This document shows positions 1-64,000 of a stretch of 64,000 nt of DNA, in pieces. Position numbers and translations under genes: made by a program. A model generated the notes under the pieces. The model did not search any database. It was not told the origin of the DNA and saw nothing but the letters and a program-made list of their open reading frames with translations. The number at the start of each line of letters is the position of its first letter. The stretch's first letter is position 1. The stretch covers positions 1 through 64,000 of the IMG/VR virus record IMGVR_UViG_3300043313_000168. The stretch is one strand, 5' to 3'. The stretch is from a virus.

Positions 1-2171
1 GAGTTGATCGAGATCAACGTCGACCACGTGCCCTTTTCGCGCTGGTCGGTGTTCTGGTTCAACCGCCCGCCGCGCACGCCGCCAGTGGTGATCATCATGA
101 TCTCCTTGACATTGAACTGCGCCTTCTCGTCGGTGATCTCGTCCCAGTACAGCGGCAAGTTCACGGTCGAGGCGAGCCGCTTCTCGACGGACTTCCACGT
201 GGTGCTGGTGATCTCCTTGCTCTCCTTCGGGTGACCCCAAACGGCGGCGCCAACTTCCAACGCGTAGGTCTTGCCCACGCCGCTGGTGCCCCACGCCGAC
301 AGCATGGCGCCAGTGATGCCCGTCATCGACATCAGCGGGGCCGCGAAGCTGGCGGCGATCACGACTTCGAGCTCGGGGCGCTTCTGCATGGTGATGTAGC
401 TGCACGCGTTATACCACGGGTTCATCTGGCCAGCGGGGCGGAAGCGCTTCTGCGTCTCGCGGTCGGTGAGCCCCGCCTGGATCGAGACGCCGTCATCCCT
501 ATGAATGAAACCGCCGAAGGCGAAGCCCCGTAAGATGCCCGCCTCGTAATACCAGCCGAATGCCTGCGCGGTCTGGGCCACCGCAGCATCGTGCATTTTT
601 GAAAGCCATGACATGAAAAACATCTCCAACTTTGTCTTGTTAACGGGGACGTATTTGATCTTCGCCGCCGCGAGCTTCTTGCCGATGTCCATGCCGCACC
701 AGTCCTCGTGCTTGACGGACGTCCAGATCGTGTTGCCTTTGTCGTAGCTCACCTGAAAGTGAATGATGTCCGGGTCCTTCTGCACCCACGGATTGGTGAT
801 GCGGCAGAAGAACAGCGGGTGCCAGAGCTCCGAGACGTTGCCGTTCTTATCGGTCTTGTCCTCGATCGCGCAGATGATCCCCTCGCTGTTCAGGTCGTAG
901 CCGTCGGGGAGTTGGAGCGCCGTCGCGGCTGCGGATTGAAGCGCCGGCGGGTTTACCGTGACGGTAACCGCCGGCGCTGGTGGTCTTATATTGAGCGGTG
1001 ACTTGCCTTTCGGGAAGAGCGGGCACGACGCGCATTTGCTGCTGCCAGCGCCCGCAATGGTTGCGCAGCTAGGGTACCCAACTCCTCGCTGGTGTCGGTC
1101 AGCCACCTTGCGATCGTAGAGCGCCTGTGTATCTGCCGGGGAATAGCCCGCATGTAGCTTGGAAATCTTGTGCGCAAGGTCATTGCCGTCCTCCATGAAC
1201 GCGGTGCAGAGCACCGATAAATTCCACAGTGGGTTGTCGTAGTCAGCGCCTCCGTTAAGCAAAGCATCACGTAAAAATCCGCACGCCTTGAACACAGGCG
1301 CTGGATCAATAAGTGACGGACCAGTTGGGGTGATGCCTGACTGTAGCGCGCCGCCGCCTTGCAGTCCAGCGAACGCTGCCGCTGGTGCGGTCGCCGTAAA
1401 GCTCGGGTCCATCACGGAGAATTGTTCACCCGGTGAGCTCTTTTGAACATCATTTGTTAGGGATCGGACAGACCGTAGGAACGGTAGCGCGGTATCGAAG
1501 TTGTAGTCGGTGCCAAGGTGCAGCAACTCCACCGGGCGAGGCGGGTCGTATTTATGATTAGAGGTCCCAGGGACACGAAGGATGCGAACGTCATCGGTAG
1601 TCAGACCGGTGTCGCAGAGCACTCCCTCAGCAAGCAGAAGCTGCTTCAAGCCCTCGGCGTAGGTACGCCACTCAGTCGGGCTAAGTGGTTGATCGCTGAT
1701 CCAGTATATGTGCAGGCCGCCGCCGCTGTTAACAAGCGCGCTCGGTGGCGGAAGCCCGACCTTCTTGCGAAAGGCACTGATCGCGCTCCACGCCGCCTGC
1801 ATGGTTTCGTAGTGCTTACTCGGGTCACCGGCCTTGACGTCACAGTCAATCCAGATCGCCTTCAAGCTGACGGCGTTCCTGTGCAGGCGGACGGCCTTCG
1901 CTTTACCGTTCCGGTTAGTCGTGCTCTCAGCCTGCAGGGAAGTGCAGTACCATACGTCGAAGAAAGCGTCGGTGGTATCAACCCATTTCGCACGGCTGAT
2001 GAACTCGTTGATGGATCGGAATGGCCAGCCGACCACCCAAGGCTTCCCGCCGTTCTTAGCGGGGTCCGGGTTCTTCATATGGCAGTGGAGATTGATCCAG
2101 CCGGGGTCACTCTCCGACCCCGGCCAGACTACTACTCTCTCAAGAAACTGCCTATTGAGATCGACCGTCAT
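1..2171 (-). CDS. Primase-helicase: AEP primase domain plus DUF927-type ATPase (C-terminus beyond window)
   Basis: Reading the minus strand from ATG at 2171 gives at least 723 codons with no stop before the window edge. The N-terminal third is an archaeo-eukaryotic primase: a WIDCDVK strand with the catalytic Asp pair near residues 109-111, SGGGLHIYW near 149-157 and RVPGTSNHK near 199-207. A cysteine cluster follows (about 290 and 369-383), as in phage primases of this type. The second half is a DUF927-like helicase: IAASFAAPL, a Walker A GTSGVGKT near 630-637, then LYWDEIT near 678. It would prime and unwind the phage origin or fork. The start follows the upstream stop closely, with ACGAG ahead of the ATG. 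The two halves are joined by a proline/alanine linker that contains dispersed palindrome 953-967. Confidence 0.93.
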   Translation of the reverse strand, partial: MTVDLNRQFLERVVVWPGSESDPGWINLHCHMKNPDPAKNGGKPWVVGWPFRSINEFISRAKWVDTTDAFFDVWYCTSLQAESTTNRNGKAKAVRLHRNAVSLKAIWIDCDVKAGDPSKHYETMQAAWSAISAFRKKVGLPPPSALVNSGGGLHIYWISDQPLSPTEWRTYAEGLKQLLLAEGVLCDTGLTTDDVRILRVPGTSNHKYDPPRPVELLHLGTDYNFDTALPFLRSVRSLTNDVQKSSPGEQFSVMDPSFTATAPAAAFAGLQGGGALQSGITPTGPSLIDPAPVFKACGFLRDALLNGGADYDNPLWNLSVLCTAFMEDGNDLAHKISKLHAGYSPADTQALYDRKVADRHQRGVGYPSCATIAGAGSSKCASCPLFPKGKSPLNIRPPAPAVTVTVNPPALQSAAATALQLPDGYDLNSEGIICAIEDKTDKNGNVSELWHPLFFCRITNPWVQKDPDIIHFQVSYDKGNTIWTSVKHEDWCGMDIGKKLAAAKIKYVPVNKTKLEMFFMSWLSKMHDAAVAQTAQAFGWYYEAGILRGFAFGGFIHRDDGVSIQAGLTDRETQKRFRPAGQMNPWYNACSYITMQKRPELEVVIAASFAAPLMSMTGITGAMLSAWGTSGVGKTYALEVGAAVWGHPKESKEITSTTWKSVEKRLASTVNLPLYWDEITDEKAQFNVKEIMMITTGGVRGGRLNQNTDQREKGTWSTLISIN
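941..977. repeat. Extended inverted repeat around dispersed palindrome 1
   Basis: GCGCCGGCGG at 941-950 is the exact complement of CCGCCGGCGC at 968-977, and the TTACCG-TGA-CGGTAA core (953-967) lies between them. The arms are one base off-centre. It lies inside the primase-helicase linker, so it is coding, but it could form a long cruciform or hairpin. Confidence 0.8.
953..967. repeat. Dispersed palindrome 1, TTACCG-TGA-CGGTAA
   Basis: Exact copy of the 6-3-6 palindrome. It is read on the minus strand as V-T-V-T-V-N in the linker between the primase and helicase domains. Confidence 0.95.
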
Positions 2172-2178
2172 TCACTCG

Positions 2179-3408
2179 TTACCGCTGTAATAGCGCTGCG
2201 ACGCGCGCATCCAGATCGCCGTCTGAGGCTTCCGCAGGTCCAGTATCTTGAGTGGTGTCTCCCATGGACTGAGCCACGTCAGCCTGAGCCAGACCCGAAC
2301 CACTGGGAGAGACCTCCACCACGCTTTGATCGCCTAGACCAGTTTCCACTACATTAGATACCTTACCCTGCGGGGGCATCACTTCACCGAAACCGGTATC
2401 GACCGGCCCCGCCACCTTCGCCGCAGCCTCTGCTTCCACCTTCGCCTTAGCTTCCGCCGCGGCTTTCACCTTCGCAGCCTCGGCCTCTGCTGCCGCCAGT
2501 GCCGCCTTCGCCTTCGCGACGGGATCGTCAGAAGGGGATGTCGTCGTCGGCGGTGAAACGCTCGGCTTCACAGGCTGGACAGTCGCCGGTTGCACCGTGT
2601 TTACAGGGGCCGCGAGCTTCCCGTTTGATCCGTTCGCCAATGCGGCGGGCCGCGTTTTTCCCACTTCGTTCTCACCCGTGATCCGGTAGGCGTTGGCGTC
2701 CTCACGCATGGGGAGCACCAGCGGCGCCTCGGCATCAGAGAGTGCCTGCAGCGCACGGAAGGTCATCTGCGGGTGGGGCTTATCCAGCTGGAAGCCGACC
2801 CGCGTGATGTAGGTCGAGAAGTGAAAGCCCTTCTTCTGCATCGCCTCACCCAGGATCGCGAGATCGTTGAGCGACGCTGCCGGCACGCGCAGATACACCG
2901 GCTCCATGAGTGAACTCCCCAGGAGCGGCTTGGTCTGCGACGGCAAGATCAGCACAGCGAGGCGCTTGTAGTCGCCGCACTCTCGGCTCTTGCGACCGTT
3001 CACTTCCTTCCACTCATTGCGCGGGCAGATCGCACACGCTTGCGCCTGCGGCTGAGCGACGTCGTGGTCGGGGTTGACGCCATCAAGGGCGGCGCACACC
3101 GGGCGCTGACCGGCGCTGGTGTCGTCGTTGAAGCTGTCCTTCGGGTAGTAGCTCTTCGACTTGTAGCTCGCTGCGCGCAGGACGATCACATCGAGGAACG
3201 CTGCCGGTGATCCGTCGTCGGGCCGCGTGAACGTGTAGGTCTCGCCGCGCAGCCGCAGCGTCCACACTTTACCTTTGTAGCCTACGACGCCGTAGGATGA
3301 GCCGATGCCGTCAGCAAGGCTCTCGTTGGCCGGGTTCAACCCGGCGAACGCCGCGCTCGGTACGACGTTATCAAACGCCGACACGTTCATTAAGTCAGTC
3401 GAGGTCAT
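2179..3408 (-). CDS. Unknown replication-region protein with a Cys cluster and Ala/Lys-rich tail
   Basis: A 409-residue protein directly upstream of the primase gene. Residues 1-250 look globular, with a C-x2-C-x15-C cluster near residue 125 (QACAICPRNEW, then RECGDYKR) that may bind zinc. Residues 290-340 are an alanine/lysine/glutamate-rich helical stretch and the last 70 residues are acidic and polar. Its place beside the primase, its zinc-like cluster and its acidic tail would fit a single-strand-binding or replication accessory protein, but I recognise no motif that proves this. The start at 3408 is followed at once by a well-formed N-terminus. Confidence 0.8.
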   Translation of the reverse strand: MTSTDLMNVSAFDNVVPSAAFAGLNPANESLADGIGSSYGVVGYKGKVWTLRLRGETYTFTRPDDGSPAAFLDVIVLRAASYKSKSYYPKDSFNDDTSAGQRPVCAALDGVNPDHDVAQPQAQACAICPRNEWKEVNGRKSRECGDYKRLAVLILPSQTKPLLGSSLMEPVYLRVPAASLNDLAILGEAMQKKGFHFSTYITRVGFQLDKPHPQMTFRALQALSDAEAPLVLPMREDANAYRITGENEVGKTRPAALANGSNGKLAAPVNTVQPATVQPVKPSVSPPTTTSPSDDPVAKAKAALAAAEAEAAKVKAAAEAKAKVEAEAAAKVAGPVDTGFGEVMPPQGKVSNVVETGLGDQSVVEVSPSGSGLAQADVAQSMGDTTQDTGPAEASDGDLDARVAALLQR

Positions 3409-3429
3409 GGGGTAGGTCTCCTGTTTCGA

Positions 3430-3444
3430 TTACCGTCGCGGTAA
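3430..3444. repeat. Dispersed palindrome 2, TTACCG-TCG-CGGTAA
   Basis: Exact copy in the 37-bp gap between the stop of the 3446 gene and the start of the 3408 gene, where it could act on the transcript or as an operator. Confidence 0.95.
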
Positions 3445-3445
3445 A

Positions 3446-3850
3446 TCAAGCATCGCCGGCGCGACGGACGCCGATGGTGCGTAGGGCTGAGAGTTTGACG
3501 CCCGGGGGTTCGACCTTCTTCTCCGCGATGTAGTCGCGGACCGCGGTGGCGTTGGCCTTGCGGTCAAGAAGGTCCCAGAGGCTGTTGGCGATAACGAACT
3601 TCATGAAGTCCTGCGGGTCGGACAATGACGCGGAGTATCGAACAGAGGAGTAGACCGTACCCCCCGATGTCTTAATACTTTGCGCACCCGATGTGTCGAG
3701 CGTCTCCTGCAGCTTCGTGGTGAGCTCGTTCTGCATATCGGTAAAGGGTTGCAGTTCCTCTTCGTGCCGCGTCTTGATCGCCTTGATCTTGTCGCGCAGG
3801 GCGACATAGTTCTTGACGTGGTTGTCGACGCGGGCCGCGTGGTCGGTCAT
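3446..3850 (-). CDS. Unknown coiled-coil phage protein (134 aa)
   Basis: I chose the ATG at 3850 because GAGGAAATCAC lies just ahead of it; the frame opens nine codons earlier without a binding site. Residues 10-50 are charged and helical (HVKNYVALRDKIKAIKTRH), followed by a glycine/serine-rich hairpin and a second helical part. The pattern recalls small phage proteins that accompany replication genes, but no family can be named. Confidence 0.78.
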   Translation of the reverse strand: MTDHAARVDNHVKNYVALRDKIKAIKTRHEEELQPFTDMQNELTTKLQETLDTSGAQSIKTSGGTVYSSVRYSASLSDPQDFMKFVIANSLWDLLDRKANATAVRDYIAEKKVEPPGVKLSALRTIGVRRAGDA

Positions 3851-4124
3851 GTGATTTCCTCTATGGTTATGCGGCAACGCACCGGGGTCGGTACGCGCCA
3901 GCCGTGGGGGTAGGTCCTCAAATCGGGTCGGTTACGAATGTAGCCGTAGTGCTTTTCGATCCACTCTTTGCACTCGCGGCGGGTACGGAAGCCCGCCAGC
4001 GTCGCACCATCGCAGCCACTGTCCCTAGAGGGTGGAATTGAAGGCGCACATACGTCCCGTCGAGGCCTCTCACAGAGCGCCACTTCACGTACCAGCGTGC
4101 CTCGACCAGTGTGGGGACGATCAC
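3847..4124 (-). pseudogene. Small gene apparently split by a -1 frameshift
   Basis: A GTG at 4124 overlaps the upstream TGA and opens a protein-like frame (EARWYVKWRSVRGLDGTYVR, then LQFHPLGT) that drifts into low-quality sequence and stops at 3918. The frame one base back becomes convincing from about position 4020 onward (GFRTRRECKEWIEKHYGYIR) and ends at 3847, overlapping the next ATG. Neither frame alone looks like a whole protein. The likeliest reading is one gene of about 90 residues with a -1 shift near 4015-4030, from mutation, a sequencing error or programmed slippage. I see no classic slippery heptamer there. Confidence 0.55.
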
Positions 4125-4450
4125 TTTTTCTTGTTCCCGAACAGGTTGCGAAGCATGTTCGCGCCGTCGGTGTCGTCGGCGCCGAGAGCTTTGCGCTCAG
4201 CCTCGCACGCCTCGCAATGGCATTCAGGGTTGACGGCGACCTTGGCGGCGGTGCTGTCATAGGTGAGGGCGATGCCGCGGCAGATCATCTCGCGGACTTC
4301 GTCGGGCTGGTTAAAGCCGGGGGCGAACATCGCCATCGGGGCAGCGTCCTCGTTGAACAGGATCACAACTGCGCCGTGGGCAGAGGGGACACGCTCCTTA
4401 AAGAACTCAACCATGTCTCTCTGGAATTGGACTGGGTCCTGATTTTTCAT
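4121..4450 (-). CDS. Unknown 109-aa protein with a C-terminal CxCxxC motif
   Basis: The sequence begins MKNQDPVQFQRDMVEFFKER and has a short hydrophobic strand (GAVVILF), then HCEACEAERKALGADD and a basic tail (GNKKK). The cysteines (C-H-C-E-A-C) might bind metal. It overlaps its neighbours by 4 bases at both ends, which suggests translational coupling with the helicase gene. No family recognised. Confidence 0.75.
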   Translation of the reverse strand: MKNQDPVQFQRDMVEFFKERVPSAHGAVVILFNEDAAPMAMFAPGFNQPDEVREMICRGIALTYDSTAAKVAVNPECHCEACEAERKALGADDTDGANMLRNLFGNKKK

Positions 4451-6033
4451 GCTGCTGCCTGCGTTGCGTTAGAGAGCATTTCCAGTAGGGCTTCCTGCAC
4501 TGACTGCTTAGCCCTTAACATTGTGTAAATTTTCCGTTCAACAGAAGTTGATTGGAGGTGGATGATTTGCTGCTTGTGTTTCTGCCCGACCCTGGTGATG
4601 CGGGCATTGGCTTGGTCATAGATGTCCAGTGAAGTGATCGGCATATACCAGATGATGGTGTCGGCGGCGGTGAGTGTGATGCCGTGGGCCAGACACGCCG
4701 GGTGCGCGAGCAGCACCTTGTACTTGTCAGTGTTCTGGAAGGCGTTAAAAATCCGCGAACGCTCGCCTTGGCTCACTTGTCCGTGAACGGTGGCGAACTC
4801 GATGCCTGCCCCGGTGAGCACGTCCGCCACGCCCCCCAGTGTGTGGATGAAGGGCACGAACACCAGCACCTTGCGCTCGTTCTCGGCGATCAGGTCGACC
4901 ATCACGTCATGGCGGGGTTTCGCGTCTGTCGGGATCGCGATGGTCGAGCCGTTGGCGTCCTTGCCGCCATAGACCCAGCCGCCGCTGACCTGCAGGAGCT
5001 TGCCCATGGCGACCGCCGCGTTCACCGCTGTCACCTTCTGGCCGGCGATGTCCGCTTGGAACAGCTTCGCCAACTGCGTGTAGATTTTGTTCTGCGTCGG
5101 GGTGACAGGCACGTCGATCGTGCGGCTGACCACCTCCGGCAACTCCACGACCGCGTCGAGTGAATAGCGCACGTTCGGCTGCAACATCCTGAAAGCGGTC
5201 TCGATGGCGTCGTCCTTGGGAACCCACTTGAAGTTGTTCACCTTGCGCATCAGCATTTCCTGCGCCTGCCGGAAATACTTCGGGACGGTGTGGGGAGTGA
5301 CAATCTTGGCCTGCGCCCACACGTCTGTCGGGTCATTGGGCATGGGGCGGCCAGTCATCCCCCAGCACACTTTAAAGCGTTCGCTGAACTTGCGCATCGC
5401 CTTGGAGCGGTCGGAGTTGTTGCGGTAGACGGCTAGCTCGTCGAGGACCAGCACGTCGATGTCTGTGCGCAAGAGCAGTTCTGCGGCGACGGTCTTGAGC
5501 CCGTCATGGTTGATCACGAATATCTCGGCGTCACCCCTTAACCTTTCGAGGCGCTTCTGCTTCGAGCCGTGGAGCACTGCCACCTTGCGGTGCGGCAGGG
5601 TCGCGAACACCTCGGCGGCCCACACAAAGTCGAGTGTGCTCAGGGTCGCGACCACCAGCAGCTTGCCGACCAGCCCCTCGGTGTGGAGATAATCCCACGC
5701 CCACAGCGCCGCCTTCGTCTTGCCGGTGCCCATGGAGTTCAAGATGTAGGCGCGCTGCGCTGTCGTCATCAAGTCGCAGGTCGAGCGCTGCACGGCGAAC
5801 GGCTTGCCGCCGCGCCAGTCGTAATAGCAGAGCATCGGGTTCGGTAGCTCGTAGCCCAGATGCCTCAGCGCGATGGTCGAGTGCAGGTCGTGCGGCACCA
5901 CCAGTTGCTGTTCGCCAAGGTGCGCCAGATTGTGCGCTCCTGGAAACATGGTGATGGTCCCGCCCGTCCGCGGCACGACCAGTGCGCGGTTCGCTCGGGA
6001 GACAATCACATGACCCTTGGTGTTAGCTAACAT
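4447..6033 (-). CDS. SNF2-like superfamily 2 DNA helicase/translocase
   Basis: A 528-residue protein with ordered SF2 motifs: Walker A MGTGKT at 101-106, motif II DELA at 199-202 in place of the usual DEAH, motif III GMTGRP near 226-231, motif V around AHPACLAHGITLTAADTI, and motif VI QANARITRVGQ near 485. This pattern belongs to the SNF2/Rad54-type ATPases common in phage replication modules, where they translocate on double-stranded DNA during replication or recombination. AGAGAAGTTCG precedes the start. The stop overlaps the next ATG, consistent with one polycistronic message. Confidence 0.92.
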   Translation of the reverse strand: MLANTKGHVIVSRANRALVVPRTGGTITMFPGAHNLAHLGEQQLVVPHDLHSTIALRHLGYELPNPMLCYYDWRGGKPFAVQRSTCDLMTTAQRAYILNSMGTGKTKAALWAWDYLHTEGLVGKLLVVATLSTLDFVWAAEVFATLPHRKVAVLHGSKQKRLERLRGDAEIFVINHDGLKTVAAELLLRTDIDVLVLDELAVYRNNSDRSKAMRKFSERFKVCWGMTGRPMPNDPTDVWAQAKIVTPHTVPKYFRQAQEMLMRKVNNFKWVPKDDAIETAFRMLQPNVRYSLDAVVELPEVVSRTIDVPVTPTQNKIYTQLAKLFQADIAGQKVTAVNAAVAMGKLLQVSGGWVYGGKDANGSTIAIPTDAKPRHDVMVDLIAENERKVLVFVPFIHTLGGVADVLTGAGIEFATVHGQVSQGERSRIFNAFQNTDKYKVLLAHPACLAHGITLTAADTIIWYMPITSLDIYDQANARITRVGQKHKQQIIHLQSTSVERKIYTMLRAKQSVQEALLEMLSNATQAAA

Positions 6034-6247
6034 CGAACTTCTCTCTCAAAACCATCCGGGCTCGTTCCTCGTCGGTCGCGTATTCCACTCGATAGTAGTC
6101 GCTGTCGACGGCTCGCGAGAGGCGCCGCCACTGACACGCGTTAGTGCGCCAGTGCCACCACCGATGCTTGCGCTGTCGGTAGAGCGGGTTGCGTTCCCAT
6201 TCGCCCCAGTCTACGGGCAGACCGACGCCGTAAAGGAGGACGCCCAT
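6023..6247 (-). CDS. Small Trp/Arg-rich protein, WWHWR family
   Basis: 74 residues, with a basic aromatic centre RKHRWWHWRTN and a tail YYRVEYATDEERARMVLREK. It shares WWHWR and the Y-x2-EY-helix end with the protein at 7589-7912, so the two are likely paralogues. Its ATG falls inside dispersed palindrome 3, sharing bases with the stop of the upstream gene. Function unknown; the Arg/Trp content would allow nucleic acid binding. Confidence 0.72.
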   Translation of the reverse strand: MGVLLYGVGLPVDWGEWERNPLYRQRKHRWWHWRTNACQWRRLSRAVDSDYYRVEYATDEERARMVLREKFDVS

Positions 6248-6261
6248 TACCGTGACAGTAA
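6247..6261. repeat. Dispersed palindrome 3 (one mismatch), TTACCG-TGA-CAGTAA
   Basis: One base departs from the consensus (CAGTAA for CGGTAA). The TAA stop of the 69-aa gene and the first base of the next ATG lie within it. Confidence 0.8.
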
Positions 6262-6456
6262 ATCTTTGATGGTCGCTACGCGCTGTCGCGAGAGCGCGTC
6301 GTTCGGGTGCGCTTCCAAGTGCGCCATGATCCCGGCGAGTTGCTTCGTCAGCCGCTTCTCCTTGCTACTCGGCGCGCAGGTGTTGTTGCCGGTGCGGACG
6401 CGTCGCTGGGCGGGGGCTGCTGGGCGCTCATCGTCAGTCTTGCTCGAAGTCGACAT
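6247..6456 (-). CDS. Unknown 69-aa protein
   Basis: A polar, disordered N-terminus (MSTSSKTDDERPAAPAQRR) leads to a helical C-terminal half (KRLTKQLAGIMAHLEAHPND). It overlaps the VRR-NUC gene upstream by about 20 bases and shares its stop with the start of the next gene. No recognised domain. Confidence 0.65.
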   Translation of the reverse strand: MSTSSKTDDERPAAPAQRRVRTGNNTCAPSSKEKRLTKQLAGIMAHLEAHPNDALSRQRVATIKDLLSR

Positions 6457-6763
6457 GATAAAACCTTCTGTGCACGTGAATAAGGGCGATGGCCTTCTCG
6501 CAGCTTTCCTCGTCGTGAACCCGGAGGACCAGCCCGCCAGCGACCGCGATGGCCGCAGCGGTACTCTCTTGCGTGGGCGTTAATTTTTCCTTCCCGCTGG
6601 CCTTCGTCTCGATGGTGACGAACATGCCGTCGATGCAGAGGATAAAGTCGAGGGCCGGGGCGCCATAGCCGGACTGCACCGGCATGAATGTCCACGCCTT
6701 CGGAAAGTGAAGCTTGATCTTCTTCTTCAGCATGGCTTTGATCCGGCCCTCGGGAGTGCTCAT
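6434..6763 (-). CDS. VRR-NUC domain nuclease
   Basis: At 109 residues it matches the size of stand-alone phage VRR-NUC proteins. The PD-(D/E)XK-like core is visible: PALDFILCIDG with Asp39, then FVTIETKASG with Glu52 and Lys54, and the trailing LTPTQ with Gln65. Family members are structure-specific or Holliday-junction-type endonucleases used in recombination and branch resolution. It sits between the SNF2 helicase and a winged-helix gene and overlaps both neighbours. Confidence 0.9.
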   Translation of the reverse strand: MSTPEGRIKAMLKKKIKLHFPKAWTFMPVQSGYGAPALDFILCIDGMFVTIETKASGKEKLTPTQESTAAAIAVAGGLVLRVHDEESCEKAIALIHVHRRFYHVDFEQD

Positions 6764-7086
6764 GTCGGCCAGCCACCGTCCTCACCGCCATCATCATCAT
6801 CATCGTCCACCACTGTGGGGTTCGGGTTGACGACCAGCTTGTAGCTGTAGAGCCCGTTGCCGAGGAAAAAGCGCAAGACCGTGTGTGAGCCGAAGCGCTT
6901 CTTCCGCATGTGCCGTAACTGCGCACTGACAGACGCGGGCGGGGCATTAGTGGCCGCCGAAATCTCGGGCAGCGTGCGCGACACGCCGTCCTTCATCAGG
7001 TCGAAGATGCGCCGGTATTGAACGCTCAGACGGGAGTGATCCCGTTGAGTGACATATTCCGGTCCGTTGAAGTGTGGTGTGCTCAT
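6760..7086 (-). CDS. Winged-helix DNA-binding protein with poly-Asp tail
   Basis: 108 residues from ATG at 7086, which forms an ATGA overlap with the upstream stop. Residues 12-75 read as a winged helix: a first helix (YRRIFDLMKDG), a typical LPEISAATNAPPASVSAQLRH helix-turn-helix split over two helices, and a wing (SHTVLRFFLGNGLYSYKL). The end is DDDDDDGGEDGG, an acidic tail that could mimic DNA or limit binding. It may control the early operon and is one candidate reader of the dispersed palindrome. Confidence 0.82.
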   Translation of the reverse strand: MSTPHFNGPEYVTQRDHSRLSVQYRRIFDLMKDGVSRTLPEISAATNAPPASVSAQLRHMRKKRFGSHTVLRFFLGNGLYSYKLVVNPNPTVVDDDDDDGGEDGGWPT

Positions 7087-7394
7087 GTCCACCTCGTGAA
7101 ATCTGGGGGCTCGGGTTGCCCGGCCAAATCGCTCGGCTCGGGATTTTCGTTTACCGTCGCGGTAACTTCGCGCTCGGGCCGGGATTTTGGGGTCCGCCGG
7201 CGGACGGGCGAGGCTGCCAGCGCCTTTTCAATCGCCGCAACTGGATCGTTGCCGTCCACTCCGACGGCGTAGCCCCCCTGGGGAGACGCGGCTGCGAAGT
7301 TGCAATGGAACGCGTCGTTCTTGAACGCGACGGAGAGGTGGACGAACTCGCCCTTCTTGGCGAGAGCACGCAGGCGTTCTTCAAGCGTCGGCAC
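7083..7394 (-). CDS. Unknown 103-aa protein carrying a palindrome-encoded peptide
   Basis: I chose GTG at 7394 because AAGGAGGC precedes it; the longer reading from 7505 has no binding site. The N-terminal half looks folded (EERLRALAKKGEFVHLSVAF). The C-terminal third is a disordered Arg/Pro/Glu tail that holds E-V-T-A-T-V-N, the product of dispersed palindrome 4. No family recognised. Confidence 0.7.
   Translation of the reverse strand: MPTLEERLRALAKKGEFVHLSVAFKNDAFHCNFAAASPQGGYAVGVDGNDPVAAIEKALAASPVRRRTPKSRPEREVTATVNENPEPSDLAGQPEPPDFTRWT
7151..7165. repeat. Dispersed palindrome 4, TTACCG-TCG-CGGTAA
   Basis: Exact copy inside the disordered tail of the 7083 gene, read there as V-T-A-T-V-N. 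Confidence 0.95.
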
Positions 7395-7602
7395 GGAGAG
7401 CCTCCTTGTTGGCTTTGGCGATCTGGGCGCGAGCACCGCCACGAACGGCGGGTCGCGTGTAGGGGTGCGGCACGATGATGAAGCCGTGTCGCTCCATGTG
7501 CTCAACGATGCGCCGCCCGTCGAGGCCGTGCTTCATGATGGCATTGGCGAGCGCCGCCCTCGCTTGGTCGCCAGTGTGTGATCGGTTGCTAGGTCCGGCC
7601 AT
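7381..7602 (-). CDS. Unknown 73-aa protein
   Basis: ATG at 7602 follows GGAGGATCGTT. The protein is basic and helical (QARAALANAIMKHGLDGRRI, then VEHMERHGFIIVPHPYTRPA). Its last codons carry the ribosome binding site of the next gene. No family recognised. Confidence 0.7.
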   Translation of the reverse strand: MAGPSNRSHTGDQARAALANAIMKHGLDGRRIVEHMERHGFIIVPHPYTRPAVRGGARAQIAKANKEALRADA

Positions 7603-7912
7603 AACGATCCTCCAATGCTTCGCGCGCCACTCGGGTCGCGCGCTTGTACTCGTATTTGAACGGGCCGATGCTCTGGTCGAGGCGGAAATGCCAGCTTTCA
7701 CGTCGCAGGTTCTGTCCGATCCAGCGCCGCCAATGCCACCACGGTGTCAGCATCCACGGTCGCCGCGTCGGGGCCGCCTGTGCTACTCCTGCGGGTCGGG
7801 CCATTTCTACCGGGTCCGTATATTTGTAGCCTTCGATCTGCTGGCTCGTAGCAACCACAGGCCACGGGTGCTTGAACTCTATCCCCTCGGCCCCTTGCCG
7901 TGGAACGGGCAT
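7589..7912 (-). CDS. Trp/Arg-rich protein, WWHWR family (paralogue of the 6023 gene)
   Basis: Read from ATG at 7912 it gives 107 residues, but an internal GTG could also start it because the first 10 codons overlap the nuclease gene. The distinctive part is WMLTPWWHWRRWIGQN, then ESWHFRLDQ and FKYEYKRATRVAREALEDRY. WWHWR, the spacing to an R/S segment and the YxxEY-helix end match the 74-aa protein at 6023-6247. Function unknown. Confidence 0.68.
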   Translation of the reverse strand: MPVPRQGAEGIEFKHPWPVVATSQQIEGYKYTDPVEMARPAGVAQAAPTRRPWMLTPWWHWRRWIGQNLRRESWHFRLDQSIGPFKYEYKRATRVAREALEDRYGRT

Positions 7913-8589
7913 GACTGCACCACGCAATGGCGCTTGCACAGGCCGCTCGGTTTGGGGGGGAACGCCTGTGCCTTTGTTGCTGTCTCCAAAGCGGTTACCC
8001 GCGGCAATAAGCTCACCCATTGATCCGCTACCTCTTGTCTGTCGAACACTTCGGGGGTCGTGCACTCTTCCTTCAGCCAAACGAACTCGCTGCGCACCTT
8101 CTTCACATTCGGAAAGTGCGAGAACAGACACTGGGCCATCAGCATCAGCTGGACGCTGTCCTCTAAAATCTTGCCAGTTTTCCAGTCGAGGATCAGCGCC
8201 ACGTCATCCCAGATACGCACGACGTCGCCGATGCCGCGGTACCATACGTTGCGGGCGAAATAGGTCGTAGCTTGGAAGTCGCGCGTGATGGCGTACTTCT
8301 GCTCAACAAAAAGCTGGCCGGGGCCAGCCTTCACGCGATCCACCCACGTCTGGAACGTCGCCATGTCTGCTGGCAGCGGCGCGGCGCCAGAGATGGCCTT
8401 CGCCAGCGCGGCGTGCACGGCGTTGCCCCAGTCGAGCGGCCCACCCGGGACGTTCTCTTCGGCATAGGTCTTGGCGAGGTCGATCTCGTAATGCCGCTTC
8501 GGGCACACGTCGAAGTTCTTGAGCTTCGAGTAGGACCACGACCATTCTTTCGCCGGCTGTGGAACGCCGATACCTGCTACTTTGGCCAT
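7879..8589 (-). CDS. PD-(D/E)XK nuclease of the Cas4/RecB-like type with a probable Fe-S cluster
   Basis: 236 residues. The start WSYSKLKNFDVCPKRHY is the usual opening of RecB-like nucleases, with Cys29. The active site follows: GIGDVV with Asp122, ALILDWKTGK with Asp135 and Lys137, and a Gln at 147. The C-terminus has C218-x3-C222-x4-C227, which with Cys29 would give the four-cysteine Fe-S arrangement of Cas4 and AddB nucleases. It is probably a DNA exonuclease for phage recombination or host DNA degradation. GAAGGGGGCGAC precedes the ATG. Confidence 0.9.
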   Translation of the reverse strand: MAKVAGIGVPQPAKEWSWSYSKLKNFDVCPKRHYEIDLAKTYAEENVPGGPLDWGNAVHAALAKAISGAAPLPADMATFQTWVDRVKAGPGQLFVEQKYAITRDFQATTYFARNVWYRGIGDVVRIWDDVALILDWKTGKILEDSVQLMLMAQCLFSHFPNVKKVRSEFVWLKEECTTPEVFDRQEVADQWVSLLPRVTALETATKAQAFPPKPSGLCKRHCVVQSCPFHGKGPRG

Positions 8590-9215
8590 GTCGCCCCCTT
8601 CTGTCGCCCGTCGAGCAGGTCGAGCGGGTCGCCCTGAACGTGCGTCGTGCGCCGATTCAATATCTGGGCGATCTCGTTGACGGTCATGTCGAGGCCCCCA
8701 ACGATCAGTGTCTTTCCGGGCTCGGCAGCGAGAAGCGCGTCGACGGCGACGCTCACGTGGGCGTAGGTTCTCATCTGCTCACCCGTGCCCCGCACTTCGG
8801 CGATGGCTGCGGCTCCGAACTTGTCGACCACGCTGTGTCCGCCCGCGCCAAAGACGTTGGGGAAGCGGACGATAGCCGCACCCACGTGGGCGGCGTAGTC
8901 CTCTGCCGCGCGCTTGGAAATTGCATACGGGGTGTGGGGGTAGTTGACCATCGAGGACGACGCGAGCACGAGGCGGTTACCGTAACGGTAAAGAAGCCGC
9001 AGCGTGCCCATGATGTTCACTTCGGCGCTACGGACGAACTCGGGGTCAGCGGCCGCGGTGTTGGCGGCCAGATGGTAGACGCGATCCGCATCCGGCAGGT
9101 CGCAGGTGAGGATGTCCTTGCCCTGCCTGAGGTCAATGCCGATGTAGTTGCCGTCGAGGCGGCGGCCCAGATGTCTGCCGATGAAGCCCATGTCACCAGT
9201 GATAATCGCTACCAT
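8577..9215 (-). CDS. NAD-dependent epimerase/dehydratase (extended SDR, short form)
   Basis: The Rossmann glycine motif TGDMGFIGRHL occupies residues 6-16, HLAANTA is near 48-54, and the catalytic Y97-x3-K101 follows a serine-rich strand (LVLASSS). At 212 residues it is shorter than the usual 300 or so, with a trimmed substrate domain. Family members interconvert nucleotide sugars. It could feed the sugar-transfer genes at 34.5-37.2 kb or alter host surface sugars. Dispersed palindrome 5 is read in frame as Y-R-Y-G-N. GGGAGACGTGAA precedes the ATG. Confidence 0.88.
   Translation of the reverse strand: MVAIITGDMGFIGRHLGRRLDGNYIGIDLRQGKDILTCDLPDADRVYHLAANTAAADPEFVRSAEVNIMGTLRLLYRYGNRLVLASSSMVNYPHTPYAISKRAAEDYAAHVGAAIVRFPNVFGAGGHSVVDKFGAAAIAEVRGTGEQMRTYAHVSVAVDALLAAEPGKTLIVGGLDMTVNEIAQILNRRTTHVQGDPLDLLDGRQKGATWPK
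8977..8991. repeat. Dispersed palindrome 5, TTACCG-TAA-CGGTAA
   Basis: Exact copy within the epimerase gene, read in the YR-x-GN phase. It lies in a helix-to-strand turn just before the active-site strand. Confidence 0.95.
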
Positions 9216-9628
9216 TTCACGTCTCCCGCCTTGCGTTCGGCCAGCGAGAGGCGCCTGACGTTGTTGTGGGCGGTCTCTTCAAGTTCAAGCTCGCTTATCA
9301 TTTTGTGGGTACGGGGGTCGAACCGGGCTAGGTCCTGCTCATCGAAGTCGTCAATCTTGAACGCGTCGGGGCTGAACTTCGCAGCGTCCACCGCCAGCGC
9401 GATGTTCGCGACCAGCTGGGTGCTGGGGTACTGCTCGCGTAGATCAGTGAAGTCGACGCCGCCCACGCGCAGTGTCACCTTTTCAGGGTCGTTGGTGTTG
9501 ACGATCTCCACAGCATGGCCCGCGATCAGCTTGGCCATGGTCTGAACCCTAGCCTGCGCCTCTCGCACCATCCACGCGTTCTTGTCTGCGTGCTCGGGGC
9601 TGTCGCCTATTCCGATAGGTGTTTTCAT
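9209..9628 (-). CDS. Unknown protein, member A of a tandem paralogous pair
   Basis: 139 residues. The middle (VTLRVGGVDFTDLREQYPST, then QLVANIALAVDAAKF) matches the neighbouring 9625-10041 protein in order and spacing: a charged residue, V/L strand, aromatic helix, S-x-QL-x-ANI-x-LA, small residues, F. The two genes overlap by 4 bases. I know no family for them. A helical fold with a short strand is likely. Confidence 0.75.
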   Translation of the reverse strand: MKTPIGIGDSPEHADKNAWMVREAQARVQTMAKLIAGHAVEIVNTNDPEKVTLRVGGVDFTDLREQYPSTQLVANIALAVDAAKFSPDAFKIDDFDEQDLARFDPRTHKMISELELEETAHNNVRRLSLAERKAGDVKW

Positions 9629-10041
9629 TTGTCATCCCAAAATGAGGGCGGGGTTAAGTGCTTGCGGTACTCGGCACGGCTGCGCTGCTCTGCCGCTTCC
9701 TTCTCTTGTTCGGCAGTCATTCCCTTCACGCCGTTGAAGCTGTCGAGGGCTCCGATGGCGAGGCCGATGTTAGCGATCAGTTGCTCGCTCGGCCATGTGT
9801 CACAATAGGTCTCGATCCAGCGGACGTGACGATCGGCAATGAGGACCACCACGCGATCGCGGCGCTTGTCTTTCTCGGCCCAAGTCAATCTCACCTTTTG
9901 CGCTTCGGCCCACCGTTCGAGGAGCTCCCGACGGGTTTGCACCTCTGCCGCGCATCCGTACTTTGAGTAATACTCGCGCTCCCCGTTCATCGCTGCGATG
10001 TAGGCGCCTTGGCGCATCTCCAACTCGGTTTTGGTCGGCAC
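9625..10041 (-). CDS. Unknown protein, member B of a tandem paralogous pair
   Basis: 138 residues, with KRRDRVVVLIADRHVRWIET and then WPSEQLIANIGLAIGALDSF matching the core of the 9209-9628 protein. The N-terminus (REYYSKYGCAAEVQTRRELL) and the C-terminal Glu-rich helix differ. A local duplication followed by divergence is the simplest explanation. Confidence 0.75.
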   Translation of the reverse strand: MPTKTELEMRQGAYIAAMNGEREYYSKYGCAAEVQTRRELLERWAEAQKVRLTWAEKDKRRDRVVVLIADRHVRWIETYCDTWPSEQLIANIGLAIGALDSFNGVKGMTAEQEKEAAEQRSRAEYRKHLTPPSFWDDK

Positions 10042-10072
10042 GGCCGGCGATCTCCTGGTTGGCGCGGCTCTG

Positions 10073-10087
10073 TTACCGCCGCGGTAA
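10073..10087. repeat. Dispersed palindrome 6, TTACCG-CCG-CGGTAA
   Basis: Exact copy in the 48-bp gap between the 10090 gene stop and the next start at 10041. Confidence 0.95.
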
Positions 10088-10089
10088 AT

Positions 10090-10608
10090 CTAAAGACGTG
10101 CAGCGCGCGGCAGCGGCAGACCCAACTCGTCTTCGAGTTCTTGCTGCAGCAGCGCCATCGCGCGCCACGCCAATGCGGCGGTGTGGCGAATGCGATATTC
10201 GGTGCCGTCCACGACAACGATGTCGTAGCCACCGCGTTCCGTCAGATGTCGCGCGATGCAGTCAGCGTGATCCATCGACTTGCCGCGCGCATGGTGCATC
10301 GGCTCGCCGGGATTATGCTTCATGTTGCCGATGCAAGAGACGTTCGCCACGGCGGCGCACGCGTCGGGGAAGTAGTCGATCAGGCCGGTGCACATGGGCA
10401 GCGTCTTGCGATACGCGCTGTCGCCAGTGATCAGGCGGGCCACGTTGGGATTGGAGCGCTTGCTCCCCACCTTGCCCTCCGCCACCCTCTTGATCAGGTG
10501 GTAGGCATCGCCAGCGGCGTCGTTGCCGGTCGGCGGCGCGGCCATCGCCGCGATTTCGGCGGCGGCGACACTTTTATTATTACGCGCGCGTTGTGGCTTA
10601 TGCTGCAT
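10090..10608 (-). CDS. dATP/dGTP diphosphohydrolase-like protein (MazG-fold)
   Basis: 172 residues. The central part has the order I associate with phage dGTP-diphosphohydrolase-N proteins: RKTLPMCTGLIDYFPDACAA, GNMKHNPGEP, SMDHADCIARHL and a final helix RHTAALAWRAMALLQQELED. The Glu/Asp-His residues in the helices would bind Mg. Such enzymes cleave purine dNTPs to monophosphates and tune the nucleotide pool. The family is assigned from memory of the pattern. No PurZ-like gene is visible in the window, so a Z-genome role is not supported. Confidence 0.68.
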   Translation of the reverse strand: MQHKPQRARNNKSVAAAEIAAMAAPPTGNDAAGDAYHLIKRVAEGKVGSKRSNPNVARLITGDSAYRKTLPMCTGLIDYFPDACAAVANVSCIGNMKHNPGEPMHHARGKSMDHADCIARHLTERGGYDIVVVDGTEYRIRHTAALAWRAMALLQQELEDELGLPLPRAARL

Positions 10609-11047
10609 CTGCCTGCTCCCTGTTGGCGTAGGCGAGCTTCATAAGCTCCACGATCTCTGCGGACAGATAGAGGATTTCCATCCCCTCGCTCTGCAGCGCT
10701 ACAGCCGTGCGGTGCTCGGCCTGCGCGCCGTTGGACTTCTCCCAACCCGGCAGGAGAACAATCATGTCCGCGTGCAGGCAGATGAAGTCCATGTCCTCGG
10801 AGAGTGCTTGTCGGAGAGAGAAGCCGTGCTTGGCCTTGGCTTCTGCGATTGATCCAGCGGCGTTGCCTGCTGAGATGTTGACGCCGCCGTGGCGCTCGAT
10901 GTCCTTCTCGGCGGGGTTGAACACCGTGTGGCCGTTCTGGCGAAGGACGTGGGCGACGGCGTGGAATGTGGGGAAGTTGAACTCTGGGTAGCCCTGCATG
11001 GGGCCGGCGAGATAGATGTCACGTGGCTTCGTTGGCTGCGGGATCAT
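10598..11047 (-). CDS. DUF4406 protein (nucleoside 2-deoxyribosyltransferase-like fold)
   Basis: ATG at 11047 follows GGAGAAGCGAA and overlaps the polymerase stop. The protein opens with RDIYLAGPMQGYPEFNFPTF, the signature of DUF4406, then has NPAEKD, a MDFICLHADMIVLLPGW strand and EHRTAVALQSEGMEI, matching the nucleoside deoxyribosyltransferase-like fold. A role in nucleotide salvage or in making a modified nucleotide is possible. Catalysis by this family is poorly established. Confidence 0.85.
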   Translation of the reverse strand: MIPQPTKPRDIYLAGPMQGYPEFNFPTFHAVAHVLRQNGHTVFNPAEKDIERHGGVNISAGNAAGSIAEAKAKHGFSLRQALSEDMDFICLHADMIVLLPGWEKSNGAQAEHRTAVALQSEGMEILYLSAEIVELMKLAYANREQADAA

Positions 11048-13104
11048 TTCGCTTCTCCATATGACTGACCGGTGCCGATGTCGGCGGTCAGCGGGATGTC
11101 CTTGCCCCATGACGGAGGGCGAACCATTTCCGAATGTATCAGTTGCTTGGCGAAGTCAAGTTCACTGTTCGGGACGATAAACACAAGTTCGTCATGCGCC
11201 TGCAAAACAAAGCGGTACGCCTCGGGATGCGGTCGCAGCTTCCCCCTATCGCGTATGCGCAGCGCGGCGTTCATGACGATGATGCGCGCCAGCGCTTGCA
11301 CGATGTTCTCTAGCATCTTCGCACCATACATGCGGTGCCAGAACTTGCCGTAGCGATACTTAAACTCTTGCCGCCACTGTTCGCGGCCGTTCTTGTCTGT
11401 CGTCTTGATGTTGTGTGACTGAGGCTCCGCGTACTCCATGGTCATCCCACTGGGCAGGAGTATCTTGCCGAAGCTGATGGTGACAGGACCGAAGTGCACA
11501 GGCGGCATGTGTTGCGTCGACCACTGCGTGGCCACGATCTGGTTCAGTCTGTTCCAGCCAGCGGGTATCTGGAAGTAGCGCTTTCGATATGCGTCCACGC
11601 CTTTGTCGCCGATGGCGCGCGTGTAGATTTGACTGATGTCCACCTGCTGGGCGCGTGCGCTCCTGACCACCATGGTGTCGAAGTTGTCCTTGCCGCAGCC
11701 ATAGCCAAGGCCCAAAATCCCGGTCTTGCCGATAAAGCCCATGATCTCGTCGACCGTGCCCGTGAGCTTGCGGTTGACGGGTCGACCGAAGATGTCGCCA
11801 GCGAGTTTGTTGTAAGGGTCCAGCTTCTTGCCGAACTCCTCCATGAGCGCCGTGCAGCCGCATATCCATCCGACCAGTCGCGCCTCGATCTGTCCCAAGT
11901 CGCACGTGACGACGGTGTGGCCGGGCGGCGCCTTCAGTGACAGGCGCAGCTTGCTCTTGCCCTTCGATCCGCGGACCGTGGGCATGTTCTGCATGTTCAT
12001 CTTCCAGTCGCCGCTCAGACGGTGCGTGTGAGCTCCGCCGTAGCGCAACGGGATCGGCATCAGGGAGAACAATTTACCGGGACGGTAATTCGGGTCGAAG
12101 GCGCGCGCCATTTCCTCCTGTGCGATCTGGCGCAGCATGGGACGATAGGCGGCGAAGCTGTATACCTTCTTCCAGTTCAACTCGCCGATGGCCATCAGGG
12201 TCTTGGAGCGTGTCTCTTCAAGCGTGCTCTTGAGACCGATGCGCGCTGCCGCGAGTGCTGCCACTGCCGGGTCGTCGCTGTCGATCAGGCTCGCCATGAA
12301 CTCGTCGGTCTTGGAGAACGCTGGCGTCTGCTTCGGGTTGCCGTCCGCGTCCTTGGCTGTCGGGCTGTCCTTTAGCTCCACTTCCACGCCAAGCGCTTCC
12401 AGCGCCGCCTTGAACTTCGCTGTCGACATGATCACGGACTTGTCCACACTGCCGGCGTCCACGATCAGCTGCTCTTTCGCAGCGACCACGTCAGCGATGT
12501 GCGCACGCAGCAACTCAGTATCCACCTGAAAGCGCGGTTCCACGCAACACCGGAGGACAAGGTCCATCAGGCGGCGCTCACTCCACGGCATGCGGGGGTA
12601 GAGGTGCTTGAACACGCCTTCGCAGAGACGGTTGTCCTGCAGCGAGTATTCTTGATAGCTCGCCCACAGGTCAGGGTTGGACTTGATGGTGGCGCGCGTC
12701 ATCCCTATGACGTTGTTGATGGCGTCTCCTTTGCGGCCCAGGTTGAGGTGGTCAGCTATGCTGGCGAGGTTGAAGCGCACCAGTTCATGCCCCATGAGGG
12801 CGCGCGCCATCGCCATCGCGTCAAGCATGGTGTCGGGCACAAAGCCGTAGACCCATGAGAGGATGGCGTTGTCGAACAGGGCGTTGAATGTGACGGTGGT
12901 TGTGGTCTCGGGCTTGAAGCCGGAAATGAACTTGGCGAAGTCTGGTCCGTCAACGATAAAGTGATCACCAAAATTGACCTGCGCAGCGCAGAGGATCGTC
13001 TCGTATCGTGGGTCCAGAATGTATTGGGCAGGCGTCATCTTTCGCAGGGAATAGTCCTGCGAGTAAAACGTCTCGAAGTCGAGGATGAGAACGTCGTTGG
13101 ACAT
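11044..13104 (-). CDS. Family A DNA polymerase with 3'-5' exonuclease
   Basis: 686 residues from ATG at 13104 (GGAGCCTTG ahead). The proofreading domain shows ExoI LDFETF (Asp9, Glu11), ExoII NALFD (74-78) and ExoIII YSLQD (153-157). The polymerase part has motif A TCDLGQIEARLVG near 400, a helix with KTGILGLGYGCGKDNFD, and motif C QAHDELVF near 635-642. The length fits a phage replicative PolA without the 5' nuclease domain. Dispersed palindrome 7 lies in N-Y-R-P-G-K at about residue 340. It is the main replication enzyme of this genome. Confidence 0.95.
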   Translation of the reverse strand: MSNDVLILDFETFYSQDYSLRKMTPAQYILDPRYETILCAAQVNFGDHFIVDGPDFAKFISGFKPETTTTVTFNALFDNAILSWVYGFVPDTMLDAMAMARALMGHELVRFNLASIADHLNLGRKGDAINNVIGMTRATIKSNPDLWASYQEYSLQDNRLCEGVFKHLYPRMPWSERRLMDLVLRCCVEPRFQVDTELLRAHIADVVAAKEQLIVDAGSVDKSVIMSTAKFKAALEALGVEVELKDSPTAKDADGNPKQTPAFSKTDEFMASLIDSDDPAVAALAAARIGLKSTLEETRSKTLMAIGELNWKKVYSFAAYRPMLRQIAQEEMARAFDPNYRPGKLFSLMPIPLRYGGAHTHRLSGDWKMNMQNMPTVRGSKGKSKLRLSLKAPPGHTVVTCDLGQIEARLVGWICGCTALMEEFGKKLDPYNKLAGDIFGRPVNRKLTGTVDEIMGFIGKTGILGLGYGCGKDNFDTMVVRSARAQQVDISQIYTRAIGDKGVDAYRKRYFQIPAGWNRLNQIVATQWSTQHMPPVHFGPVTISFGKILLPSGMTMEYAEPQSHNIKTTDKNGREQWRQEFKYRYGKFWHRMYGAKMLENIVQALARIIVMNAALRIRDRGKLRPHPEAYRFVLQAHDELVFIVPNSELDFAKQLIHSEMVRPPSWGKDIPLTADIGTGQSYGEAK
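12074..12088. repeat. Dispersed palindrome 7, TTACCG-GGA-CGGTAA
   Basis: Exact copy within the DNA polymerase gene, read in the N-Y-R-P-G-K phase. Confidence 0.95.
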
Positions 13105-13111
13105 CAAGGCT

Positions 13112-13137
13112 CCGGGGGAGGGGCTTGCCCTCCCCGG
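13112..13137 (-). promoter_or_regulatory. GC-rich hairpin in the DNA polymerase leader
   Basis: On the minus strand, CCGGGGAGGG pairs with CCCTCCCCCGG across a 4-5 base loop, with one bulged G. The last two G of the stem begin the GGAG binding site of the polymerase start. It could slow translation or process the transcript. It lacks a U-run, so it is a poor intrinsic terminator. Confidence 0.6.
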
Positions 13138-13144
13138 TTAGCGT

Positions 13145-13867
13145 TCAGAGGTTAACAATCTGTTTATCGAGAGCGACCTTGATACCTTCCCACACGTGCG
13201 GCCGCTCGTTCAGGATCAGTCGCATGTTGTTGTAGGGCCGGTCAGGCACGTCAGCCGGCACCAGCTGCATCGCAGCCACTGTCCCTGCCGTCTCCCGGAT
13301 CAGCGGCAGCATCTCACCTATCCCTGCCGGTGTGTTATAGCGCACCGGCGCTACCGTCATCTGGGCGACGCTGCTATTGGGGCACAGCGACATGGCAGCG
13401 GGCCAGTAGTTGCGCACCGCGCCCTCGGTGGCGTTCATGTTGAACCAGCGCAGCAGGTGTTTCACCCGGCCGTATTTCTCGTGGATCGCCTGCATGCTGG
13501 CGATGGTGGTCAGCAGTGGCTCGGCCCACGAACTAATCTGCAGCATGCAAGGCTCGATGGCAGGGACGGAGGCGTTGTCATTCTTATAGGTCTTGTACTC
13601 CATCACGATGTCGCACACGCCATCGTCGATGGGGTAGACTTTGTTGGCGTCGGTGCTCACCATACCCTTGACCGCCCGCAGCTTGGCAAGAGTGTCCTCG
13701 CTAAACAGCCACGGCAGCACCGCTTCGCGGTGGAAACGCTGCGGCACGAACATGCTGATCTCGTTGTAGCAGGTCTTATCCAGCGTGCCGATCGCCGTCT
13801 CCATGTCGCTACCGGTGAACACGCCGCGCGGCTCGGTCGGCCTGTTTCGTCTGCTATTCCATCCCAT
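13145..13867 (-). CDS. Unknown 240-aa phage protein
   Basis: AAGAGGAGCAATC precedes the start. The protein is evenly mixed, with an N-terminal basic stretch (MGWNSRRNRPTEPRG), an aromatic middle (HLLRWFNMNATEGAVRNYWP) and a C-terminal part rich in Val and Pro. No domain recognised and no transmembrane segment. It precedes the polymerase in the operon, which hints at replication or nucleotide metabolism only by position. Confidence 0.78.
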   Translation of the reverse strand: MGWNSRRNRPTEPRGVFTGSDMETAIGTLDKTCYNEISMFVPQRFHREAVLPWLFSEDTLAKLRAVKGMVSTDANKVYPIDDGVCDIVMEYKTYKNDNASVPAIEPCMLQISSWAEPLLTTIASMQAIHEKYGRVKHLLRWFNMNATEGAVRNYWPAAMSLCPNSSVAQMTVAPVRYNTPAGIGEMLPLIRETAGTVAAMQLVPADVPDRPYNNMRLILNERPHVWEGIKVALDKQIVNL

Positions 13868-13910
13868 GATTGCTCCTCTTGACAGTGGTTAAATTGAGCG
13901 GTACGCCCGG

Positions 13911-14156
13911 CTAAGCGCTTGGGCTGGCCGGGCCGTTACCGCGGCGGTAAAACTCGGACTGACGGGGGTGTGTCCCCATCAGCAGCTGGTCTCGCTCGTG
14001 CCGCAAGTTGTCGAGCCACAAGGCTTCCCACTCGCGCAGTCGCTCCCGAGCACTCCATCGCGGGAGTGTAGCGCTGTTATATGCGATGCCGATGGTCATG
14101 CGCTCCATCGTCACCCGATAGCGCTTCATGGCCCTCGCGTAGGCTCGGTTGAGCAT
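13911..14156 (-). CDS. Unknown 81-aa basic helical protein
   Basis: ATG at 14156 gives MLNRAYARAMKRYRVTMERM, then LREWEALWLDNLRHERDQLL and a short tail FYRRGNGPAS. The tail is encoded by dispersed palindrome 8. The longer frame upstream overlaps the VWA gene and reads as shadow. No family recognised. Confidence 0.65.
   Translation of the reverse strand: MLNRAYARAMKRYRVTMERMTIGIAYNSATLPRWSARERLREWEALWLDNLRHERDQLLMGTHPRQSEFYRRGNGPASPSA
13936..13950. repeat. Dispersed palindrome 8, TTACCG-CGG-CGGTAA
   Basis: Exact copy at the very 3' end of the 13911 gene, read as Y-R-R-G-N in its last ten codons. Confidence 0.95.
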
Positions 14157-14176
14157 GGTCGTGGCGCTGTCGCCTG

Positions 14177-14284
14177 TCACCGGATGCCCAGAACCCATAG
14201 CAGGCCCCCAATGATCACCACCCACATCGCTGCGCTCAGCACGACGCTGGCCAGCGAGGGGCGGTAGACGGGTTTGTCGTCCAT
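14177..14284 (-). CDS. 35-aa single-span membrane peptide
   Basis: ATG at 14284 overlaps the TGA of the VWA gene (TGATG). The peptide begins MDDKPVYRPSLASVVLSAAM and continues WVVIIGGLLWVLGIR: one transmembrane span with an acidic N-terminus and an Arg end. The coupled start and clear span make it likely to be translated. It could be a membrane partner for the VWA/MoxR pair, a host-inhibitor peptide or a lysis accessory; nothing distinguishes these. Confidence 0.65.
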   Translation of the reverse strand: MDDKPVYRPSLASVVLSAAMWVVIIGGLLWVLGIR

Positions 14285-15609
14285 CAGTCGCGATCCGGGT
14301 TGATCTCGACCACGTCACCCCACGGATAGCCTTCCGGCCCCTTGGCGGTGCTGGCCCAGATGCAGACGTAGTCGGGCTGCGTGGCGGGGAAGTCGACGTA
14401 GCCATCGGTGAAGCCGATGAACACCTCGGGCTTCTCACCTTGCTCCCTGATCCAGTCGAACACCGGATGAACTGACGTGCCACCGCCGCCCTTCACGCCA
14501 TCCTTGGCGATCTTGGCCTGCATGTGCTGCATGTCGCTCACGTCGGTGATCTCGTCGATGCCGTCCTCGTAGATGCCGTCGTCGCACCACACGATGGTGA
14601 GGCGCTGCGGGCAGCAATCCTCCACGATCGAGCCAAGCTCGGCCATGTACTGACAGAGCTCCTTCTCGCCGATGGAGCCGGACGTGTCGCCCCACACCAC
14701 CACCCACCCGGCACCGTTACCGGAGCGGGACGGCATGTAGAGGTCACGCGTGATGAAGCGACGGTCAGGCCGGCGCCAGTTGTAGCTGCCGCTGCCGACC
14801 TTGCGGTTGAAGATGCCGCGGATCATGTCGGTCCACAGCACCTTCGGGTTTAGCACCGTCTCGAACATGCGGGCCAGTGCACCCTGCATCTTGCCCTGCG
14901 CCTTCATGGCTTCCAGTGTCTGCGCCGCCTTGATCTCGACGCCCCACTGCTGCGGGTTCTGCTGTGCCGACTGCGGGTTCTGGCCGGTGCTGGCGCCGGG
15001 AGCGAGGATCACGTCGAAGCCGTTGCCCGGCAGGTCGCCGTTGGCCTCATGGTCCTCGTACAGCTTCTTGTAGATGCTGGTGACGCCATCCTCGGCCTTG
15101 GCGATCTCGTCGTCGAGCAGACAGTCCTTCGGGGGTGAGCCGATGCGGCTGTCGCGGAGCAGCGCGTTGATGCGGTAGTCCATCGCGTGCTGCATCACCT
15201 TGTTGTTGAACGGCTTGGTCGTGCCGTCGTCCATGGGCACGACGCCACTGGTCATGCAGCGGTGCAGGAACGGCACGTCCATGTAGACGTTGTGCACCAC
15301 TTCGTGGCCGATGATGAACACGCGTTCCTTAAGGTCGTACTTGAAGAAGGTGTCGGGGTTTATAAGGATGTTTCGCGCGTCCGTCGCGGCCACTGGTACG
15401 CTTCGCGTCGCGACGCAGGCGTGCTTGCCCTTGTGGTTGACCAGCAGCTTGTAGAAGAGATGCCTGAACCCGGGACAGGTCCACGCCATCAGGGACATTG
15501 TATCTTGCCACATCGTCTGCTGCTGTGGCGTGAGCCCACAGTCGGTCAATTGCTCGGGACCTAGTTCGCTTACTCCTGGCAGTGCCAGTGTCTCGGCCGT
15601 AGTTGTCAT
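14284..15609 (-). CDS. VWA-like/metallopeptidase protein (DUF2201 type), partner of the MoxR ATPase
   Basis: 441 residues from ATG at 15609, with AGGAGAGGAGCAAGCTCT ahead. The N-terminal part carries a zincin motif IIGHEVVHNV (His102, Glu103, His106) preceded by a helical region. The C-terminal part is a VWA-like domain with a MIDAS motif DTSGS near 306-310, then TIVWCDDGIYEDGIDE and GGGGTSVHPVFDWI. This is the architecture of DUF2201 proteins, normally encoded beside MoxR AAA+ ATPases. Here the ATPase lies upstream at 16664-17812 on the same strand. The pair may remodel or cleave a protein target, but the substrate is unknown. Confidence 0.88.
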   Translation of the reverse strand: MTTTAETLALPGVSELGPEQLTDCGLTPQQQTMWQDTMSLMAWTCPGFRHLFYKLLVNHKGKHACVATRSVPVAATDARNILINPDTFFKYDLKERVFIIGHEVVHNVYMDVPFLHRCMTSGVVPMDDGTTKPFNNKVMQHAMDYRINALLRDSRIGSPPKDCLLDDEIAKAEDGVTSIYKKLYEDHEANGDLPGNGFDVILAPGASTGQNPQSAQQNPQQWGVEIKAAQTLEAMKAQGKMQGALARMFETVLNPKVLWTDMIRGIFNRKVGSGSYNWRRPDRRFITRDLYMPSRSGNGAGWVVVWGDTSGSIGEKELCQYMAELGSIVEDCCPQRLTIVWCDDGIYEDGIDEITDVSDMQHMQAKIAKDGVKGGGGTSVHPVFDWIREQGEKPEVFIGFTDGYVDFPATQPDYVCIWASTAKGPEGYPWGDVVEINPDRD

Positions 15610-15796
15610 AGAGCTTGCTCCTCTCCTGTTTCCAGTATTCGATCCGGGCCTGTAGCCAGTCCCGGTAGGCTTCAAACTCGGCGCTCGAAGCGCCAACGCA
15701 CCAGCCCCGTCGGAGCCCCTCATGTGCAGAGGCCTGAGCCCGTGCGATGGCGCCCGTGAACAGCTTGCGCAGGACCACGCGGGGCTGGTGCTTCAC
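15329..15796 (-). CDS. Small gene with long out-of-frame overlap into the VWA gene
   Basis: GTG at 15796 overlaps the upstream TGA (GTGA). The first 75 or so codons look real (EFEAYRDWLQARIEYWKQER). The frame then stays open a further 280 bases inside the VWA gene, where it reads as Arg/Ala-rich shadow. Either a true overlapping gene of 155 residues exists, or a shorter original gene lost its stop. I trust the N-terminal half only. Confidence 0.5.
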   Translation of the reverse strand: MKHQPRVVLRKLFTGAIARAQASAHEGLRRGWCVGASSAEFEAYRDWLQARIEYWKQERSKLYDNYGRDTGTARSKRTRSRAIDRLWAHATAADDVARYNVPDGVDLSRVQASLLQAAGQPQGQARLRRDAKRTSGRDGRAKHPYKPRHLLQVRP

Positions 15797-16068
15797 GTGT
15801 CGTCCTTCACTGTGCGGCCCACTTCCTTGATCATGTTGTAGGCGGTCTTGGCTCGCATCGCCGCCATCCACGCGTCCTCGTCCTCGTGGCCCGGCCTGAA
15901 CGTGGAGGCCCGCTCGATCACGTACCGCTCAGCGAACGAGCGGTAACGCGTGTTGCTTGGCACCTTGTTAGGCTCGGCCGTCGCCGCCATCGGAGCCTGC
16001 ACCGGCAGTGGAGGCGGGATCGGCGTTTGCATGTTGGTCAAGGTGCCAACCCTGCCGCCATGCGCCAT
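15793..16068 (-). CDS. Unknown 91-aa protein with Pro-rich N-terminus
   Basis: ATG at 16068 follows AAAGGTTACAAA. Residues 1-35 are Pro/Ala-rich and disordered. The rest is helical and charged (RSFAERYVIERASTFRPGHE, DEDAWMAAMRAKTAYNMIKE). It sits in the VWA/MoxR cluster. No family recognised. Confidence 0.68.
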   Translation of the reverse strand: MAHGGRVGTLTNMQTPIPPPLPVQAPMAATAEPNKVPSNTRYRSFAERYVIERASTFRPGHEDEDAWMAAMRAKTAYNMIKEVGRTVKDDT

Positions 16069-16081
16069 TTTGTAACCTTTA

Positions 16082-16531
16082 CTACTTGGCAGTGGCATTA
16101 CTGTCCCTCATGGCGCCCATCAACTCGCTGCTGATGGTATCGTCTCCGGTGCTCTCCGTCTCGTCAAGCCCCTGCTGGATCACATCATCGAGCAGCTTGA
16201 TCTCTTCGTGGCCGGAGAAGAAGTCGTCGCTGAACACTGCGACCTGTGGCTTGATGCCATCGGCAAGGAGGACCGCGGTGGCGTAGACGTGCCGGGCTGC
16301 ATGCTGCAGCGCTGCACGCATCACCTCGTTCTTCTCGTTGTCCGCATAGTCGACCCGAAGCTCGACTGTGAACTGTCTCTGCATGTGTGCTCCTCTCGTT
16401 AGTGCCGTCAGCTTCTGCTTACGCATCTGCCGGGGCGAGTTCAACTTCCAATCCAACAGCCTCACGAAGTTGTCGGGGTTGGTGGTAGCGTCGATGTTCA
16501 TGATCACGTCGTCGTACTGATCGGTCGGCAC
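16082..16531 (-). CDS. Unknown 149-aa acidic protein in the MoxR/VWA cluster
   Basis: GTG at 16531 is spaced 9 bases from GGAG and is my preferred start. An internal ATG at 16384 also has a strong AGAGGAGCACAC site, so two products are possible. The C-terminal half is helical and acidic (HEEIKLLDDVIQQGLDETES). Dispersed palindrome 9 lies just upstream of the GGAG, in the position of an operator or a transcript hairpin. Confidence 0.65.
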   Translation of the reverse strand: MPTDQYDDVIMNIDATTNPDNFVRLLDWKLNSPRQMRKQKLTALTRGAHMQRQFTVELRVDYADNEKNEVMRAALQHAARHVYATAVLLADGIKPQVAVFSDDFFSGHEEIKLLDDVIQQGLDETESTGDDTISSELMGAMRDSNATAK

Positions 16532-16547
16532 TATCAGCAACTCCGAT

Positions 16548-16562
16548 TTACCGCGGCGGTAA
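16548..16562. repeat. Dispersed palindrome 9, TTACCG-CGG-CGGTAA
   Basis: Exact copy in the leader of the 16082 gene, a few bases upstream of its ribosome binding site. Confidence 0.95.
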
Positions 16563-16663
16563 GCGCCTCTGGCGCACGCTCTCTTCGTTGACCCCTGTCA
16601 TGTGTCCGGTCAGTCCGGCTGAGTAGGTTGTGTCCGAGAGTGTGGCCAGAGCGCATACGGGCT

Positions 16664-17812
16664 CTAGTTCGACAGGGATGCGATGATCGAGACCAGCGCC
16701 GCGTTCTTGTTGATCCACGCCTGCATCGCAGGCTGCGAGATCATGCCTTTGTAGTCCCGACGAAGCAAGGCGGAGATGAACGTCACCCCCATGTCCTTCG
16801 GGAACATCTGCATGTAGGTGATCAGCGCCGACAGGTCCTGCGGCTGCGCGTGGCCAGCAAGCTGGTAGGCCATGAGCATCTGCAGGTCAGCACGTCCGGG
16901 CACCAGCGACTTGTCACTGGGCTTGGCGACCACGTCCGCGTAGCTCGGCAGTTCGAGCAAGAACTGCATGTGCGACGCGTAGCTGGTAGTGGCGGGCATG
17001 CCGATCGTGCCGGCCAGCACCTCCATCATCTCAGGAGTGACTTCCTGATTGTTGTTGGCAGCGAAGGCGACCTGCAGATAGCGATCAGCAGCGAACAGTT
17101 GGCGCGGACTGCACCACGGTCCCTGCTGCTGCGGCTCGTCCTCGAACACCACGGCGGGGTTGGCAGCACCCCACGCCTTCGTCACCGGCATCACGGTCCA
17201 CGACTTGCCCTGATGCTGGTAAGGCTTGTCGGCGTAGGTCAGGAGGCCATCAATGTCCGGCGTGATGTTGATCTGTGAGCGCCGGGCAATGCAGAAGTCG
17301 AAGTCCTTGGAGACGCCGTAGCGTGCACCTTCGTTGGTGAGGCCGATGCGCACACTGCCCGGGGGCAGGTACCACGGCGACGTGCCGCCATTGAGGAAGA
17401 TTTCAGCAATGGCACGTTTGACGTCGCCCTCACCCTGACCGTATTCGTCGATGATCAGGAAGAACTTGTCATAGCAGAACGCTGGCTTGCCCTCGGTCGA
17501 GATATACCAGAGAGGGCACGATGGGTCCGTGACGCTGATGCGCTTGGTGACGGGCTTGCCGTCCTCCATGCCCACGACAACGTCGCGCTCGCCCTTGAAC
17601 TGGTAGCCGATAAGGTCGGGCGGGGTCTGCGTGGCAGCGAAGATCACGCCGATGCCCCACTTCTCGCCACGCGTGGCGCCCTCGGCCTTGAGGTCCTCGG
17701 CCAGTTGATATGCGACCTGGGACTTGCCCATGCCGGACTTGCTCGACCACAGCACAGCCTGCCCGGATGTGAACAGCTGCTTGGTCACCTGCTTCGCTTG
17801 GTTGATGTTCAT
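16664..17812 (-). CDS. MoxR-type AAA+ ATPase
   Basis: 382 residues. Walker A is SKSGMGKS (24-31) and Walker B is FFLIIDEYGQ (Asp122, Glu123). TQTPPDLIGYQF before Walker B and LTNEGARYGVSKDFDFCIAR after it fit the MoxR/RavA-type layout, where ATPase rings act on VWA-domain partners. The VWA/metallopeptidase gene lies about 1 kb downstream in the same operon. CTGAGGAGACTAC precedes the ATG. Confidence 0.87.
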   Translation of the reverse strand: MNINQAKQVTKQLFTSGQAVLWSSKSGMGKSQVAYQLAEDLKAEGATRGEKWGIGVIFAATQTPPDLIGYQFKGERDVVVGMEDGKPVTKRISVTDPSCPLWYISTEGKPAFCYDKFFLIIDEYGQGEGDVKRAIAEIFLNGGTSPWYLPPGSVRIGLTNEGARYGVSKDFDFCIARRSQINITPDIDGLLTYADKPYQHQGKSWTVMPVTKAWGAANPAVVFEDEPQQQGPWCSPRQLFAADRYLQVAFAANNNQEVTPEMMEVLAGTIGMPATTSYASHMQFLLELPSYADVVAKPSDKSLVPGRADLQMLMAYQLAGHAQPQDLSALITYMQMFPKDMGVTFISALLRRDYKGMISQPAMQAWINKNAALVSIIASLSN

Positions 17813-17846
17813 GTAGTCTCCTCAGTTTGGGGTTGAGATAGAAAGT

Positions 17847-17875
17847 CCCGGCGAGGGCTGACCTCCCTCGCCGGG
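17847..17875 (-). promoter_or_regulatory. Perfect 11-bp GC hairpin in the MoxR leader
   Basis: CCCGGCGAGGG at 17847-17857 pairs with CCCTCGCCGGG at 17865-17875 over a 7-base loop, about 35 bases upstream of the MoxR start. It has no U-run. Its GGCGAGGG core recurs in the hairpin at 24353-24380, so this may be a family of processing or attenuation hairpins. Confidence 0.7.
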
Positions 17876-18073
17876 TATCGACGCGTCTTAGCGCCACCGC
17901 TCGGTGCATGCTTTCCCTACGGCTCGGGAGCGTGCGTCTAGCACCTTCGCACTCCTTGCTCCTCACTCGTTGATATGTGCGGACGTGGCGCTGAGGAGCA
18001 GCCACCACGTCCGCCTCGCAGGCTAGCCCTCGTGATACCCCCCGAAAGAGGCGTTGGGCTCAGCGCAGCGAAA
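17876..18073 (-). other. Intercistronic stretch with a second hairpin
   Basis: About 200 bases without a convincing gene on either strand. GCGGACGTGG at 17979-17988 pairs perfectly with CCACGTCCGC at 18005-18014 over a 16-base loop. With the 17847 hairpin this makes a structured leader for the MoxR message. No clear promoter seen. Confidence 0.55.
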
Positions 18074-18229
18074 CTAGTCACGCCCCATAGGGACGCGGTA
18101 ACGGGGTTTCTCGCGAACTGGGGTGTAGCCCAGTTTGCGCAGCCAGAGCTCGAACACTATGACCGGCCCTTCGGTCTCGCTCTCGATCTTGTAGGAAGGT
18201 GCTTGCAGGGCGAACCCTGTGTACCTCAC
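18074..18229 (-). CDS. Unknown 51-aa protein
   Basis: GTG at 18229 overlaps the TGA of the 18226 gene (GTGA). The product is protein-like throughout: VRYTGFALQAPSYKIESETE, then GPVIVFELWLRKLGYTPVRE and KPRYRVPMGRD. The alternating hydrophobic strand and the exact coupling support it. No family recognised. Confidence 0.68.
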   Translation of the reverse strand: MRYTGFALQAPSYKIESETEGPVIVFELWLRKLGYTPVREKPRYRVPMGRD

Positions 18230-18933
18230 GGCTGGGGCTTGGCTGACTTCGCGATCTCGGTGAGCCGATCAGTGAGCGCACGATAGGCGTCCTTGACCAG
18301 CTTCGAGTTGTCCTGCGCGGTCTTGCCGGCAGCATCGCCGTCGATCAGCTTCTTGATCTGGTTGCGCAGCGCCTCGACACACTCGGTTGCCGTGGCCGGG
18401 TCCTTGGACTTCTTGAACAGGAAGTCGTTGAACTCCTTCGCCTCGATCAGCTGGTCACGCTTCATCTGCGCACGAGCAAATCGCAGGAACGTGTTGGCGG
18501 CGTCGTCGAGCTTCTTGCATAGCGCAGGGTCTTTACGGACCTTGCTGCGCTCAGTCAACAGGGCATTGACTGTGGCGAGGGGCTCGCCATTGCCGCCCTT
18601 CGGCCACTGACCGAACTTGATGGAGGTGCGCAGGGTGCTGATCAGCTTGCGCTGGTTCATCGCCTTGGCATCGAACACGATGTTGCCGGCCTGCGCCTTG
18701 ACGTAGGTCTCGGCGAGCAGCGTGGCGTCGTCACGATCGGCACCATGCTTGCTGCTGGCGAGGTCGACGGCGCCGTGGTAACCGCCTTCGAGACAGGACA
18801 GCAGGAACTTGACCTGCGTGTCCTTGCCCTTGCCGCTCTGCTCGCCAAGCTCGTTGGCTTTCGCCTTGAGCGTGTCGAGCGTCATCTTGTTACCCGCCGT
18901 CACAGATGGCGGAGGTGGGATATGCTGGTTCAT
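18226..18933 (-). CDS. Unknown 235-aa helical, lysine-rich phage protein
   Basis: AACTGAGGAGTTGACCA precedes the ATG, the same leader type as at the MoxR, 22555 and 23211 genes. After a Pro-rich start the protein is almost wholly helical and charged (LDTLKAKANELGEQSGKGKD, EALRNQIKKLIDGDAAGKTA). No enzymatic motif. A structural or nucleic-acid-associated role is possible. Confidence 0.75.
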   Translation of the reverse strand: MNQHIPPPPSVTAGNKMTLDTLKAKANELGEQSGKGKDTQVKFLLSCLEGGYHGAVDLASSKHGADRDDATLLAETYVKAQAGNIVFDAKAMNQRKLISTLRTSIKFGQWPKGGNGEPLATVNALLTERSKVRKDPALCKKLDDAANTFLRFARAQMKRDQLIEAKEFNDFLFKKSKDPATATECVEALRNQIKKLIDGDAAGKTAQDNSKLVKDAYRALTDRLTEIAKSAKPQP

Positions 18934-19243
18934 TGGTCAACTCCTCAGTTGGGTTTGGTGGAGGCGGCGCGGCCGCCGTAGTCGCCGCGTCGCGGCCCCC
19001 CATAGACGAGGGGTCGAAAAGCGGAATGGGGGAACGTAACTGCAGATAGAACTGCTCGGCTCGATCAGTGTGAGCGTAGTAAAGCCCGGGCTGATCCGGG
19101 CCGACCGGCACAGCAGTGACGAAGTAGTCAGCGTTGGTCGGGCTGATCCCGATCAGGAACTCACCCCTGTCGATCGTATCTCGCCAACCGGCAGCACCTT
19201 TTCTGCCGTAGTGGTAGTCACCTCTGCGCAGCAGCTTGATCAT
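18890..19243 (-). CDS. Unknown 117-aa protein with Ala/Pro-rich tail
   Basis: The N-terminal 75 residues look folded (DRGEFLIGISPTNADYFVTA, then PGLYYAHTDRAEQFYLQL). The tail is TTAAAPPPPNPTEELTNEPA and overlaps the next gene by 44 bases. The Ala/Pro segment is encoded by a GC-rich stretch resembling the leader hairpin at 23.55 kb. No family recognised. Confidence 0.68.
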   Translation of the reverse strand: MIKLLRRGDYHYGRKGAAGWRDTIDRGEFLIGISPTNADYFVTAVPVGPDQPGLYYAHTDRAEQFYLQLRSPIPLFDPSSMGGRDAATTAAAPPPPNPTEELTNEPAYPTSAICDGG

Positions 19244-19416
19244 GTGTCACCTATCGCTGATGCGTCGAGCGGCCAGCCCTGCCGCTTGGCGAACTCAAGC
19301 GCGGCCTCTGCTGCCGCGTTCTCGATCAACTCCTCCACGCTACAGCCGGCCTCAGCCGCAATGCGCTTGAGGCGTCCATCGGTGACAAGGTCAATGGACA
19401 CACGGTAAAGGCTCAT
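19240..19416 (-). CDS. 58-aa ribbon-helix-helix-like protein
   Basis: GGAGGCCAGCC precedes ATG at 19416. The start SLYRVSIDLVTDGRLKRIAA reads as a short strand followed by a helix, and AGCSVEELIENAAAEAALEF as turn and second helix. This is the strand-helix-helix order of Arc/MetJ-type DNA-binding dimers. It is a candidate repressor and another possible reader of the dispersed palindrome. Confidence 0.62.
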   Translation of the reverse strand: MSLYRVSIDLVTDGRLKRIAAEAGCSVEELIENAAAEAALEFAKRQGWPLDASAIGDT

Positions 19417-19514
19417 GGCTGGCCTCCGTATTCGGTGACAGGGCTCGGGCGCAGGCCGCCTGCAACGACGCCAACACACAATGCGGTGAGGATGATCAGG
19501 ATCAGCACCTTCAT
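19413..19514 (-). CDS. 33-aa membrane or secreted peptide
   Basis: ATG at 19514 overlaps the upstream TGA, and its own TGA overlaps the ATG at 19416. The peptide MKVLILIILTALCVGVVAGG is a Lys-led hydrophobic span with a Cys, followed by LRPSPVTEYGGQP. The two exact ATGA overlaps support translation. Function unknown. Confidence 0.6.
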   Translation of the reverse strand: MKVLILIILTALCVGVVAGGLRPSPVTEYGGQP

Positions 19515-19930
19515 GCCTTGGTACCTTTACAGGCTGCAGCGAACACGAAGCTGTCAAAGTTCTTGTTGTCCTCGGCAAGCATCAGGCCGATGCGGGCAAT
19601 GACGATCTCGATGGCTACGTCAACCACAGCGCCGTGCGCTAGGGTAGGCGACGCCTCCATGCCCTTGCGCATCTCGCGCACCGTTGCAGCGAGCTTCTGG
19701 TAGTCCTTCTTAGTCATTTGCTGCAGCCCCGGCTCCGGCTCGAACTCCATCATGTGCTGCGTCATCGACTTCAGCATGGCGAGCATATTCGGATCGACCG
19801 GCGGTGGCTTCTTTACCGTGATGTTCAGCGTGCCCCCAACCGCTCTCATAATACCACTTGCCATCTGCCCGAGTGGGTCGTCCTGCGATGGAGCCGAGAT
19901 GATAGGTGGAGTTCTTGGGCGTCTGGTCAT
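19511..19930 (-). CDS. Unknown 139-aa protein
   Basis: GGAAAGGTGAGAG precedes the ATG. The N-terminus is Pro-rich, the middle helical and Met-rich (PNMLAMLKSMTQHMMEFEPE), and the C-terminal half is a helix with VVDVAIEIVIARIGLMLAED. A lone TTACCG half-site near 19813 encodes I-T-V-K. No family recognised. Confidence 0.7.
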   Translation of the reverse strand: MTRRPRTPPIISAPSQDDPLGQMASGIMRAVGGTLNITVKKPPPVDPNMLAMLKSMTQHMMEFEPEPGLQQMTKKDYQKLAATVREMRKGMEASPTLAHGAVVDVAIEIVIARIGLMLAEDNKNFDSFVFAAACKGTKA

Positions 19931-20141
19931 CTCTCACCTTTCCAGTCATTACCTTGATGGCGTGGCTCACCGCCTCGTACCGGTGCTTGAACGCAACGCG
20001 CACCGGTGCCCGGTAGGGGCTGGGCATATGCGTGATGATGTAGCGCGTCTCATCGAACGCGAACCCGCTCGTCTTGTAGATCACGACGCCAGCCAACGTC
20101 ACAGCAGCGTAGTCATCCCTGCGTCGCGTCCGTGTGGTCAT
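19710..20141 (-). CDS. Unknown protein with 221-bp overlap into the 19511 gene
   Basis: GGAGGGTAACGAGCA precedes the ATG. Residues 1-70 look real (YAAVTLAGVVIYKTSGFAFD, HRYEAVSHAIKVMTGKVRDD). The remaining 70 codons overlap the next gene out of phase and are Ala/His/Gly-rich. Both genes have good starts, so the overlap is either real or the result of a lost stop codon. Confidence 0.6.
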   Translation of the reverse strand: MTTRTRRRDDYAAVTLAGVVIYKTSGFAFDETRYIITHMPSPYRAPVRVAFKHRYEAVSHAIKVMTGKVRDDQTPKNSTYHLGSIAGRPTRADGKWYYESGWGHAEHHGKEATAGRSEYARHAEVDDAAHDGVRAGAGAAAND

Positions 20142-20455
20142 TGCTCGTTACCCTCCGTCAATTTGAACGCCACATCCTCTGTCGGCCGAACGTAGTCCAG
20201 CACGGCGAGGCAGGCCAGCGCTGCCGCGTACACATCCTCGTAACCACCCGGATAGCGCTTCAACGGGCTCCCGTCAGGTAGGAATGCGTAATACGTTGTC
20301 GTCGGCACCCATGCTCCCTTGGCACCGCTGCCACGGCTGCCACCGATGCGGCGCTGGTGCGGCTTGGCCTCGAAGCGGCAGCCGGCCAGCGTTGCCCTCG
20401 CGATCACCTCGCGTTGGAACGGGAACATCGCCTCGATCTCATCTTCAATCTTCAT
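20138..20455 (-). CDS. Unknown 105-aa protein
   Basis: Start MKIEDEIEAMFPFQREVIAR at 20455 touches the upstream stop. ATLAGCRFEAKPH and TTTYYAFLPDGSPLKRYPGG suggest a small alpha/beta domain. The MATLALAGYKFHRGTFYWR stretch of the 21066 protein looks similar (A-T-L-A-G-x-x-F, then an aromatic strand), so they may be distant paralogues. Confidence 0.68.
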   Translation of the reverse strand: MKIEDEIEAMFPFQREVIARATLAGCRFEAKPHQRRIGGSRGSGAKGAWVPTTTYYAFLPDGSPLKRYPGGYEDVYAAALACLAVLDYVRPTEDVAFKLTEGNEQ

Positions 20456-20661
20456 CAGCCACCCTTCGCGGGGCGAGCATGCTCGCTCTCCACCCACAGG
20501 AACGCTTCGATGTCGGCACAGGCGTTCAGCCACTCATCGTCGCCGATCACACCACACTCTTCGGCCTCACGTGCCTTGGAGAAGTACATCGCTGCCGTAG
20601 CGAGCGAAGGGCTCGCGTCAAACGCTGCCTTCGCCGCTGTAACTGCTTCTGCGTCAATCAT
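20455..20661 (-). CDS. Unknown 68-aa acidic protein
   Basis: GGGAGGGCGACA precedes ATG at 20661. MIDAEAVTAAKAAFDASPSL and DDEWLNACADIEAFLWVESE are helical. No family recognised. Confidence 0.65.
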   Translation of the reverse strand: MIDAEAVTAAKAAFDASPSLATAAMYFSKAREAEECGVIGDDEWLNACADIEAFLWVESEHARPAKGG

Positions 20662-21091
20662 TGTCGCCCTCCCGCTTCCCCTCGTGCCGTGCACCGGGGC
20701 GCTTCGCCTTCGGAAGCCCGATCATGGTCCATGCTTCTGTCGGAATGAAGGCGCAGCGACGCTTGCAGATGTCGTCGGCAAGCTCAGGCGGGGTGATGAT
20801 GCGCCGGATCGCCTCTTCGGTGACCACGCACCAATTACCGTCACGGTAAGGGTTCACGGTGTCGCCGTTGCTGCGCGCCTCGTCGACGCCGATGCAGATG
20901 ATGCCCTGATCCATGAACGCACGGCACTTGTCGCACGGCTCGTGGTCGAGGCACACCTGTGAGGGCGCTTCGCGGTCCACAAGCCCCTTGAGCTTGCCGA
21001 ACAGGATCACTCCCTTGCCCTCGCCGCAATAGAAGCAAATCTCCACGCTTGGATTGACCCCGTACTTAGGGCTTAGGCTGATGCTTCCCAT
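20654..21091 (-). CDS. Cysteine-rich protein with zinc-ribbon-like motifs
   Basis: 145 residues. C-x2-C appears in VEICFYCGEGKGVILFGKL, then CLDHEPCDKCRAFMDQGIIC: five cysteines and a histidine spaced as in small zinc ribbons. This pattern recurs in phage proteins without known function. Dispersed palindrome 10 encodes N-P-Y-R-D-G-N-W in the middle. The C-terminus is basic. Confidence 0.72.
   Translation of the reverse strand: MGSISLSPKYGVNPSVEICFYCGEGKGVILFGKLKGLVDREAPSQVCLDHEPCDKCRAFMDQGIICIGVDEARSNGDTVNPYRDGNWCVVTEEAIRRIITPPELADDICKRRCAFIPTEAWTMIGLPKAKRPGARHEGKREGDND
20835..20849. repeat. Dispersed palindrome 10, TTACCG-TCA-CGGTAA
   Basis: Exact copy within the Cys-rich gene, read in the YR-x-GN phase. 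Confidence 0.95.
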
Positions 21092-21470
21092 ACAATCTCT
21101 CCTCGTTGTGGACCATCGCTGCAGCGATGCAGCTGTTCAGATAGACTTGCAGGCTGTCGACCGTCTTGTTGTCCGGGGATAGGCAGCGCCAATAGAACGT
21201 CCCCCGATGGAATTTGTAGCCGGCCAGCGCCAGTGTCGCCATGGCCTCGCGTTGTTCGTGTGTGAGCGCAGCTACTGCGTCTGTCACTACGTCGTTCGGT
21301 GGCGCCTTCTTCTGGTCAGTCTCGCTCAGCACGTGCTTCATCGCGTCACTGACCAGATGTGGCTTAGCGTCCACTTTCCTGATCTCGTCAGCGAACAGGT
21401 TCGCCACGCGGACGTCACCGGTGCGCACCATGATCTCGTGGATGTCGTCGGCTGTTGGCTTGATTGGCAT
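21066..21470 (-). CDS. Unknown 134-aa protein
   Basis: A helical N-terminus (ADDIHEIMVRTGDVRVANLF) is followed by a conserved-looking AMATLALAGYKFHRGTFYWR segment, which resembles the core of the 20138 protein. No catalytic motif. Confidence 0.7.
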   Translation of the reverse strand: MPIKPTADDIHEIMVRTGDVRVANLFADEIRKVDAKPHLVSDAMKHVLSETDQKKAPPNDVVTDAVAALTHEQREAMATLALAGYKFHRGTFYWRCLSPDNKTVDSLQVYLNSCIAAAMVHNEERLYGKHQPKP

Positions 21471-21592
21471 CAGTTAAATCCCGGTATGTCGCCGGTCATG
21501 GCGACGTAGAACAGAAAGAGCATGCTGGTCCCCGCCGTGAGCAGGGCCAGCACAACGTCCCACGTGATGGTAGGGCGCTCAGATGTCGTCAT
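21470..21592 (-). CDS. 40-aa single-span membrane protein
   Basis: GGAGATCACGA precedes ATG at 21592. The product has a polar start (MTTSERPTITW) and one span (VVLALLTAGTSMLFLFYVAM) with a short tail. It overlaps its neighbours. Function unknown. Confidence 0.62.
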   Translation of the reverse strand: MTTSERPTITWDVVLALLTAGTSMLFLFYVAMTGDIPGFN

Positions 21593-21797
21593 TCGTGATC
21601 TCCAACCAGTGCCCGGGTGCGAACACGGCAACCACGTGAGGGTAGCCGCAGGAATTGGTGTTGCGAAACGTGAGGACGCCAGTGTCCACACGATAGTAGT
21701 CAGCCAGCACCTTGCGATGCCGGCTGTGCTTGGCGAGCTTCACCACCCAATGGATACGGCGGTCGTGGACTGGCTCGCATGGCGGATCGTAGCTCAT
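21579..21797 (-). CDS. Unknown 72-aa protein
   Basis: Begins MSYDPPCEPVHDRRIHWVVK and ends VAVFAPGHWLEITNDDI, mixed alpha/beta. The frame opens far upstream but only this ATG, overlapping the stop/start chain, fits. No family recognised. Confidence 0.64.
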   Translation of the reverse strand: MSYDPPCEPVHDRRIHWVVKLAKHSRHRKVLADYYRVDTGVLTFRNTNSCGYPHVVAVFAPGHWLEITNDDI

Positions 21798-21955
21798 TTG
21801 CCCTCCTTGATAAGATACACCATCGCCAGCGCCACCCAGTTGCCGTAGGTCACGTCGAATATGCTGACGTTGTGAGCCCACGGCAGGGAGAACGTGACGT
21901 AGTTGACCAGCGCCGACCACGCGCCCAGTGCGAGCAGTTGCTTGCCTGTGATCAT
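21794..21955 (-). CDS. 53-aa membrane protein with one or two spans
   Basis: Begins MITGKQLLALGAWSALVNYV and ends NWVALAMVYLIKEGK. Two hydrophobic stretches flank a polar loop (PWAHNVSIFDVTYG). The ATG overlaps the upstream stop by four bases. Function unknown. Confidence 0.62.
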   Translation of the reverse strand: MITGKQLLALGAWSALVNYVTFSLPWAHNVSIFDVTYGNWVALAMVYLIKEGK

Positions 21956-22143
21956 TTGCCCTCCTCGTTGTTGTCGAGCACCGGCCGTCCCAGTCTGGCG
22001 ACGTGCGACCTTCCCAACCAAGGCGAAGGTCTACCGGTGAAGAGAGAGTGCAGTCGTTCGTGCTCCTCGATGAACGCACGATTGGCGGGACTGAGCTCTG
22101 GTGGATGGTCGCCCACGCCACGCTGTCCGGGCGTTACCTTCAT
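21952..22143 (-). CDS. Unknown 63-aa protein
   Basis: Begins MKVTPGQRGVGDHPPELSPA and contains a charged helix (NRAFIEEHERLHSLF) and a Pro/Arg segment. The ATG overlaps the stop of the 57-aa gene. No family recognised. Confidence 0.6.
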   Translation of the reverse strand: MKVTPGQRGVGDHPPELSPANRAFIEEHERLHSLFTGRPSPWLGRSHVARLGRPVLDNNEEGK

Positions 22144-22313
22144 GAGGCCCCCTTCAAGAGCCACTGGGCTAGCGCCATCTTGCTACGCTGCTCGCGCACA
22201 GCCCGGGCGTGGTGGAGGGCGGTGAAGGCGCGCTGTAGCGCCACCTGTTCAGCTTCGAGCACCCGCTGACGCAGGTGCAGAAGCTCTTCATAACGCTGCT
22301 CGATGTCGTTCAT
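22140..22313 (-). CDS. 57-aa coiled-coil protein
   Basis: ATG at 22313 overlaps the upstream TGA. MNDIEQRYEELLHLRQRVLE followed by AEQVALQRAFTALHHARAVR is a continuous amphipathic helix, likely a coiled coil. The ATGA overlaps on both sides support it. Confidence 0.62.
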   Translation of the reverse strand: MNDIEQRYEELLHLRQRVLEAEQVALQRAFTALHHARAVREQRSKMALAQWLLKGAS

Positions 22314-22555
22314 CGGCGCAACCCATGGTAGATGCCGTGATCCGCACCAAGCTCGATCACGGTGCGAGTGCGTGCCGTGGGCTCAAGCGTGACTGCCCAG
22401 GGTGCATAGCCCCAACGCAACGGGGAGCTATAACGCTCACAGTGCCCTGAGCGTGGGCAGGGCTCGTCAGGGCCACAGCCACGGCAACGAGCGTCCTCCA
22501 TGACGAAGCCCTCGCTGTCGAGATGTGGGTTCACTGTGAATTTGGTCTTGTCCAT
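22310..22555 (-). CDS. Cys-rich 81-aa protein
   Basis: EDARCRGCGPDEPCPRSGHC holds four cysteines in 17 residues, a probable metal-binding knuckle. The rest is Arg/Trp-rich. It overlaps neighbours at both ends. No family recognised. Confidence 0.68.
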   Translation of the reverse strand: MDKTKFTVNPHLDSEGFVMEDARCRGCGPDEPCPRSGHCERYSSPLRWGYAPWAVTLEPTARTRTVIELGADHGIYHGLRR

Positions 22556-23052
22556 CAGAGGTCCTCCCTGATGATCTTCGCGATCTCGGCGAAGGTGTGC
22601 GGCTTCACGCTGAAGAACGCACCCGCTTCCTGTATCAGTGCCGACGCGGAGTGCGTGGGCTTGAGCACTTTCGTGGCGTGCTTCTCATACAGGTGATAGA
22701 GCGGGTCCTCGTTCCGGATCAGCACCTCGTGCGTGCCGTCGTTCATCGTGCTCAGGAACGCTTGCACGTTACTGGTGAGCCCGAACTGCTCAGCAAAGCC
22801 GAGATCGAGCGTCTCGTTGTTGTTGAGGTCGACGCCGGCGAGGTCGCAGATGAACTCGGTCTTGCCGGTGATGCTGGCGGCCTCGTCGTCGTCGTCGGCC
22901 TCGAAGAAGCTGGCACCCTTGGCTCGGGCGAACACGCCCAGGCAGCAGTAGCCGTAGCCATCGTAGAGTGCGTGGGTGGCCTGTGGCAGCGTGCCACCTT
23001 CCAACTGTGGCAACCAGAGCTCTTTGGCTTCTGGCGTGATCTTGTGGTCCAT
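22555..23052 (-). CDS. Conserved phage protein with the YCCLGV motif
   Basis: ATG at 23052 follows CTGAGGAGCGAGCAC. The protein has ELWLPQLEGGTLPQATHALY, then DGYGYCCLGVFARAKGASFF. The W-x2-L-x-G plus YCCLGV pair is a widespread phage and plasmid motif without known function. The middle is acidic (EADDDDEAAS) and the C-terminus helical. Confidence 0.75.
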   Translation of the reverse strand: MDHKITPEAKELWLPQLEGGTLPQATHALYDGYGYCCLGVFARAKGASFFEADDDDEAASITGKTEFICDLAGVDLNNNETLDLGFAEQFGLTSNVQAFLSTMNDGTHEVLIRNEDPLYHLYEKHATKVLKPTHSASALIQEAGAFFSVKPHTFAEIAKIIREDL

Positions 23053-23166
23053 GTGCTCGCTCCTCAGCGTTGCAGTGGGGATGGAACTTGCCGCTACACA
23101 GCGCGGCATTGAGAGAGGGGAACTGGCGATGCTCGCTTGCGCTCGCATCGCCTCAAGGTAGCCACG

Positions 23167-23199
23167 ATTAGGGCTTTACCGTGGCGGTAATGCCCTAAT
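23167..23199. repeat. 33-bp extended palindrome around dispersed palindrome 11
   Basis: ATTAGGGC at 23167-23174 is the exact complement of GCCCTAAT at 23192-23199. Between them lies TTACCG-TGG-CGGTAA (23176-23190), on the same centre. It sits in the gap between the 22555 and 23211 genes and could form a strong transcript hairpin or a large operator. Confidence 0.9.
23176..23190. repeat. Dispersed palindrome 11, TTACCG-TGG-CGGTAA
   Basis: Exact copy, intergenic, at the centre of the 33-bp extended palindrome. Confidence 0.95.
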
Positions 23200-23210
23200 T
23201 GCGTCGGGGC

Positions 23211-23477
23211 CTAGTAGCGCTCGCGGCACAGAGTGCAGTTGTGGGCGAGCAGCCCGTTGTCCTCGCAGAAGCGCTGGTTGAGGGGACAATTGGACCTCTT
23301 CGTGGGCGGGGTCTCCCGCTTGCCGAACGAGGTGTTGAGCTTGCGGAACCCACTGTCGAACTGGGCGAGGGTCACGTGCTTGCCGTAGGCAAGGCGGTGC
23401 TCGAACTGCTGAGCCTTGTGGAACTCCTCGGCTGCGACGGGGTCGGCTGCGTACAACTTACGGGTGAAGGATGTCAT
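23211..23477 (-). CDS. Unknown 88-aa Cys-rich protein, first gene of the left arm
   Basis: CTGAGGAGCAGCCAA precedes ATG at 23477. The body is basic and helical (EEFHKAQQFEHRLAYGKHVT) and the end has NCPLNQRFCEDNGLLAHNCT then LCRERY, four cysteines in a zinc-like spacing. As the first gene after the divergence it should be among the first expressed leftward. Confidence 0.7.
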   Translation of the reverse strand: MTSFTRKLYAADPVAAEEFHKAQQFEHRLAYGKHVTLAQFDSGFRKLNTSFGKRETPPTKRSNCPLNQRFCEDNGLLAHNCTLCRERY

Positions 23478-23507
23478 TTGGCTGCTCCTCAGCTGGCCGT
23501 TGAAATG

Positions 23508-23572
23508 CCCACGTCCCAGAGCGGGGCGCGGCGCAAAATCGCCGCGTCGCGGCGCCCCATGAGCGTGGGAAG
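23508..23572 (-). promoter_or_regulatory. Long GC-rich leader hairpin of the left operon
   Basis: CCCACG with GCGGGGCGC on one side and GGCGCCCC with CGTGGG on the other pair across a GC-rich centre, giving a long imperfect stem-loop. It lies 30-95 bases upstream of the 23211 gene start. It may stabilise or attenuate the leftward message. Confidence 0.5.
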
Positions 23573-23591
23573 GAGGAGCGAATTTCACCTT

Positions 23592-23660
23592 ATTAGACGT
23601 GGCTGGGTAATTAGCTTGTTCCCTGTAATTAGACATATTAGCTGTTATTAGCTGTATTAA
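23592..23660 (-). repeat. Left cluster of six CTAAT-type repeats
   Basis: ATTAG begins at 23592, 23610, 23628, 23637 and 23647, with a variant ATTAA at 23656. Read on the minus strand these are CTAAT(A/T), several as CAGCTAATA spaced about 10 bp and others as GTCTAAT. They point in the direction of leftward transcription. Confidence 0.8.
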
Positions 23661-23845
23661 CTGTGGATTTTAGCGAGGCTTTCCACCTCGTTCATAATGG
23701 AACTCGTTGTAGGGTTAAGGAAGCGTTAACACGCAATATAATTTCGCAAACCTTTCCACCTTCAGAGCTTTTCAGGCTCGTTCTTGTTTTGTTCGGTATA
23801 TGTAGTTGCGAGAAAACCGGTCTCCCGTGCCGACCCGAATTGCAG

Positions 23846-23957
23846 CTAATCACGGAAAGGTGACAAGGTCGAGCGAATATGAACAAGGTCGCCACTGACG
23901 TGCAGCAACCACAGCTAATACAGCTAATAGCAGCTAATTAAGCCCATCATGTCTAAT
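23846..23957 (+). repeat. Right cluster of five CTAAT-type repeats
   Basis: CTAAT occurs at 23846, 23915, 23924, 23934 and 23953, mostly as CAGCTAAT at 9-10 bp spacing, with one TGTCTAATA as in the left cluster. They point rightward, so the two clusters form a mirror arrangement around about 23,780. Confidence 0.8.
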
Positions 23958-24171
23958 AACCGCCCAATCTGGTAAGGTGATACCTTGGTTTATAGCTACG
24001 GCTCTAGCTATCACGAACCCGTGATAAGGTGGTGTCTTTGTACCTTTCCACATCCACATGATCGCACTTCCCAGGCCGCCTCACGTGCAGGCAACGCGGG
24101 CGCGAGGGCCGCCCCGATGCGGCGGTTGCATCGGCCAAATCGGTCGACAACCCCAAGCTGAGGAGCTTACC

Positions 24172-24345
24172 ATGAACGTCAAAGGCGAAGTCAAAGGCGA
24201 TACGCTGGTTCTGACCATCGACATCTCGAAGGCAGCGCGAGACGCCGCCAAGGACAGCAAGTCTGGCAAGTCCAAGATACTGGCCACGACATCGGGCTTC
24301 ACTGGGTTCGGTGATGTCAAGGTCAGCCTGAACGCCACGATCTAG
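24172..24345 (+). CDS. Unknown 57-aa protein, first gene of the right arm
   Basis: GAGGAGCTTACC precedes ATG at 24172. MNVKGEVKGDTLVLTIDISK, then TSGFTGFGDVKVSLNATI reads as a small beta-rich domain with a lysine/serine loop. A strong hairpin follows its stop. It may be an abundant early protein. No family recognised. Confidence 0.72.
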   Translation: MNVKGEVKGDTLVLTIDISKAARDAAKDSKSGKSKILATTSGFTGFGDVKVSLNATI

Positions 24346-24352
24346 GCCCCGA

Positions 24353-24380
24353 CGGGGCGAGGGTAACACCCCTCGCCCCG
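24353..24380 (+). terminator. Perfect 11-bp GC hairpin after the first rightward gene
   Basis: CGGGGCGAGGG at 24353-24363 pairs with CCCTCGCCCCG at 24370-24380 over TAACAC, eight bases past the stop. The stem is very stable but no T-run follows, so it may be a processing or pause site rather than an intrinsic terminator. Its GGCGAGGG core matches the 17847 hairpin. Confidence 0.55.
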
Positions 24381-24556
24381 ACTACCTGTCGCGCGCGCCC
24401 GTGTTCCCCCCACCGGGGGGCATGGACAGGCGCCCCCGTCTCGCCTTCGGCGAGACCCCCCTTGAAAATATGTAGCCCCTAAAAAGGTAAATTCATACAT
24501 TCTTAACGAACTTAACTTCTCCTGTGGTTCCACACCCCCCACGGGAACACGCCCAC
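24381..24556. other. Gap with a 3-base-loop hairpin and AT-rich leader
   Basis: GTCTCGCC at 24438 pairs with GGCGAGAC at 24449-24456 over a TTC loop, followed by CCCCCCTT. Next comes an AT-rich stretch (TTCATACATTCTTAACGAAC) that could hold a promoter for the 24557 gene. No gene seen. Confidence 0.5.
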
Positions 24557-24829
24557 ATGCGGATCACGGATGAACTGAACGCAGGTGAGCGCGTTACCCC
24601 CCGGGCTGAGGCTGGCCCGGGCACCAGCGAATACATTGCCCTCGGACTGGTGCTCGGGCTAGTTGCCGCCGGCGCGATCACCGGTTCCCTCCACTATTCC
24701 GCTGTCCGTGCCGAGTATGCGGCCGCGATCACCCACACCTCGAACTCCATCACCCGGGAGAGCAAGCATGAACGACGTCAGCCTCATCAAGGAAGCGCGC
24801 GAGATTGTCCGGTGCCAGCCGCCGAGTAA
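24557..24829 (+). CDS. Small single-span membrane protein
   Basis: About 90 residues from ATG at 24557. A polar start precedes one span (YIALGLVLGLVAAGAITGSL) near 35-55. The tail overlaps the next gene by 62 bases. Function unknown. Confidence 0.6.
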   Translation: MRITDELNAGERVTPRAEAGPGTSEYIALGLVLGLVAAGAITGSLHYSAVRAEYAAAITHTSNSITRESKHERRQPHQGSARDCPVPAAE

Positions 24830-25034
24830 AAAGGTGGAGCACCTTCGATCGTGGGCCGATGCGCTCGATGAAGCGTGGCGAGGTGTCACCTTGTCACCTT
24901 CTCGCGGTAACATCGTTCGTATGTGCCAGTGCTCGACCAAGGTCATCCGCGCGATCGAGGACATCACGGCAGCGGAACCGCCCCCGCACTTGGGGGGAGC
25001 GATCCGGCCGAACGAGATGCAGCGCGTCGCTTAA
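24768..25034 (+). CDS. Unknown 88-aa helical protein
   Basis: GGGAGAGCAAGC precedes ATG at 24768. MNDVSLIKEAREIVRCQPPS and KVEHLRSWADALDEAWRGVT are helical; RMCQCSTKVIRAIEDITAAE follows. No family recognised. Confidence 0.65.
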   Translation: MNDVSLIKEAREIVRCQPPSKKVEHLRSWADALDEAWRGVTLSPSRGNIVRMCQCSTKVIRAIEDITAAEPPPHLGGAIRPNEMQRVA

Positions 25035-25068
25035 CCGATCATATACGCTCCGACGCTAGGGTGACGTC

Positions 25069-25326
25069 ATGTTCGATTTTCTGTTCAGACGTCGACGCGA
25101 AACCCAGGACCTCGTGGTCCTGATACAACTCATGAAGGGGATACGGGCCATGGCACTTGACCTATCAAAACTGAACGCCGCTGTCGCGCGTAACACCGCG
25201 GCCGTCGACGCACTCGTCGCGTCACACTCCGACCCGGCCGCCCAGGCTGCCGTCGACGAGGCCGCCGCCGCTGTTGACAAGAACAGCGAAAAGGCGGAAG
25301 CTGCAGTCGCGCCCCCGGTCGCCTGA
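25069..25326 (+). CDS. Unknown 85-aa protein with Ala-rich coiled coil
   Basis: A basic amphipathic start (MFDFLFRRRRETQDLVVLIQ) is followed by a heptad-like Ala/Asp helix (LDLSKLNAAVARNTAAVDAL) that ends in AAVAPPVA. It could sit on the membrane surface. No family recognised. Confidence 0.65.
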   Translation: MFDFLFRRRRETQDLVVLIQLMKGIRAMALDLSKLNAAVARNTAAVDALVASHSDPAAQAAVDEAAAAVDKNSEKAEAAVAPPVA

Positions 25327-25356
25327 CTACGGACGCACCATCCACCACCCGCGCAA

Positions 25357-25388
25357 GAAGGCCGCACCTGTAATGGGGTGCGGCCTTC
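25357..25388. terminator. Perfect 12-bp hairpin, likely terminator
   Basis: GAAGGCCGCACC at 25357-25368 pairs with GGTGCGGCCTTC at 25377-25388 over 8 bases, 30 bases after the 25069 gene stop. The stem alone is strong; on the plus strand only TTC follows. It separates the small early genes from the hydroxylase gene. Confidence 0.65.
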
Positions 25389-25529
25389 GGCGCATTCGCA
25401 CTTCGTTAACGCACCTCACGCATTCTCCGCCCCGGGCCCGCTGGTCCACGGAACGCACGGTAAATCCGGCGGGCCACGTTGGGGGTGAGATCGGCGGGCC
25501 TACCACTCATCCCCGTGGGGTAGGTCATA
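25389..25529. other. Leader of the hydroxylase gene
   Basis: GC-rich, without a gene. It holds a CGTTAACG palindrome-like word near 25403 and a lone CGGTAA half-site near 25448. No clear -35/-10 pair seen. Confidence 0.45.
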
Positions 25530-26045
25530 ATGCGCATCCGACATTTTCTCGAAGAGTATCTCGACTGGTTCACGTTCCCAGCGCTTGCGGTCTGGCTGCT
25601 TTACGCGTCGTGGTCGGCACTGAGCATGAAGTGGCTGGCGTACGCGGTGGTCGGATGGTTCGTCGGCACGTTCGCCGAGTACGTGATCCACCGCTGGGTG
25701 TTGCACGGACCATGGTGGATGAGCATCCATCAGCGGCACCACAAGGCGCCGCTGGAGAACACGCGCTTCCCGCTCTGGCAAATCCCGACCTACTTCCTGA
25801 TTATCTACTTCCTCTGCTACATGCTCACGCACCCGCTCGACTTCGCGTTCTTCGAGGGCTGGGTCGTCTGGTACATCTCGTTCTTCAGCGTGCACTGGAT
25901 GCAGCACCACGCGCCGTGGGTCTTCCCCGCGTTCGCGATCCGGCACAACGCTCACCACAAAGTGACCGTGTGCAACTACGGCGTTACGCTCGATTTGTGG
26001 GATCGCGTGTTCGGTACGTACCGCGCAGCTAATTATCGCCGTTGA
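25530..26045 (+). CDS. Fatty acid hydroxylase/sterol desaturase-like membrane protein
   Basis: 171 residues with four hydrophobic stretches and the His boxes of the superfamily: EYVIHRWVLH (His54, His59), HQRHH (67-71), HWMQHH (122-127) and RHNAHH (139-143). These bind a di-iron centre that hydroxylates or desaturates lipids in the inner membrane. The length suits the short fatty-acid-hydroxylase branch. In a phage this is probably an auxiliary metabolic gene that alters host membrane lipid during infection or blocks superinfection. It stands alone between two hairpin-rich gaps, suggesting its own promoter. Confidence 0.87.
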   Translation: MRIRHFLEEYLDWFTFPALAVWLLYASWSALSMKWLAYAVVGWFVGTFAEYVIHRWVLHGPWWMSIHQRHHKAPLENTRFPLWQIPTYFLIIYFLCYMLTHPLDFAFFEGWVVWYISFFSVHWMQHHAPWVFPAFAIRHNAHHKVTVCNYGVTLDLWDRVFGTYRAANYRR

Positions 26046-26047
26046 CA
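26042..26047 (+). promoter_or_regulatory. Possible -35 element of the regulator gene
   Basis: TTGACA matches a sigma-70 -35 hexamer 56 bases ahead of the regulator start. No good -10 lies 16-18 bases on (the nearest AT-rich words are CATAAA and GCTAAC), so this is tentative. Confidence 0.3.
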
Positions 26048-26102
26048 GGTGTGAAGGTTTCATAAAGGTTCCGCTAACAAATTTCCGCCAGGGGAGCGTC
26101 GC

Positions 26103-26672
26103 ATGAATGCCATCGCACAGATCGAAGCGGTCCACCCAGCCCGTCTCGCTGCCGACATCGCAGTGTCCCTCGCGGACGAAGGTGTACCGGTGCGGGCGAT
26201 CGCGCGAAGTATTCGTCTCCCAGGTGAGGACGTCTACGAGCTCCTGAAAGCAGCGATCGACGCCGGGCGCCTGATCGAACTTCCAAAGGACGACTGGCCA
26301 CCAGGAGCGCGCAACAACCGCTCACAAGCCGAGAAGAGAGTTCTCTCCTACTCCGACGAAACACTTCACCTAGCCTGTGCCAACCGTTTTAAGCTGACAC
26401 GCCTCCAAGCCGTAGTGTTCGTAGCGATGCTCCGCCGCGGCGAGGCCTCCAAGACCTACCTACACAACGCCATCGAGAATAACCGCGACGACAACGCGGA
26501 CCCCACCGACCAGAAGATGGTCGACGTCGTGGTCTGCCACATCCGCCGCAAGCTCAAAGACAACAACGTCAATATCGACACGATCTGGGGCGTGGGATAC
26601 GCCATGAGGGTTGACGCGCGCAATCACGCGCTCGCCGTCATGGCCGACCACATCGCAGGCACAGGTGTTTGA
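26103..26672 (+). CDS. Transcription regulator with OmpR/PhoB-type winged helix, no receiver
   Basis: 189 residues. The N-terminal 60 residues hold a possible HTH (GVPVRAIARSIRLPGEDVYE). The C-terminal part has LTRLQAVVFVAMLRRGEAS, then KMVDVVVCHIRRKLKDNNVN and IDTIWGVGYAMRV, the recognition helix and wing of response-regulator effector domains. There is no phospho-receiver, so activity probably depends on its level. CCAGGGGAGCGTCGC precedes the ATG. It may drive late genes or act on host CtrA-like targets; both are inference. Confidence 0.82.
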   Translation: MNAIAQIEAVHPARLAADIAVSLADEGVPVRAIARSIRLPGEDVYELLKAAIDAGRLIELPKDDWPPGARNNRSQAEKRVLSYSDETLHLACANRFKLTRLQAVVFVAMLRRGEASKTYLHNAIENNRDDNADPTDQKMVDVVVCHIRRKLKDNNVNIDTIWGVGYAMRVDARNHALAVMADHIAGTGV

Positions 26673-26673
26673 C

Positions 26674-27042
26674 ATGGTCTCTCCGATCATCGACGAAGAG
26701 AAGATGCTGAAGTTCTTCGACGCCAAGGTCTCCGCGGCCGGCGCGATGGACATCCAGTCGGGGGCTTTCCTCCTGCTCGCTGACGCATTCGACCGCAGGG
26801 TGACACGCGAGGACCTCAAGACGTACCTGTCGGCAGCTTTGCAGGTTTATGACACGGTCGGTCGGCTTTCGATCGTCTCGAACATGCGCATGTTCCTGCG
26901 CGAGAAGGGCGAGATCAGCGACGCCGACCTGATGGTCACCGAGCAGAGCCTGACGCGCATGGTCACTGGCCACGTCGCCGACTGCATCAAGCTCGCCGAG
27001 GTGCTGCGCCAGTGCGCCACGGACGAGGACAAAATCCAATGA
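26674..27042 (+). CDS. Unknown 122-aa helical protein
   Basis: ATG at 26674 starts MVSPIIDEEKMLKFFDAKVS. The body is helical (DLKTYLSAALQVYDTVGRLS, MRMFLREKGEISDADLMVTE). It overlaps the next gene with ATGA. Its place before a terminase-small-like gene suggests packaging, without proof. Confidence 0.68.
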   Translation: MVSPIIDEEKMLKFFDAKVSAAGAMDIQSGAFLLLADAFDRRVTREDLKTYLSAALQVYDTVGRLSIVSNMRMFLREKGEISDADLMVTEQSLTRMVTGHVADCIKLAEVLRQCATDEDKIQ

Positions 27043-27770
27043 GCGACGAGCACGTCGAGACAGGGCTCCTCGAAGCTGCGGCGGAGATTACCGCCGCGGT
27101 AAACGACGAGCCCGTCGGCCTGACCAAGGACGGCATCGACGCGCTGAAGGCGATGGTCGCCCTCCCTGCCGACTTCGGGCCGCCGCAGATGGTGGCGCTC
27201 GCGCGTGACGTCGGCATGAACATCTACCCGCTGGGTACAGTGCTCTCCAACCACAGGCTGACGAATGCGCAATACGAGTTCCTCCAAACGTACAACGAGT
27301 TCTTCCGCAACTCGGTCATCCAGCAAGCCAACGAGTGGCAAGGTCTCAAGAGCACGCAAGACAGGCTCCGCGCCGAAGCCGCCGCCGCGCTCGAAGAGAA
27401 GCTCCCTATCCTCGCAAGTCGCATGGGCAACCAAGGCGAAAAACTCGCTGACGCTGTTGAAGCAGCTAAACTTTTTGCAAAGATCGCTGGCGTTGACGGA
27501 GATGCCCCCGGGGTTAGGCGCGGAGGCGAGGGCTTTACGATTACTATTGATCTTGGCGCCGACACGCGTGTTGTCGTCGGAACTGCGCCGGCTCCGGCGT
27601 CGAGCGCAGATGCGGATCATCAGCGCCCGCTACGGACGGTCGGCGAAGGGCAAGGCCAACAATCGCCGCTACCACAGCAGCCCGAAGGGCAAGTGGTCGG
27701 CCGAGAAGTACGACAAGTCGCCCCTCGGCAGATCGCGGCGCCGACGGGCATCGCAATCCCCGAAGGGTAA
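27039..27770 (+). CDS. Candidate small terminase subunit
   Basis: 243 residues from ATG at 27039. Residues 1-160 are helical. DFGPPQMVALARDVGMNIYP could be a DNA-binding helix pair, and the Ala/Glu-rich coiled stretch (LRAEAAAALEEKLPILASRM) with AVEAAKLFAKIAG resembles the oligomerisation part of small terminases. The Gln/Pro-rich last 50 residues overlap another frame with a clearer repeat and may not be under selection. Two genes upstream of the large terminase is a usual place. Dispersed palindrome 12 is at codons 17-22 (I-T-A-A-V-N). Confidence 0.55.
   Translation: MSDEHVETGLLEAAAEITAAVNDEPVGLTKDGIDALKAMVALPADFGPPQMVALARDVGMNIYPLGTVLSNHRLTNAQYEFLQTYNEFFRNSVIQQANEWQGLKSTQDRLRAEAAAALEEKLPILASRMGNQGEKLADAVEAAKLFAKIAGVDGDAPGVRRGGEGFTITIDLGADTRVVVGTAPAPASSADADHQRPLRTVGEGQGQQSPLPQQPEGQVVGREVRQVAPRQIAAPTGIAIPEG
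27088..27102. repeat. Dispersed palindrome 12, TTACCG-CCG-CGGTAA
   Basis: Exact copy near the start of the 27039 gene, read as I-T-A-A-V-N. Confidence 0.95.
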
Positions 27771-27954
27771 GTTAAGGCATTTCCTGTATAGACGTTCGCC
27801 GAAGGGCATCGAAACAAATTGGAGACACGACAATGGGCCAACCCGCAAAAACTCCCGAAGACAAGCTCTCGGACGCAAACGAGATCATCAAGCAGAAGAA
27901 CGCCGAAATTCTGCAGCAGCGGAAGCAAATCGTCGCTTTGACCAAATCGGATGA
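27610..27954 (+). CDS. SPKGK 13-residue tandem-repeat protein overlapping two genes
   Basis: In the +1 frame relative to the 27039 gene, ATG at 27610 opens a basic sequence of exact 13-residue units: RYGRSAKGKANNR, RYHSSPKGKWSAE, KYDKSPLGRSRRR, RASQSPKGKLRHF, LYRRSPKGIETNW, RHDNGPTRKNSRR. S-P-K-G-K sits at positions 5-9 of each unit, degrading in the last. A 39-bp period held in one frame is strong evidence of coding. The first part overlaps the end of the 27039 gene and the last 40 codons overlap the phosphoesterase gene. It could be a separate gene or be reached by a frameshift. The Lys/Arg repeats suggest DNA or RNA binding. Confidence 0.6.
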   Translation: MRIISARYGRSAKGKANNRRYHSSPKGKWSAEKYDKSPLGRSRRRRASQSPKGKLRHFLYRRSPKGIETNWRHDNGPTRKNSRRQALGRKRDHQAEERRNSAAAEANRRFDQIG

Positions 27955-28942
27955 AACTGCGCGCACCGTGCGCGAGAACATCTACGGGATCGCGGGCTAC
28001 GACCCAGAACCACCTGAGTGGCTCGTGAAGGAAGGCATCACGGGTCACCGAGGCACGCCTGCCACCATCTGGTCCGACTGGCACTACGGCGAGGTTGTCC
28101 GCAAGTCGGAAGTCGGTGGCGTCAACGAGTTCTCCAAAGACATCGCCGCGCGCCGCGTCAAGAAGCTGGTGACCACCACCATCGACCTCGCGCACAACCA
28201 CATGGGTAAGGCCAAGGTGAAATACCCGGGGGTTGTGGTTGCGCTCGGGGGCGACATGCTCGGCGGCGACATCCACGAAGAGTTGATGAAGACCAACGAT
28301 CGCACCACGCAGCAGTCGATCGAGGACCTGATCGACCTGATCGCCGGCGGGCTCGACACCATGGCCACCCACTTCGGCAACGTGTTCGTGCCGTGCGTCG
28401 TCGGCAACCACGGCCGCTCCACCAAGAAGATGCAGATGAAGCAGCGCGTGCACACCTCGCACGAGTGGAACGTCTACTGCGGCGTGGCGCGCTACTTCAA
28501 AAAGAACAAGCACATCCAGTTCTCAATCCCGGAGGAAGCCGATGCACAGTTCAATATCTACGGTCATCGCTATATGCTCACTCACGGTGACAGCCTGGGC
28601 GTCAAGGGTGGCGATGGCATCATTGGTGCTCTCGGCCCGATCATGCGAGGCACTCTCAAGACGCATAGATCGGAGGCTCAGATCGACCGTGAGTTCGACA
28701 CACTTCTTATCGGACACTGGCACCAGTACCTCACGCTCCCCGGCCTCATCTGCAACAACAGCCTTAAGGGCTATGATGAGTACGCGCGTCTGGTCCTCCG
28801 AGCACCATTTTCTCGCCCTTCGCAAGCTCTCTGGTTTACCCACCCGGAGCACGGCATCACTGCACATTGGCAAGTGTATCTCGAAGGCCAACTTGATCGT
28901 AAAAAGCTCGACAAGTCGCAGTGGGTTAGCTTCCCCCAATGA
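27833..28942 (+). CDS. Calcineurin-like metallophosphoesterase
   Basis: 369 residues. After a coiled-coil start (residues 10-40) come the metal-binding motifs in order: WSDWHYGE (Asp82, His84), ALGGDMLGGD (Asp141), CVVGNHGR (Asn192, His193), YMLTHGDSLG and LIGHWHQY near 292-299. This is a dinuclear-metal phosphoesterase of the size often found beside phage terminases. It may trim DNA ends or act as a nuclease or phosphatase during packaging. The stop overlaps the terminase ATG. Confidence 0.9.
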   Translation: MGQPAKTPEDKLSDANEIIKQKNAEILQQRKQIVALTKSDETARTVRENIYGIAGYDPEPPEWLVKEGITGHRGTPATIWSDWHYGEVVRKSEVGGVNEFSKDIAARRVKKLVTTTIDLAHNHMGKAKVKYPGVVVALGGDMLGGDIHEELMKTNDRTTQQSIEDLIDLIAGGLDTMATHFGNVFVPCVVGNHGRSTKKMQMKQRVHTSHEWNVYCGVARYFKKNKHIQFSIPEEADAQFNIYGHRYMLTHGDSLGVKGGDGIIGALGPIMRGTLKTHRSEAQIDREFDTLLIGHWHQYLTLPGLICNNSLKGYDEYARLVLRAPFSRPSQALWFTHPEHGITAHWQVYLEGQLDRKKLDKSQWVSFPQ

Positions 28943-30396
28943 GCAAGCTCCACTACGCAGCACCCCCTACGTGTGCCCGCTTCATGAAGAGCGAGGCGTT
29001 TGGTCGGCTGATCGCTGGTCCAGTCGGTAGCGGCAAGACCACCGCTGCCGTCATCGAGCTCCTGCGCCGCTCGTGCGCGCAGGCCCGCGGCACCGACGGC
29101 GTGCGGCATACCCGCCACGCCATCGTCCGGCAGACGCTGAAGCAGCTGAAGGACACCGTGCTGAAGGACTGTCAGAACTGGCTGAAGGGCCTCGGGCAGT
29201 GGAAGGTGTCGGAGAACACGTTCATCGTCGACTTCGACGACGTGCGCTCCGAATGGATTTTCATCCCGCTCGAAAACGAAGAGGACCAAGCGCGGCTGCT
29301 GTCGATGCAGCTGACCGGCGCGTGGCTGTCGGAGTGCATCGAGATGGACATCAGCGTCCTTGCGCCGCTCACCGGCCGTCTCGGCCGTTACCCGTCCGGC
29401 GTCGAGGGCGTCTGCACCTGGAACGGCTGGATCGCCGACACCAACTTCCCCACCGAGATGACGCCGTGGCACTCGTTCATGGAGACGCCGCCGCCCGAGG
29501 TGCAGATATTCAAGCAGCCGTCGGGCATGGCCGATAACGCCGAGAACCTGAACTGGCTGCGCCAGAACGAGACCACCATCGCCTTGCCGATCGACCACCC
29601 CGCGCGCGTCGCGCAGGGGCGGAAGTATTACGAGCGCTTCGTCGAGATGTACGGCGAGGAGAGCGACTGGGTGAAGCGCTACGTCTACGCGCAGTACGGC
29701 GACGACCCGTCCGGCGCCGCGGTGTTCAAGAACTCATTCAAGTCCAACTTCCACATCGTGCCCGACACCATGCTGATCCCGGGCTACCCGCTGCTGATCG
29801 GCCAGGACTTCGGGCGCAACCCATGGAGCCTGATCTGTCAGATGGATCATATGGGCCGGCTGCTCGTGCACCAGGAAGTGCCGGCGACGAACGTCGGCTT
29901 GGAGAAGCACGTCAACGAGAAGCTCAAGCCGCTGCTGATGTCCGACCGCTATCTCGGCTACAAGGTGTGTGCCATCGGCGACCCGAGTGGTGTGGCGAAA
30001 GGTAACATCGCCGAGGAGAGTTGCTTCGACGCGCTCTCACGCCTCGGCATCCCGAACTTCCCGGCCCCGACCAACGACATCGAGCCACGCCTGCGCGCGG
30101 TCGAGAGCCTGCTCGGGCAGCAGACCAACGGCGGGCCGGCGCTGATGATCTCCGCCAAGGGCTGTCCGTGGCTGTGCCGCGCCATGAGCGGCGGCTATCG
30201 CTTCATGAAGATGAAAACCGGCGCGCTGAAGGTGGTGCCCGACAAAACCGACAAAGAAGGGTTCTCGCATGTCGCCGACGATCTTCAGTACGTGGCTCTG
30301 GTTGTCCACGGTGGCGTCGTTCCAGAGATCAGCCGTCGCCTACGCCCACGCGTTAAGCGTAGCGGTTCGAGCGTCTCTGCCGCGGGGTGGACTTAA
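28939..30396 (+). CDS. Terminase large subunit
   Basis: 485 residues. Walker A is GPVGSGKT (27-34), a Walker-B-like strand ends in AWLSECIEM near 132-140, and the RNase H-like nuclease has LLIGQDFGRNPWSL and VCAIGDPSGVAKGN. The layout and size fit the podovirus/P22-like group of DNA-packaging motors. The start overlaps the phosphoesterase stop. The stop overlaps a minus-strand gene by 4 bases, making a convergent pair. Confidence 0.95.
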   Translation: MSKLHYAAPPTCARFMKSEAFGRLIAGPVGSGKTTAAVIELLRRSCAQARGTDGVRHTRHAIVRQTLKQLKDTVLKDCQNWLKGLGQWKVSENTFIVDFDDVRSEWIFIPLENEEDQARLLSMQLTGAWLSECIEMDISVLAPLTGRLGRYPSGVEGVCTWNGWIADTNFPTEMTPWHSFMETPPPEVQIFKQPSGMADNAENLNWLRQNETTIALPIDHPARVAQGRKYYERFVEMYGEESDWVKRYVYAQYGDDPSGAAVFKNSFKSNFHIVPDTMLIPGYPLLIGQDFGRNPWSLICQMDHMGRLLVHQEVPATNVGLEKHVNEKLKPLLMSDRYLGYKVCAIGDPSGVAKGNIAEESCFDALSRLGIPNFPAPTNDIEPRLRAVESLLGQQTNGGPALMISAKGCPWLCRAMSGGYRFMKMKTGALKVVPDKTDKEGFSHVADDLQYVALVVHGGVVPEISRRLRPRVKRSGSSVSAAGWT

Positions 30397-30662
30397 CCAT
30401 TATCCGGGCCGCCCATTTCTGGGGGCATCGGCAGCAGTTTGGCTTCCGCCATCATCACGGCGGCCTTCATTCTGGCTAATCGCCTCTGCTGGCGAGTGGC
30501 GAGCCATCGCTGAACCGTCTTGCTCTCGTAAATCTGAACCAGATACCAGACGATCGCCACGAGCGCGGCGAGCGGCGGCAGCGCGGCGGCTACGGTCGCA
30601 ACAAGCACGCCGGGTGCTACAACATACGAAATGATCGTGTTCATGCGCTCGTGGATGTCCAT
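30393..30662 (-). CDS. Small membrane protein, candidate holin, on the opposite strand
   Basis: 89 residues, the only convincing minus-strand gene in the right arm. A hydrophobic stretch of about 33 residues (APGVLVATVAAALPPLAALV, then AIVWYLVQIYES) could make one or two spans. A basic tail follows (RWLATRQQRRLARMK). Size, span and charged tail match small phage holins, but the lysozyme lies 18 kb away. AACAGGTAACACT precedes the ATG. The gene is convergent with the terminase and divergent from the portal, so it needs its own promoter in the 30663-30783 gap. Confidence 0.65.
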   Translation of the reverse strand: MDIHERMNTIISYVVAPGVLVATVAAALPPLAALVAIVWYLVQIYESKTVQRWLATRQQRRLARMKAAVMMAEAKLLPMPPEMGGPDNG

Positions 30663-30783
30663 AGTGTTACCTGTTCCGTTGGCTCGTCTACAGGTAGCTG
30701 ACCGGCGTTAACAAATTCGGCGCGTTAAGGGATCGTTTAGGGGTGCATGGTCAGGGTCCACAATCAAAAGCGTGGAACCTCAC
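30663..30783. promoter_or_regulatory. Divergent promoter gap between the holin-like gene and the portal
   Basis: This 121-bp gap must serve leftward and rightward transcription. It holds AT-rich words GTTAACAAATTC (about 30707) and GTTAAGG (30724-30730), the latter resembling CTTAA words ahead of other late genes. Confidence 0.5.
30754..30779 (+). promoter_or_regulatory. Leader hairpin at the portal start
   Basis: GGGTCCAC (30754-30761) pairs with GTGGAACC (30772-30779) in 7 of 8 positions over a 10-base loop. The GGAA binding-site bases are in the 3' arm and the ATG is 5 bases on. It has the same layout as the 38371 and 40462 hairpins. Confidence 0.6.
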
Positions 30784-33081
30784 ATGGCAGGTATCGGTCA
30801 AGACGGCGTACTGCAGGTCATCCCTCCTGCCGAACTAGAGCGCCAGCTAGCACAGCAGGCAACCGACAAAGCAGCAGCGCTGCAGCCGGCGGCGCCGTCG
30901 TATCCCGAGCTCGCGGGCTATGTGAAAACGCAGTTCGAGATTTTTCGTAATCACCGCAATACGAACGCTGGGTGGTCTGACCGCATGCTGGCGGCGCTGC
31001 GCACGTTCAACGGCCAGTACGACCCGACTAAGCTCACCGAGATCACGAAGTACGGCGGCTCGCAGGTCTACGCCCGCCTGATCGCTCAGAAGTGCCGCGC
31101 TGCCGCCTCGCTGCTCCGGGACATCTATCTCGGCCAGGACATCCCGTGGGCGCTCGAACCGCCGGAGAACCCGGAGGTCCCGCCCGAGATCAAGCAGGCG
31201 ATTGACCAGCTGATGCAGCAGGAAGCCGCGAAGGTGCAGCAGGCCCTCGGCCAGCCGCCGGACCCGGCCGATCTGCAGAACCGCCGCGAGGCGCTGTTGG
31301 AACAAGCCACCGAGGCCGCCAAGAAGAAGGCGGCCAAACAGTGCAAGATCGCCGGCGACAAAATTCAGGACATGCTCAAGCAGGGCGGCTTCTACCACGC
31401 GCTCGCGGAGTTCATCGTCGACCTGCCGATCTTCCCGTTCGCCTGCATCAAGGGCCCGGTCGTCAAGATCATGCCCAAGGTCACATGGCCCAAGGGCGGC
31501 GGCAAGCCGACCATCCAGCAGGTGCCAGTGCTGACCTGGAACCGGGTCTCCCCGTTTGACATCTGGTTTACGCCGGGCGTCGCCGACATCGCCAATGCCA
31601 ACGTCATCGAGAAGCTGCGCGTCACACGCGCTGAACTCAACGACCTGCTCGACTTGCCCGGCTACGACACCGCCGAGATCAGGGCGGTGCTGGACGAGTA
31701 TGGCCGCGGCGGCCTCTACGACAACTGGGACACCACGGACGCCGAGCGCAGTGTGCTTGAGAACCGCGAGAACCCCGCGTGGAACAGGTCAGCGATGATC
31801 TCCATGATGGAGTTCAACGGCAACGTCCAGGGGCGCATCCTTCAGGACTACGGCCTCGCGGTCGAGGACGAGCTCCGCGACTACCATGTCAACGTCTGGG
31901 TCATCGGCTCCCACGTCATCAAGGCGCACCTGTCGCCGAGCCCGCGCCAGCGTCACCCCTACTTCATCACCTCGTTCGAGAAGGTCCCCGGCACCCCGGT
32001 CGGCAACGGCCTAACGGACCTGCTGTCCGATCTGCAGGAGGCGGCCAATGCCACCCTGCGTTCGCTGATCAACAACCTGTCGATCGCCTCCGGACCGCAG
32101 GTGGTGGTCAACGACGACATGCTGTCGCCGGAAGAGAACGGCGAGGATATGTACCCGTGGAAGCGCTGGCACGTCCGCAACGATCCTGTGGGCAACAACT
32201 CGCGCCAGCCGATCAGCTTCTTCATGCCGGCCAACAACTCCCAGGCGCTGATCCAGTGCTTCCAGGAGTTCGTCTCGATCTCGGACGATGTGTCCGCGAT
32301 CCCGAAATATGTGGGCGGTCAGGCGGGCGGCGGCGCCGGGCGCACCGCGTCGGGCCTCGCCATGCTCATGGGCAACGCCTCGAAGATTTTGCAGACCGTG
32401 TCCGCCAACATTGACCGCGACGTCATGGAAGAGGGGCTGTTGCAGCTGCTCGACCTGCTCCTGCTCACCGACACCACCGGCATGCTGACCGGCGAAGAGA
32501 AGGTGACGGTCACCGGCGTGTCGGTCGCGATCCAGCGCGAGACCCTGCGCCAGCGCCAGATCGAGTACCTGACGGCGACGAACAACCCGACCGACATGAA
32601 GATCATGGGCATCAAGGGCCGCGCGACGGTGTTGCGCTCCGTATCCCAGACCATCGGCATGGACGGCGAGATGATCGTGCCGAACGAGACCATCCTCGAC
32701 AAGATGGAGAAGGAACAGCAGAAGCAGCAGGCCAGCGGCGGCATCGACCAGATGATTACCGCGGCGGTAAATAAGGGCGTCGAAGCAGGCGTGAAGCGCA
32801 TCTCGACCGAGCTCACCTCGGGCGTGCTGGCCTCGCGCGCCCAGATGCCGGAAGGTCCGGCGACGCACATCGGGACGCCCGGCCAGTTCGAGCAGCCACA
32901 GTCACAAATGAGTGATCCGGGTATGGACGCCTCGCATGGCGGCCCGCCCAACGCGGCTGATGCCGCGCATGCGCAAGGTACGAAGCCACAAGCGCTGTCG
33001 CAGTCGATGGGGCCGCAGACACATCTGCAGGGCACCGGTCAGCCGCGCCCCGGCGGTAAAGTATCGGGAGGCGTCGGCTAA
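30784..33081 (+). CDS. Portal protein
   Basis: 765 residues, the length of podovirus portal proteins. Features: a helical N-terminus; an Ala/Lys/Gln-rich insert (EATEAAKKKAAKQCKIAGDK); the core PVLTWNRVSPFDIWFTPGVA; GTPVGNGLTDLLSDLQEAAN, typical of the portal stem and wing; SDDVSAIPKYVGGQAGGGAG, then ASGLAMLMGNASKIL; and a disordered Gln/Pro/Gly tail. It forms the dodecameric DNA gate at the capsid vertex. Dispersed palindrome 13 lies in the tail (M-I-T-A-A-V-N). Confidence 0.93.
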   Translation: MAGIGQDGVLQVIPPAELERQLAQQATDKAAALQPAAPSYPELAGYVKTQFEIFRNHRNTNAGWSDRMLAALRTFNGQYDPTKLTEITKYGGSQVYARLIAQKCRAAASLLRDIYLGQDIPWALEPPENPEVPPEIKQAIDQLMQQEAAKVQQALGQPPDPADLQNRREALLEQATEAAKKKAAKQCKIAGDKIQDMLKQGGFYHALAEFIVDLPIFPFACIKGPVVKIMPKVTWPKGGGKPTIQQVPVLTWNRVSPFDIWFTPGVADIANANVIEKLRVTRAELNDLLDLPGYDTAEIRAVLDEYGRGGLYDNWDTTDAERSVLENRENPAWNRSAMISMMEFNGNVQGRILQDYGLAVEDELRDYHVNVWVIGSHVIKAHLSPSPRQRHPYFITSFEKVPGTPVGNGLTDLLSDLQEAANATLRSLINNLSIASGPQVVVNDDMLSPEENGEDMYPWKRWHVRNDPVGNNSRQPISFFMPANNSQALIQCFQEFVSISDDVSAIPKYVGGQAGGGAGRTASGLAMLMGNASKILQTVSANIDRDVMEEGLLQLLDLLLLTDTTGMLTGEEKVTVTGVSVAIQRETLRQRQIEYLTATNNPTDMKIMGIKGRATVLRSVSQTIGMDGEMIVPNETILDKMEKEQQKQQASGGIDQMITAAVNKGVEAGVKRISTELTSGVLASRAQMPEGPATHIGTPGQFEQPQSQMSDPGMDASHGGPPNAADAAHAQGTKPQALSQSMGPQTHLQGTGQPRPGGKVSGGVG
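32756..32770. repeat. Dispersed palindrome 13, TTACCG-CGG-CGGTAA
   Basis: Exact copy in the C-terminal part of the portal gene, read as I-T-A-A-V-N. Confidence 0.95.
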
Positions 33082-33332
33082 TGGCTCTCCGCACAGTCGT
33101 AGTCGTAGCAGTGCCAACGGGCCCCACGGGCACGTATGAGCGCGTCAACATTTATGCCGGCTTCACCGGACCGACTGGACCGACCGGCGCCAGCGCATTC
33201 GAGACCTGCCTCCAAGCCACCGGCAACACCGGCGTGCACGGTCAGTTTCAGCGGGTCTATCCGTCCGGGGGTCCGACCGCCGGAGTTCGCAACATAATCA
33301 TCAGTGGGTACGTCGGAGCGACGGGCACTTAA
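33081..33332 (+). CDS. Short collagen-like protein
   Basis: 83 residues. A Val-rich start (MALRTVVVVAVPTGPTGTYE) leads to a short [12 protein letters not shown] run and further broken Gly-x-Thr units, ending GYVGATGT. Its ATG overlaps the portal stop. It is a minimal relative of the longer collagen-like proteins that follow. Confidence 0.7.
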   Translation: MALRTVVVVAVPTGPTGTYERVNIYAGFTGPTGPTGASAFETCLQATGNTGVHGQFQRVYPSGGPTAGVRNIIISGYVGATGT

Positions 33333-33392
33333 CGGAAACGCAACACTCGGGGAATATCCCCGACATGAAGGCACATCGCCAAGGGGTCAGCT

Positions 33393-33908
33393 ATGCCAAT
33401 CCTTTCATCCCGCAGCTACGATCGCAACACGATCGGCAACATCCTCAAGCAGGTTGTCGACGTCATCAACACTGGCAGCGTGGGTGGGCCGACTGGCTAC
33501 ACCGGTGCCACGGGCTTCACTGGTCCGCAGGGCGCCAGCACCGGCGCGACGGGTAACACCGGCGCAACCGGGCCGACTGGTCCCACAGGTTCAATTTTTG
33601 GTTCGCAGGGTGCTCCTGGTCCGCAGGGTGCGCAGGGCTTGACCGGACCGACTGGTCCGACTGGTCCGGGTGCAACCGGTCCGCAAGGTCCGTTCGGCGC
33701 CACCGGCCCGAGCCCGGGAGCCACCGGCCCGACCGGAGCCACCGGCACGGGCATCACTGGTCCGACGGGTCCCGGCTTCACCGGTCCGACGGGTGCAACC
33801 GGTCCGACGGGCACCACGGCGCTCATCATCATCCCGCCCGCGGCCGATCCGCATGTGGTCGGGCAGGTCTGGAATAACGCCGGCGTGCTCACCGTCTCCG
33901 CTGGTTAA
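33393..33908 (+). CDS. Collagen-like protein A
   Basis: 171 residues. The N-terminal helix [20 protein letters not shown] may trimerise or attach to the capsid. A Gly-Pro-Thr-rich collagen stretch follows at residues 30-140 (repeats of GPTGPTG, with one short break at SIFGSQG). The end [20 protein letters not shown] matches the end of protein B. GPT triplets favour triple helices and in Bacillus BclA carry O-linked sugars. A capsid or neck fibre is likely. Confidence 0.82.
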
Positions 33909-33919
33909 GGGAGGCATAC

Positions 33920-34516
33920 ATGCCCGCAGCCTGGAACAGTTACCAGCTTCTTCGCCCACGTTTGCCGGGCACCTATGACGACGAGCTTATTCCGATCGTT
34001 CTCAAGCTCGTCGTCGACCTCATCGAGACCCACGACATCCTTGGACCCACCGGCCCGCGCGGCCTCACGGGACCCACGGGTGCGTCTGTGGGTGCGGGTG
34101 GACCGAACACCGGCCCGACTGGCTCTGGCCAGCGCACGGGTCCGACCGGTCCTTCGTACTGGGGCACGGGACCGACGGGCGGCACAGGTTACACCGGCTT
34201 GCCGGGCTTCACCGGCAACACCGGAACGACCGGCGCCACCGGCGCCACCGGCGGCACGGGACCGACAGGCGGCTCGACCGGCCCTCAGGGCAGGACGGGA
34301 CCGAACTCGGCTACCGGCGCAACCGGACCGACGGGACGCCTCTTCCGATCCGGCGGCCAGATCGGCACCGGACCCACCGGCCCCTACGGCCGCGTGGTCA
34401 CCGTGAAGTGGATACCGCCGTCAACCGACCCGTATATCGCGGGCGCGGTGTGGAACCCCGGTGGTCAGACTGGTGTCGGCAAGCTCCGTATCTCCTCAGG
34501 AGGAAGCGTCCAGTAA
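33920..34516 (+). CDS. Collagen-like protein B
   Basis: 198 residues with the same plan as protein A: an N-terminal helix ([20 protein letters not shown]), a Gly-Pro-Thr stretch with several interruptions at residues 40-155, and an end [20 protein letters not shown]. The PP-x2-DP-x3-G-x-VWN word shared with protein A marks a homologous tail. The pair arose by duplication. Confidence 0.82.
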
Positions 34517-34549
34517 TCGCGACCTGTCCCCAACCAGGAAAGCATCCCC

Positions 34550-36526
34550 ATGCTCTGTCTGAATATGATCGTGAAGAACGAGAGCGCGCGCATACTGCGA
34601 GCTCTCGACGCCGCCAAGCCATTCATCTCCACCTACGCCATCCTCGATACGGGCTCGACCGATAACACGGTCGAGCTCATTCGTGCGTGGGGCGTGGCCA
34701 ACGACATCAAGGGCACCGTCGGGGCCGGCGAGTTCAAGGACTTCTCCCAGGCCCGCAATGACGCGATCGACCTCGCGAAGCGCTGGTGCTGTGAGCACCA
34801 CTTCACGCACCTGCTCCTGCAGGATGCCGACATGCAGATCGTCGGCGATCCGAAGGCGTTCAACGGCTTGCAGGGTGAATGTTATGAGATGCTGCAGACC
34901 GGCGGCTCGGTGACCTATAGCAACGCCCGCGTGCTCGCGATCTGGTCGCTCGCCCGGTACGTCGGCAGCACGCACGAGTATCTTGACGTCGCACCCACCG
35001 CGATGATCGAAGGCGCCCGGTTCGACGACCATGCCGACGGCGCCAATCGGGTCAACAAGTTCGAGCGTGACGTCGAACTGTTACTGGGTGACGTTGCAAA
35101 GGACCCGAACAACCCGCGCGCCTACTTCTACCTCGGCAACAGCTATCGCGACGCCGGCCAGCCGGCGAAAGCGGAAGAGGCCTACCGCAAGCGTATGGCG
35201 CTCGGCGGCTGGGATGAAGAGCTCTACGCCACCCAGTGCAGCATCGCCACCTGCCGCAAGGACCAGGGCGACGACGCCGGTTTCGTTGTTGAGATGTTGA
35301 AGGCCCACGAGCTCCGCCCGCAGCGCGCGGAGCCACTCTACGATCTCGCTCATCACTTTCGCGAGAGGGGACAGAACCACAGTGCGATCGTGTTCGCTGA
35401 ACGCGGTCTCGCGATACCACGACCAGACGACCGCCTCTTTGTGAACGACTATGTCTACAGCCACGGGCTGCGCGAGGAGATGTCGATAGCCGGCTACTAT
35501 AGTGAGAGCACGCGAGAGAAAGCCTTCAAGCTCACCAATGCTTTAGCGCTCGACCGCAAGTACGATGGTCCACGTAATCTCGCGCGCGCCAACATGGTCT
35601 ACTATCTGCAGCCCCTTGATCGCTTCGCCCCGTCGGTTGTCCACAGCCGAATTGCAATCGAAGACCGTATCAATACGGGATACGTTGCAATGAACCCGTC
35701 AGTGTGCGAGACACCGTCTGGTTCTCTTGAGTGCCTAGTGCGGACGGTCAACTACAAGATCAACGAGCACGGTCAGTACATGATCGGCCCGTTGGGATGT
35801 CAGGACGCTCCCATCATCACCGAAAACCATCTTGTGCGGCTGTCGCCGCTGCTTCGCATTGACGAAGCCATCCCTGTCAAGTGGGATCGCCCGCCGGCGC
35901 AATTCCCGCTGGTGATCGGCCTCGAAGACATGCGCCTGTTCTGGAAGAAGGGCGAGCGCCGCTTTGTGGCATGTGTGCGCGAGCAGAGCGTGCGCGGCGC
36001 TCCTGAACAGTGGGAAGGTGTCCTCAATCGACGCATGCTCGACGGTGTCGTCGCTATCGTGGAGAACGCTGTTCGGATCAGCGATCCCGACGCGCACTGC
36101 GAGAAGAACTGGGCGCCGATCCGGATCGGCCCCGATTACAAATACGTCTATCGCCTCGACGTCATGCGCACGCTCAACGGTAACCTCGTGAAGACTGAGC
36201 GCGACTTCGAGTGCGGCACCATCAGCGGCAGCAGTCAGTGGATCGAGTTTCAAGGCGGCTATCTCGCGGTGGTCCATGAAGCTGTCGGCCACCCGGTCAC
36301 CGGCAAGCGCATCTACCAGCACCGCTTTGCATGGACGACGGCGGGCTTCGGCGACATGAAGCTGACCCTGCCGTTCACGTTCCAGGATACGCAGATCGAG
36401 TTCTGCGCTGGCCTCGCGCGGCACGGCTACTCCAAACTGATTATGTCCTACGGCGTACGCGACGAGGAGGCGTGGCTCGCCACGATCTCCCACGCTGACG
36501 TCGCCGCAATGCTGAGGCTTAAGTGA
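34550..36526 (+). CDS. Multidomain glycosyltransferase: GT2, TPR and beta-propeller-like domain
   Basis: 658 residues. The N-terminus is a family 2 glycosyltransferase: MIVKNES at 6-12, AILDTGSTDNT ending at residue 40, and a LLLQDADMQ metal site near 90-97. Residues 175-270 are TPR-like helices (NPRAYFYLGNSYRDAGQPAK). The last 300 residues are strand-rich, with GLEDMRLFW, VVHEAVGHPVTG and LIMSYGVRDEEAWLATIS, resembling a five-bladed propeller of the GH130 type. It may build and regulate glycans on the adjacent collagen-like proteins or the capsid. Confidence 0.85.
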   Translation: MLCLNMIVKNESARILRALDAAKPFISTYAILDTGSTDNTVELIRAWGVANDIKGTVGAGEFKDFSQARNDAIDLAKRWCCEHHFTHLLLQDADMQIVGDPKAFNGLQGECYEMLQTGGSVTYSNARVLAIWSLARYVGSTHEYLDVAPTAMIEGARFDDHADGANRVNKFERDVELLLGDVAKDPNNPRAYFYLGNSYRDAGQPAKAEEAYRKRMALGGWDEELYATQCSIATCRKDQGDDAGFVVEMLKAHELRPQRAEPLYDLAHHFRERGQNHSAIVFAERGLAIPRPDDRLFVNDYVYSHGLREEMSIAGYYSESTREKAFKLTNALALDRKYDGPRNLARANMVYYLQPLDRFAPSVVHSRIAIEDRINTGYVAMNPSVCETPSGSLECLVRTVNYKINEHGQYMIGPLGCQDAPIITENHLVRLSPLLRIDEAIPVKWDRPPAQFPLVIGLEDMRLFWKKGERRFVACVREQSVRGAPEQWEGVLNRRMLDGVVAIVENAVRISDPDAHCEKNWAPIRIGPDYKYVYRLDVMRTLNGNLVKTERDFECGTISGSSQWIEFQGGYLAVVHEAVGHPVTGKRIYQHRFAWTTAGFGDMKLTLPFTFQDTQIEFCAGLARHGYSKLIMSYGVRDEEAWLATISHADVAAMLRLK

Positions 36527-37212
36527 TGAAGGTCAAGCTCGTCACCGGCTACGTGCCGATCCCAAACCATCCGCGATCCGCGGCTGTGTATGGTGCGCTG
36601 GGAGAGAAGCTCGGCGGCGTCCCCGTTCCGAAGAAGGCCTACTACGATCAGCTGCAGAACCTCTGGCTCTACAAGCGCGTGAAGGCGATGGACTTCATCC
36701 CCGCGATCTCCGAGGGCGACAATCCGGCGAAGAACACGCTGGCCTATCACGCTGTCAACCACGAGAAGACAACGTGGCTTGCGCAGGCGGCGGCCGACGA
36801 TCCCGTGCCGGATGTCTTCGTCTGGGTCGACTACGGCATTTTCAATCTGCCGGGCGTCAATAACAAAGCGATCTTCGAGTTCATGTCGAGCCTCGACGAT
36901 AGGGCGATCTACGCGCCCGGCTGTTGGGACCCGGCCCCCGTCGAAGCCAGCTATCCGTGCTGGCGCTTCTGCGGCTCTGTCCTTGCTGTCCCCCGCCGGT
37001 TCATCACTGAGCTCGATCACGCTGTGCGTGAGGAGGCCCGCCGCCACATCAGCGCGACGAAGAACGTCGAGTGGGAAGTCAACACGTGGGCGCGCGTCGA
37101 AGCCCGCCGTAAATGGAAGATGCCGTGGTGCTGGTACAAGGCGGATCACAACGTCTCCATGTTCACCAACGTCCCCACGTTAGGAAACGCAAATGCTGTT
37201 CTCGCAGTTTAA
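36523..37212 (+). CDS. HtrL/YibB-like putative glycosyltransferase
   Basis: 229 residues, ATG overlapping the previous stop. KVKLVTGYVPIPNHPRSAAV, YDQLQNLWLYKRVKAMDFI, DVFVWVDYGIFNLPGVNNKA and a C-terminal NVEWEVNTWARVEARRKWKM follow the order of HtrL/YibB and WlaTC-type proteins, thought to be glycosyltransferases. The VWVDYGI strand would carry the nucleotide-sugar Asp. It is placed within a sugar-transfer cassette. Confidence 0.65.
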   Translation: MMKVKLVTGYVPIPNHPRSAAVYGALGEKLGGVPVPKKAYYDQLQNLWLYKRVKAMDFIPAISEGDNPAKNTLAYHAVNHEKTTWLAQAAADDPVPDVFVWVDYGIFNLPGVNNKAIFEFMSSLDDRAIYAPGCWDPAPVEASYPCWRFCGSVLAVPRRFITELDHAVREEARRHISATKNVEWEVNTWARVEARRKWKMPWCWYKADHNVSMFTNVPTLGNANAVLAV

Positions 37213-37744
37213 GGCCAACCGCCTCGCGGAGTTGCACAACGAACAGTGGGGTAGCGAACGCCTGCCCGACTTGATTGAAGTGTTCTCTGTCGCCCGCCCC
37301 AGGAGAGTGTTGGAGATCGGTTGCTACCGCGGTGTCTCGACGGAGTTCTGGGCGCTGACTTGTGCGCGCGTGGTTGCCATTGATCCGTGGGACAGCTTTC
37401 TTAGCGGCCACAACATGGACGCCGTCTGGCGCGAGTTTCAAGCGCGGCTGGTACACTACCCGCACGTTGAGGTTATCCCGGGCCTCGCCCTCTCTGCCGA
37501 GATACCCGCGCCGGCGACATTCGATCTCGTCTATCTCGACGGCGATCACTCCTGCGATGCTGTGAAGCGAGAGATTGAGCGCTTCCTCCCGATGGTGGTG
37601 CCCGGCGGATATATCGGCGGCCACGACTACACCGAGACCCCCACGCCAGGCGACGGCGTCAAGGCGGCGGTCGATCAGAGTTTTGGAAAACCGGCGGTCC
37701 GCACATTCAGTAATGGGTCGTGGCTGGTTCAAAAAGGAGAGTGA
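37193..37744 (+). CDS. Class I SAM-dependent methyltransferase A
   Basis: 183 residues. Motif I is RRVLEIGCYRGVST (from residue 38) and an acidic strand end follows (VVAIDPWDSF). LVYLDGDHSCDAVKREIERF and VPGGYIGGHDYTE match the small-molecule/sugar O-methyltransferase group. It overlaps the previous gene by 20 bases. It probably caps glycans or modifies a small molecule. Confidence 0.87.
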   Translation: MLFSQFKANRLAELHNEQWGSERLPDLIEVFSVARPRRVLEIGCYRGVSTEFWALTCARVVAIDPWDSFLSGHNMDAVWREFQARLVHYPHVEVIPGLALSAEIPAPATFDLVYLDGDHSCDAVKREIERFLPMVVPGGYIGGHDYTETPTPGDGVKAAVDQSFGKPAVRTFSNGSWLVQKGE

Positions 37745-37746
37745 CG

Positions 37747-38343
37747 ATGACAGCATTGTGTGATCTGGCGAAGAAGTACGGCACCGACAAGGGTGCGCAG
37801 GAGAACGGCGGCTGGGGCTACACGCCGGCCTACCAGCAAGTCCTCGACAACATGGGGCCCGATCAGGTTCGCAACGTGTTGGAGATTGGCATCTGCGGCT
37901 ATCGCGACATTCCGAACAACGTCGTCGGCGCGTCGCTATTCATGTGGAAGGACTACTTCCCGAAAGCCACCATCCACGGCATCGACAACGACGGTCGCTT
38001 CATCTTCAACGATCAGGCCCGCATCAAGACTGCGCTGTGCGATGCCTACAACCCGATCGAGCTCGGCCGCGCGTTGAAGGACTGGGGAACGCCCCGGTTC
38101 GAGTTCATCTGCGACGACGCGATCCACGAGCCCATGGAGCAAGTGCATCTCGCACTGACGTTGTGGCCCTTCCTCGTGCCGGGTGGTGTCTATGCGATCG
38201 AGGACGTGTGCCCGGTGAAGATGGCCGGCGGCGACATGAACCACATGATCCAGCCGCTGCTGATGGCGTGCCCAGACATGGTGCAGGTGCGCGAGATCAC
38301 CACGCACAAAGCCGAGCGGCTCCTGCTGCTCTTCAAGGCTTAG
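37747..38343 (+). CDS. Class I SAM-dependent methyltransferase B (macrocin O-methyltransferase-like)
   Basis: AAAAAGGAGAGTGACG precedes ATG at 37747. LCDLAKKYGTDKG, VRNVLEIGICGY (44-52), LFMWKDYFPKATIHGIDNDG and PFLVPGGVYAIEDV follow the pattern of sugar O-methyltransferases of the MycE/macrocin type. It is the last gene of the cassette before the capsid genes. Confidence 0.85.
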   Translation: MTALCDLAKKYGTDKGAQENGGWGYTPAYQQVLDNMGPDQVRNVLEIGICGYRDIPNNVVGASLFMWKDYFPKATIHGIDNDGRFIFNDQARIKTALCDAYNPIELGRALKDWGTPRFEFICDDAIHEPMEQVHLALTLWPFLVPGGVYAIEDVCPVKMAGGDMNHMIQPLLMACPDMVQVREITTHKAERLLLLFKA

Positions 38344-38350
38344 CACTTTC

Positions 38351-38370
38351 TTAATGCGCCCGTAGCTACG
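38351..38370 (+). promoter_or_regulatory. Candidate late promoter (CTTAATG word)
   Basis: TTAATG begins 49 bases ahead of the 38400 start, directly upstream of the leader hairpin. Similar words occur ahead of the 46375, 48042 and 54529 genes. This is weak: no shared -10 word is clear. Confidence 0.35.
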
Positions 38371-38398
38371 GTCTCCTGGATCATAACTCCCAGGAGAC
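38371..38398 (+). promoter_or_regulatory. Leader hairpin enclosing the ribosome binding site of the 38400 gene
   Basis: GTCTCCTGG (38371-38379) pairs perfectly with CCAGGAGAC (38390-38398) over 10 bases. AGGAG lies in the 3' arm and the ATG is two bases on, so folding would hide the ribosome site. Confidence 0.75.
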
Positions 38399-38399
38399 T

Positions 38400-38627
38400 A
38401 TGGCTATGGCCAATTTCACCAAGAAGTCCGAGCACAACGTCGAGTTCGCCAAGGGCGGCAAGACCCATATGTTCGGTGAGCAGGCCGCGGACCCGCAGAA
38501 GCCGGCCACGACCAGCCCGACCGAGAGCCCGGCTCCCGGCGCCAAGTTCGCCTCGGGCGGCTCTCACAAGATGTTTGGGTACGCAGGCTCTCAGCCGGCC
38601 GAGGCCGGTAAGACCAGCGCACGCTGA
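38400..38627 (+). CDS. Unknown 75-aa virion-region protein
   Basis: MAMANFTKKSEHNVEFAKGG, then THMFGEQAADPQ, a Pro/Thr linker and FASGGSHKMFGYAGSQPAEA: the phrase F-A-x-GG-x3-MFG occurs twice, so the protein is an internal duplication. Such small polar proteins sit beside capsid genes in several podophages. Role unknown. Confidence 0.68.
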   Translation: MAMANFTKKSEHNVEFAKGGKTHMFGEQAADPQKPATTSPTESPAPGAKFASGGSHKMFGYAGSQPAEAGKTSAR

Positions 38628-38827
38628 TGTTTCGCAAAACCGGAAATTCGCAAGGGCCGGGGGCACCATCAAAGGTGCCCTCGACTGGTGCTGTGTCCTC
38701 GCTAGGACCCAAGCCCGCGAAGCTCCGGCCGCCGAAGCAGCCCCGCGCACCCAACACCCGAGACTACGGGAAGAAGCCGCCGGCTCCCGTGCCGCAGCCC
38801 AGCCCGTTCGGCCCGGAGGGGTTCTGA
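38627..38827 (+). CDS. Unknown 66-aa Pro-rich basic protein
   Basis: Pro, Lys and Ser make up most of it (SVSS-like linkers, KPAKLRPPKQPRAPNTRDYG). It overlaps its neighbours by single bases (TGATG type). Probably disordered; perhaps a minor head protein. Confidence 0.6.
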   Translation: MFRKTGNSQGPGAPSKVPSTGAVSSLGPKPAKLRPPKQPRAPNTRDYGKKPPAPVPQPSPFGPEGF

Positions 38828-39054
38828 TGTTCAAGAAGGACATGACCCCCCTACGCCCCCATTCACGAGACGGTGATAAACACGTGTCCGTGAACAAGGC
38901 ATCACGCGCTCGTGATCTACCGAGCGCGGCCACCGGAGGCGGTCCAGCCTCCTTCCAGTCATACGCGAAAGCCACCCCCATGGCCCAGCCCTCGGCGTCA
39001 CCCGCCGGTCAAGGTCTTGGTTCCGGGGCTTTCCCCGGGAACCCCATCGGATGA
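38827..39054 (+). CDS. Unknown 75-aa polar protein
   Basis: MFKKDMTPLRPHSRDGDKHV is followed by an Ala/Ser/Gly-rich disordered tail ending SGAFPGNPIG. The stop overlaps the next ATG. No family recognised. Confidence 0.6.
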   Translation: MFKKDMTPLRPHSRDGDKHVSVNKASRARDLPSAATGGGPASFQSYAKATPMAQPSASPAGQGLGSGAFPGNPIG

Positions 39055-39284
39055 CCACAGTCGACCTCATGAAAGACCGGCTCCGGCGCCTGCGCTCCGC
39101 AGAGCCCGAAGCCTATGCCGAGTTCCTGCAGGCGTTCGACCTCTACACGATCGAGATCATGCAGGCGATGGCCCAGGCGCCCCAGGACGCCGTCCTCAAC
39201 ACGCAAGGCCGGGCACAGCAGTGTCAGGCGCTCATGCGCACCTTCACCGAACTCACCCCCCGAGCAACCCCCCCGGCCCCTTGA
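39051..39284 (+). CDS. Unknown 77-aa helical protein
   Basis: MTTVDLMKDRLRRLRSAEPE and AYAEFLQAFDLYTIEIMQAM form two helices, with a Thr/Pro tail. It sits just ahead of the scaffold. No family recognised. Confidence 0.65.
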   Translation: MTTVDLMKDRLRRLRSAEPEAYAEFLQAFDLYTIEIMQAMAQAPQDAVLNTQGRAQQCQALMRTFTELTPRATPPAP

Positions 39285-39311
39285 TAGGCGCCAAAAGGAA
39301 AGACCAAACCA

Positions 39312-40433
39312 ATGGTAGATACAATCGAAGTCACGCGCGACCAGCGCCCCATGGACCACAATCCCGTCGACACCAGTGTCGCCCTCCCGAAGCACGTGCA
39401 GGAAGCTGCGCGCGCCGCCGAGGCGTTGCATGGCCGACTGTATCCAGCTGAGGCCGAGCCAGAGCCGGCGCCAGACAAAACACAAGCTGCGCAAGCGGAG
39501 CCAGAGCCGGCTCAGCAGCACCCTGCCCAGGGGGATCAGCAGGTCCAGCCACAAATTACCGCCACGGTAAATCAAAACACCGATCCGTTCGTCGAAGCGG
39601 CCACTCCGTCCGAGTTGAAGGACAGCGTCTGGGCCCAGCGCTATAACTCGATGCGCGGTCGCTGGGAGGCACAGTCCCGAGAAATTGGGCAACTTCAACA
39701 GCTTGTCAACGATCTCGGGCAGGAACTGCGCGCCACCCAGCAGGCCATTGCGGCTCCGCAGGCTCAGGCCCAGACCCCCCGCGATCACGAAAAGTTGATC
39801 ACCGATAAGGACCGGGAGACCTTTGGCGACGACCTGATCGACGTTGCCCGCAAGGCCGCGCGCGAGGCGATTGCCCCCGATCTGGACGCCCTCCGCAACG
39901 AGAACGCAAACCTGAATAAGCGAGTAACTACAACGGCTCAGGGGGAGTTGCGCGCCTCGCTCGCCGCTGCCGTGCCGAACTGGATCAACATCAATCGCGA
40001 CGCTCGTTTCCACGGATGGCTGCGTTTACGAAATCCTTACACTGGTCAGGTACGAGGAGAACTGTTGAACGCCGCATACCGGGCAGCGAACGCTCCCCAG
40101 GTGATCGCGACGTTCAAGGACTTCCTTAGTGAGGTCCGGGCCACGGGCGGAGAAGTCCCGGGTCAAAGGCAAGAGCAGCAGCAGGCCCCCGCGGGTCAGC
40201 AAGCTCCTCATGAGCCGGCGATCCAGTTGGACACTCTCGCTGCTCCTGGAAGGGCAAGGCCGGCAGGTGGCGACAGCCAAGTGCCCGCAGACAAGCCGAT
40301 CTACAGCCGCGCTCAAATCTCGAACTTCTATCGCGATGTGCGTCGAAACGCTTACGCCGGCCGAGAGGCCGACAAGAACCGGATCGAGGCAGACATCATC
40401 GCAGCGCAGTCCGAGGGACGGGTCCGCGGTTAA
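39312..40433 (+). CDS. Scaffolding-like protein
   Basis: 373 residues, highly helical and charged, rich in Ala, Glu and Gln, immediately upstream of the coat gene, as scaffolds are. A Pro/Glu/Gln-rich N-terminal 100 residues precede a coiled part (WEAQSREIGQLQQLVNDLGQ). The basic C-terminal end (SRAQISNFYRDVRRNAYAGR) would bind coat. Dispersed palindrome 14 lies in the disordered part (Q-I-T-A-T-V-N-Q). AAAGGAAAGACCAAACC precedes the ATG. Confidence 0.8.
   Translation: MVDTIEVTRDQRPMDHNPVDTSVALPKHVQEAARAAEALHGRLYPAEAEPEPAPDKTQAAQAEPEPAQQHPAQGDQQVQPQITATVNQNTDPFVEAATPSELKDSVWAQRYNSMRGRWEAQSREIGQLQQLVNDLGQELRATQQAIAAPQAQAQTPRDHEKLITDKDRETFGDDLIDVARKAAREAIAPDLDALRNENANLNKRVTTTAQGELRASLAAAVPNWININRDARFHGWLRLRNPYTGQVRGELLNAAYRAANAPQVIATFKDFLSEVRATGGEVPGQRQEQQQAPAGQQAPHEPAIQLDTLAAPGRARPAGGDSQVPADKPIYSRAQISNFYRDVRRNAYAGREADKNRIEADIIAAQSEGRVRG
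39556..39570. repeat. Dispersed palindrome 14, TTACCG-CCA-CGGTAA
   Basis: Exact copy in the disordered N-terminal part of the scaffold gene, read as I-T-A-T-V-N. Confidence 0.95.
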
Positions 40434-40461
40434 CCGGGGGTCTGCATTCGCCAGTAACGGA

Positions 40462-40496
40462 GAGACCCCTTCCAGAAGCAACAAGTAAGGGGTCTC
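40462..40496 (+). promoter_or_regulatory. Leader hairpin enclosing the coat gene ribosome binding site
   Basis: GAGACCCCTT (40462-40471) pairs perfectly with AAGGGGTCTC (40487-40496) over a 15-base loop. The AAGGGG that must serve as the ribosome site of the coat gene (ATG at 40501) is in the 3' arm. It could stabilise the mRNA 5' end and time or moderate translation. Confidence 0.78.
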
Positions 40497-40500
40497 AGCC

Positions 40501-41511
40501 ATGTCCATTCCCAGTTCAGGTTTTCCGGGCGCAACGTCCGGCTCCACGCCAGCAATCTACCCTACCGGCTCTTCGACGAACGGCCTGCAGTCCACCGGGT
40601 TCATCCCCGAGATTTGGTCTGGCAAGCTGGTCGAGAAGTTCTACGCGTCCACCGTCCTCGCGGCGATCTCGAACACCGACTACGAAGGTGAGATCAAGAA
40701 CAAGGGCGACCGCGTCAAAATCCGCACCAAGCCCACCATCACGATCCGCGACTACAAGTCCGACGGCTTGCTTGGCCTTGACCGCCCGACCGGCGGCAGC
40801 GTCGAGCTCTACATCGGCAACGGCAAGTACTTCTCGCTGATCCTCGATGACGTCATGGAAATTCAGAGCGATCTGAACAACCTGTCGATGTGGTCGGACG
40901 ACGCTGCTCAGCAGCTGAAGATTACCGTCGACACGGACGTGCTCGGCGGCATCGTCAACCAGATGGCTGCTGCCAACCGTGGTATCGCGGCCGGCGTCAT
41001 CACCGGCGCCATCAACCTCGGCATCAAGAGCACGCCCCTCTCGGTCGTGTCCAAGAACCCGGGCGTGGGTGACGTCGAACTCCTGGACGTGTTGATGCGC
41101 ATGGGTCAGGTGCTCGACGAGCAGAACATTCCGGAAGTCGGCCGCTGGGTCGTCATGCCGGCGTGGGCTGGCCGTATGATCAAGCAGTCGGAGCTCCGTC
41201 AGGCTTACCTGTCCGGTGACAGCGTCTCGATGCTGCGCAACGGCCGGCTCGGCATGGTGGATCGGTTCACGATCTACATCTCGAACCTCCTGCCGAACAA
41301 CAGCACCGACAGCACCAACTTCGCTGCGGGCGAGTGGCCGATCTATGCGGGCCATGCGCACGGTCTGACGTTCGCGTCGCAGATCAGCAAGGTCGAGACC
41401 CTGCGGTCGGAACTGACCTTCGGCCAAATCCTGCGCGGTCTGCAGGTCTACGGCTATCAGGTCGTCGACGGTAAGGCCCTGGTCCAGGCTCAGGTCACGC
41501 CGAACAGCTAA
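40501..41511 (+). CDS. Major capsid (coat) protein
   Basis: 336 residues after the scaffold gene. Hallmarks: STNGLQSTGFIPEIWSGKLV, FYASTVLAAISNTDYEGEIK, DRVKIRTKPTITIRDYKSDG and a C-terminal SELTFGQILRGLQVYGYQVV. The pattern matches P22-coat-like/HK97-fold major capsid proteins. Its own leader hairpin and a downstream terminator suggest it is also made from a short, abundant message. Confidence 0.93.
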   Translation: MSIPSSGFPGATSGSTPAIYPTGSSTNGLQSTGFIPEIWSGKLVEKFYASTVLAAISNTDYEGEIKNKGDRVKIRTKPTITIRDYKSDGLLGLDRPTGGSVELYIGNGKYFSLILDDVMEIQSDLNNLSMWSDDAAQQLKITVDTDVLGGIVNQMAAANRGIAAGVITGAINLGIKSTPLSVVSKNPGVGDVELLDVLMRMGQVLDEQNIPEVGRWVVMPAWAGRMIKQSELRQAYLSGDSVSMLRNGRLGMVDRFTIYISNLLPNNSTDSTNFAAGEWPIYAGHAHGLTFASQISKVETLRSELTFGQILRGLQVYGYQVVDGKALVQAQVTPNS

Positions 41512-41534
41512 CCGCTGCTCTAAACGAATGCTTA

Positions 41535-41570
41535 AGACCCCGGTGGCAATGCTGCCGGGGTCTTTCGTTT
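41535..41570 (+). terminator. Rho-independent terminator after the coat gene
   Basis: AGACCCCGG (41535-41543) pairs with CCGGGGTCT (41555-41563) over 11 bases, followed by TTCGTTT. It is the clearest intrinsic terminator in the window and would limit read-through into the neck genes. Confidence 0.82.
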
Positions 41571-41582
41571 ATGGAGCCCCTG

Positions 41583-41993
41583 ATGGCTGTCGCACCGCAA
41601 TCAACGCTCGAAACGGTCGCTGACTACATCAGTGACGCGCGCACGTTGCTGCTCGATAAGATCAGCCCGTACCGCTACGACGACGCCAGCCTCTGCGTGG
41701 CGCTCAACGTGACGCTGCTCGAAGCGCGCCGCGTGCGCCCCGATCTGTTCGTGTTCTGCAGCCCGGTGGTCCAGCACTTTGAGGAGCAGGACATCGAGGC
41801 TCTGACCCTCGTCAAAATGGAAGAGCAATTCCGCCTCGCGATCCTGCACGGCCTCGTTGGCCATGCGATCGAGCGGGATCAGGAAGACATTCAAGATAGC
41901 CGCGCGACCGCGTTCCTCACCATCATGTCGAACATCCTGATCGGCAAGGTGATGGTGGCCACCGCGCCGCCGGCAGCGAAGGGTGAAACATAA
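41583..41993 (+). CDS. Neck/head-completion protein (DUF6682-like)
   Basis: 136 residues from ATG at 41583 (GGAGCCCCTG ahead). TLETVADYISDARTLLLDKI, PYRYDDASLCVALNVTLLEA and a long helix (EDIQDSRATAFLTIMSNILI) fit the small helical proteins that follow podovirus coat genes and join portal to tail. The DUF name is from memory of the pattern. Confidence 0.68.
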   Translation: MAVAPQSTLETVADYISDARTLLLDKISPYRYDDASLCVALNVTLLEARRVRPDLFVFCSPVVQHFEEQDIEALTLVKMEEQFRLAILHGLVGHAIERDQEDIQDSRATAFLTIMSNILIGKVMVATAPPAAKGET

Positions 41994-42630
41994 TGCTCGC
42001 CAAGGCAGACATCACACAGCTGATGAACCAGCTTCGCGTCGAGTTGATCGGCGCGTCGGATGCGCAGCTTCGCGCGCGCATGTTCGACACCATGACCGAG
42101 TTCTTCAACGACAGTTCGTCTTGGACCGAGATCATCGACCTCACGGTGGTTCCAGATACGAACGAGTACGACATCGCGCCGACCGAGGGGCAGATCATTC
42201 GCCTCGCCGGCGTCATCGACAGCCAGTCGTGCGGCATCGCCGCCCTCATGCCGACGATCGGCACTCTCCTCCTGCGCTCGGCGCCGAACACCGCGCAGAC
42301 CTATCAGGTCAAAGTGGTGAACAACGTCTCGCTGCCGACGACGAAGGATGACTATCCGATCGCGCCCGAGTGGGTCCTCAAGCAGTGGCATACCGCCATC
42401 AAGGAGGGGATGCTCGGCAACATGATGAACGAGAAGAACAAGAGCTACAGCGATCCGAAGGGCGCGCTATATCACTTGTCTCGCTTCCGCAAAGGCATCA
42501 CCGACGCGCGCATCGCGACGTTGAAGGCGAACACCAATGGCGCCCAGGCGTGGCGCTTCCCGCAGAGCTTCCGGGCCAACACGCAGCAGGGCGGCGTCCC
42601 GTCCTTCGGCGGCAGCGATAGGACATTCTG

Positions 42631-42631
<1 letters not shown>
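41993..42631 (+). CDS. Neck or tail adaptor protein
   Basis: 212 residues overlapping both neighbours. The first half mixes helix and strand (SSSWTEIIDLTVVPDTNEYD). The second is helical (PEWVLKQWHTAIKEGMLGNM, SYSDPKGALYHLSRFRKGIT), like podovirus tail adaptor proteins. Assigned largely from position. Confidence 0.68.
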
Positions 42632-45634
<3,003 letters not shown>

Positions 45635-45638
<4 letters not shown>

Positions 45639-46324
45639 TCCCCGGGCAACTCCTCGTGACGTACAAAAGAACGGCCGTCGTGCCGCTCGTAACGACGTTC
45701 GACACGGGGTCCGGCAACTTTACTGTGCCTGCCTACAACACGCTGACGATCGAGTTGTGGGGCGGTGGCGGTGCGGGAACAGGTATGGCCACGCCGACGA
45801 CCGTCACGACCGCGCAGAGCGGTGTCGCGGCCGGTTCGACCACTTCCACAACCTATAGCTTGACCGCAGGCGGCGGCTTCGGCGGTACGGGTGATGCCGC
45901 GGGACCTGTCGCGGGTAAAGCCGGCGGCCTTGGCGGCACTGCCACCGGCGGCAACACCACGAATACGAACGGCAATCAGGGCGGCATCTCTGGCACGAGC
46001 GGGCCGGCGGTCAACGGCTTCGGTGCAGGCTCGCCGAATGGCGGCGGTAACGTGCAGAACACGAACGGCGCCAATCTAACCCCAGGCACAACCGGAAGCA
46101 TTCCCGGCGGCGGTGGCTCGGGTGCTCGCTCGAACGGCGTCGGCATCGTCCCTGGTGGTGGCTCGGGTGCCTACGTCAAGCACGTCTTCACGTTTGGTGC
46201 CGGCGGCGCCCCCGCGATTGGGGCGCTAATTGCTTACGCCGTCGGCGCCGCGCAGGCTGGGTCTGGCGCCTCTGCCGCAGGTGGGTCGGGCCGCATAGGC
46301 CGGGCCCGGTTCACCGTGGCGTAA
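45635..46324 (+). CDS. Glycine-rich tail adhesin
   Basis: 229 residues. Strands at the N-terminus ([20 protein letters not shown]) lead to a Gly/Ser/Thr/Asn-rich body ([20 protein letters not shown]), as in polyglycine-helix receptor-binding tips such as T4 gp38-like adhesins. Likely the host-contact protein or a tip of the fibre above it. Confidence 0.78.
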
Positions 46325-46374
46325 CCAATCCTTAATCGTCTCGGCCTAAACGAGGAACAACGGAGAACACGATC

Positions 46375-46713
46375 ATGGCAGGCACAGTTAAACGTACATT
46401 CGGTCCGGTGGCGCTCTCGAACACGCTCACCACGAACGTCTACAACAACACCTCGGCGCTGATCTACGACGTGATCAAGCACATCCACATCGCGAACAAG
46501 ACCGCGGGTGCTGTGACGTTCTCGCTGTGGCTGGGTGCTACTGGCGCGAACGCGGCCGGCACCGAGTTGTTTACTGCGGTCTCGATCCCCGCCAACAGCT
46601 ACTTCGACTGGTATGGCAACCTCAAGATGACCAGCACGGACTTCCTCGTTGGCGGCGCCAGCGCGGCGACCTCGCTGACCATCACCGGTGAGGGTGAACA
46701 GTTCGTCGTGTAA
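46375..46713 (+). CDS. Beta-rich virion protein
   Basis: 112 residues: KRTFGPVALSNTLTTNVYNN, KHIHIANKTAGAVTFSLWLG, FTAVSIPANSYFDWYGNLKM. This strand pattern is common in small decoration or fibre proteins of phages. CAACGGAGAACACGATC precedes the ATG. A CCTTAATCG word, a possible promoter part, lies 46 bases upstream. Confidence 0.7.
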   Translation: MAGTVKRTFGPVALSNTLTTNVYNNTSALIYDVIKHIHIANKTAGAVTFSLWLGATGANAAGTELFTAVSIPANSYFDWYGNLKMTSTDFLVGGASAATSLTITGEGEQFVV

Positions 46714-46725
46714 TCGAGGGTCGAT

Positions 46726-46845
46726 ATGAAGCAGGCCCCGATTATCAAACGACCTATCCAGCGGGTCATCTCCAAGCCGCCCCTCAACCGGCGGCTTGTG
46801 AAGCCGGAGATCAACCGCGTCATCGTGCGCGACCCGAGGAAATAA
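46726..46845 (+). CDS. 39-aa basic peptide
   Basis: ATG at 46726 gives MKQAPIIKRPIQRVISKPPL, then NRRLVKPEINRVIVRDPRK, ending in TAA one base before the next ATG. The alternating basic/hydrophobic pattern with repeated P-I/L-x-R-x-(V/L) is unlikely by chance and the reading fills the gap exactly. Perhaps a packaged DNA-binding or minor virion peptide. Confidence 0.6.
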   Translation: MKQAPIIKRPIQRVISKPPLNRRLVKPEINRVIVRDPRK

Positions 46846-48006
46846 ATGTCCCTGCTGGGTCGCAACATCATCCAGGTCGTCGAGCGCAAGCGATACTATG
46901 TCGACTGCGACGTCTGGCTTGCCGAAGGGGAAGTCCTCGTCGGGATCGCGGCAACCGTCGACAGCGGCGACGCTATCTGCGACGGCGTCAAGATCGACCA
47001 AACCAACCGCGGCTTCTACTATTACGTCAGCAACGCCAGCATCAACGATCTCTTCAACATCATCTTCGAGCAGACGACGTCGTTCGGCCAGCGCCAATTT
47101 GACCACGTCCAATTCCAAGTGGGCACCAACGGGGGCTTCACTTCCGACGCTGACACGTCCGAGATCATGCTCTCGATCGTCGGTCCAACTGGCGCGGGCG
47201 CGACTGGTCCGACCGGCGCGGGCGCGACTGGCCCGACCGGACCCGCCGCCGGACCGACTGGCGCGACCGGATCGACTGGCGCGACCGGACCGACGGGCTT
47301 AGGCGCGACAGGTGCGATCGGCCCAGCGGGCGTCACAGGCCCGACCGGGTTCAGCTTGCAGACGATCCTTACAATTCCAGGTAACGACGGCGATGACGGC
47401 GAGCGCGGCTTCCCAGGCCCGGCCGGCGCAACTGGTCCGCTTGGTCCGACCGGGTTCAGCGCGCAGGTTCTTGTCCGCATGGATGGCAACGATGGCGAGG
47501 ACGGTCCCCAAGGCTTCCCCGGACCGGCCGGCGCAACTGGTTCGCTTGGTCCAACCGGCGCGACGGGTCCAGCCTCCGCGGTTGGCTTGTTCAGCGTAGA
47601 TCGCAACGGCACGAACCAGACCGGACTGACGTCAGGCATCTACAATAAAATCTCCTTCACCAACGAAGTGAAGGACGCGAACAACTGGTTCGATAACGCG
47701 ACGAACTTCCGATACACCCCGCAACAAGCAGGCACATACCTGATTGTCCTGAGTGTAGCCGCTAACACCGGGACCGGCGGAGAAACGGCTCAGGCTGCCA
47801 TCTACAAGAACGGCAGCGTGGCCAAACTATCCAACTACATGAACATAACCGGAGCGGGGGGTTGGGTTACTGAGGTTGTCGCGTACATCACTCTCAACGG
47901 CACCACCGATTTTATCGAGGGGTTTGTTTGGATGCCTGCCGCCGTCACCACGCTATTGGGCACAACAACAAACACGTTCATGGGCGGCCACCGAGTGGGC
48001 GACTAA
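46846..48006 (+). CDS. Collagen-like fibre with C1q/TNF-like tip
   Basis: 386 residues. An N-terminal attachment domain of about 110 residues ([20 protein letters not shown]) is followed by a Gly-x-Thr collagen stretch with two DGxDGE units (residues 110-245). The C-terminal head ([56 protein letters not shown]) has the strand order of C1q/TNF-like trimers. This whole plan resembles the Bacillus spore filament protein BclA. The attachment domain is shared with the next gene. Confidence 0.83.
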
Positions 48007-48041
48007 ACCATTCCTTAATGCGTTTCGCGGGATAACGGGCT

Positions 48042-48341
48042 ATGAAGCTCGCCCGCAAGCCACACACCGCCGGCGCCAAAACCCGGTACGAAGTCGACTA
48101 CAGCAACTGGCTTGCTGAGGGCGACACGTTGGTGGCTGCCAGCTGCACGGCCGTCGTCACGTCCTCGTCGGAAGACCCCACCGATGCCGTTGTCGAGGAC
48201 GTCCTGGTCATGTCGCAGCATCTTTACTTTTCCGTGAGCGGCGGGGTCCTTAGCGAAGTCTTTACCGTGACGGTAACAATCGTGGACACGCGCGACGAGC
48301 TTGAGACCGACACGGTCGAGTTCTTCGTTATCGCCCCCTAA
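48042..48341 (+). CDS. Stand-alone copy of the fibre attachment domain
   Basis: 99 residues: KTRYEVDYSNWLAEGDTLVA, then SQHLYFSVSGGVLSEVFTVT match the N-terminal domain of the 46846 fibre (RYxVDxxxWLAEGxxLV, a Tyr-rich strand, then a final strand). Dispersed palindrome 15 encodes F-T-V-T-V-T within its last strands. It may cap or join fibres. Confidence 0.72.
   Translation: MKLARKPHTAGAKTRYEVDYSNWLAEGDTLVAASCTAVVTSSSEDPTDAVVEDVLVMSQHLYFSVSGGVLSEVFTVTVTIVDTRDELETDTVEFFVIAP
48262..48276. repeat. Dispersed palindrome 15, TTACCG-TGA-CGGTAA
   Basis: Exact copy within the 48042 gene, read as F-T-V-T-V-T. Confidence 0.95.
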
Positions 48342-48353
48342 AAGGAACACACC

Positions 48354-49058
48354 ATGGCCCCATGGGAACCAGCAGCAATTCGCCACAAGAACCCCGGCGC
48401 GATGTGGCCCGGCAGGATCGCCACAAAGTGGGGGTCGAAGAAGTGGGTCTATCTCAACGACGGCACCGGTCAGGGCGGCGGCGGTCACGGCAACAAGATC
48501 GCCACGTTCGAGAACTGGAACGACGGCATCTGCGCGCAGCTTGATCTGTGGCGCAACTCAGTCAATTACAAAAACCAGCGCTTCGCCGACGCCATCGCCG
48601 TCTGGTGCGGCCACAACCATGTGGGCGAGTATATCGCGCACGTGAAGCGTCTCATCCCCGGGATGAACGAGAACACGATCATGAACGATGCGTTCTGGCG
48701 TGGTCCGAACGGGCTTCGGTTCCTGCAGGTCCAGGCCGCGCACGAAGCCGGCAAGACCATGCCCGTGCCGCAGGACGTATGGGTCGCCGCACAGAAGCGT
48801 GCGCTGTCTGGCGTTCCGACTGCGAACACTGTCATCAAGGGCGCTGGCTCCGTTGTCACCGGCACCGTCACCGGCACGCTTACCGGCGTGCAGGGCGGCC
48901 TCAGTCTGGGCACTGCGCTCGTCATCGGTCTCGTTGTCGCTGTCGTCGTGTTCCTCGTTTGGAAGTTCCGGCCCGAGAAGGCTGAGAAGCAGCTGCCGGC
49001 GACCCCCGTGTCGCCGACGCCTGTCATCGTCGGAACGTCCGAGGAGAAACCAGAATGA
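48354..49058 (+). CDS. Cell-wall lytic enzyme with C-terminal membrane anchor
   Basis: 234 residues. The N-terminal domain (AAIRHKNPGAMWPGRIATKW, ATFENWNDGICAQLDLWRNS) matches the lytic-transglycosylase-like domain often annotated as phage structural protein P5 or endolysin. Residues 160-185 are Gly/Thr-rich, 186-204 form a transmembrane span (LVIGLVVAVVVFLVWKF) and the rest is a Pro-rich tail. A C-terminal anchor is unusual for an endolysin and suggests membrane tethering until the holin acts, or a virion-associated role. Confidence 0.82.
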   Translation: MAPWEPAAIRHKNPGAMWPGRIATKWGSKKWVYLNDGTGQGGGGHGNKIATFENWNDGICAQLDLWRNSVNYKNQRFADAIAVWCGHNHVGEYIAHVKRLIPGMNENTIMNDAFWRGPNGLRFLQVQAAHEAGKTMPVPQDVWVAAQKRALSGVPTANTVIKGAGSVVTGTVTGTLTGVQGGLSLGTALVIGLVVAVVVFLVWKFRPEKAEKQLPATPVSPTPVIVGTSEEKPE

Positions 49059-49429
49059 GCACCCCCGTCTTCCTCGCGCTGACGGTCCCGGGTTTTCTCG
49101 TGACGTACTGGCTGTTCATCCGGCCGGTGCTCAAGGCGATGCCCGCGTTCAAGTCTTTCTACGACACCGCCGAGGGCTTCTGGCAAAAGGTGTGGGCAGT
49201 GTGCGGCAACTCCGCCGTGCTCGCGTTCCACTACTTTATTCAGGTGCTCAGCTGGTGCCTGCAGTGGATCGACCCGATCGCCACGTTCTTCGGCGATCCC
49301 GATCTGCGCGCGCAGCTTGAAGTGACACTTAAGGCGGACCCGAAAATCCTCGGCTACGTGCTGATGGCGATCTCCGCCATCACGATCGCCGCGCGCGTCC
49401 GCACCCTCCTGCCGAAGGATGATGACTGA
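49055..49429 (+). CDS. Membrane protein of the lysis cluster
   Basis: 124 residues with an N-terminal span (FLALTVPGFLVTYWLFI), an amphipathic middle with several aromatic residues, and a C-terminal span (ILGYVLMAISAITIAARV). Overlaps the lysozyme stop and the next start. Candidate holin or antiholin. Confidence 0.65.
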   Translation: MSTPVFLALTVPGFLVTYWLFIRPVLKAMPAFKSFYDTAEGFWQKVWAVCGNSAVLAFHYFIQVLSWCLQWIDPIATFFGDPDLRAQLEVTLKADPKILGYVLMAISAITIAARVRTLLPKDDD

Positions 49430-49788
49430 TGTTTGGGCTCGCAGGGATCATTGCCGCCATTATGCCGCTCGTCACAGCGGGCATCACCGCGTACACGAAG
49501 TCGAAGGACGTTGCCATCAGCGCTATCCAGGCGTCAGGCACAATCGCGGCTGCGCAAGCGCAGGCAATGTCGCTGTGGATCGGGCACCCGCTCTCTCCGC
49601 CCTCGATCATGTGCTACGCGATCGCGTTCCACTTTACCAAGGCGCTTGTTTGGGACCCGCACCTTTCGCTGTTGATATATGGCGTGACAGGGTTCACGCC
49701 GCATCTCATCGGAGGCACGCAGGAGATCGCCATGATCGTCGTGTCTGGCATGTTCTTCGCCGGTATCGCCAACATCATCAGACGCTAG
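49429..49788 (+). CDS. Holin-like membrane protein
   Basis: 119 residues with three hydrophobic stretches: GLAGIIAAIMPLVTAGITAY, SPPSIMCYAIAFHFTKALVW and IAMIVVSGMFFAGIANIIRR. The helical linker (AIQASGTIAAAQAQAMSLWI) and size fit three-span holins or the related phage holin-like families. It follows the lysozyme directly. Confidence 0.65.
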   Translation: MFGLAGIIAAIMPLVTAGITAYTKSKDVAISAIQASGTIAAAQAQAMSLWIGHPLSPPSIMCYAIAFHFTKALVWDPHLSLLIYGVTGFTPHLIGGTQEIAMIVVSGMFFAGIANIIRR

Positions 49789-49797
49789 GGGGCTACC

Positions 49798-50046
49798 ATG
49801 TTCAAGCTGGTCGCAATCATCTTCGTCCTCTCCGCCGGCGCTCCCGAAGAGACCGGCACCACCATGATCCACAAGACGAAGTTCGACACTGAGGCGGCCT
49901 GTCAGGCCTATAAGACCTCGGACGCCGGCCTCAAGTCACAAGCTGTCATCAGCTTCCTGCTCGCGCGCGAGAGCGCGAACGAGGGCCAGTTGCTCGCCGC
50001 GCGCTATGAGTGCCAGCCGGTGACGGCTGAAGACGGCGCCATATGA
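49798..50046 (+). CDS. Small exported protein of the lysis cluster
   Basis: 82 residues. MFKLVAIIFVLSAGA looks like a signal peptide, then a polar domain with two Cys (EAACQAYKTSDAG and ARYECQPV). It could be periplasmic, perhaps a spanin-like or inhibitor protein. AGGGGGCTACC precedes the ATG. Confidence 0.62.
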   Translation: MFKLVAIIFVLSAGAPEETGTTMIHKTKFDTEAACQAYKTSDAGLKSQAVISFLLARESANEGQLLAARYECQPVTAEDGAI

Positions 50047-50225
50047 GCAGATTAACGAACCGTAAAGAACCCACGGATACGGTCCCCTTCACCGAGGGCC
50101 GTTCTAAGCGTGCCGACCATGGCGCGCATCCAGCCGCGTCAGGTGGCGCACAGAAAGCCTATGAAGGAGAAGACAATGGAAGCACCCCAGCAGGAAGTAA
50201 CGGAGAAGACCGAGCAGATGGATGA
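50043..50225 (+). CDS. Possible 60-aa polar protein
   Basis: ATG at 50043 overlaps the upstream TGA. The product (MSRLTNRKEPTDTVPFTEGR) is polar and overlaps the next gene by 50 bases out of phase. The start is good but the sequence has no fold signal. Confidence 0.45.
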   Translation: MSRLTNRKEPTDTVPFTEGRSKRADHGAHPAASGGAQKAYEGEDNGSTPAGSNGEDRADG

Positions 50226-50739
50226 CGACGCCGACGCCGTCATGGAAGCTGCGATGTCCAAAGTAGCCGAGAACCAGGGTAGCGTGCGCGCTGCCGCCGA
50301 CGCCGAAGAGCGAGCCATGGCTGAACGTGTGCAAGGCGCGAGAGCCGCCGAGCGCGCAGCCGAGCAGATGGAAGCAGCCCAACGCCCTGAGGTAGTCGAG
50401 GAAGAGCCGCAGGACATCGCCAGCATCGCTGCGCGGGGTCGTGAGTATCTGATGGACCGCATGCGCCAGCATCAAGAAGAGCAGACCGCTCGCGAGGTTG
50501 GCTACGTGCCGCCGCCCATGTCAGCTGGCATGCGCGACCGCATCAACGAAGAACTTGAAGCGGGTCGCAAGACCCAGGCCAAGCACGAAGCGCAGAAGGC
50601 CAACCGGCCGGCGCCCGACATCAACGAGAACGAGCGCAAGGCTGAAGGCAGCAACGCCCCGGTCATGCGCCCAGGCAACATGGTGACCGACCCCCGAGCC
50701 CCGTCGGGTAAAGAAGGTCTGCGAGCGCAACGCCAGTGA
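50176..50739 (+). CDS. Highly charged coiled-coil virion-region protein
   Basis: 187 residues from ATG at 50176 (AAGGAGAAGACA ahead). Ala/Glu/Arg-rich helix (EERAMAERVQGARAAERAAE) and an Arg/Gln/Pro tail. It sits just upstream of the tail nozzle. It may be an assembly chaperone or an internal head protein. Confidence 0.7.
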   Translation: MEAPQQEVTEKTEQMDDDADAVMEAAMSKVAENQGSVRAAADAEERAMAERVQGARAAERAAEQMEAAQRPEVVEEEPQDIASIAARGREYLMDRMRQHQEEQTAREVGYVPPPMSAGMRDRINEELEAGRKTQAKHEAQKANRPAPDINENERKAEGSNAPVMRPGNMVTDPRAPSGKEGLRAQRQ

Positions 50740-50746
50740 GGACTAG

Positions 50747-53389
50747 ATGGCCGGGGGTAACGACAGCTTCGCATTGCACCGCTTTGGCGGCATGTTTCCG
50801 GCGATGGATGATCTCCTTCTGCCGGACGGTCAGGCTGCCAGTTCGACTAACGGGTACCTGTTCTCAGGTGCCTTAGAGCCGTGGCGCAAGGCGAAGCTCC
50901 TCCGGGAAACTACCCTGACCTCGCCGGGCTTCGTGTACCGGCTCCCGCGCAAGTCGGACAGCGTAGCGACGGCAACGATCTACATCGCCTCGCTGCCGCC
51001 TGAGGGTGCGCAACTCGTCCTTGGCGAAGAGACCTACACTTTTACCGCCACGGTAAATGATCCCTACAGCGTCAAGATCGGCGCCACTCGCGCCGCTTGC
51101 GCCACCAACCTGCACGCCGCCTTCACCTACGACGACGGCGCCGGAACCAACAATGGAGTTCTATACGGTGATGGCACATTGGCGAACCCCGCAATCGACG
51201 AAGTCGCCGATCTGGCGACGGATGATCCCCGCGTCACTGTGTACGCTCCGGAGGCAGGTGCTGCGTATAACACGACGAATGTTTCCTCGACCGACGCCAG
51301 TCTGGTCTGGAAGTACGGATCAAATGTCACCACTACCCTCCTCGGCGGAGCCAACATCTCCCTCGAAACCGACATCACCGGTGACAGCACATGGTTGGAA
51401 TTTGCTGACCCCTATACTGATGTTATCCGAAGTCCAGTTGTGGATGATCAGTTCGACCGCTTCTACTATGCGAGCTCTTCTGAGCCCCCCAAGTACAACA
51501 CCAGGGAGCGCATCGAAGCGGGCGAACACCCATGGCTCCTCGGCGTCCCCGCCCCCGGCTGCGAACCCGCCGTTGAAGTAAGCGGCGGCGGCGACACCGC
51601 GACGATCGGCTTCCCGACCAGCATCACGACTGCGACGGGCAACCCCGGCTCGAACGTGCTCTACCTGATCCCGATCCGGCCGGCCGGCGCGCAAATCCTG
51701 AATGACGTGACGGCTCTCGCTGCCGGCGACTTCCTCACCGCGCGCTTCACGGCTGTGCTCTATGACGATCTCGCCGGCGTCCCGCATACGCTGCTCAACG
51801 TCGGCACGCAGGTAGAGAGCATCGTCACTGGGCAGGAAGTCGCCTCGCTCTTCACCAACCCCACCGGGTTGCTGATGAACGTGCAGTACTGGATCGGCTT
51901 CATGGTCGACACCGCGGTCGAGTGGCAGAAGGCCAATAATACCGGCTCGACTGGCGGCGTCAGCTTGAACACCTACTCGAACGGCCCGCCCCCGATCATC
52001 CAGAACTTCATCGCCGGCTTCCCTGAGCTTCAGGTGTGGGGCAATCTCACGACGTCGAGCGTGCTCAGCGCGCGCAGCTACGTCTACACCTACGTGTCTG
52101 AGTACGGCGAGGAAGGCCCGCCGTCCCCAGCGACCGTGATCGACGGCTGGTCGAACGGCACGTGGACCGTGGGCCTGTTTCAGCCGCCGCCGGATCAGTT
52201 GGGGGTCACCCGCAACCTGAAGAAAATCCACCTCTACCGTACCGTCACCGCGCAGACAGGCGCGACGACGTATTACTTCGTTGCAGAACTCGACATCACC
52301 ACTGATGTTTACACGGACATCATCACGGATGACGTAGTGGTCACGAACAATCAACTTCTCAGCCAGCTATGGACACCGCCCCCTGAGACGTTGCAGGGTT
52401 TCGTCGTCCTGCCAAATGGTATCCTTGCCGGATGGAAGGGGAACGAGCTCTGGTTCAGCGAGCCGTACCGGCCGCACGCGTGGCCGCCCAGCTACGTCCT
52501 CACGACGGAGTACCCGATCGTGGGCCTTGGCGTGTCCGGCAACTCCGTGATCGCGGGTACCAATGGCGCCCCCTACATCGCCAGTGGCGTCTCGCCCGGC
52601 GTGATGACGGCGACCAAGGTCGAGAACAGCGAGCCGTGCCACTCGCGCAACTCGATCATCGGTAACAACGACGGCGTCTACTATACCTCGCCGAACGGCC
52701 TGATCCTCGTCACCCAGTACGGCGAGGTGAAGAACGCGACCGAGCGCTGGATCACCCGTGAGAGGTGGCAGCAGCTTACGCCGCAGTCCGACGTCGGCGC
52801 GGCGTTCATGAACGGCCAGTACTACGCGTGGCAGATGGGCGGCGGTGACGCTGGGTTCACGATCGAGCTTACGCCGGGGGACAAGACGCCGGCGGGGCTG
52901 GGCTTCCAGCTGCTTGACAACGAGCTTGAGACGGGGATCGTCAACGTCATCGTGGACCCGTGGTCGTCGGTCACGATGCTGCTCACCGATGGCGAGGTCA
53001 ACTATCTCGACTTCACGGACCAGGAGCCCGAGCTCTGCGTGGTTGACTGGTCCTCGAAGATTTTCCAGCGCAAGTACAAGCAGAACTTCGAGGCGATGCG
53101 CATCCTGTTCCAGGTGCCCCCGAACACGCCGACGCGCAACACCACGCGGCTCGAAGCTGACCTCGACGACCCGGTGTGGCTCGAACCCCTGCCGGAGGAT
53201 CGCTACGGCTACATCCTCGTCTACGCCGCCAACGAGCTCGTCACCGCGCGCGAGATCAGGCAGAACCAGGAAATTCTGCGGATCACCTCGGACTTCAAGC
53301 ACGAGAGTTGGCAGTGGCGGATCATCACACGGCTGCGCATCCGCACGCTGCAGGTGGGCACAAGCGTGAAGGGGCTGGCCAATGTCTAA
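50747..53389 (+). CDS. Tail nozzle/tubular protein
   Basis: 880 residues, strand-rich with beta-propeller-like phrases in the second half (LQGFVVLPNGILAGWKGNEL, WFSEPYRPHAWPPSYVLTTE, VGLGVSGNSVIAGTNGAPYI, SRNSIIGNNDGVYYTSPNGL). This is the pattern of the large nozzle or tubular-B-like tail proteins of podoviruses. RSYVYTYVSEYGEEGPPSPA is a fibronectin-like segment near residue 445. It would form the DNA exit of the short tail. Dispersed palindrome 16 is read as F-T-A-T-V-N near residue 100. Confidence 0.8.
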   Translation: MAGGNDSFALHRFGGMFPAMDDLLLPDGQAASSTNGYLFSGALEPWRKAKLLRETTLTSPGFVYRLPRKSDSVATATIYIASLPPEGAQLVLGEETYTFTATVNDPYSVKIGATRAACATNLHAAFTYDDGAGTNNGVLYGDGTLANPAIDEVADLATDDPRVTVYAPEAGAAYNTTNVSSTDASLVWKYGSNVTTTLLGGANISLETDITGDSTWLEFADPYTDVIRSPVVDDQFDRFYYASSSEPPKYNTRERIEAGEHPWLLGVPAPGCEPAVEVSGGGDTATIGFPTSITTATGNPGSNVLYLIPIRPAGAQILNDVTALAAGDFLTARFTAVLYDDLAGVPHTLLNVGTQVESIVTGQEVASLFTNPTGLLMNVQYWIGFMVDTAVEWQKANNTGSTGGVSLNTYSNGPPPIIQNFIAGFPELQVWGNLTTSSVLSARSYVYTYVSEYGEEGPPSPATVIDGWSNGTWTVGLFQPPPDQLGVTRNLKKIHLYRTVTAQTGATTYYFVAELDITTDVYTDIITDDVVVTNNQLLSQLWTPPPETLQGFVVLPNGILAGWKGNELWFSEPYRPHAWPPSYVLTTEYPIVGLGVSGNSVIAGTNGAPYIASGVSPGVMTATKVENSEPCHSRNSIIGNNDGVYYTSPNGLILVTQYGEVKNATERWITRERWQQLTPQSDVGAAFMNGQYYAWQMGGGDAGFTIELTPGDKTPAGLGFQLLDNELETGIVNVIVDPWSSVTMLLTDGEVNYLDFTDQEPELCVVDWSSKIFQRKYKQNFEAMRILFQVPPNTPTRNTTRLEADLDDPVWLEPLPEDRYGYILVYAANELVTAREIRQNQEILRITSDFKHESWQWRIITRLRIRTLQVGTSVKGLANV
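51042..51056. repeat. Dispersed palindrome 16, TTACCG-CCA-CGGTAA
   Basis: Exact copy in the nozzle gene, read as F-T-A-T-V-N. Confidence 0.95.
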
Positions 53390-53783
53390 TCAGGGCCCCG
53401 TCTGCCATGTGCCGTCAGTCAACCAGCCGGCGACCCCGCAGACCCACGACCTACCGGGCCTCGGCGGGCCGCCACAACCGACGATCCAGTCGCTGATGCG
53501 CGCGGTCATCGACCTGCAGCGCGTCGTCCGCTCGCTGTCTGGGCAGCAACAGACCACGCGCCCGTCCAGCGACAAGACCGGCTCGAACGGCTTCAAGACC
53601 AAAGAAGATAAAAAGAAAGAGGAGCGGTGGACCGAAGAGGCGCGCGTGGTCGAGAAGGTCCGCGTCTTCCAGAACAACGACAAGACCAGCGACAACTGGG
53701 TCGACGTGGAGCAGATCAACCAGCTGAAGATGCGCGACAAGGTAACAGGCGAGCGTTGGGCTTGGGATCGAGAACGTAAGTAA
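53382..53783 (+). CDS. Unknown 133-aa charged tail-region protein
   Basis: A Pro-rich start is followed by a helix (IQSLMRAVIDLQRVVRSLSG), a Lys/Glu-rich segment (KTKEDKKKEERWTEEARVVE) and a small strand-rich end (DNWVDVEQINQLKMRDKVTG). A trimerising spike or fibre base is possible. Overlaps both neighbours. Confidence 0.66.
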   Translation: MSNQGPVCHVPSVNQPATPQTHDLPGLGGPPQPTIQSLMRAVIDLQRVVRSLSGQQQTTRPSSDKTGSNGFKTKEDKKKEERWTEEARVVEKVRVFQNNDKTSDNWVDVEQINQLKMRDKVTGERWAWDRERK

Positions 53784-54475
53784 TGGCGGAAGACGCCCCA
53801 TACAAAACGGATTTCTTCTCCGAGATCGTGGACGTCCACTTCGGCGGCGACGGACCGTATCTGTTCCTGTGGGCTGAGAAGCTGCACTTTGCTGGCCCTG
53901 CGTTCTCGCCCGCTACCACCGTACGCATCGAGAACAGCAGCGGCTTCACTGTGCCGAGCCGCACGCTGATCTCTCCGTCCCTGACCATCCAGGCCGCGGC
54001 CGGTGGCCCGGGTGGCACGACACGCATCAGCAACACGTTCACCCGCGACATGCAGCGCAACTACGACACATGGATGGGCGCTAACGCGATCTACGCGGAC
54101 GCCGGCGCCCCCGCCGACAAAGACATGCACTCCTACATTGCGTTCAACATCGGACGCCACTCGAAGACGCAGGTCCGGTTCAACCTCCGCTACGTCTCGA
54201 CCGCGGAGAATGGCGAGTTCATTTTCTGTGTTGGAACATTCCGTAAGGCCTTCGGGGTTGCCTATGCGCACGGGACCGGCGTGGGGACTTCTGAAGACGG
54301 CCTGAACGTCATCGTCGACAAGCACGGGACGCGCGATCTGATGGGTAATCAGTTCGTTGACCCCGCCTACGCCGTCGGCTTCCAGCGCCGCCAGTTCGCC
54401 GGCGGCATCGCCAATCAGGTCTACAACATCACCGCGGACCCCAAGACCCTGGCCCTGTCGGTTTCCCCGTCTTAA
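53783..54475 (+). CDS. Beta-rich virion protein
   Basis: 230 residues, mostly strands (VHFGGDGPYLFLWAEKLHFA, TVPSRTLISPSLTIQAAAGG) with GGTTRISNTFTRDMQRNYDT. No family recognised. Placed with tail and ejection genes, so a tail spike or distal tail part is plausible. Confidence 0.65.
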   Translation: MAEDAPYKTDFFSEIVDVHFGGDGPYLFLWAEKLHFAGPAFSPATTVRIENSSGFTVPSRTLISPSLTIQAAAGGPGGTTRISNTFTRDMQRNYDTWMGANAIYADAGAPADKDMHSYIAFNIGRHSKTQVRFNLRYVSTAENGEFIFCVGTFRKAFGVAYAHGTGVGTSEDGLNVIVDKHGTRDLMGNQFVDPAYAVGFQRRQFAGGIANQVYNITADPKTLALSVSPS

Positions 54476-54528
54476 CGGCTCCTTAAGGGGGTCAGCGGTA
54501 GCCCTAGAGCACCTATTGGGGATTGACC
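54476..54528 (+). promoter_or_regulatory. Gap with CCTTAAGG word ahead of the ejection genes
   Basis: CTCCTTAAGG lies 47 bases before the next ATG, like similar words ahead of other late genes. GGTCA and TGACC could pair weakly around the TTGGGGATTGACC ribosome site. Tentative. Confidence 0.35.
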
Positions 54529-56226
54529 ATGTCCACTTCCACCTCCTCGGGCTCTAGCTTTAGCAACAGCGAACCGACGTTCCTCGAAACGCCGGAGAAT
54601 GCCCTGATCAACCAGCTGTCTGGCGTGGCCGCGGGCCTCGCGCAGCAGATGAACCAGTGGGCACAGGCGCAGTTTGCGAAGACCTCGCAAGTGACGGACC
54701 AGACGGTCGGAAACTTTTTTCAAGTTTCGCAAAAGATGTTGGGCTTCTCGAATGGCCTGACTGACCAGTATAACAACCTCTTCGCCCCCGAGAACGCGCA
54801 GCTGATCGCTGACGCCAACAGCTATGCCTCGCCCGAACGCATGGCCGTCAACATGGGTATGGCGGGCGCGACGCAGGCTCAAGCCGGCGAAGCCGCGCTG
54901 CGCAACAGCGAGCGCGATCTCCTTTCGTACGGCATCGACCCCTCATCCGGCCGCTATGCGGCTCTGGACAAGGCGGGAGAAATTCAGAACGCGGCGAACA
55001 TCGCCGGCGCCGAGAACATGCAGCGCAACGCGGACGTCGCCACCGGGCAGCGCCTGCGCAGCGAGGCGGTCCAGGTCGGCGCCCAACTCCCTGCCGCGAT
55101 CGCGAACACCGCGAACACCGCGATCCAGGCCAACACCGGTGCTAGCAATGCTAGCTTGGCGAACGCCAACACCGGCGCGAACATGAACCGGCTGGCCAAC
55201 GAATATATGAAGACGGCGATGGATATTAAGTTGCCCCCCACCGGTCAGCGCTCGACGGGCGGGTCCAACCAGTCCGGAAGCTCGCACTCCCCCGATCGAA
55301 ACAGTGATGGCAGCGGTGGCAGCGGCGGGCGCGGTCAAGGTGGCCAGCAGCCCGGCGGTGGCGGCGGCTACGGCAGCGGTGGCGGCAGTCCTGCGTGGAT
55401 GCCGCAGCATGGCAACGGTTACGGCAACACCAGCGGTGGCGGCGGGCGCGGCACATACAACACTGGACCCGGCTCGCGCTTCATGCAGTTCGGCGACGGC
55501 CAGCCGGATAGCGCCGGCTACGGCATGGAGCCCTACGGCAACCCGGATATGTTCGACTATCTCGACCACGAGTATGGCTTCGGCGACATCAGCGGTGGCT
55601 ACGGCTCCGTCGGCCAGCAGCAGTACGATCCGTTCGAGTACGGCGGCTCCAATCCGTTCTCTGACAGCGGCTTCGGCCAAGAGTACGACTACGGCGGGGC
55701 GAACCAGACGTTCAACGGGATCGGCGACGACTACAACAACATGGGGATGGGCAACCTCAGCTACGATCCGCAGGCGAACGCGGTCGACACGGGCTGGGAC
55801 CAGACCTACAACGACGTGCCCGCCTGGGGCGGCAACACATCGAGCTACCAGTCCTATGACAACTATGGCGGTGGCGGCGACCTCTTCGGCGCCAACTACG
55901 GTGACGGTGGTGGCTACGACAGCTATTCGAGCGAGAACTATTATGCTGCCGGCGGCCAAGTGCAGCCGCAGGCGCCGCAGTCTCCCCGCATGGTCCCGCC
56001 GCAAGCCTCGCCCTCGGGCGGGATGCGTCAAGACGACGTGCGCGCGAACGTCGGCGTCGGTGAGTTCATCGTTCCGGAAGACGTCGCTCGATGGAAGGGC
56101 GCGGAGTTCTTCCACAACCTGATCGCCAAGTCGCGCAAGACGCGCGCGACCTCCGGCATCGGGGGTAAACCCATGCCTGCCGGTGATCCGCGCAGCAAGG
56201 GTCCGCCCACGTTCTCGACGAGGTAA
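54529..56226 (+). CDS. Internal virion protein with prion-like Gly/Tyr/Asn region
   Basis: 565 residues. Residues 1-235 are helical and Ala/Asn/Gln-rich (ALINQLSGVAAGLAQQMNQW, NTANTAIQANTGASNASLAN). Residues 240-480 are low complexity and full of Gly, Tyr, Asp, Ser and Gln (GQGGQQPGGGGGYGSGGGSP, YDNYGGGGDLFGANYGDGGG), like FUS-type prion-like domains. The end MRQDDVRANVGVGEFIVPED, then VARWKGAEFFHNLIAKSRKT resembles the C-terminal motif of podovirus internal proteins. Probably packaged and ejected with the DNA. Confidence 0.78.
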   Translation: MSTSTSSGSSFSNSEPTFLETPENALINQLSGVAAGLAQQMNQWAQAQFAKTSQVTDQTVGNFFQVSQKMLGFSNGLTDQYNNLFAPENAQLIADANSYASPERMAVNMGMAGATQAQAGEAALRNSERDLLSYGIDPSSGRYAALDKAGEIQNAANIAGAENMQRNADVATGQRLRSEAVQVGAQLPAAIANTANTAIQANTGASNASLANANTGANMNRLANEYMKTAMDIKLPPTGQRSTGGSNQSGSSHSPDRNSDGSGGSGGRGQGGQQPGGGGGYGSGGGSPAWMPQHGNGYGNTSGGGGRGTYNTGPGSRFMQFGDGQPDSAGYGMEPYGNPDMFDYLDHEYGFGDISGGYGSVGQQQYDPFEYGGSNPFSDSGFGQEYDYGGANQTFNGIGDDYNNMGMGNLSYDPQANAVDTGWDQTYNDVPAWGGNTSSYQSYDNYGGGGDLFGANYGDGGGYDSYSSENYYAAGGQVQPQAPQSPRMVPPQASPSGGMRQDDVRANVGVGEFIVPEDVARWKGAEFFHNLIAKSRKTRATSGIGGKPMPAGDPRSKGPPTFSTR

Positions 56227-56228
56227 CC

Positions 56229-57071
56229 ATGCCCAAGAGCTTTCAAGAGGACGGCGCAGCAGGTGCTGGCGACAGCGGAGGCGGGTACAACCCGAACCCC
56301 ACCGGTGGCGGCTTCAATGGCGGCCGCACGGTCTCTGCCCCCCTGGCTCCACAGCCTGAGGAAGCAAACGGTCGGGCGATCTACACCGATCCGTTCCGTC
56401 ACGACAGCGGCTTCCTGAACACGGGTCCCCTGCCGCGTGGCTCCGGGTTCGCTGACACGCCGGAGCAGATGGCCGGCTTGATCCAGACCGGCCCGCTTCC
56501 GCCCGGCGCCGGTGCGCCCGACACGCCGGAGCAGATGGCCGGCCATTGGGGCACGGGGCTTCCGCCCGGCGCTGGTGCTGGCTTCATGTTCGCTGCCGGC
56601 GGCGAGGTAGGCGCCAACGAACAGTTCGGCTTCGATCCCATGGCTGCGCAGGGTGACCTGATCGAGCGGCTCGCTGCAGCGCGCGCGACCGTCACGCAGG
56701 CCCTTCAATTCGGCCGCAAGCAGAACGGCCTCGAACAACTCGCAGGCCTCAACCGCATGCCGACCGCCCCGGGCAACCAGTCCGAGAGCGGCGCCCCGCG
56801 CGAGCGTCCTTTCCCCCGGCTTGAGCCCACCCAGAACCCGTTCGGTAAGCGGGCTGAAGGAGCGATCCCGGATGAGGATGACGCTGATGAGCCTGTGGGC
56901 TTCAATCCGTCCCAGAGCGAGAGCGGTGCTCCGCGCCCTCCGCCCGGCCCCGGCACTCTCCCGCCTGCGCCTGTCCCGTTTGGCAAGCGTCGTCAGTTCG
57001 GCGCCGCGGAAGCGCCGGTCGAGGAAGAGGTAGCATCGGCGATCCCCGAGGAAGATGAGGAGGTCGCGTAA
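56229..57071 (+). CDS. Internal virion protein with repeats, disordered
   Basis: 280 residues, Gly/Pro/Glu-rich. DTPEQMAG occurs twice, TGPLP with PPGAGA units recur, and QSESGAPR occurs twice with FGKR. A short folded part (LIERLAAARATVTQALQFGR) lies near residue 150. AAGGEVGANEQFG echoes AAGGQV in the previous protein, so the two may share a tail-like motif. Likely a head or ejection protein. Confidence 0.72.
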   Translation: MPKSFQEDGAAGAGDSGGGYNPNPTGGGFNGGRTVSAPLAPQPEEANGRAIYTDPFRHDSGFLNTGPLPRGSGFADTPEQMAGLIQTGPLPPGAGAPDTPEQMAGHWGTGLPPGAGAGFMFAAGGEVGANEQFGFDPMAAQGDLIERLAAARATVTQALQFGRKQNGLEQLAGLNRMPTAPGNQSESGAPRERPFPRLEPTQNPFGKRAEGAIPDEDDADEPVGFNPSQSESGAPRPPPGPGTLPPAPVPFGKRRQFGAAEAPVEEEVASAIPEEDEEVA

Positions 57072-58579
57072 TGGCCGGCAACTATGAAGGCCTCGATTAC
57101 GAGGACACCGAACTCAACCCCGCCATGGGCGCCATCCCGGAGCCGGTGGATGAGCCTGCGATCCCGGAAGGTGACGCGCCGACAGGTGCTGCGCCGGCTA
57201 TCCCTGACGGGCTGGACGAGAGCGCGGGCCTCGACATGCGCAAGCGCCGCGACCCCAACGCCACGCCGACGTCAGGCCTCCTCGCCGACGCCGAGAACAC
57301 CGCGCCCGTGCAGGGCATCCGCAAGCTGGTGAGCTATCTCATGGGAGGCGGCTCCGCTCCGCCACAGGAGGCGCAACGTGCTGTCGCTGAAATTAAGCAG
57401 ACTAATCCCGGCATTAGTGACGACGATGCTAATCTGCTGGCTGTCCATCAGGCTGGTCAAATGGGCGGTCCGGGCGCTGCCTGGGGAATGGTCCAGTATA
57501 ACCGCACAGCTTACAACGCAAAGCAGAGCTTCGCTAAGGCGGCTCTCAACGGCATTGACGGCAAGGCTGGCGATTTGGCTGCCGCCGCTGACGCCGCAAC
57601 CAAGGCTGGCGCGCACGTCATTGATGGGTCGACTGCGGTCTTCTCTGCCGGACCGGGCGGAATTACCGCCACGGTAACGGACCCGCAGACCCGCGAGCGG
57701 CAGCAGTATAACCTCACGCCGCAGCAGTTCAGCGAGTACCTCGACGTCGGCAAGGTCGGCCAGTGGGACAAGGTCATGGCGCAGGGCATCGGCCCGACGC
57801 TGACCGGCATCACCAAGAGCACTGGACCACAAATGGGACAAATCGGCAATTTGTCCGCGCCAACTCAACCTGAGCAATCCAATTTCGGAACGACGCCGTC
57901 GACGCTCGACCTCTCGGGGGCCCCCAAGGGTGATCTCCGCGGGTACAAGCCGCTCGACTACAGCGCGATCGACGACCCGAAGTCGTCGCTGATTGCGCGC
58001 GCCAACCAACTGTTCCCGTCCGTGTCGCAGCAGGAGCAGCGCACCGCGTGGATCGCTGCGCAGTCCGAGCGCGAGGACGAGCGCGAGAACAAGCTCGGCG
58101 TCGCCAAGGCTGGACAGGAGGGTCGCCTTCAGGTCGCCCGGGAGACCGGCACGCATCGGGAGAACGCTGCGCAGACCCGCGCCACCGGAGAGGTCGCCAA
58201 GCAGACCATCCGCAGCGAGGGCAATCTCGCAGTCGCCGACAAACAGGCGGAAGCCCGTGCGAAATCCGACCAGCAGAAGGCCGCGCAGTTCGCCGCCAAG
58301 CTGGAACAGCAGGGGCGCACCGCCGATGAGCGCGAGCGGGGCAAGATGGCTCGTGCCGAGATCATGAACCCGAACTTCCTCCTGCAGTCGGATGAGCAGC
58401 GGAACGCGGTGCTGAAGAAGTACGGCATCGGCACGAACACGCCGCAGGCACCGACGCCGGGAGCAGCCCCGCAAGGTGGCAGCGCCGGGCCGGTAAAGGT
58501 TTCTTCACCTAGTGAGGCTAACAAGTTGCAGCCGGGCACCGTGTACGTCACGCCGGACGGTCGAAAGTTTACGCGCTAA
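57071..58579 (+). CDS. Internal virion/ejection protein
   Basis: 502 residues. An acidic Pro/Glu N-terminus precedes a helical central part (LVSYLMGGGSAPPQEAQRAV, AYNAKQSFAKAALNGIDGKA) and a long Ala/Lys/Glu/Arg coiled coil (residues 330-440, NLAVADKQAEARAKSDQQKA). The C-terminal 45 residues are Pro/Gly-rich with VKVSSPSEANKLQPGTVYVT. Dispersed palindrome 17 encodes I-T-A-T-V-T near residue 200. The coiled coil suits a trans-envelope channel part. Confidence 0.75.
   Translation: MAGNYEGLDYEDTELNPAMGAIPEPVDEPAIPEGDAPTGAAPAIPDGLDESAGLDMRKRRDPNATPTSGLLADAENTAPVQGIRKLVSYLMGGGSAPPQEAQRAVAEIKQTNPGISDDDANLLAVHQAGQMGGPGAAWGMVQYNRTAYNAKQSFAKAALNGIDGKAGDLAAAADAATKAGAHVIDGSTAVFSAGPGGITATVTDPQTRERQQYNLTPQQFSEYLDVGKVGQWDKVMAQGIGPTLTGITKSTGPQMGQIGNLSAPTQPEQSNFGTTPSTLDLSGAPKGDLRGYKPLDYSAIDDPKSSLIARANQLFPSVSQQEQRTAWIAAQSEREDERENKLGVAKAGQEGRLQVARETGTHRENAAQTRATGEVAKQTIRSEGNLAVADKQAEARAKSDQQKAAQFAAKLEQQGRTADERERGKMARAEIMNPNFLLQSDEQRNAVLKKYGIGTNTPQAPTPGAAPQGGSAGPVKVSSPSEANKLQPGTVYVTPDGRKFTR
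57663..57677. repeat. Dispersed palindrome 17, TTACCG-CCA-CGGTAA
   Basis: Exact copy in the 57071 gene, read as I-T-A-T-V-T. Confidence 0.95.
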
Positions 58580-58591
58580 CAGAGGTCCGAG

Positions 58592-61500
58592 ATGGACGAG
58601 GAATGGCCGGGCGAAGCATGGCCGGGCGAAGAGGCTCCTGTAGCAGAGCCCACCCCAGCCCCGACGCAAGCGCAGGCAGCGCCGGCGAACGAGGAGCAAT
58701 GGCCGGGCGAGCAGTGGCCCGGTAAAGAACAGCCCAAAGCAGAGAGCCTTCCAGGTACGTTCACGCGCGAGGCGCTTCACAGTGCTGTCCCTGCCGCCGG
58801 CGGCATGCTGACGGCTGGTGCGGCCGGTGCGCTGGCAGGCACGTTGGGCGCAGGCCCAGTCGGTACGTTCCTCGGCGGCCTTGCCGGCATGATCGTCGGC
58901 AGCATGGCTACGGACAAAGTCCAGGAATACGCTCTCGACCAGATCGGCTTCGACGACGCCGAGCAGCGCGCGGCCAATATGGCCGAGAACCCCAAGACCT
59001 CGTTCGCGGGCGGGCTCGCTCCTGCGCTGGCAACCATGTCGCCCGTCAAGGGCGTGCAGCTTGCGCAGCGCGGCATCGGCGGCGGACTGATGGGCGGCTT
59101 CGAGGCAGGACAGGAGTTACTCCATGACGACCATGTCGACCCGTTTAAGGTTGGTGCGTCTATCGTCGCGGGAGCCGCACTTCCAAAGGCAAATCGCGTT
59201 GGTGAGGCCTTGCTTAACACTGGCGCAAAGGCTGCGAACCGGATCGTACCCGGTCGGCCCGGTCAGCAAGCGAACCCTGCTGCAGTACCTGCGCAGGATG
59301 AAGCTGCCGCCTCGCAGCAACAGACGGTCACCGGGGAGGCTTCGCTCGCTCAAGACCCACCTCCCGTATCTGGTGAGACGACCGGCAATCCGCAGTCGGC
59401 TCCTTCGCGATCCGCGCGGACGTACCCTAAGGGCGATGTCGCAGAAACTCCGCGTGGGGATATTCTCTCTCAAGGAGACCTCCCGCCTGACGTTGCCCAG
59501 GCTCTACAAGCCTCTCTGGACAGCAATGCGCTCAAGCCCGAAACGCTGCCGGACCTCCCCCCTCAGCCGGACCCGTCGCTTCGCCAAGGGCTGAACCCCG
59601 GCGAAACGCTGCCGATCGAAACTGGAATTACAGAAGCTGCGTCCCAGCCGCAACAGGCGGTTAAATTACCCCGTGTTCGTCGGAATAAACCCCCTATCGA
59701 AACAGGCCTAGAAGAGGCAGCCGCGGCAAACGCTGGCGAGGCGCCGGCGATCGTGGGTGAGTTCACGACGTCGAAGGGCTCCACCTATCAGGTCCATCCG
59801 GACGGCACGACCACGCGCACCAAGGCTGCACGGCCCGATCCCGGCCACGAAGGGGATGAGGGTCTGAAGCCGAAGTCGGAGAAGACCTTCTACCTGACGA
59901 AGGAGCAGGCCGACGCGCTAGCTCCGCCGCAGGACAGCCGCTTCATGGTCATTGATAACGGCGACGGCTTCCTGTCGCTCGCCACGCCGGGCCAGGATGG
60001 CAAGTGGGGTATCGCACCGTCCCAGCGCATGGTGGGCCCGACCCACCCTGAGCCGGTCGAGGGTGCACACCCGCTCGAACTGTGGGGTCGCGGTAAGTCC
60101 GAGAAGACTGGCACCGTCGGCTATAGCGCGCTCCACTTCGGCAACAAGATCGAGTACCTCGGACAGAACAAGCCGAAGGACATGCGCGCACGGGCTGAGC
60201 CCACCGGTGAGTGGCGCAACCTCAGCCCGGACCAGCCTGCGCACCCGGTGCACGAGAAGATCAACACCGCCGCTGCCGATGTTCACCCCGATCCTACCCC
60301 CGGGCAAGGTGAGGCTGGCAACTATAAGAAGGGTCACCCGGGCCGCGTGTTCGGCCGCGAGTTCTCGATCGAGACCGCAAAGGGTGGCACGCGCAAGGAC
60401 CTGAAGAACGACCCGCCGCAGTGGGAGGTCAAGGACTATCCGACGCATTACGGCGAGTTGCTGGGCACCAAGGGCGCGGACGGCGACCGGCTGGATTACC
60501 ACCACGTCGGCACTGGCGATCGTCACTTCATCATCGACCAGCGCGATCTCGGAACGCGCAAGTTCGATGAACACAAGATCATGGGTTACGCCAAAGACGT
60601 CCACGATGCCGCGGACCACTACCAGCGCGGCTTCAATGACGGCAAGGGCGGAGACCGGCTGGGCTCGATCAAGGAGGTCAGCGAGGACGACCTGAAGGCA
60701 TGGCTCGCCAAGCCCGGCAAGAAGAAAGACCCCTACGATCCTAACTTCAAACACCCTGAAGGCAGCGAGCCAGTCGCCACCGAGGGCGTCAAGCCCCTGC
60801 CGAAGGTCGTTACCGCCGCGGTAAATGAGCTTAAGGCCAAGGGCAACCACGAGGCCGCAGCCAAGCTCGAAGCCATGGAGCCGACCGAGCGCCTGAAGGT
60901 GGCGTCGCAGTTCGTCAACAAGACTGGGACCGAGCTCGCTCGACCGGATCGTATCCGCACGCCGGCGCCAACCGTCGAGGGCATCCTCAACGACCAGGGG
61001 CAGCCCGTCACTGCAAACTCAAAAGCATCTGCAGCGGCGAAGAGCGCCGACGTCAAGGTGATGAACGACGCATTCGCCAAGCACTTGCCCGAGGACATCA
61101 AGGTCCCGACCACGCCCGAGGAGAAGGCCGCGTTGCGGCAGCAGGCGCAGGACTTCCTCGACGCCACCAAGGACGTCACGTATCGGCCCGCGCTGAAGCA
61201 CGCGCCCTACCTCTATGCTCGCGCGGCGAAGAAGCTCCTGACGGCGAAGAACCCGGCCGACAAGTCATGGCAGGAGTTCGTCGAGATCGCGCACCAGTTG
61301 AAGAACGGTGGCGAGACGGACGTGCGTCAGGGCCAGCGGATCAACGCCGACATCGAGCGCAGCCGTCGTAGTGGTGAGGATGCCCTCGCCGACGCTGAAA
61401 AGAGAAGCGCGAGTACCAACACTGTCGAAGATGAGATGATCGCCAATCTGGACGCGAAGCGCGCCGGCAAGGATCAGGGCTATCTCGACGTGCCGCACGA

Positions 61501-64000
61501 AGAGGCGGAGGGGATGGTCAAGCCGCAGGCCGTCACCGCCGAGAACGTCGAAAAGTTCGAGACCAAGACCGGCAAGCTCGATCTGGCGAAGCCCGCCGAT
61601 CGTATGAAGCTGCAGAGCGACAGTGCTCAGCTGGCAGCGAACCTTGTCAAGGAAGCCAAGCGCGCGCCGCCGGTGAAGGAGAGCGAAGGTGGCGCCTCGC
61701 CGGTGCGCAAGATCAGTGTTGCCGGCGTCGATGTCGACGCGATTTTGGCGCGTGCTAAGAAGGCGGAAACGAAAAACAAAACCAGTGAGCATGCGGTCCG
61801 TGAGGATGAGCTTGGCGGTATCCACAGCGACAAGACTGCGCCGCGCGATAAGCTCGCCGAGTTCTGGAACAATGAGAGCGGTTCGCTCGACTATAAGAAG
61901 CTGACGCAGTCGTTCCGTTCCTGGGCCAAGCCGATCAACGAGTTCTACACCAAGACCTTCGGAGGCTTGACCAACGATCGCCAGTTGCGCCTAGACCCGA
62001 TCCTCGCGCGGGCGCTCTCGCACGAGAGCTCGCAGATGGCTGAGAAGGCGCGGGCGCTGTACGACACGCGCTACTATCAGTGGCTCGACAACACCAGCGG
62101 CAAGGGTGAGCGGCTCGCCTACATTAAGACCATCGAGAAGCCCGAGCACGACACGCCGGCGAAACTCAAGCAGGCGTTCACCGACGCCGGCATCCCTGCC
62201 AAGAACATCGACTGGATGGTCGACGAGGCTATGTTCCATCGCAAGCTGATGGATGAGGTCTGGCGGCAGGACGCTGCGCACGGCTCCGACGCCGGCTACA
62301 TCAAGAACTACGTCGCCCACATCTTCGACAACGCCAAGGTCGGCGGACAGACGGCTGACCAGTTCATCCACAACCGCGTACAGAGCCTGGGCCCGACGTG
62401 GTACCAGAAGGAGCGCGTGTTCGATCTGATGGAGGCGGCTATCAAGGCCGGCTTCAAGCCCAAGTTCGACAACCCGGTCGACATCCTCAACGCGCGCTGG
62501 ACCGCCTCGATCCGTGCCAACACCATCGTGGCTGCGGCGCGCAATCTGCACGAGGCCGGGCTGGCGTTCCCGATCAAGGACCTGCCCGAGACCCACAAGG
62601 GTCTATTGAACGCGTGGACCTATAAGCGCCAGCTACCCGATCGCCAGCAGTGGGTGTTCTCGCCCGACGCTGCGCTGCTCTGGGAGAACTCCATTGAGCC
62701 GCACGGTCTGTCCGAGAACAAGTACAAGCCGGGCTCGGTCTACCGCGCGTGGATGCAGGTCAAGAACTTCATGGTGCCGGTACAGCTGATGCTGTCGCAG
62801 TTCCACGCCTTCCACGTCGTGGCCAACATCATGCCTGCGCAGGCGCTTTACAACGCGATGGAGCGCAGCCGCGGCGACGGCAAGTGGTTCAAGAATTTCG
62901 GGCAGGCGGCGAAGGAGATCGCCAGCGATGGCGCGTTCGCCGTGCCCATGTCCGTGCCTGTGCTCGGCAACTTCCTCCACGCCAAGGGCTATGGCGACAA
63001 GCACATCGGCCGCGGCATCCAGGAAATCTGGCGCATCCCCGATGCCGAACTCAGCGGCAACGAGGTGATGGTCAAGAATATGTTCAAGGAGGCGGGAGCG
63101 TCACCTTACCAGTCACACGAGGACGTCATCGGTGCCAAGCGCAAGTTCGCTGAGGCGGTGAACAAGATGTCCGAGGACCCGGGCCTGCTCGCTGCCGGCA
63201 AGGTCGCGATCAAGGGACTTCAGCGGGGCATGGAGCTCCTGCAGGAGCCGCTGTTCAAGCACACGATCCCGGCGCTGAAGAACGCCGCGTTGCTGCGTAG
63301 CTTCCAGACTGCGCTCACCAAGGACCCCACGCTGGCGTCGAACCCGACGATGCGCCAGACGGTGTTCCGTGAGCTCGCCAAGGACATCGACGATCGCTTC
63401 GGTGAGATGTTCTACAAGGGTTTGTTCTGGGACAAGACGCTCAAGGACGTCGGCATCGGCTCGATGCTGTCGTTGTCGTGGAACCTGGGTCAGGTGCGTC
63501 AGGTCGCCGGCGCCGCCGCGCAAGGTACGCGCATGGTCAGGAACGCCCTTGGCATCAACGACGGCTCGAACCTGCGCAAGGCGCGCGAGGAGGCCTCGAA
63601 CAAGATCGGCTTCGTCTCGCTCTATGCTGGGCTCTCCATGGTTACCGCCGGCGCCATCACCTGGGCGCTCACTGGCGAGCGACCGAAAGAACTCACCGAC
63701 TATGTGTTTCCGCGATCTGGTCACATCGACCCGGAGACAGGCCATCCGCATCGCCTGACCTCGCCGTTCAACACGCGCGAAGTCATCATGCTGAAGGCGC
63801 ACGCTGACGAGCACAACTCCTGGGTCGGCGGAGCGATGCAGCTGCTGTGGAATAAGATGATCCTGCAGCCGGTCACCGAGCTCTGGACCAACCGCGACTT
63901 CTTCGGGCGCGCGCTCTACGACACCAACGCCCCGGCATGGAAGGCGACGCTGCAGGGTATCGACAGCGTCCTCGGCCGCTCGCTCTCGCCCATCTCGATC
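58592..64000 (+). CDS. Giant polyvalent internal virion protein with InPase-like domain (C-terminus beyond window)
   Basis: AGAGGTCCGAG precedes ATG at 58592. The frame stays open for 1803 codons to the window edge. Residues 1-60 are acidic with repeated WPGE words. Residues 65-110 are Gly/Ala-rich and could cross a membrane (MLTAGAAGALAGTLGAGPVG). An N-terminal globular part holds GSTYQVHPDGTTTRTK near 395. Residues about 595-715 match an inorganic-pyrophosphatase-like InPase domain (GELLGTKGADGDRLDYHHVG, then FIIDQRDLGTRKFDEHKIMG). The remainder is helical, with repeated Ala/Lys/Glu segments. Such proteins are packaged, enter the host with the DNA and carry several enzyme domains against host defence. 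Palindrome 18 lies near residue 740. Confidence 0.85.
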   Translation, partial: MDEEWPGEAWPGEEAPVAEPTPAPTQAQAAPANEEQWPGEQWPGKEQPKAESLPGTFTREALHSAVPAAGGMLTAGAAGALAGTLGAGPVGTFLGGLAGMIVGSMATDKVQEYALDQIGFDDAEQRAANMAENPKTSFAGGLAPALATMSPVKGVQLAQRGIGGGLMGGFEAGQELLHDDHVDPFKVGASIVAGAALPKANRVGEALLNTGAKAANRIVPGRPGQQANPAAVPAQDEAAASQQQTVTGEASLAQDPPPVSGETTGNPQSAPSRSARTYPKGDVAETPRGDILSQGDLPPDVAQALQASLDSNALKPETLPDLPPQPDPSLRQGLNPGETLPIETGITEAASQPQQAVKLPRVRRNKPPIETGLEEAAAANAGEAPAIVGEFTTSKGSTYQVHPDGTTTRTKAARPDPGHEGDEGLKPKSEKTFYLTKEQADALAPPQDSRFMVIDNGDGFLSLATPGQDGKWGIAPSQRMVGPTHPEPVEGAHPLELWGRGKSEKTGTVGYSALHFGNKIEYLGQNKPKDMRARAEPTGEWRNLSPDQPAHPVHEKINTAAADVHPDPTPGQGEAGNYKKGHPGRVFGREFSIETAKGGTRKDLKNDPPQWEVKDYPTHYGELLGTKGADGDRLDYHHVGTGDRHFIIDQRDLGTRKFDEHKIMGYAKDVHDAADHYQRGFNDGKGGDRLGSIKEVSEDDLKAWLAKPGKKKDPYDPNFKHPEGSEPVATEGVKPLPKVVTAAVNELKAKGNHEAAAKLEAMEPTERLKVASQFVNKTGTELARPDRIRTPAPTVEGILNDQGQPVTANSKASAAAKSADVKVMNDAFAKHLPEDIKVPTTPEEKAALRQQAQDFLDATKDVTYRPALKHAPYLYARAAKKLLTAKNPADKSWQEFVEIAHQLKNGGETDVRQGQRINADIERSRRSGEDALADAEKRSASTNTVEDEMIANLDAKRAGKDQGYLDVPHEEAEGMVKPQAVTAENVEKFETKTGKLDLAKPADRMKLQSDSAQLAANLVKEAKRAPPVKESEGGASPVRKISVAGVDVDAILARAKKAETKNKTSEHAVREDELGGIHSDKTAPRDKLAEFWNNESGSLDYKKLTQSFRSWAKPINEFYTKTFGGLTNDRQLRLDPILARALSHESSQMAEKARALYDTRYYQWLDNTSGKGERLAYIKTIEKPEHDTPAKLKQAFTDAGIPAKNIDWMVDEAMFHRKLMDEVWRQDAAHGSDAGYIKNYVAHIFDNAKVGGQTADQFIHNRVQSLGPTWYQKERVFDLMEAAIKAGFKPKFDNPVDILNARWTASIRANTIVAAARNLHEAGLAFPIKDLPETHKGLLNAWTYKRQLPDRQQWVFSPDAALLWENSIEPHGLSENKYKPGSVYRAWMQVKNFMVPVQLMLSQFHAFHVVANIMPAQALYNAMERSRGDGKWFKNFGQAAKEIASDGAFAVPMSVPVLGNFLHAKGYGDKHIGRGIQEIWRIPDAELSGNEVMVKNMFKEAGASPYQSHEDVIGAKRKFAEAVNKMSEDPGLLAAGKVAIKGLQRGMELLQEPLFKHTIPALKNAALLRSFQTALTKDPTLASNPTMRQTVFRELAKDIDDRFGEMFYKGLFWDKTLKDVGIGSMLSLSWNLGQVRQVAGAAAQGTRMVRNALGINDGSNLRKAREEASNKIGFVSLYAGLSMVTAGAITWALTGERPKELTDYVFPRSGHIDPETGHPHRLTSPFNTREVIMLKAHADEHNSWVGGAMQLLWNKMILQPVTELWTNRDFFGRALYDTNAPAWKATLQGIDSVLGRSLSPISI
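60810..60824. repeat. Dispersed palindrome 18, TTACCG-CCG-CGGTAA
   Basis: Exact copy in the giant protein gene, in the linker after the InPase-like domain, read as V-T-A-A-V-N. Confidence 0.95.

Follow-up and report, generated by a model that had tools for sequence, protein, structure and literature searches.

A candidate two-sided iteron origin with a phage-specific word in the divergent early region of an uncultured podophage-like genome

Introduction

The alpha protein of phage P4, a primase-helicase of a different helicase family from the phage enzyme described here, reads short type I iterons through its C-terminal winged helix at two separated places, ori and crr. Iteron origins are also read by the C-terminal domain of the SaPI Rep helicases, and binding seems to involve two hexamers (PMC7581432). 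PICI origins always comprise two iteron sets around an AT-rich region, an organization that has been called unique to PICIs (PMC6092414). Cch, a DUF927 protein of SCCmec, is related to SaPIbov1 Rep (PMC7581432). Cch2 comes from another helicase family, and the direct repeats of its putative origin are bound by its C-terminal domain (PMC7581432); the iterons of these staphylococcal cassette elements are three 5-nt AAGTG words. Repeated short sites of another kind are found in alphaproteobacterial phages (vB_BsubS-Delta), in which clusters of CtrA sites (consensus TTAA-N7-TTAA) lie ahead of a small gene in the large gap that separates two divergent modules (PMC9437464).

Here, we describe a locus from a virus record of 66,977 bases, analysed over a 64,000-nucleotide stretch (the window). 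In common with the SaPI/PICI origins and Rep (SaPIbov1 Rep, 8TCH), it combines a DUF927-class helicase with two iteron sets around an AT-rich stretch, and it shares with them an allelic diversity that is seen in Pri-Rep between elements; reading of the iterons by the C-terminal domain, as in Rep (PMC7581432, PMC6092414), is proposed for this phage as well. It differs in that the genome is a full podophage-like genome of ~67 kb and not a satellite, in that the primase is fused to the helicase, and in that the origin, directly 3′ of rep in SaPIs and PICIs, would here be ~24 kb away from the initiator gene (if the genome is circular), within a divergent promoter region. SCCmec Cch (5DGK) is the best profile and fold match to the phage helicase. 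The locus resembles the vB_BsubS-Delta gap in its setting and repeated short sites, but its word is phage-specific and a single TTAA-N7-TTAA box is present.

Repeat arrays in the divergent gap

A gap of 694 bp (23478-24171) separates a leftward from a rightward gene (Table 1). In the gene map the leftward arm is a replication arm (PolA, helicase, exonuclease and ATPase), while the rightward arm encodes an exonuclease, terminase, portal/head-tail adaptor, capsid and internal virion protein. Two ORFs within the gap, of 66 and 67 aa, have no match among the relatives described below.

Eleven 7-bp units of the forms AGCTAAT, GTCTAAT and AGTTAAT lie within 366 bp of this gap, out of 13 in the whole window; the minus strand carries six of them (23592-23662) and the plus strand the other five (23844-23957). 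When the window was shuffled 200 times with dinucleotide content kept, the densest 370 bp held three units, and shuffling the local 693 bp 2,000 times gave a mean of 0.26 units and a maximum of three. The two facing repeat clusters reported in a first-pass annotation are therefore borne out, as are its counts of six and five units, its GTCTAAT variant in both clusters (two left, one right) and its AT-rich centre, the arrays occupying the lowest-GC spot of the window. The CTAAT(A/T) type that it gave for the units does not strictly cover the one at 23656, which reads AGTTAAT, and its spacing of 9-10 bp applies inside two sub-clusters only (9, 10, 9 and 9, 10 bp), the remaining gaps being 18, 18, 69, 19 and 188 bp. 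The 30-nt arms at 23637-23666 and 23909-23938 are 93% complementary. An exact search for CAGCTAATACAGCTAATA in viral contigs gave 31 matches, mostly in AT-rich contigs, none of which was seen to have the two-sided layout; several resemble coding repeats of Thr-Ala-Asn, and the matches were set aside.

Table 1. Positions of the array units, neighbouring elements and genes in the window.
Feature	Position	Strand	Remarks
Left iteron array	23591..23664	-	Six units, CAGYTAATA / GTCTAATTA type; 35% GC
GTCTAAT unit starts	23592, 23628	-	
AGCTAAT unit starts	23610, 23637, 23647	-	
AGTTAAT unit start	23656	-	
Right iteron array	23842..23958	+	Five units, CAGCTAATA / GTCTAATAA type
AGCTAAT unit starts	23844, 23913, 23922, 23932	+	
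GTCTAAT unit start	23951	+	
Core between arrays	23665..23841	.	46% GC (window 62%); proposed melting region
TTAA-N7-TTAA box	23715..23729	.	Core; form of the host CtrA box, possibly a host CtrA site
GTTCTTGTTTTGTTC core box	23780..23794	+	
AAGGTGATACCTT palindrome	23974..23986	.	AAGGT(G/A) words constant across relatives (12 of 13 regions)
GC-rich hairpin-forming elements, CCGACGCGGC-like	23523-23558, 24113-24140		In leaders; 11 of 13 relatives
First leftward gene	23211..23477	-	MTSFTRKLYAAD..., Cys-rich C-terminus; head of replication arm
First rightward gene	24172..24345	+	57 aa; 77-82% identity in nearest relatives
DNA helicase	4447..6033	-	Replication arm
DNA polymerase (PolA type)	11044..13107	-	Replication arm
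Sole further AGCTAAT copy in the 67-kb record	26027..26033	+	76 bp upstream of regulator gene start
Two-domain DNA-binding regulator	26103..26672	+	N-terminal HTH, C-terminal OmpR/PhoB-type winged helix (PF00486)

The layout is kept in relatives while the word changes

Relatives were found via the small rightward gene, the terminase and the regulator. At the corresponding point of divergence, at least 18 of them carry two clusters of one short word around an AT-rich gap. Across the 19 phages tabulated there is one word of 7-10 bp in two clusters, with a unit period of 8-10 bp (12 bp in some phages) and an intervening gap of mostly 140-350 bp. The top 7-mer occurs 5-12 times per gap compared with shuffle maxima of 3-8 (13 gaps, this phage included); it exceeds the shuffle maximum in ten of the 13 and is equal to it or just below in L008, L054 and L069. 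The word is AGCTAAT here, TGTCTAA in L009 and L010, CCAATTA in L005, GGACATTT in L006, L058 and L066, AATGGTGG in L067, GGCATTT in L008, AAGTGTC in L056 and TTGACTA in L054, and further words exist. Such changes are found among phages with 75-83% identical terminases, and each word is nearly confined to its locus, being almost missing from the rest of its own genome.

The mirror orientation noted in the first-pass annotation is perfect in this phage (11 of 11 units outward, p=0.009) but is not kept in the relatives, where 126 of 150 sites are concordant compared with 117 expected at random. Outward orientation was thus rejected as a conserved rule, which argues against a purely promoter-directed design.

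Other elements of the gaps are constant. AAGGTG/AAGGTA words are shared by 12 of the 13 gap regions, unlike the iteron word, and AGTTCCAT is common to seven of them; the same ribosome-binding site flanks the gap on both sides, and the core box GWTYNTGTTTTGTTC is present in some phages, with a single copy close to the lowest-GC spot in six of the genomes scanned. The presence of constant words and changing arrays in the same gaps indicates that a constant control region overlaps a variable array.

Nine more distant helicase-bearing phages, eight of them with little or no regulator match, were also scanned, and a clear array at the lowest-GC spot was found in two only (G043 and G046). In the cultured Rhizobium phage RHph_TM3_14A the AT-rich gap near 19.8 kb contains AT-rich repeats and no clear word array, and this phage was rejected as a cultured case of the array. 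Separately, a contig binned as Candidatus Hydrogenedentes (L240) has the phage regulator together with a TGGCGAAT array resembling the one in L107, and is probably a phage contig in the bin.

Word similarity correlates with the C-terminal domain of a primase-helicase

Outside the window, a minus-strand ORF that is truncated by the contig end (65955-66941 of the record) encodes the C-terminal part of a primase-helicase; with the array at 23.6 kb, this position gives the separation quoted above. In relatives the protein has ~1,030 aa and contains DUF927 (PF06048). Profile searches matched 5DGK, the SCCmec Cch protein, at E=7e-18 and 8TCH at E=3e-16; the latter is a pathogenicity island protein whose entry title names it the SaPIBov1 replication initiator. 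An AEP PrimPol profile was matched weakly, and NCBIfam gave a partial match to Cch1. A model of the C-terminal 280 aa (mean pLDDT 82) ends in a winged-helix-like order of strands and helices, and 5DGK and 8TCH were the sole Foldseek matches to it at E<=0.001. Judged by profile and predicted fold, the phage encodes a PrimPol-DUF927 primase-helicase with SCCmec Cch and SaPIbov1 Rep as its closest solved relatives. The enzyme falls in the DUF927 helicase class related to SaPI Rep, and self-loading is predicted.

Across 20 phages, the similarity of the words is correlated with the identity of the primase-helicase C-terminal domain (Mantel r=0.29, p=0.001). The association persisted in partial Mantel tests given TerL (p=0.006), the regulator (p=0.001), the protein's own helicase domain (p=0.008) or the genome-wide mean (p=0.001), and the signal peaks at residues 940-1040. 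Four structural genes (36523-37212, 41571-41993, 38400-38627 and 48042-48341) also reach r~0.3 with the word. Removal of four GGACATTT phages gave p=0.04, and removal of G015 as well gave p=0.10. The signal owes much to the GGACATTT group and a single close pair, and the Mantel test may err on the liberal side. In these sequence comparisons the word appears to track the C-terminal domain and not the regulator, and with some structural genes correlating equally this is support, not proof, for the domain as its reader.

Several observations concern the enzyme family itself. The helicase is present in ~158 contigs. The product of RHph_TM3_14A 42239-45322 (L426:26240-29323) is annotated as 'putative integrase protein', yet it contains DUF927 (PF06048, E=1e-20) and belongs to the primase-helicase family; the same product name is used in TM27A, TM27B and TM29. 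The primase-helicase frame has one in-frame TAG in G017 (39884-42880; L250) and three in-frame TGA in G025 (26077-29160; L261), which could result from stop reassignment, decay or assembly error.

A proposed origin of replication

We favour the interpretation that the arrays form a two-sided iteron origin like those of SaPIs and PICIs, placed in the divergent early region and distant from its initiator gene, and put the probability of this at roughly two in three. The arrays, their two-sided layout with a phage-specific word and the homology of the initiator are direct observations; function is predicted from sequence, modelling and analogy. In the proposed sequence of events, the C-terminal winged-helix domain of the primase-helicase would bind each iteron and two oligomers would form, one per array. 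The oligomers would open the AT-rich DNA that separates the arrays and, being self-loading helicases, would load outward; the fused primase would prime both forks, and firing would be bidirectional. The anatomy and initiator class match those of SaPI/PICI origins while the position departs, and we therefore describe the locus as one that would work like such an origin, without filing it as a member. GC skew is uninformative at this site because it is confounded with gene direction, which switches at the same place.

The site may additionally affect the promoters, since the spot is a divergent control region. A further-reaching proposal, which we regard as tentative and somewhat doubtful, is that the arrays serve as a joint switch and barcode: the C-terminal domain of the initiator would read the phage-specific word, fire the origin and gate both divergent early promoters; word classes would correspond to incompatibility groups among co-infecting relatives, and word and domain would co-evolve by modular exchange.

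If the origin interpretation is correct, the two-sided iteron replicon with a primase-helicase like Cch and SaPI Rep extends from satellites to full phages, which bears on the source from which satellites obtained this replicon type. The ~20 natural pairs of initiator and word would also make the specificity code of the winged-helix domain directly testable.

Alternative explanations

The first-pass annotation had offered operator or activator sites alongside an iteron-type origin. The conserved layout, the changing word, the primase-helicase of SaPI-Rep/Cch type and the covariation favour the origin and disfavour the operators. In the operator explanation, the OmpR/CtrA-like regulator would bind the direct repeats head to tail and control two divergent early promoters. 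No conserved transcription factor was found besides the regulator, which lacks a receiver domain and occurs in dozens of related phages; PF00486 is present in 38 of 38 aligned relatives, and OmpR-family domains are the top structural matches of the regulator. The site is a divergent promoter region, the units of this phage face perfectly outward and a further AGCTAAT is found a short way upstream of the regulator gene. However, the word is not tracked by regulator identity (Mantel p=0.13; p=0.39 given the C-terminal domain), and the recognition helix is nearly constant while the words change. In an alignment to PhoB made by eye, the residue equivalent to R201 is His in L058 and Lys in L006 and L066, although all three have the same word. 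The spacing is 8, 9-10 or 12 bp depending on the phage, with no fixed 10-11 bp, and the relatives do not keep the outward orientation. The regulator was rejected as the reader of the array words on its failed covariation and constant recognition helix, and we consider the operator explanation unlikely. Given that helix, the constant AAGGT(G/A) words might be the sites of the regulator. Searches of relatives with the regulator sequence alone, or with a C-terminal alignment, gave nothing usable.

Somewhat less probable still is that the arrays are sites for another, non-homologous phage protein, for example a repressor or a factor for superinfection exclusion, the specificity of which diversifies between phages. 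Repressor/operator immunity groups typically show such fast word change among close relatives, and several small early genes are variable. The gene map nevertheless shows no conserved candidate besides the regulator and the primase-helicase, and a two-sided layout around an AT-rich minimum is unusual for operators. Lysogeny is unsupported: the tyrosine integrase PF00589 was not found in 12 genomes in which controls were detected.

It is very improbable that the arrays are decoys or landing sites for CtrA, LexA or another host regulator. The GTTC-N7-GTTC pattern is the alphaproteobacterial LexA box, and it is matched perfectly by the core box in this phage only, its relatives having GTTT or GATC, so that LexA control was rejected. 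TTAA-N7-TTAA occurs once in the core and not in the arrays of this phage, and in only five of the 13 gap regions. Clusters of CtrA sites in divergent gaps are known from other alphaproteobacterial phages (PMC9437464), but the array word is neither TTAA nor GTTC, and it differs between closely related phages. A chance or compositional artefact is scarcely credible, for although the GC content of the window is lowest in the gap, the local shuffles fall far short of the observed count and the layout recurs with other words in relatives.

Phage family and neighbouring genes

The phages constitute a large family of uncultured podophages that are probably alphaproteobacterial. A temperate prophage was rejected, with no tyrosine integrase in the 12 genomes and no TerL, portal or capsid of this phage found in the 20 kb examined of the regulator-bearing bacterial contigs (L239 and L241). 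These contigs, from the alphaproteobacterial genomes of Microvirga solisilvae and Enterovirga aerilata, encode regulator homologues with 36-37% identity, which hint at the host group. Upstream of the regulator, the phage carries a gene with a fatty acid hydroxylase domain (PF04116; 25530-26045), which is unusual phage cargo.
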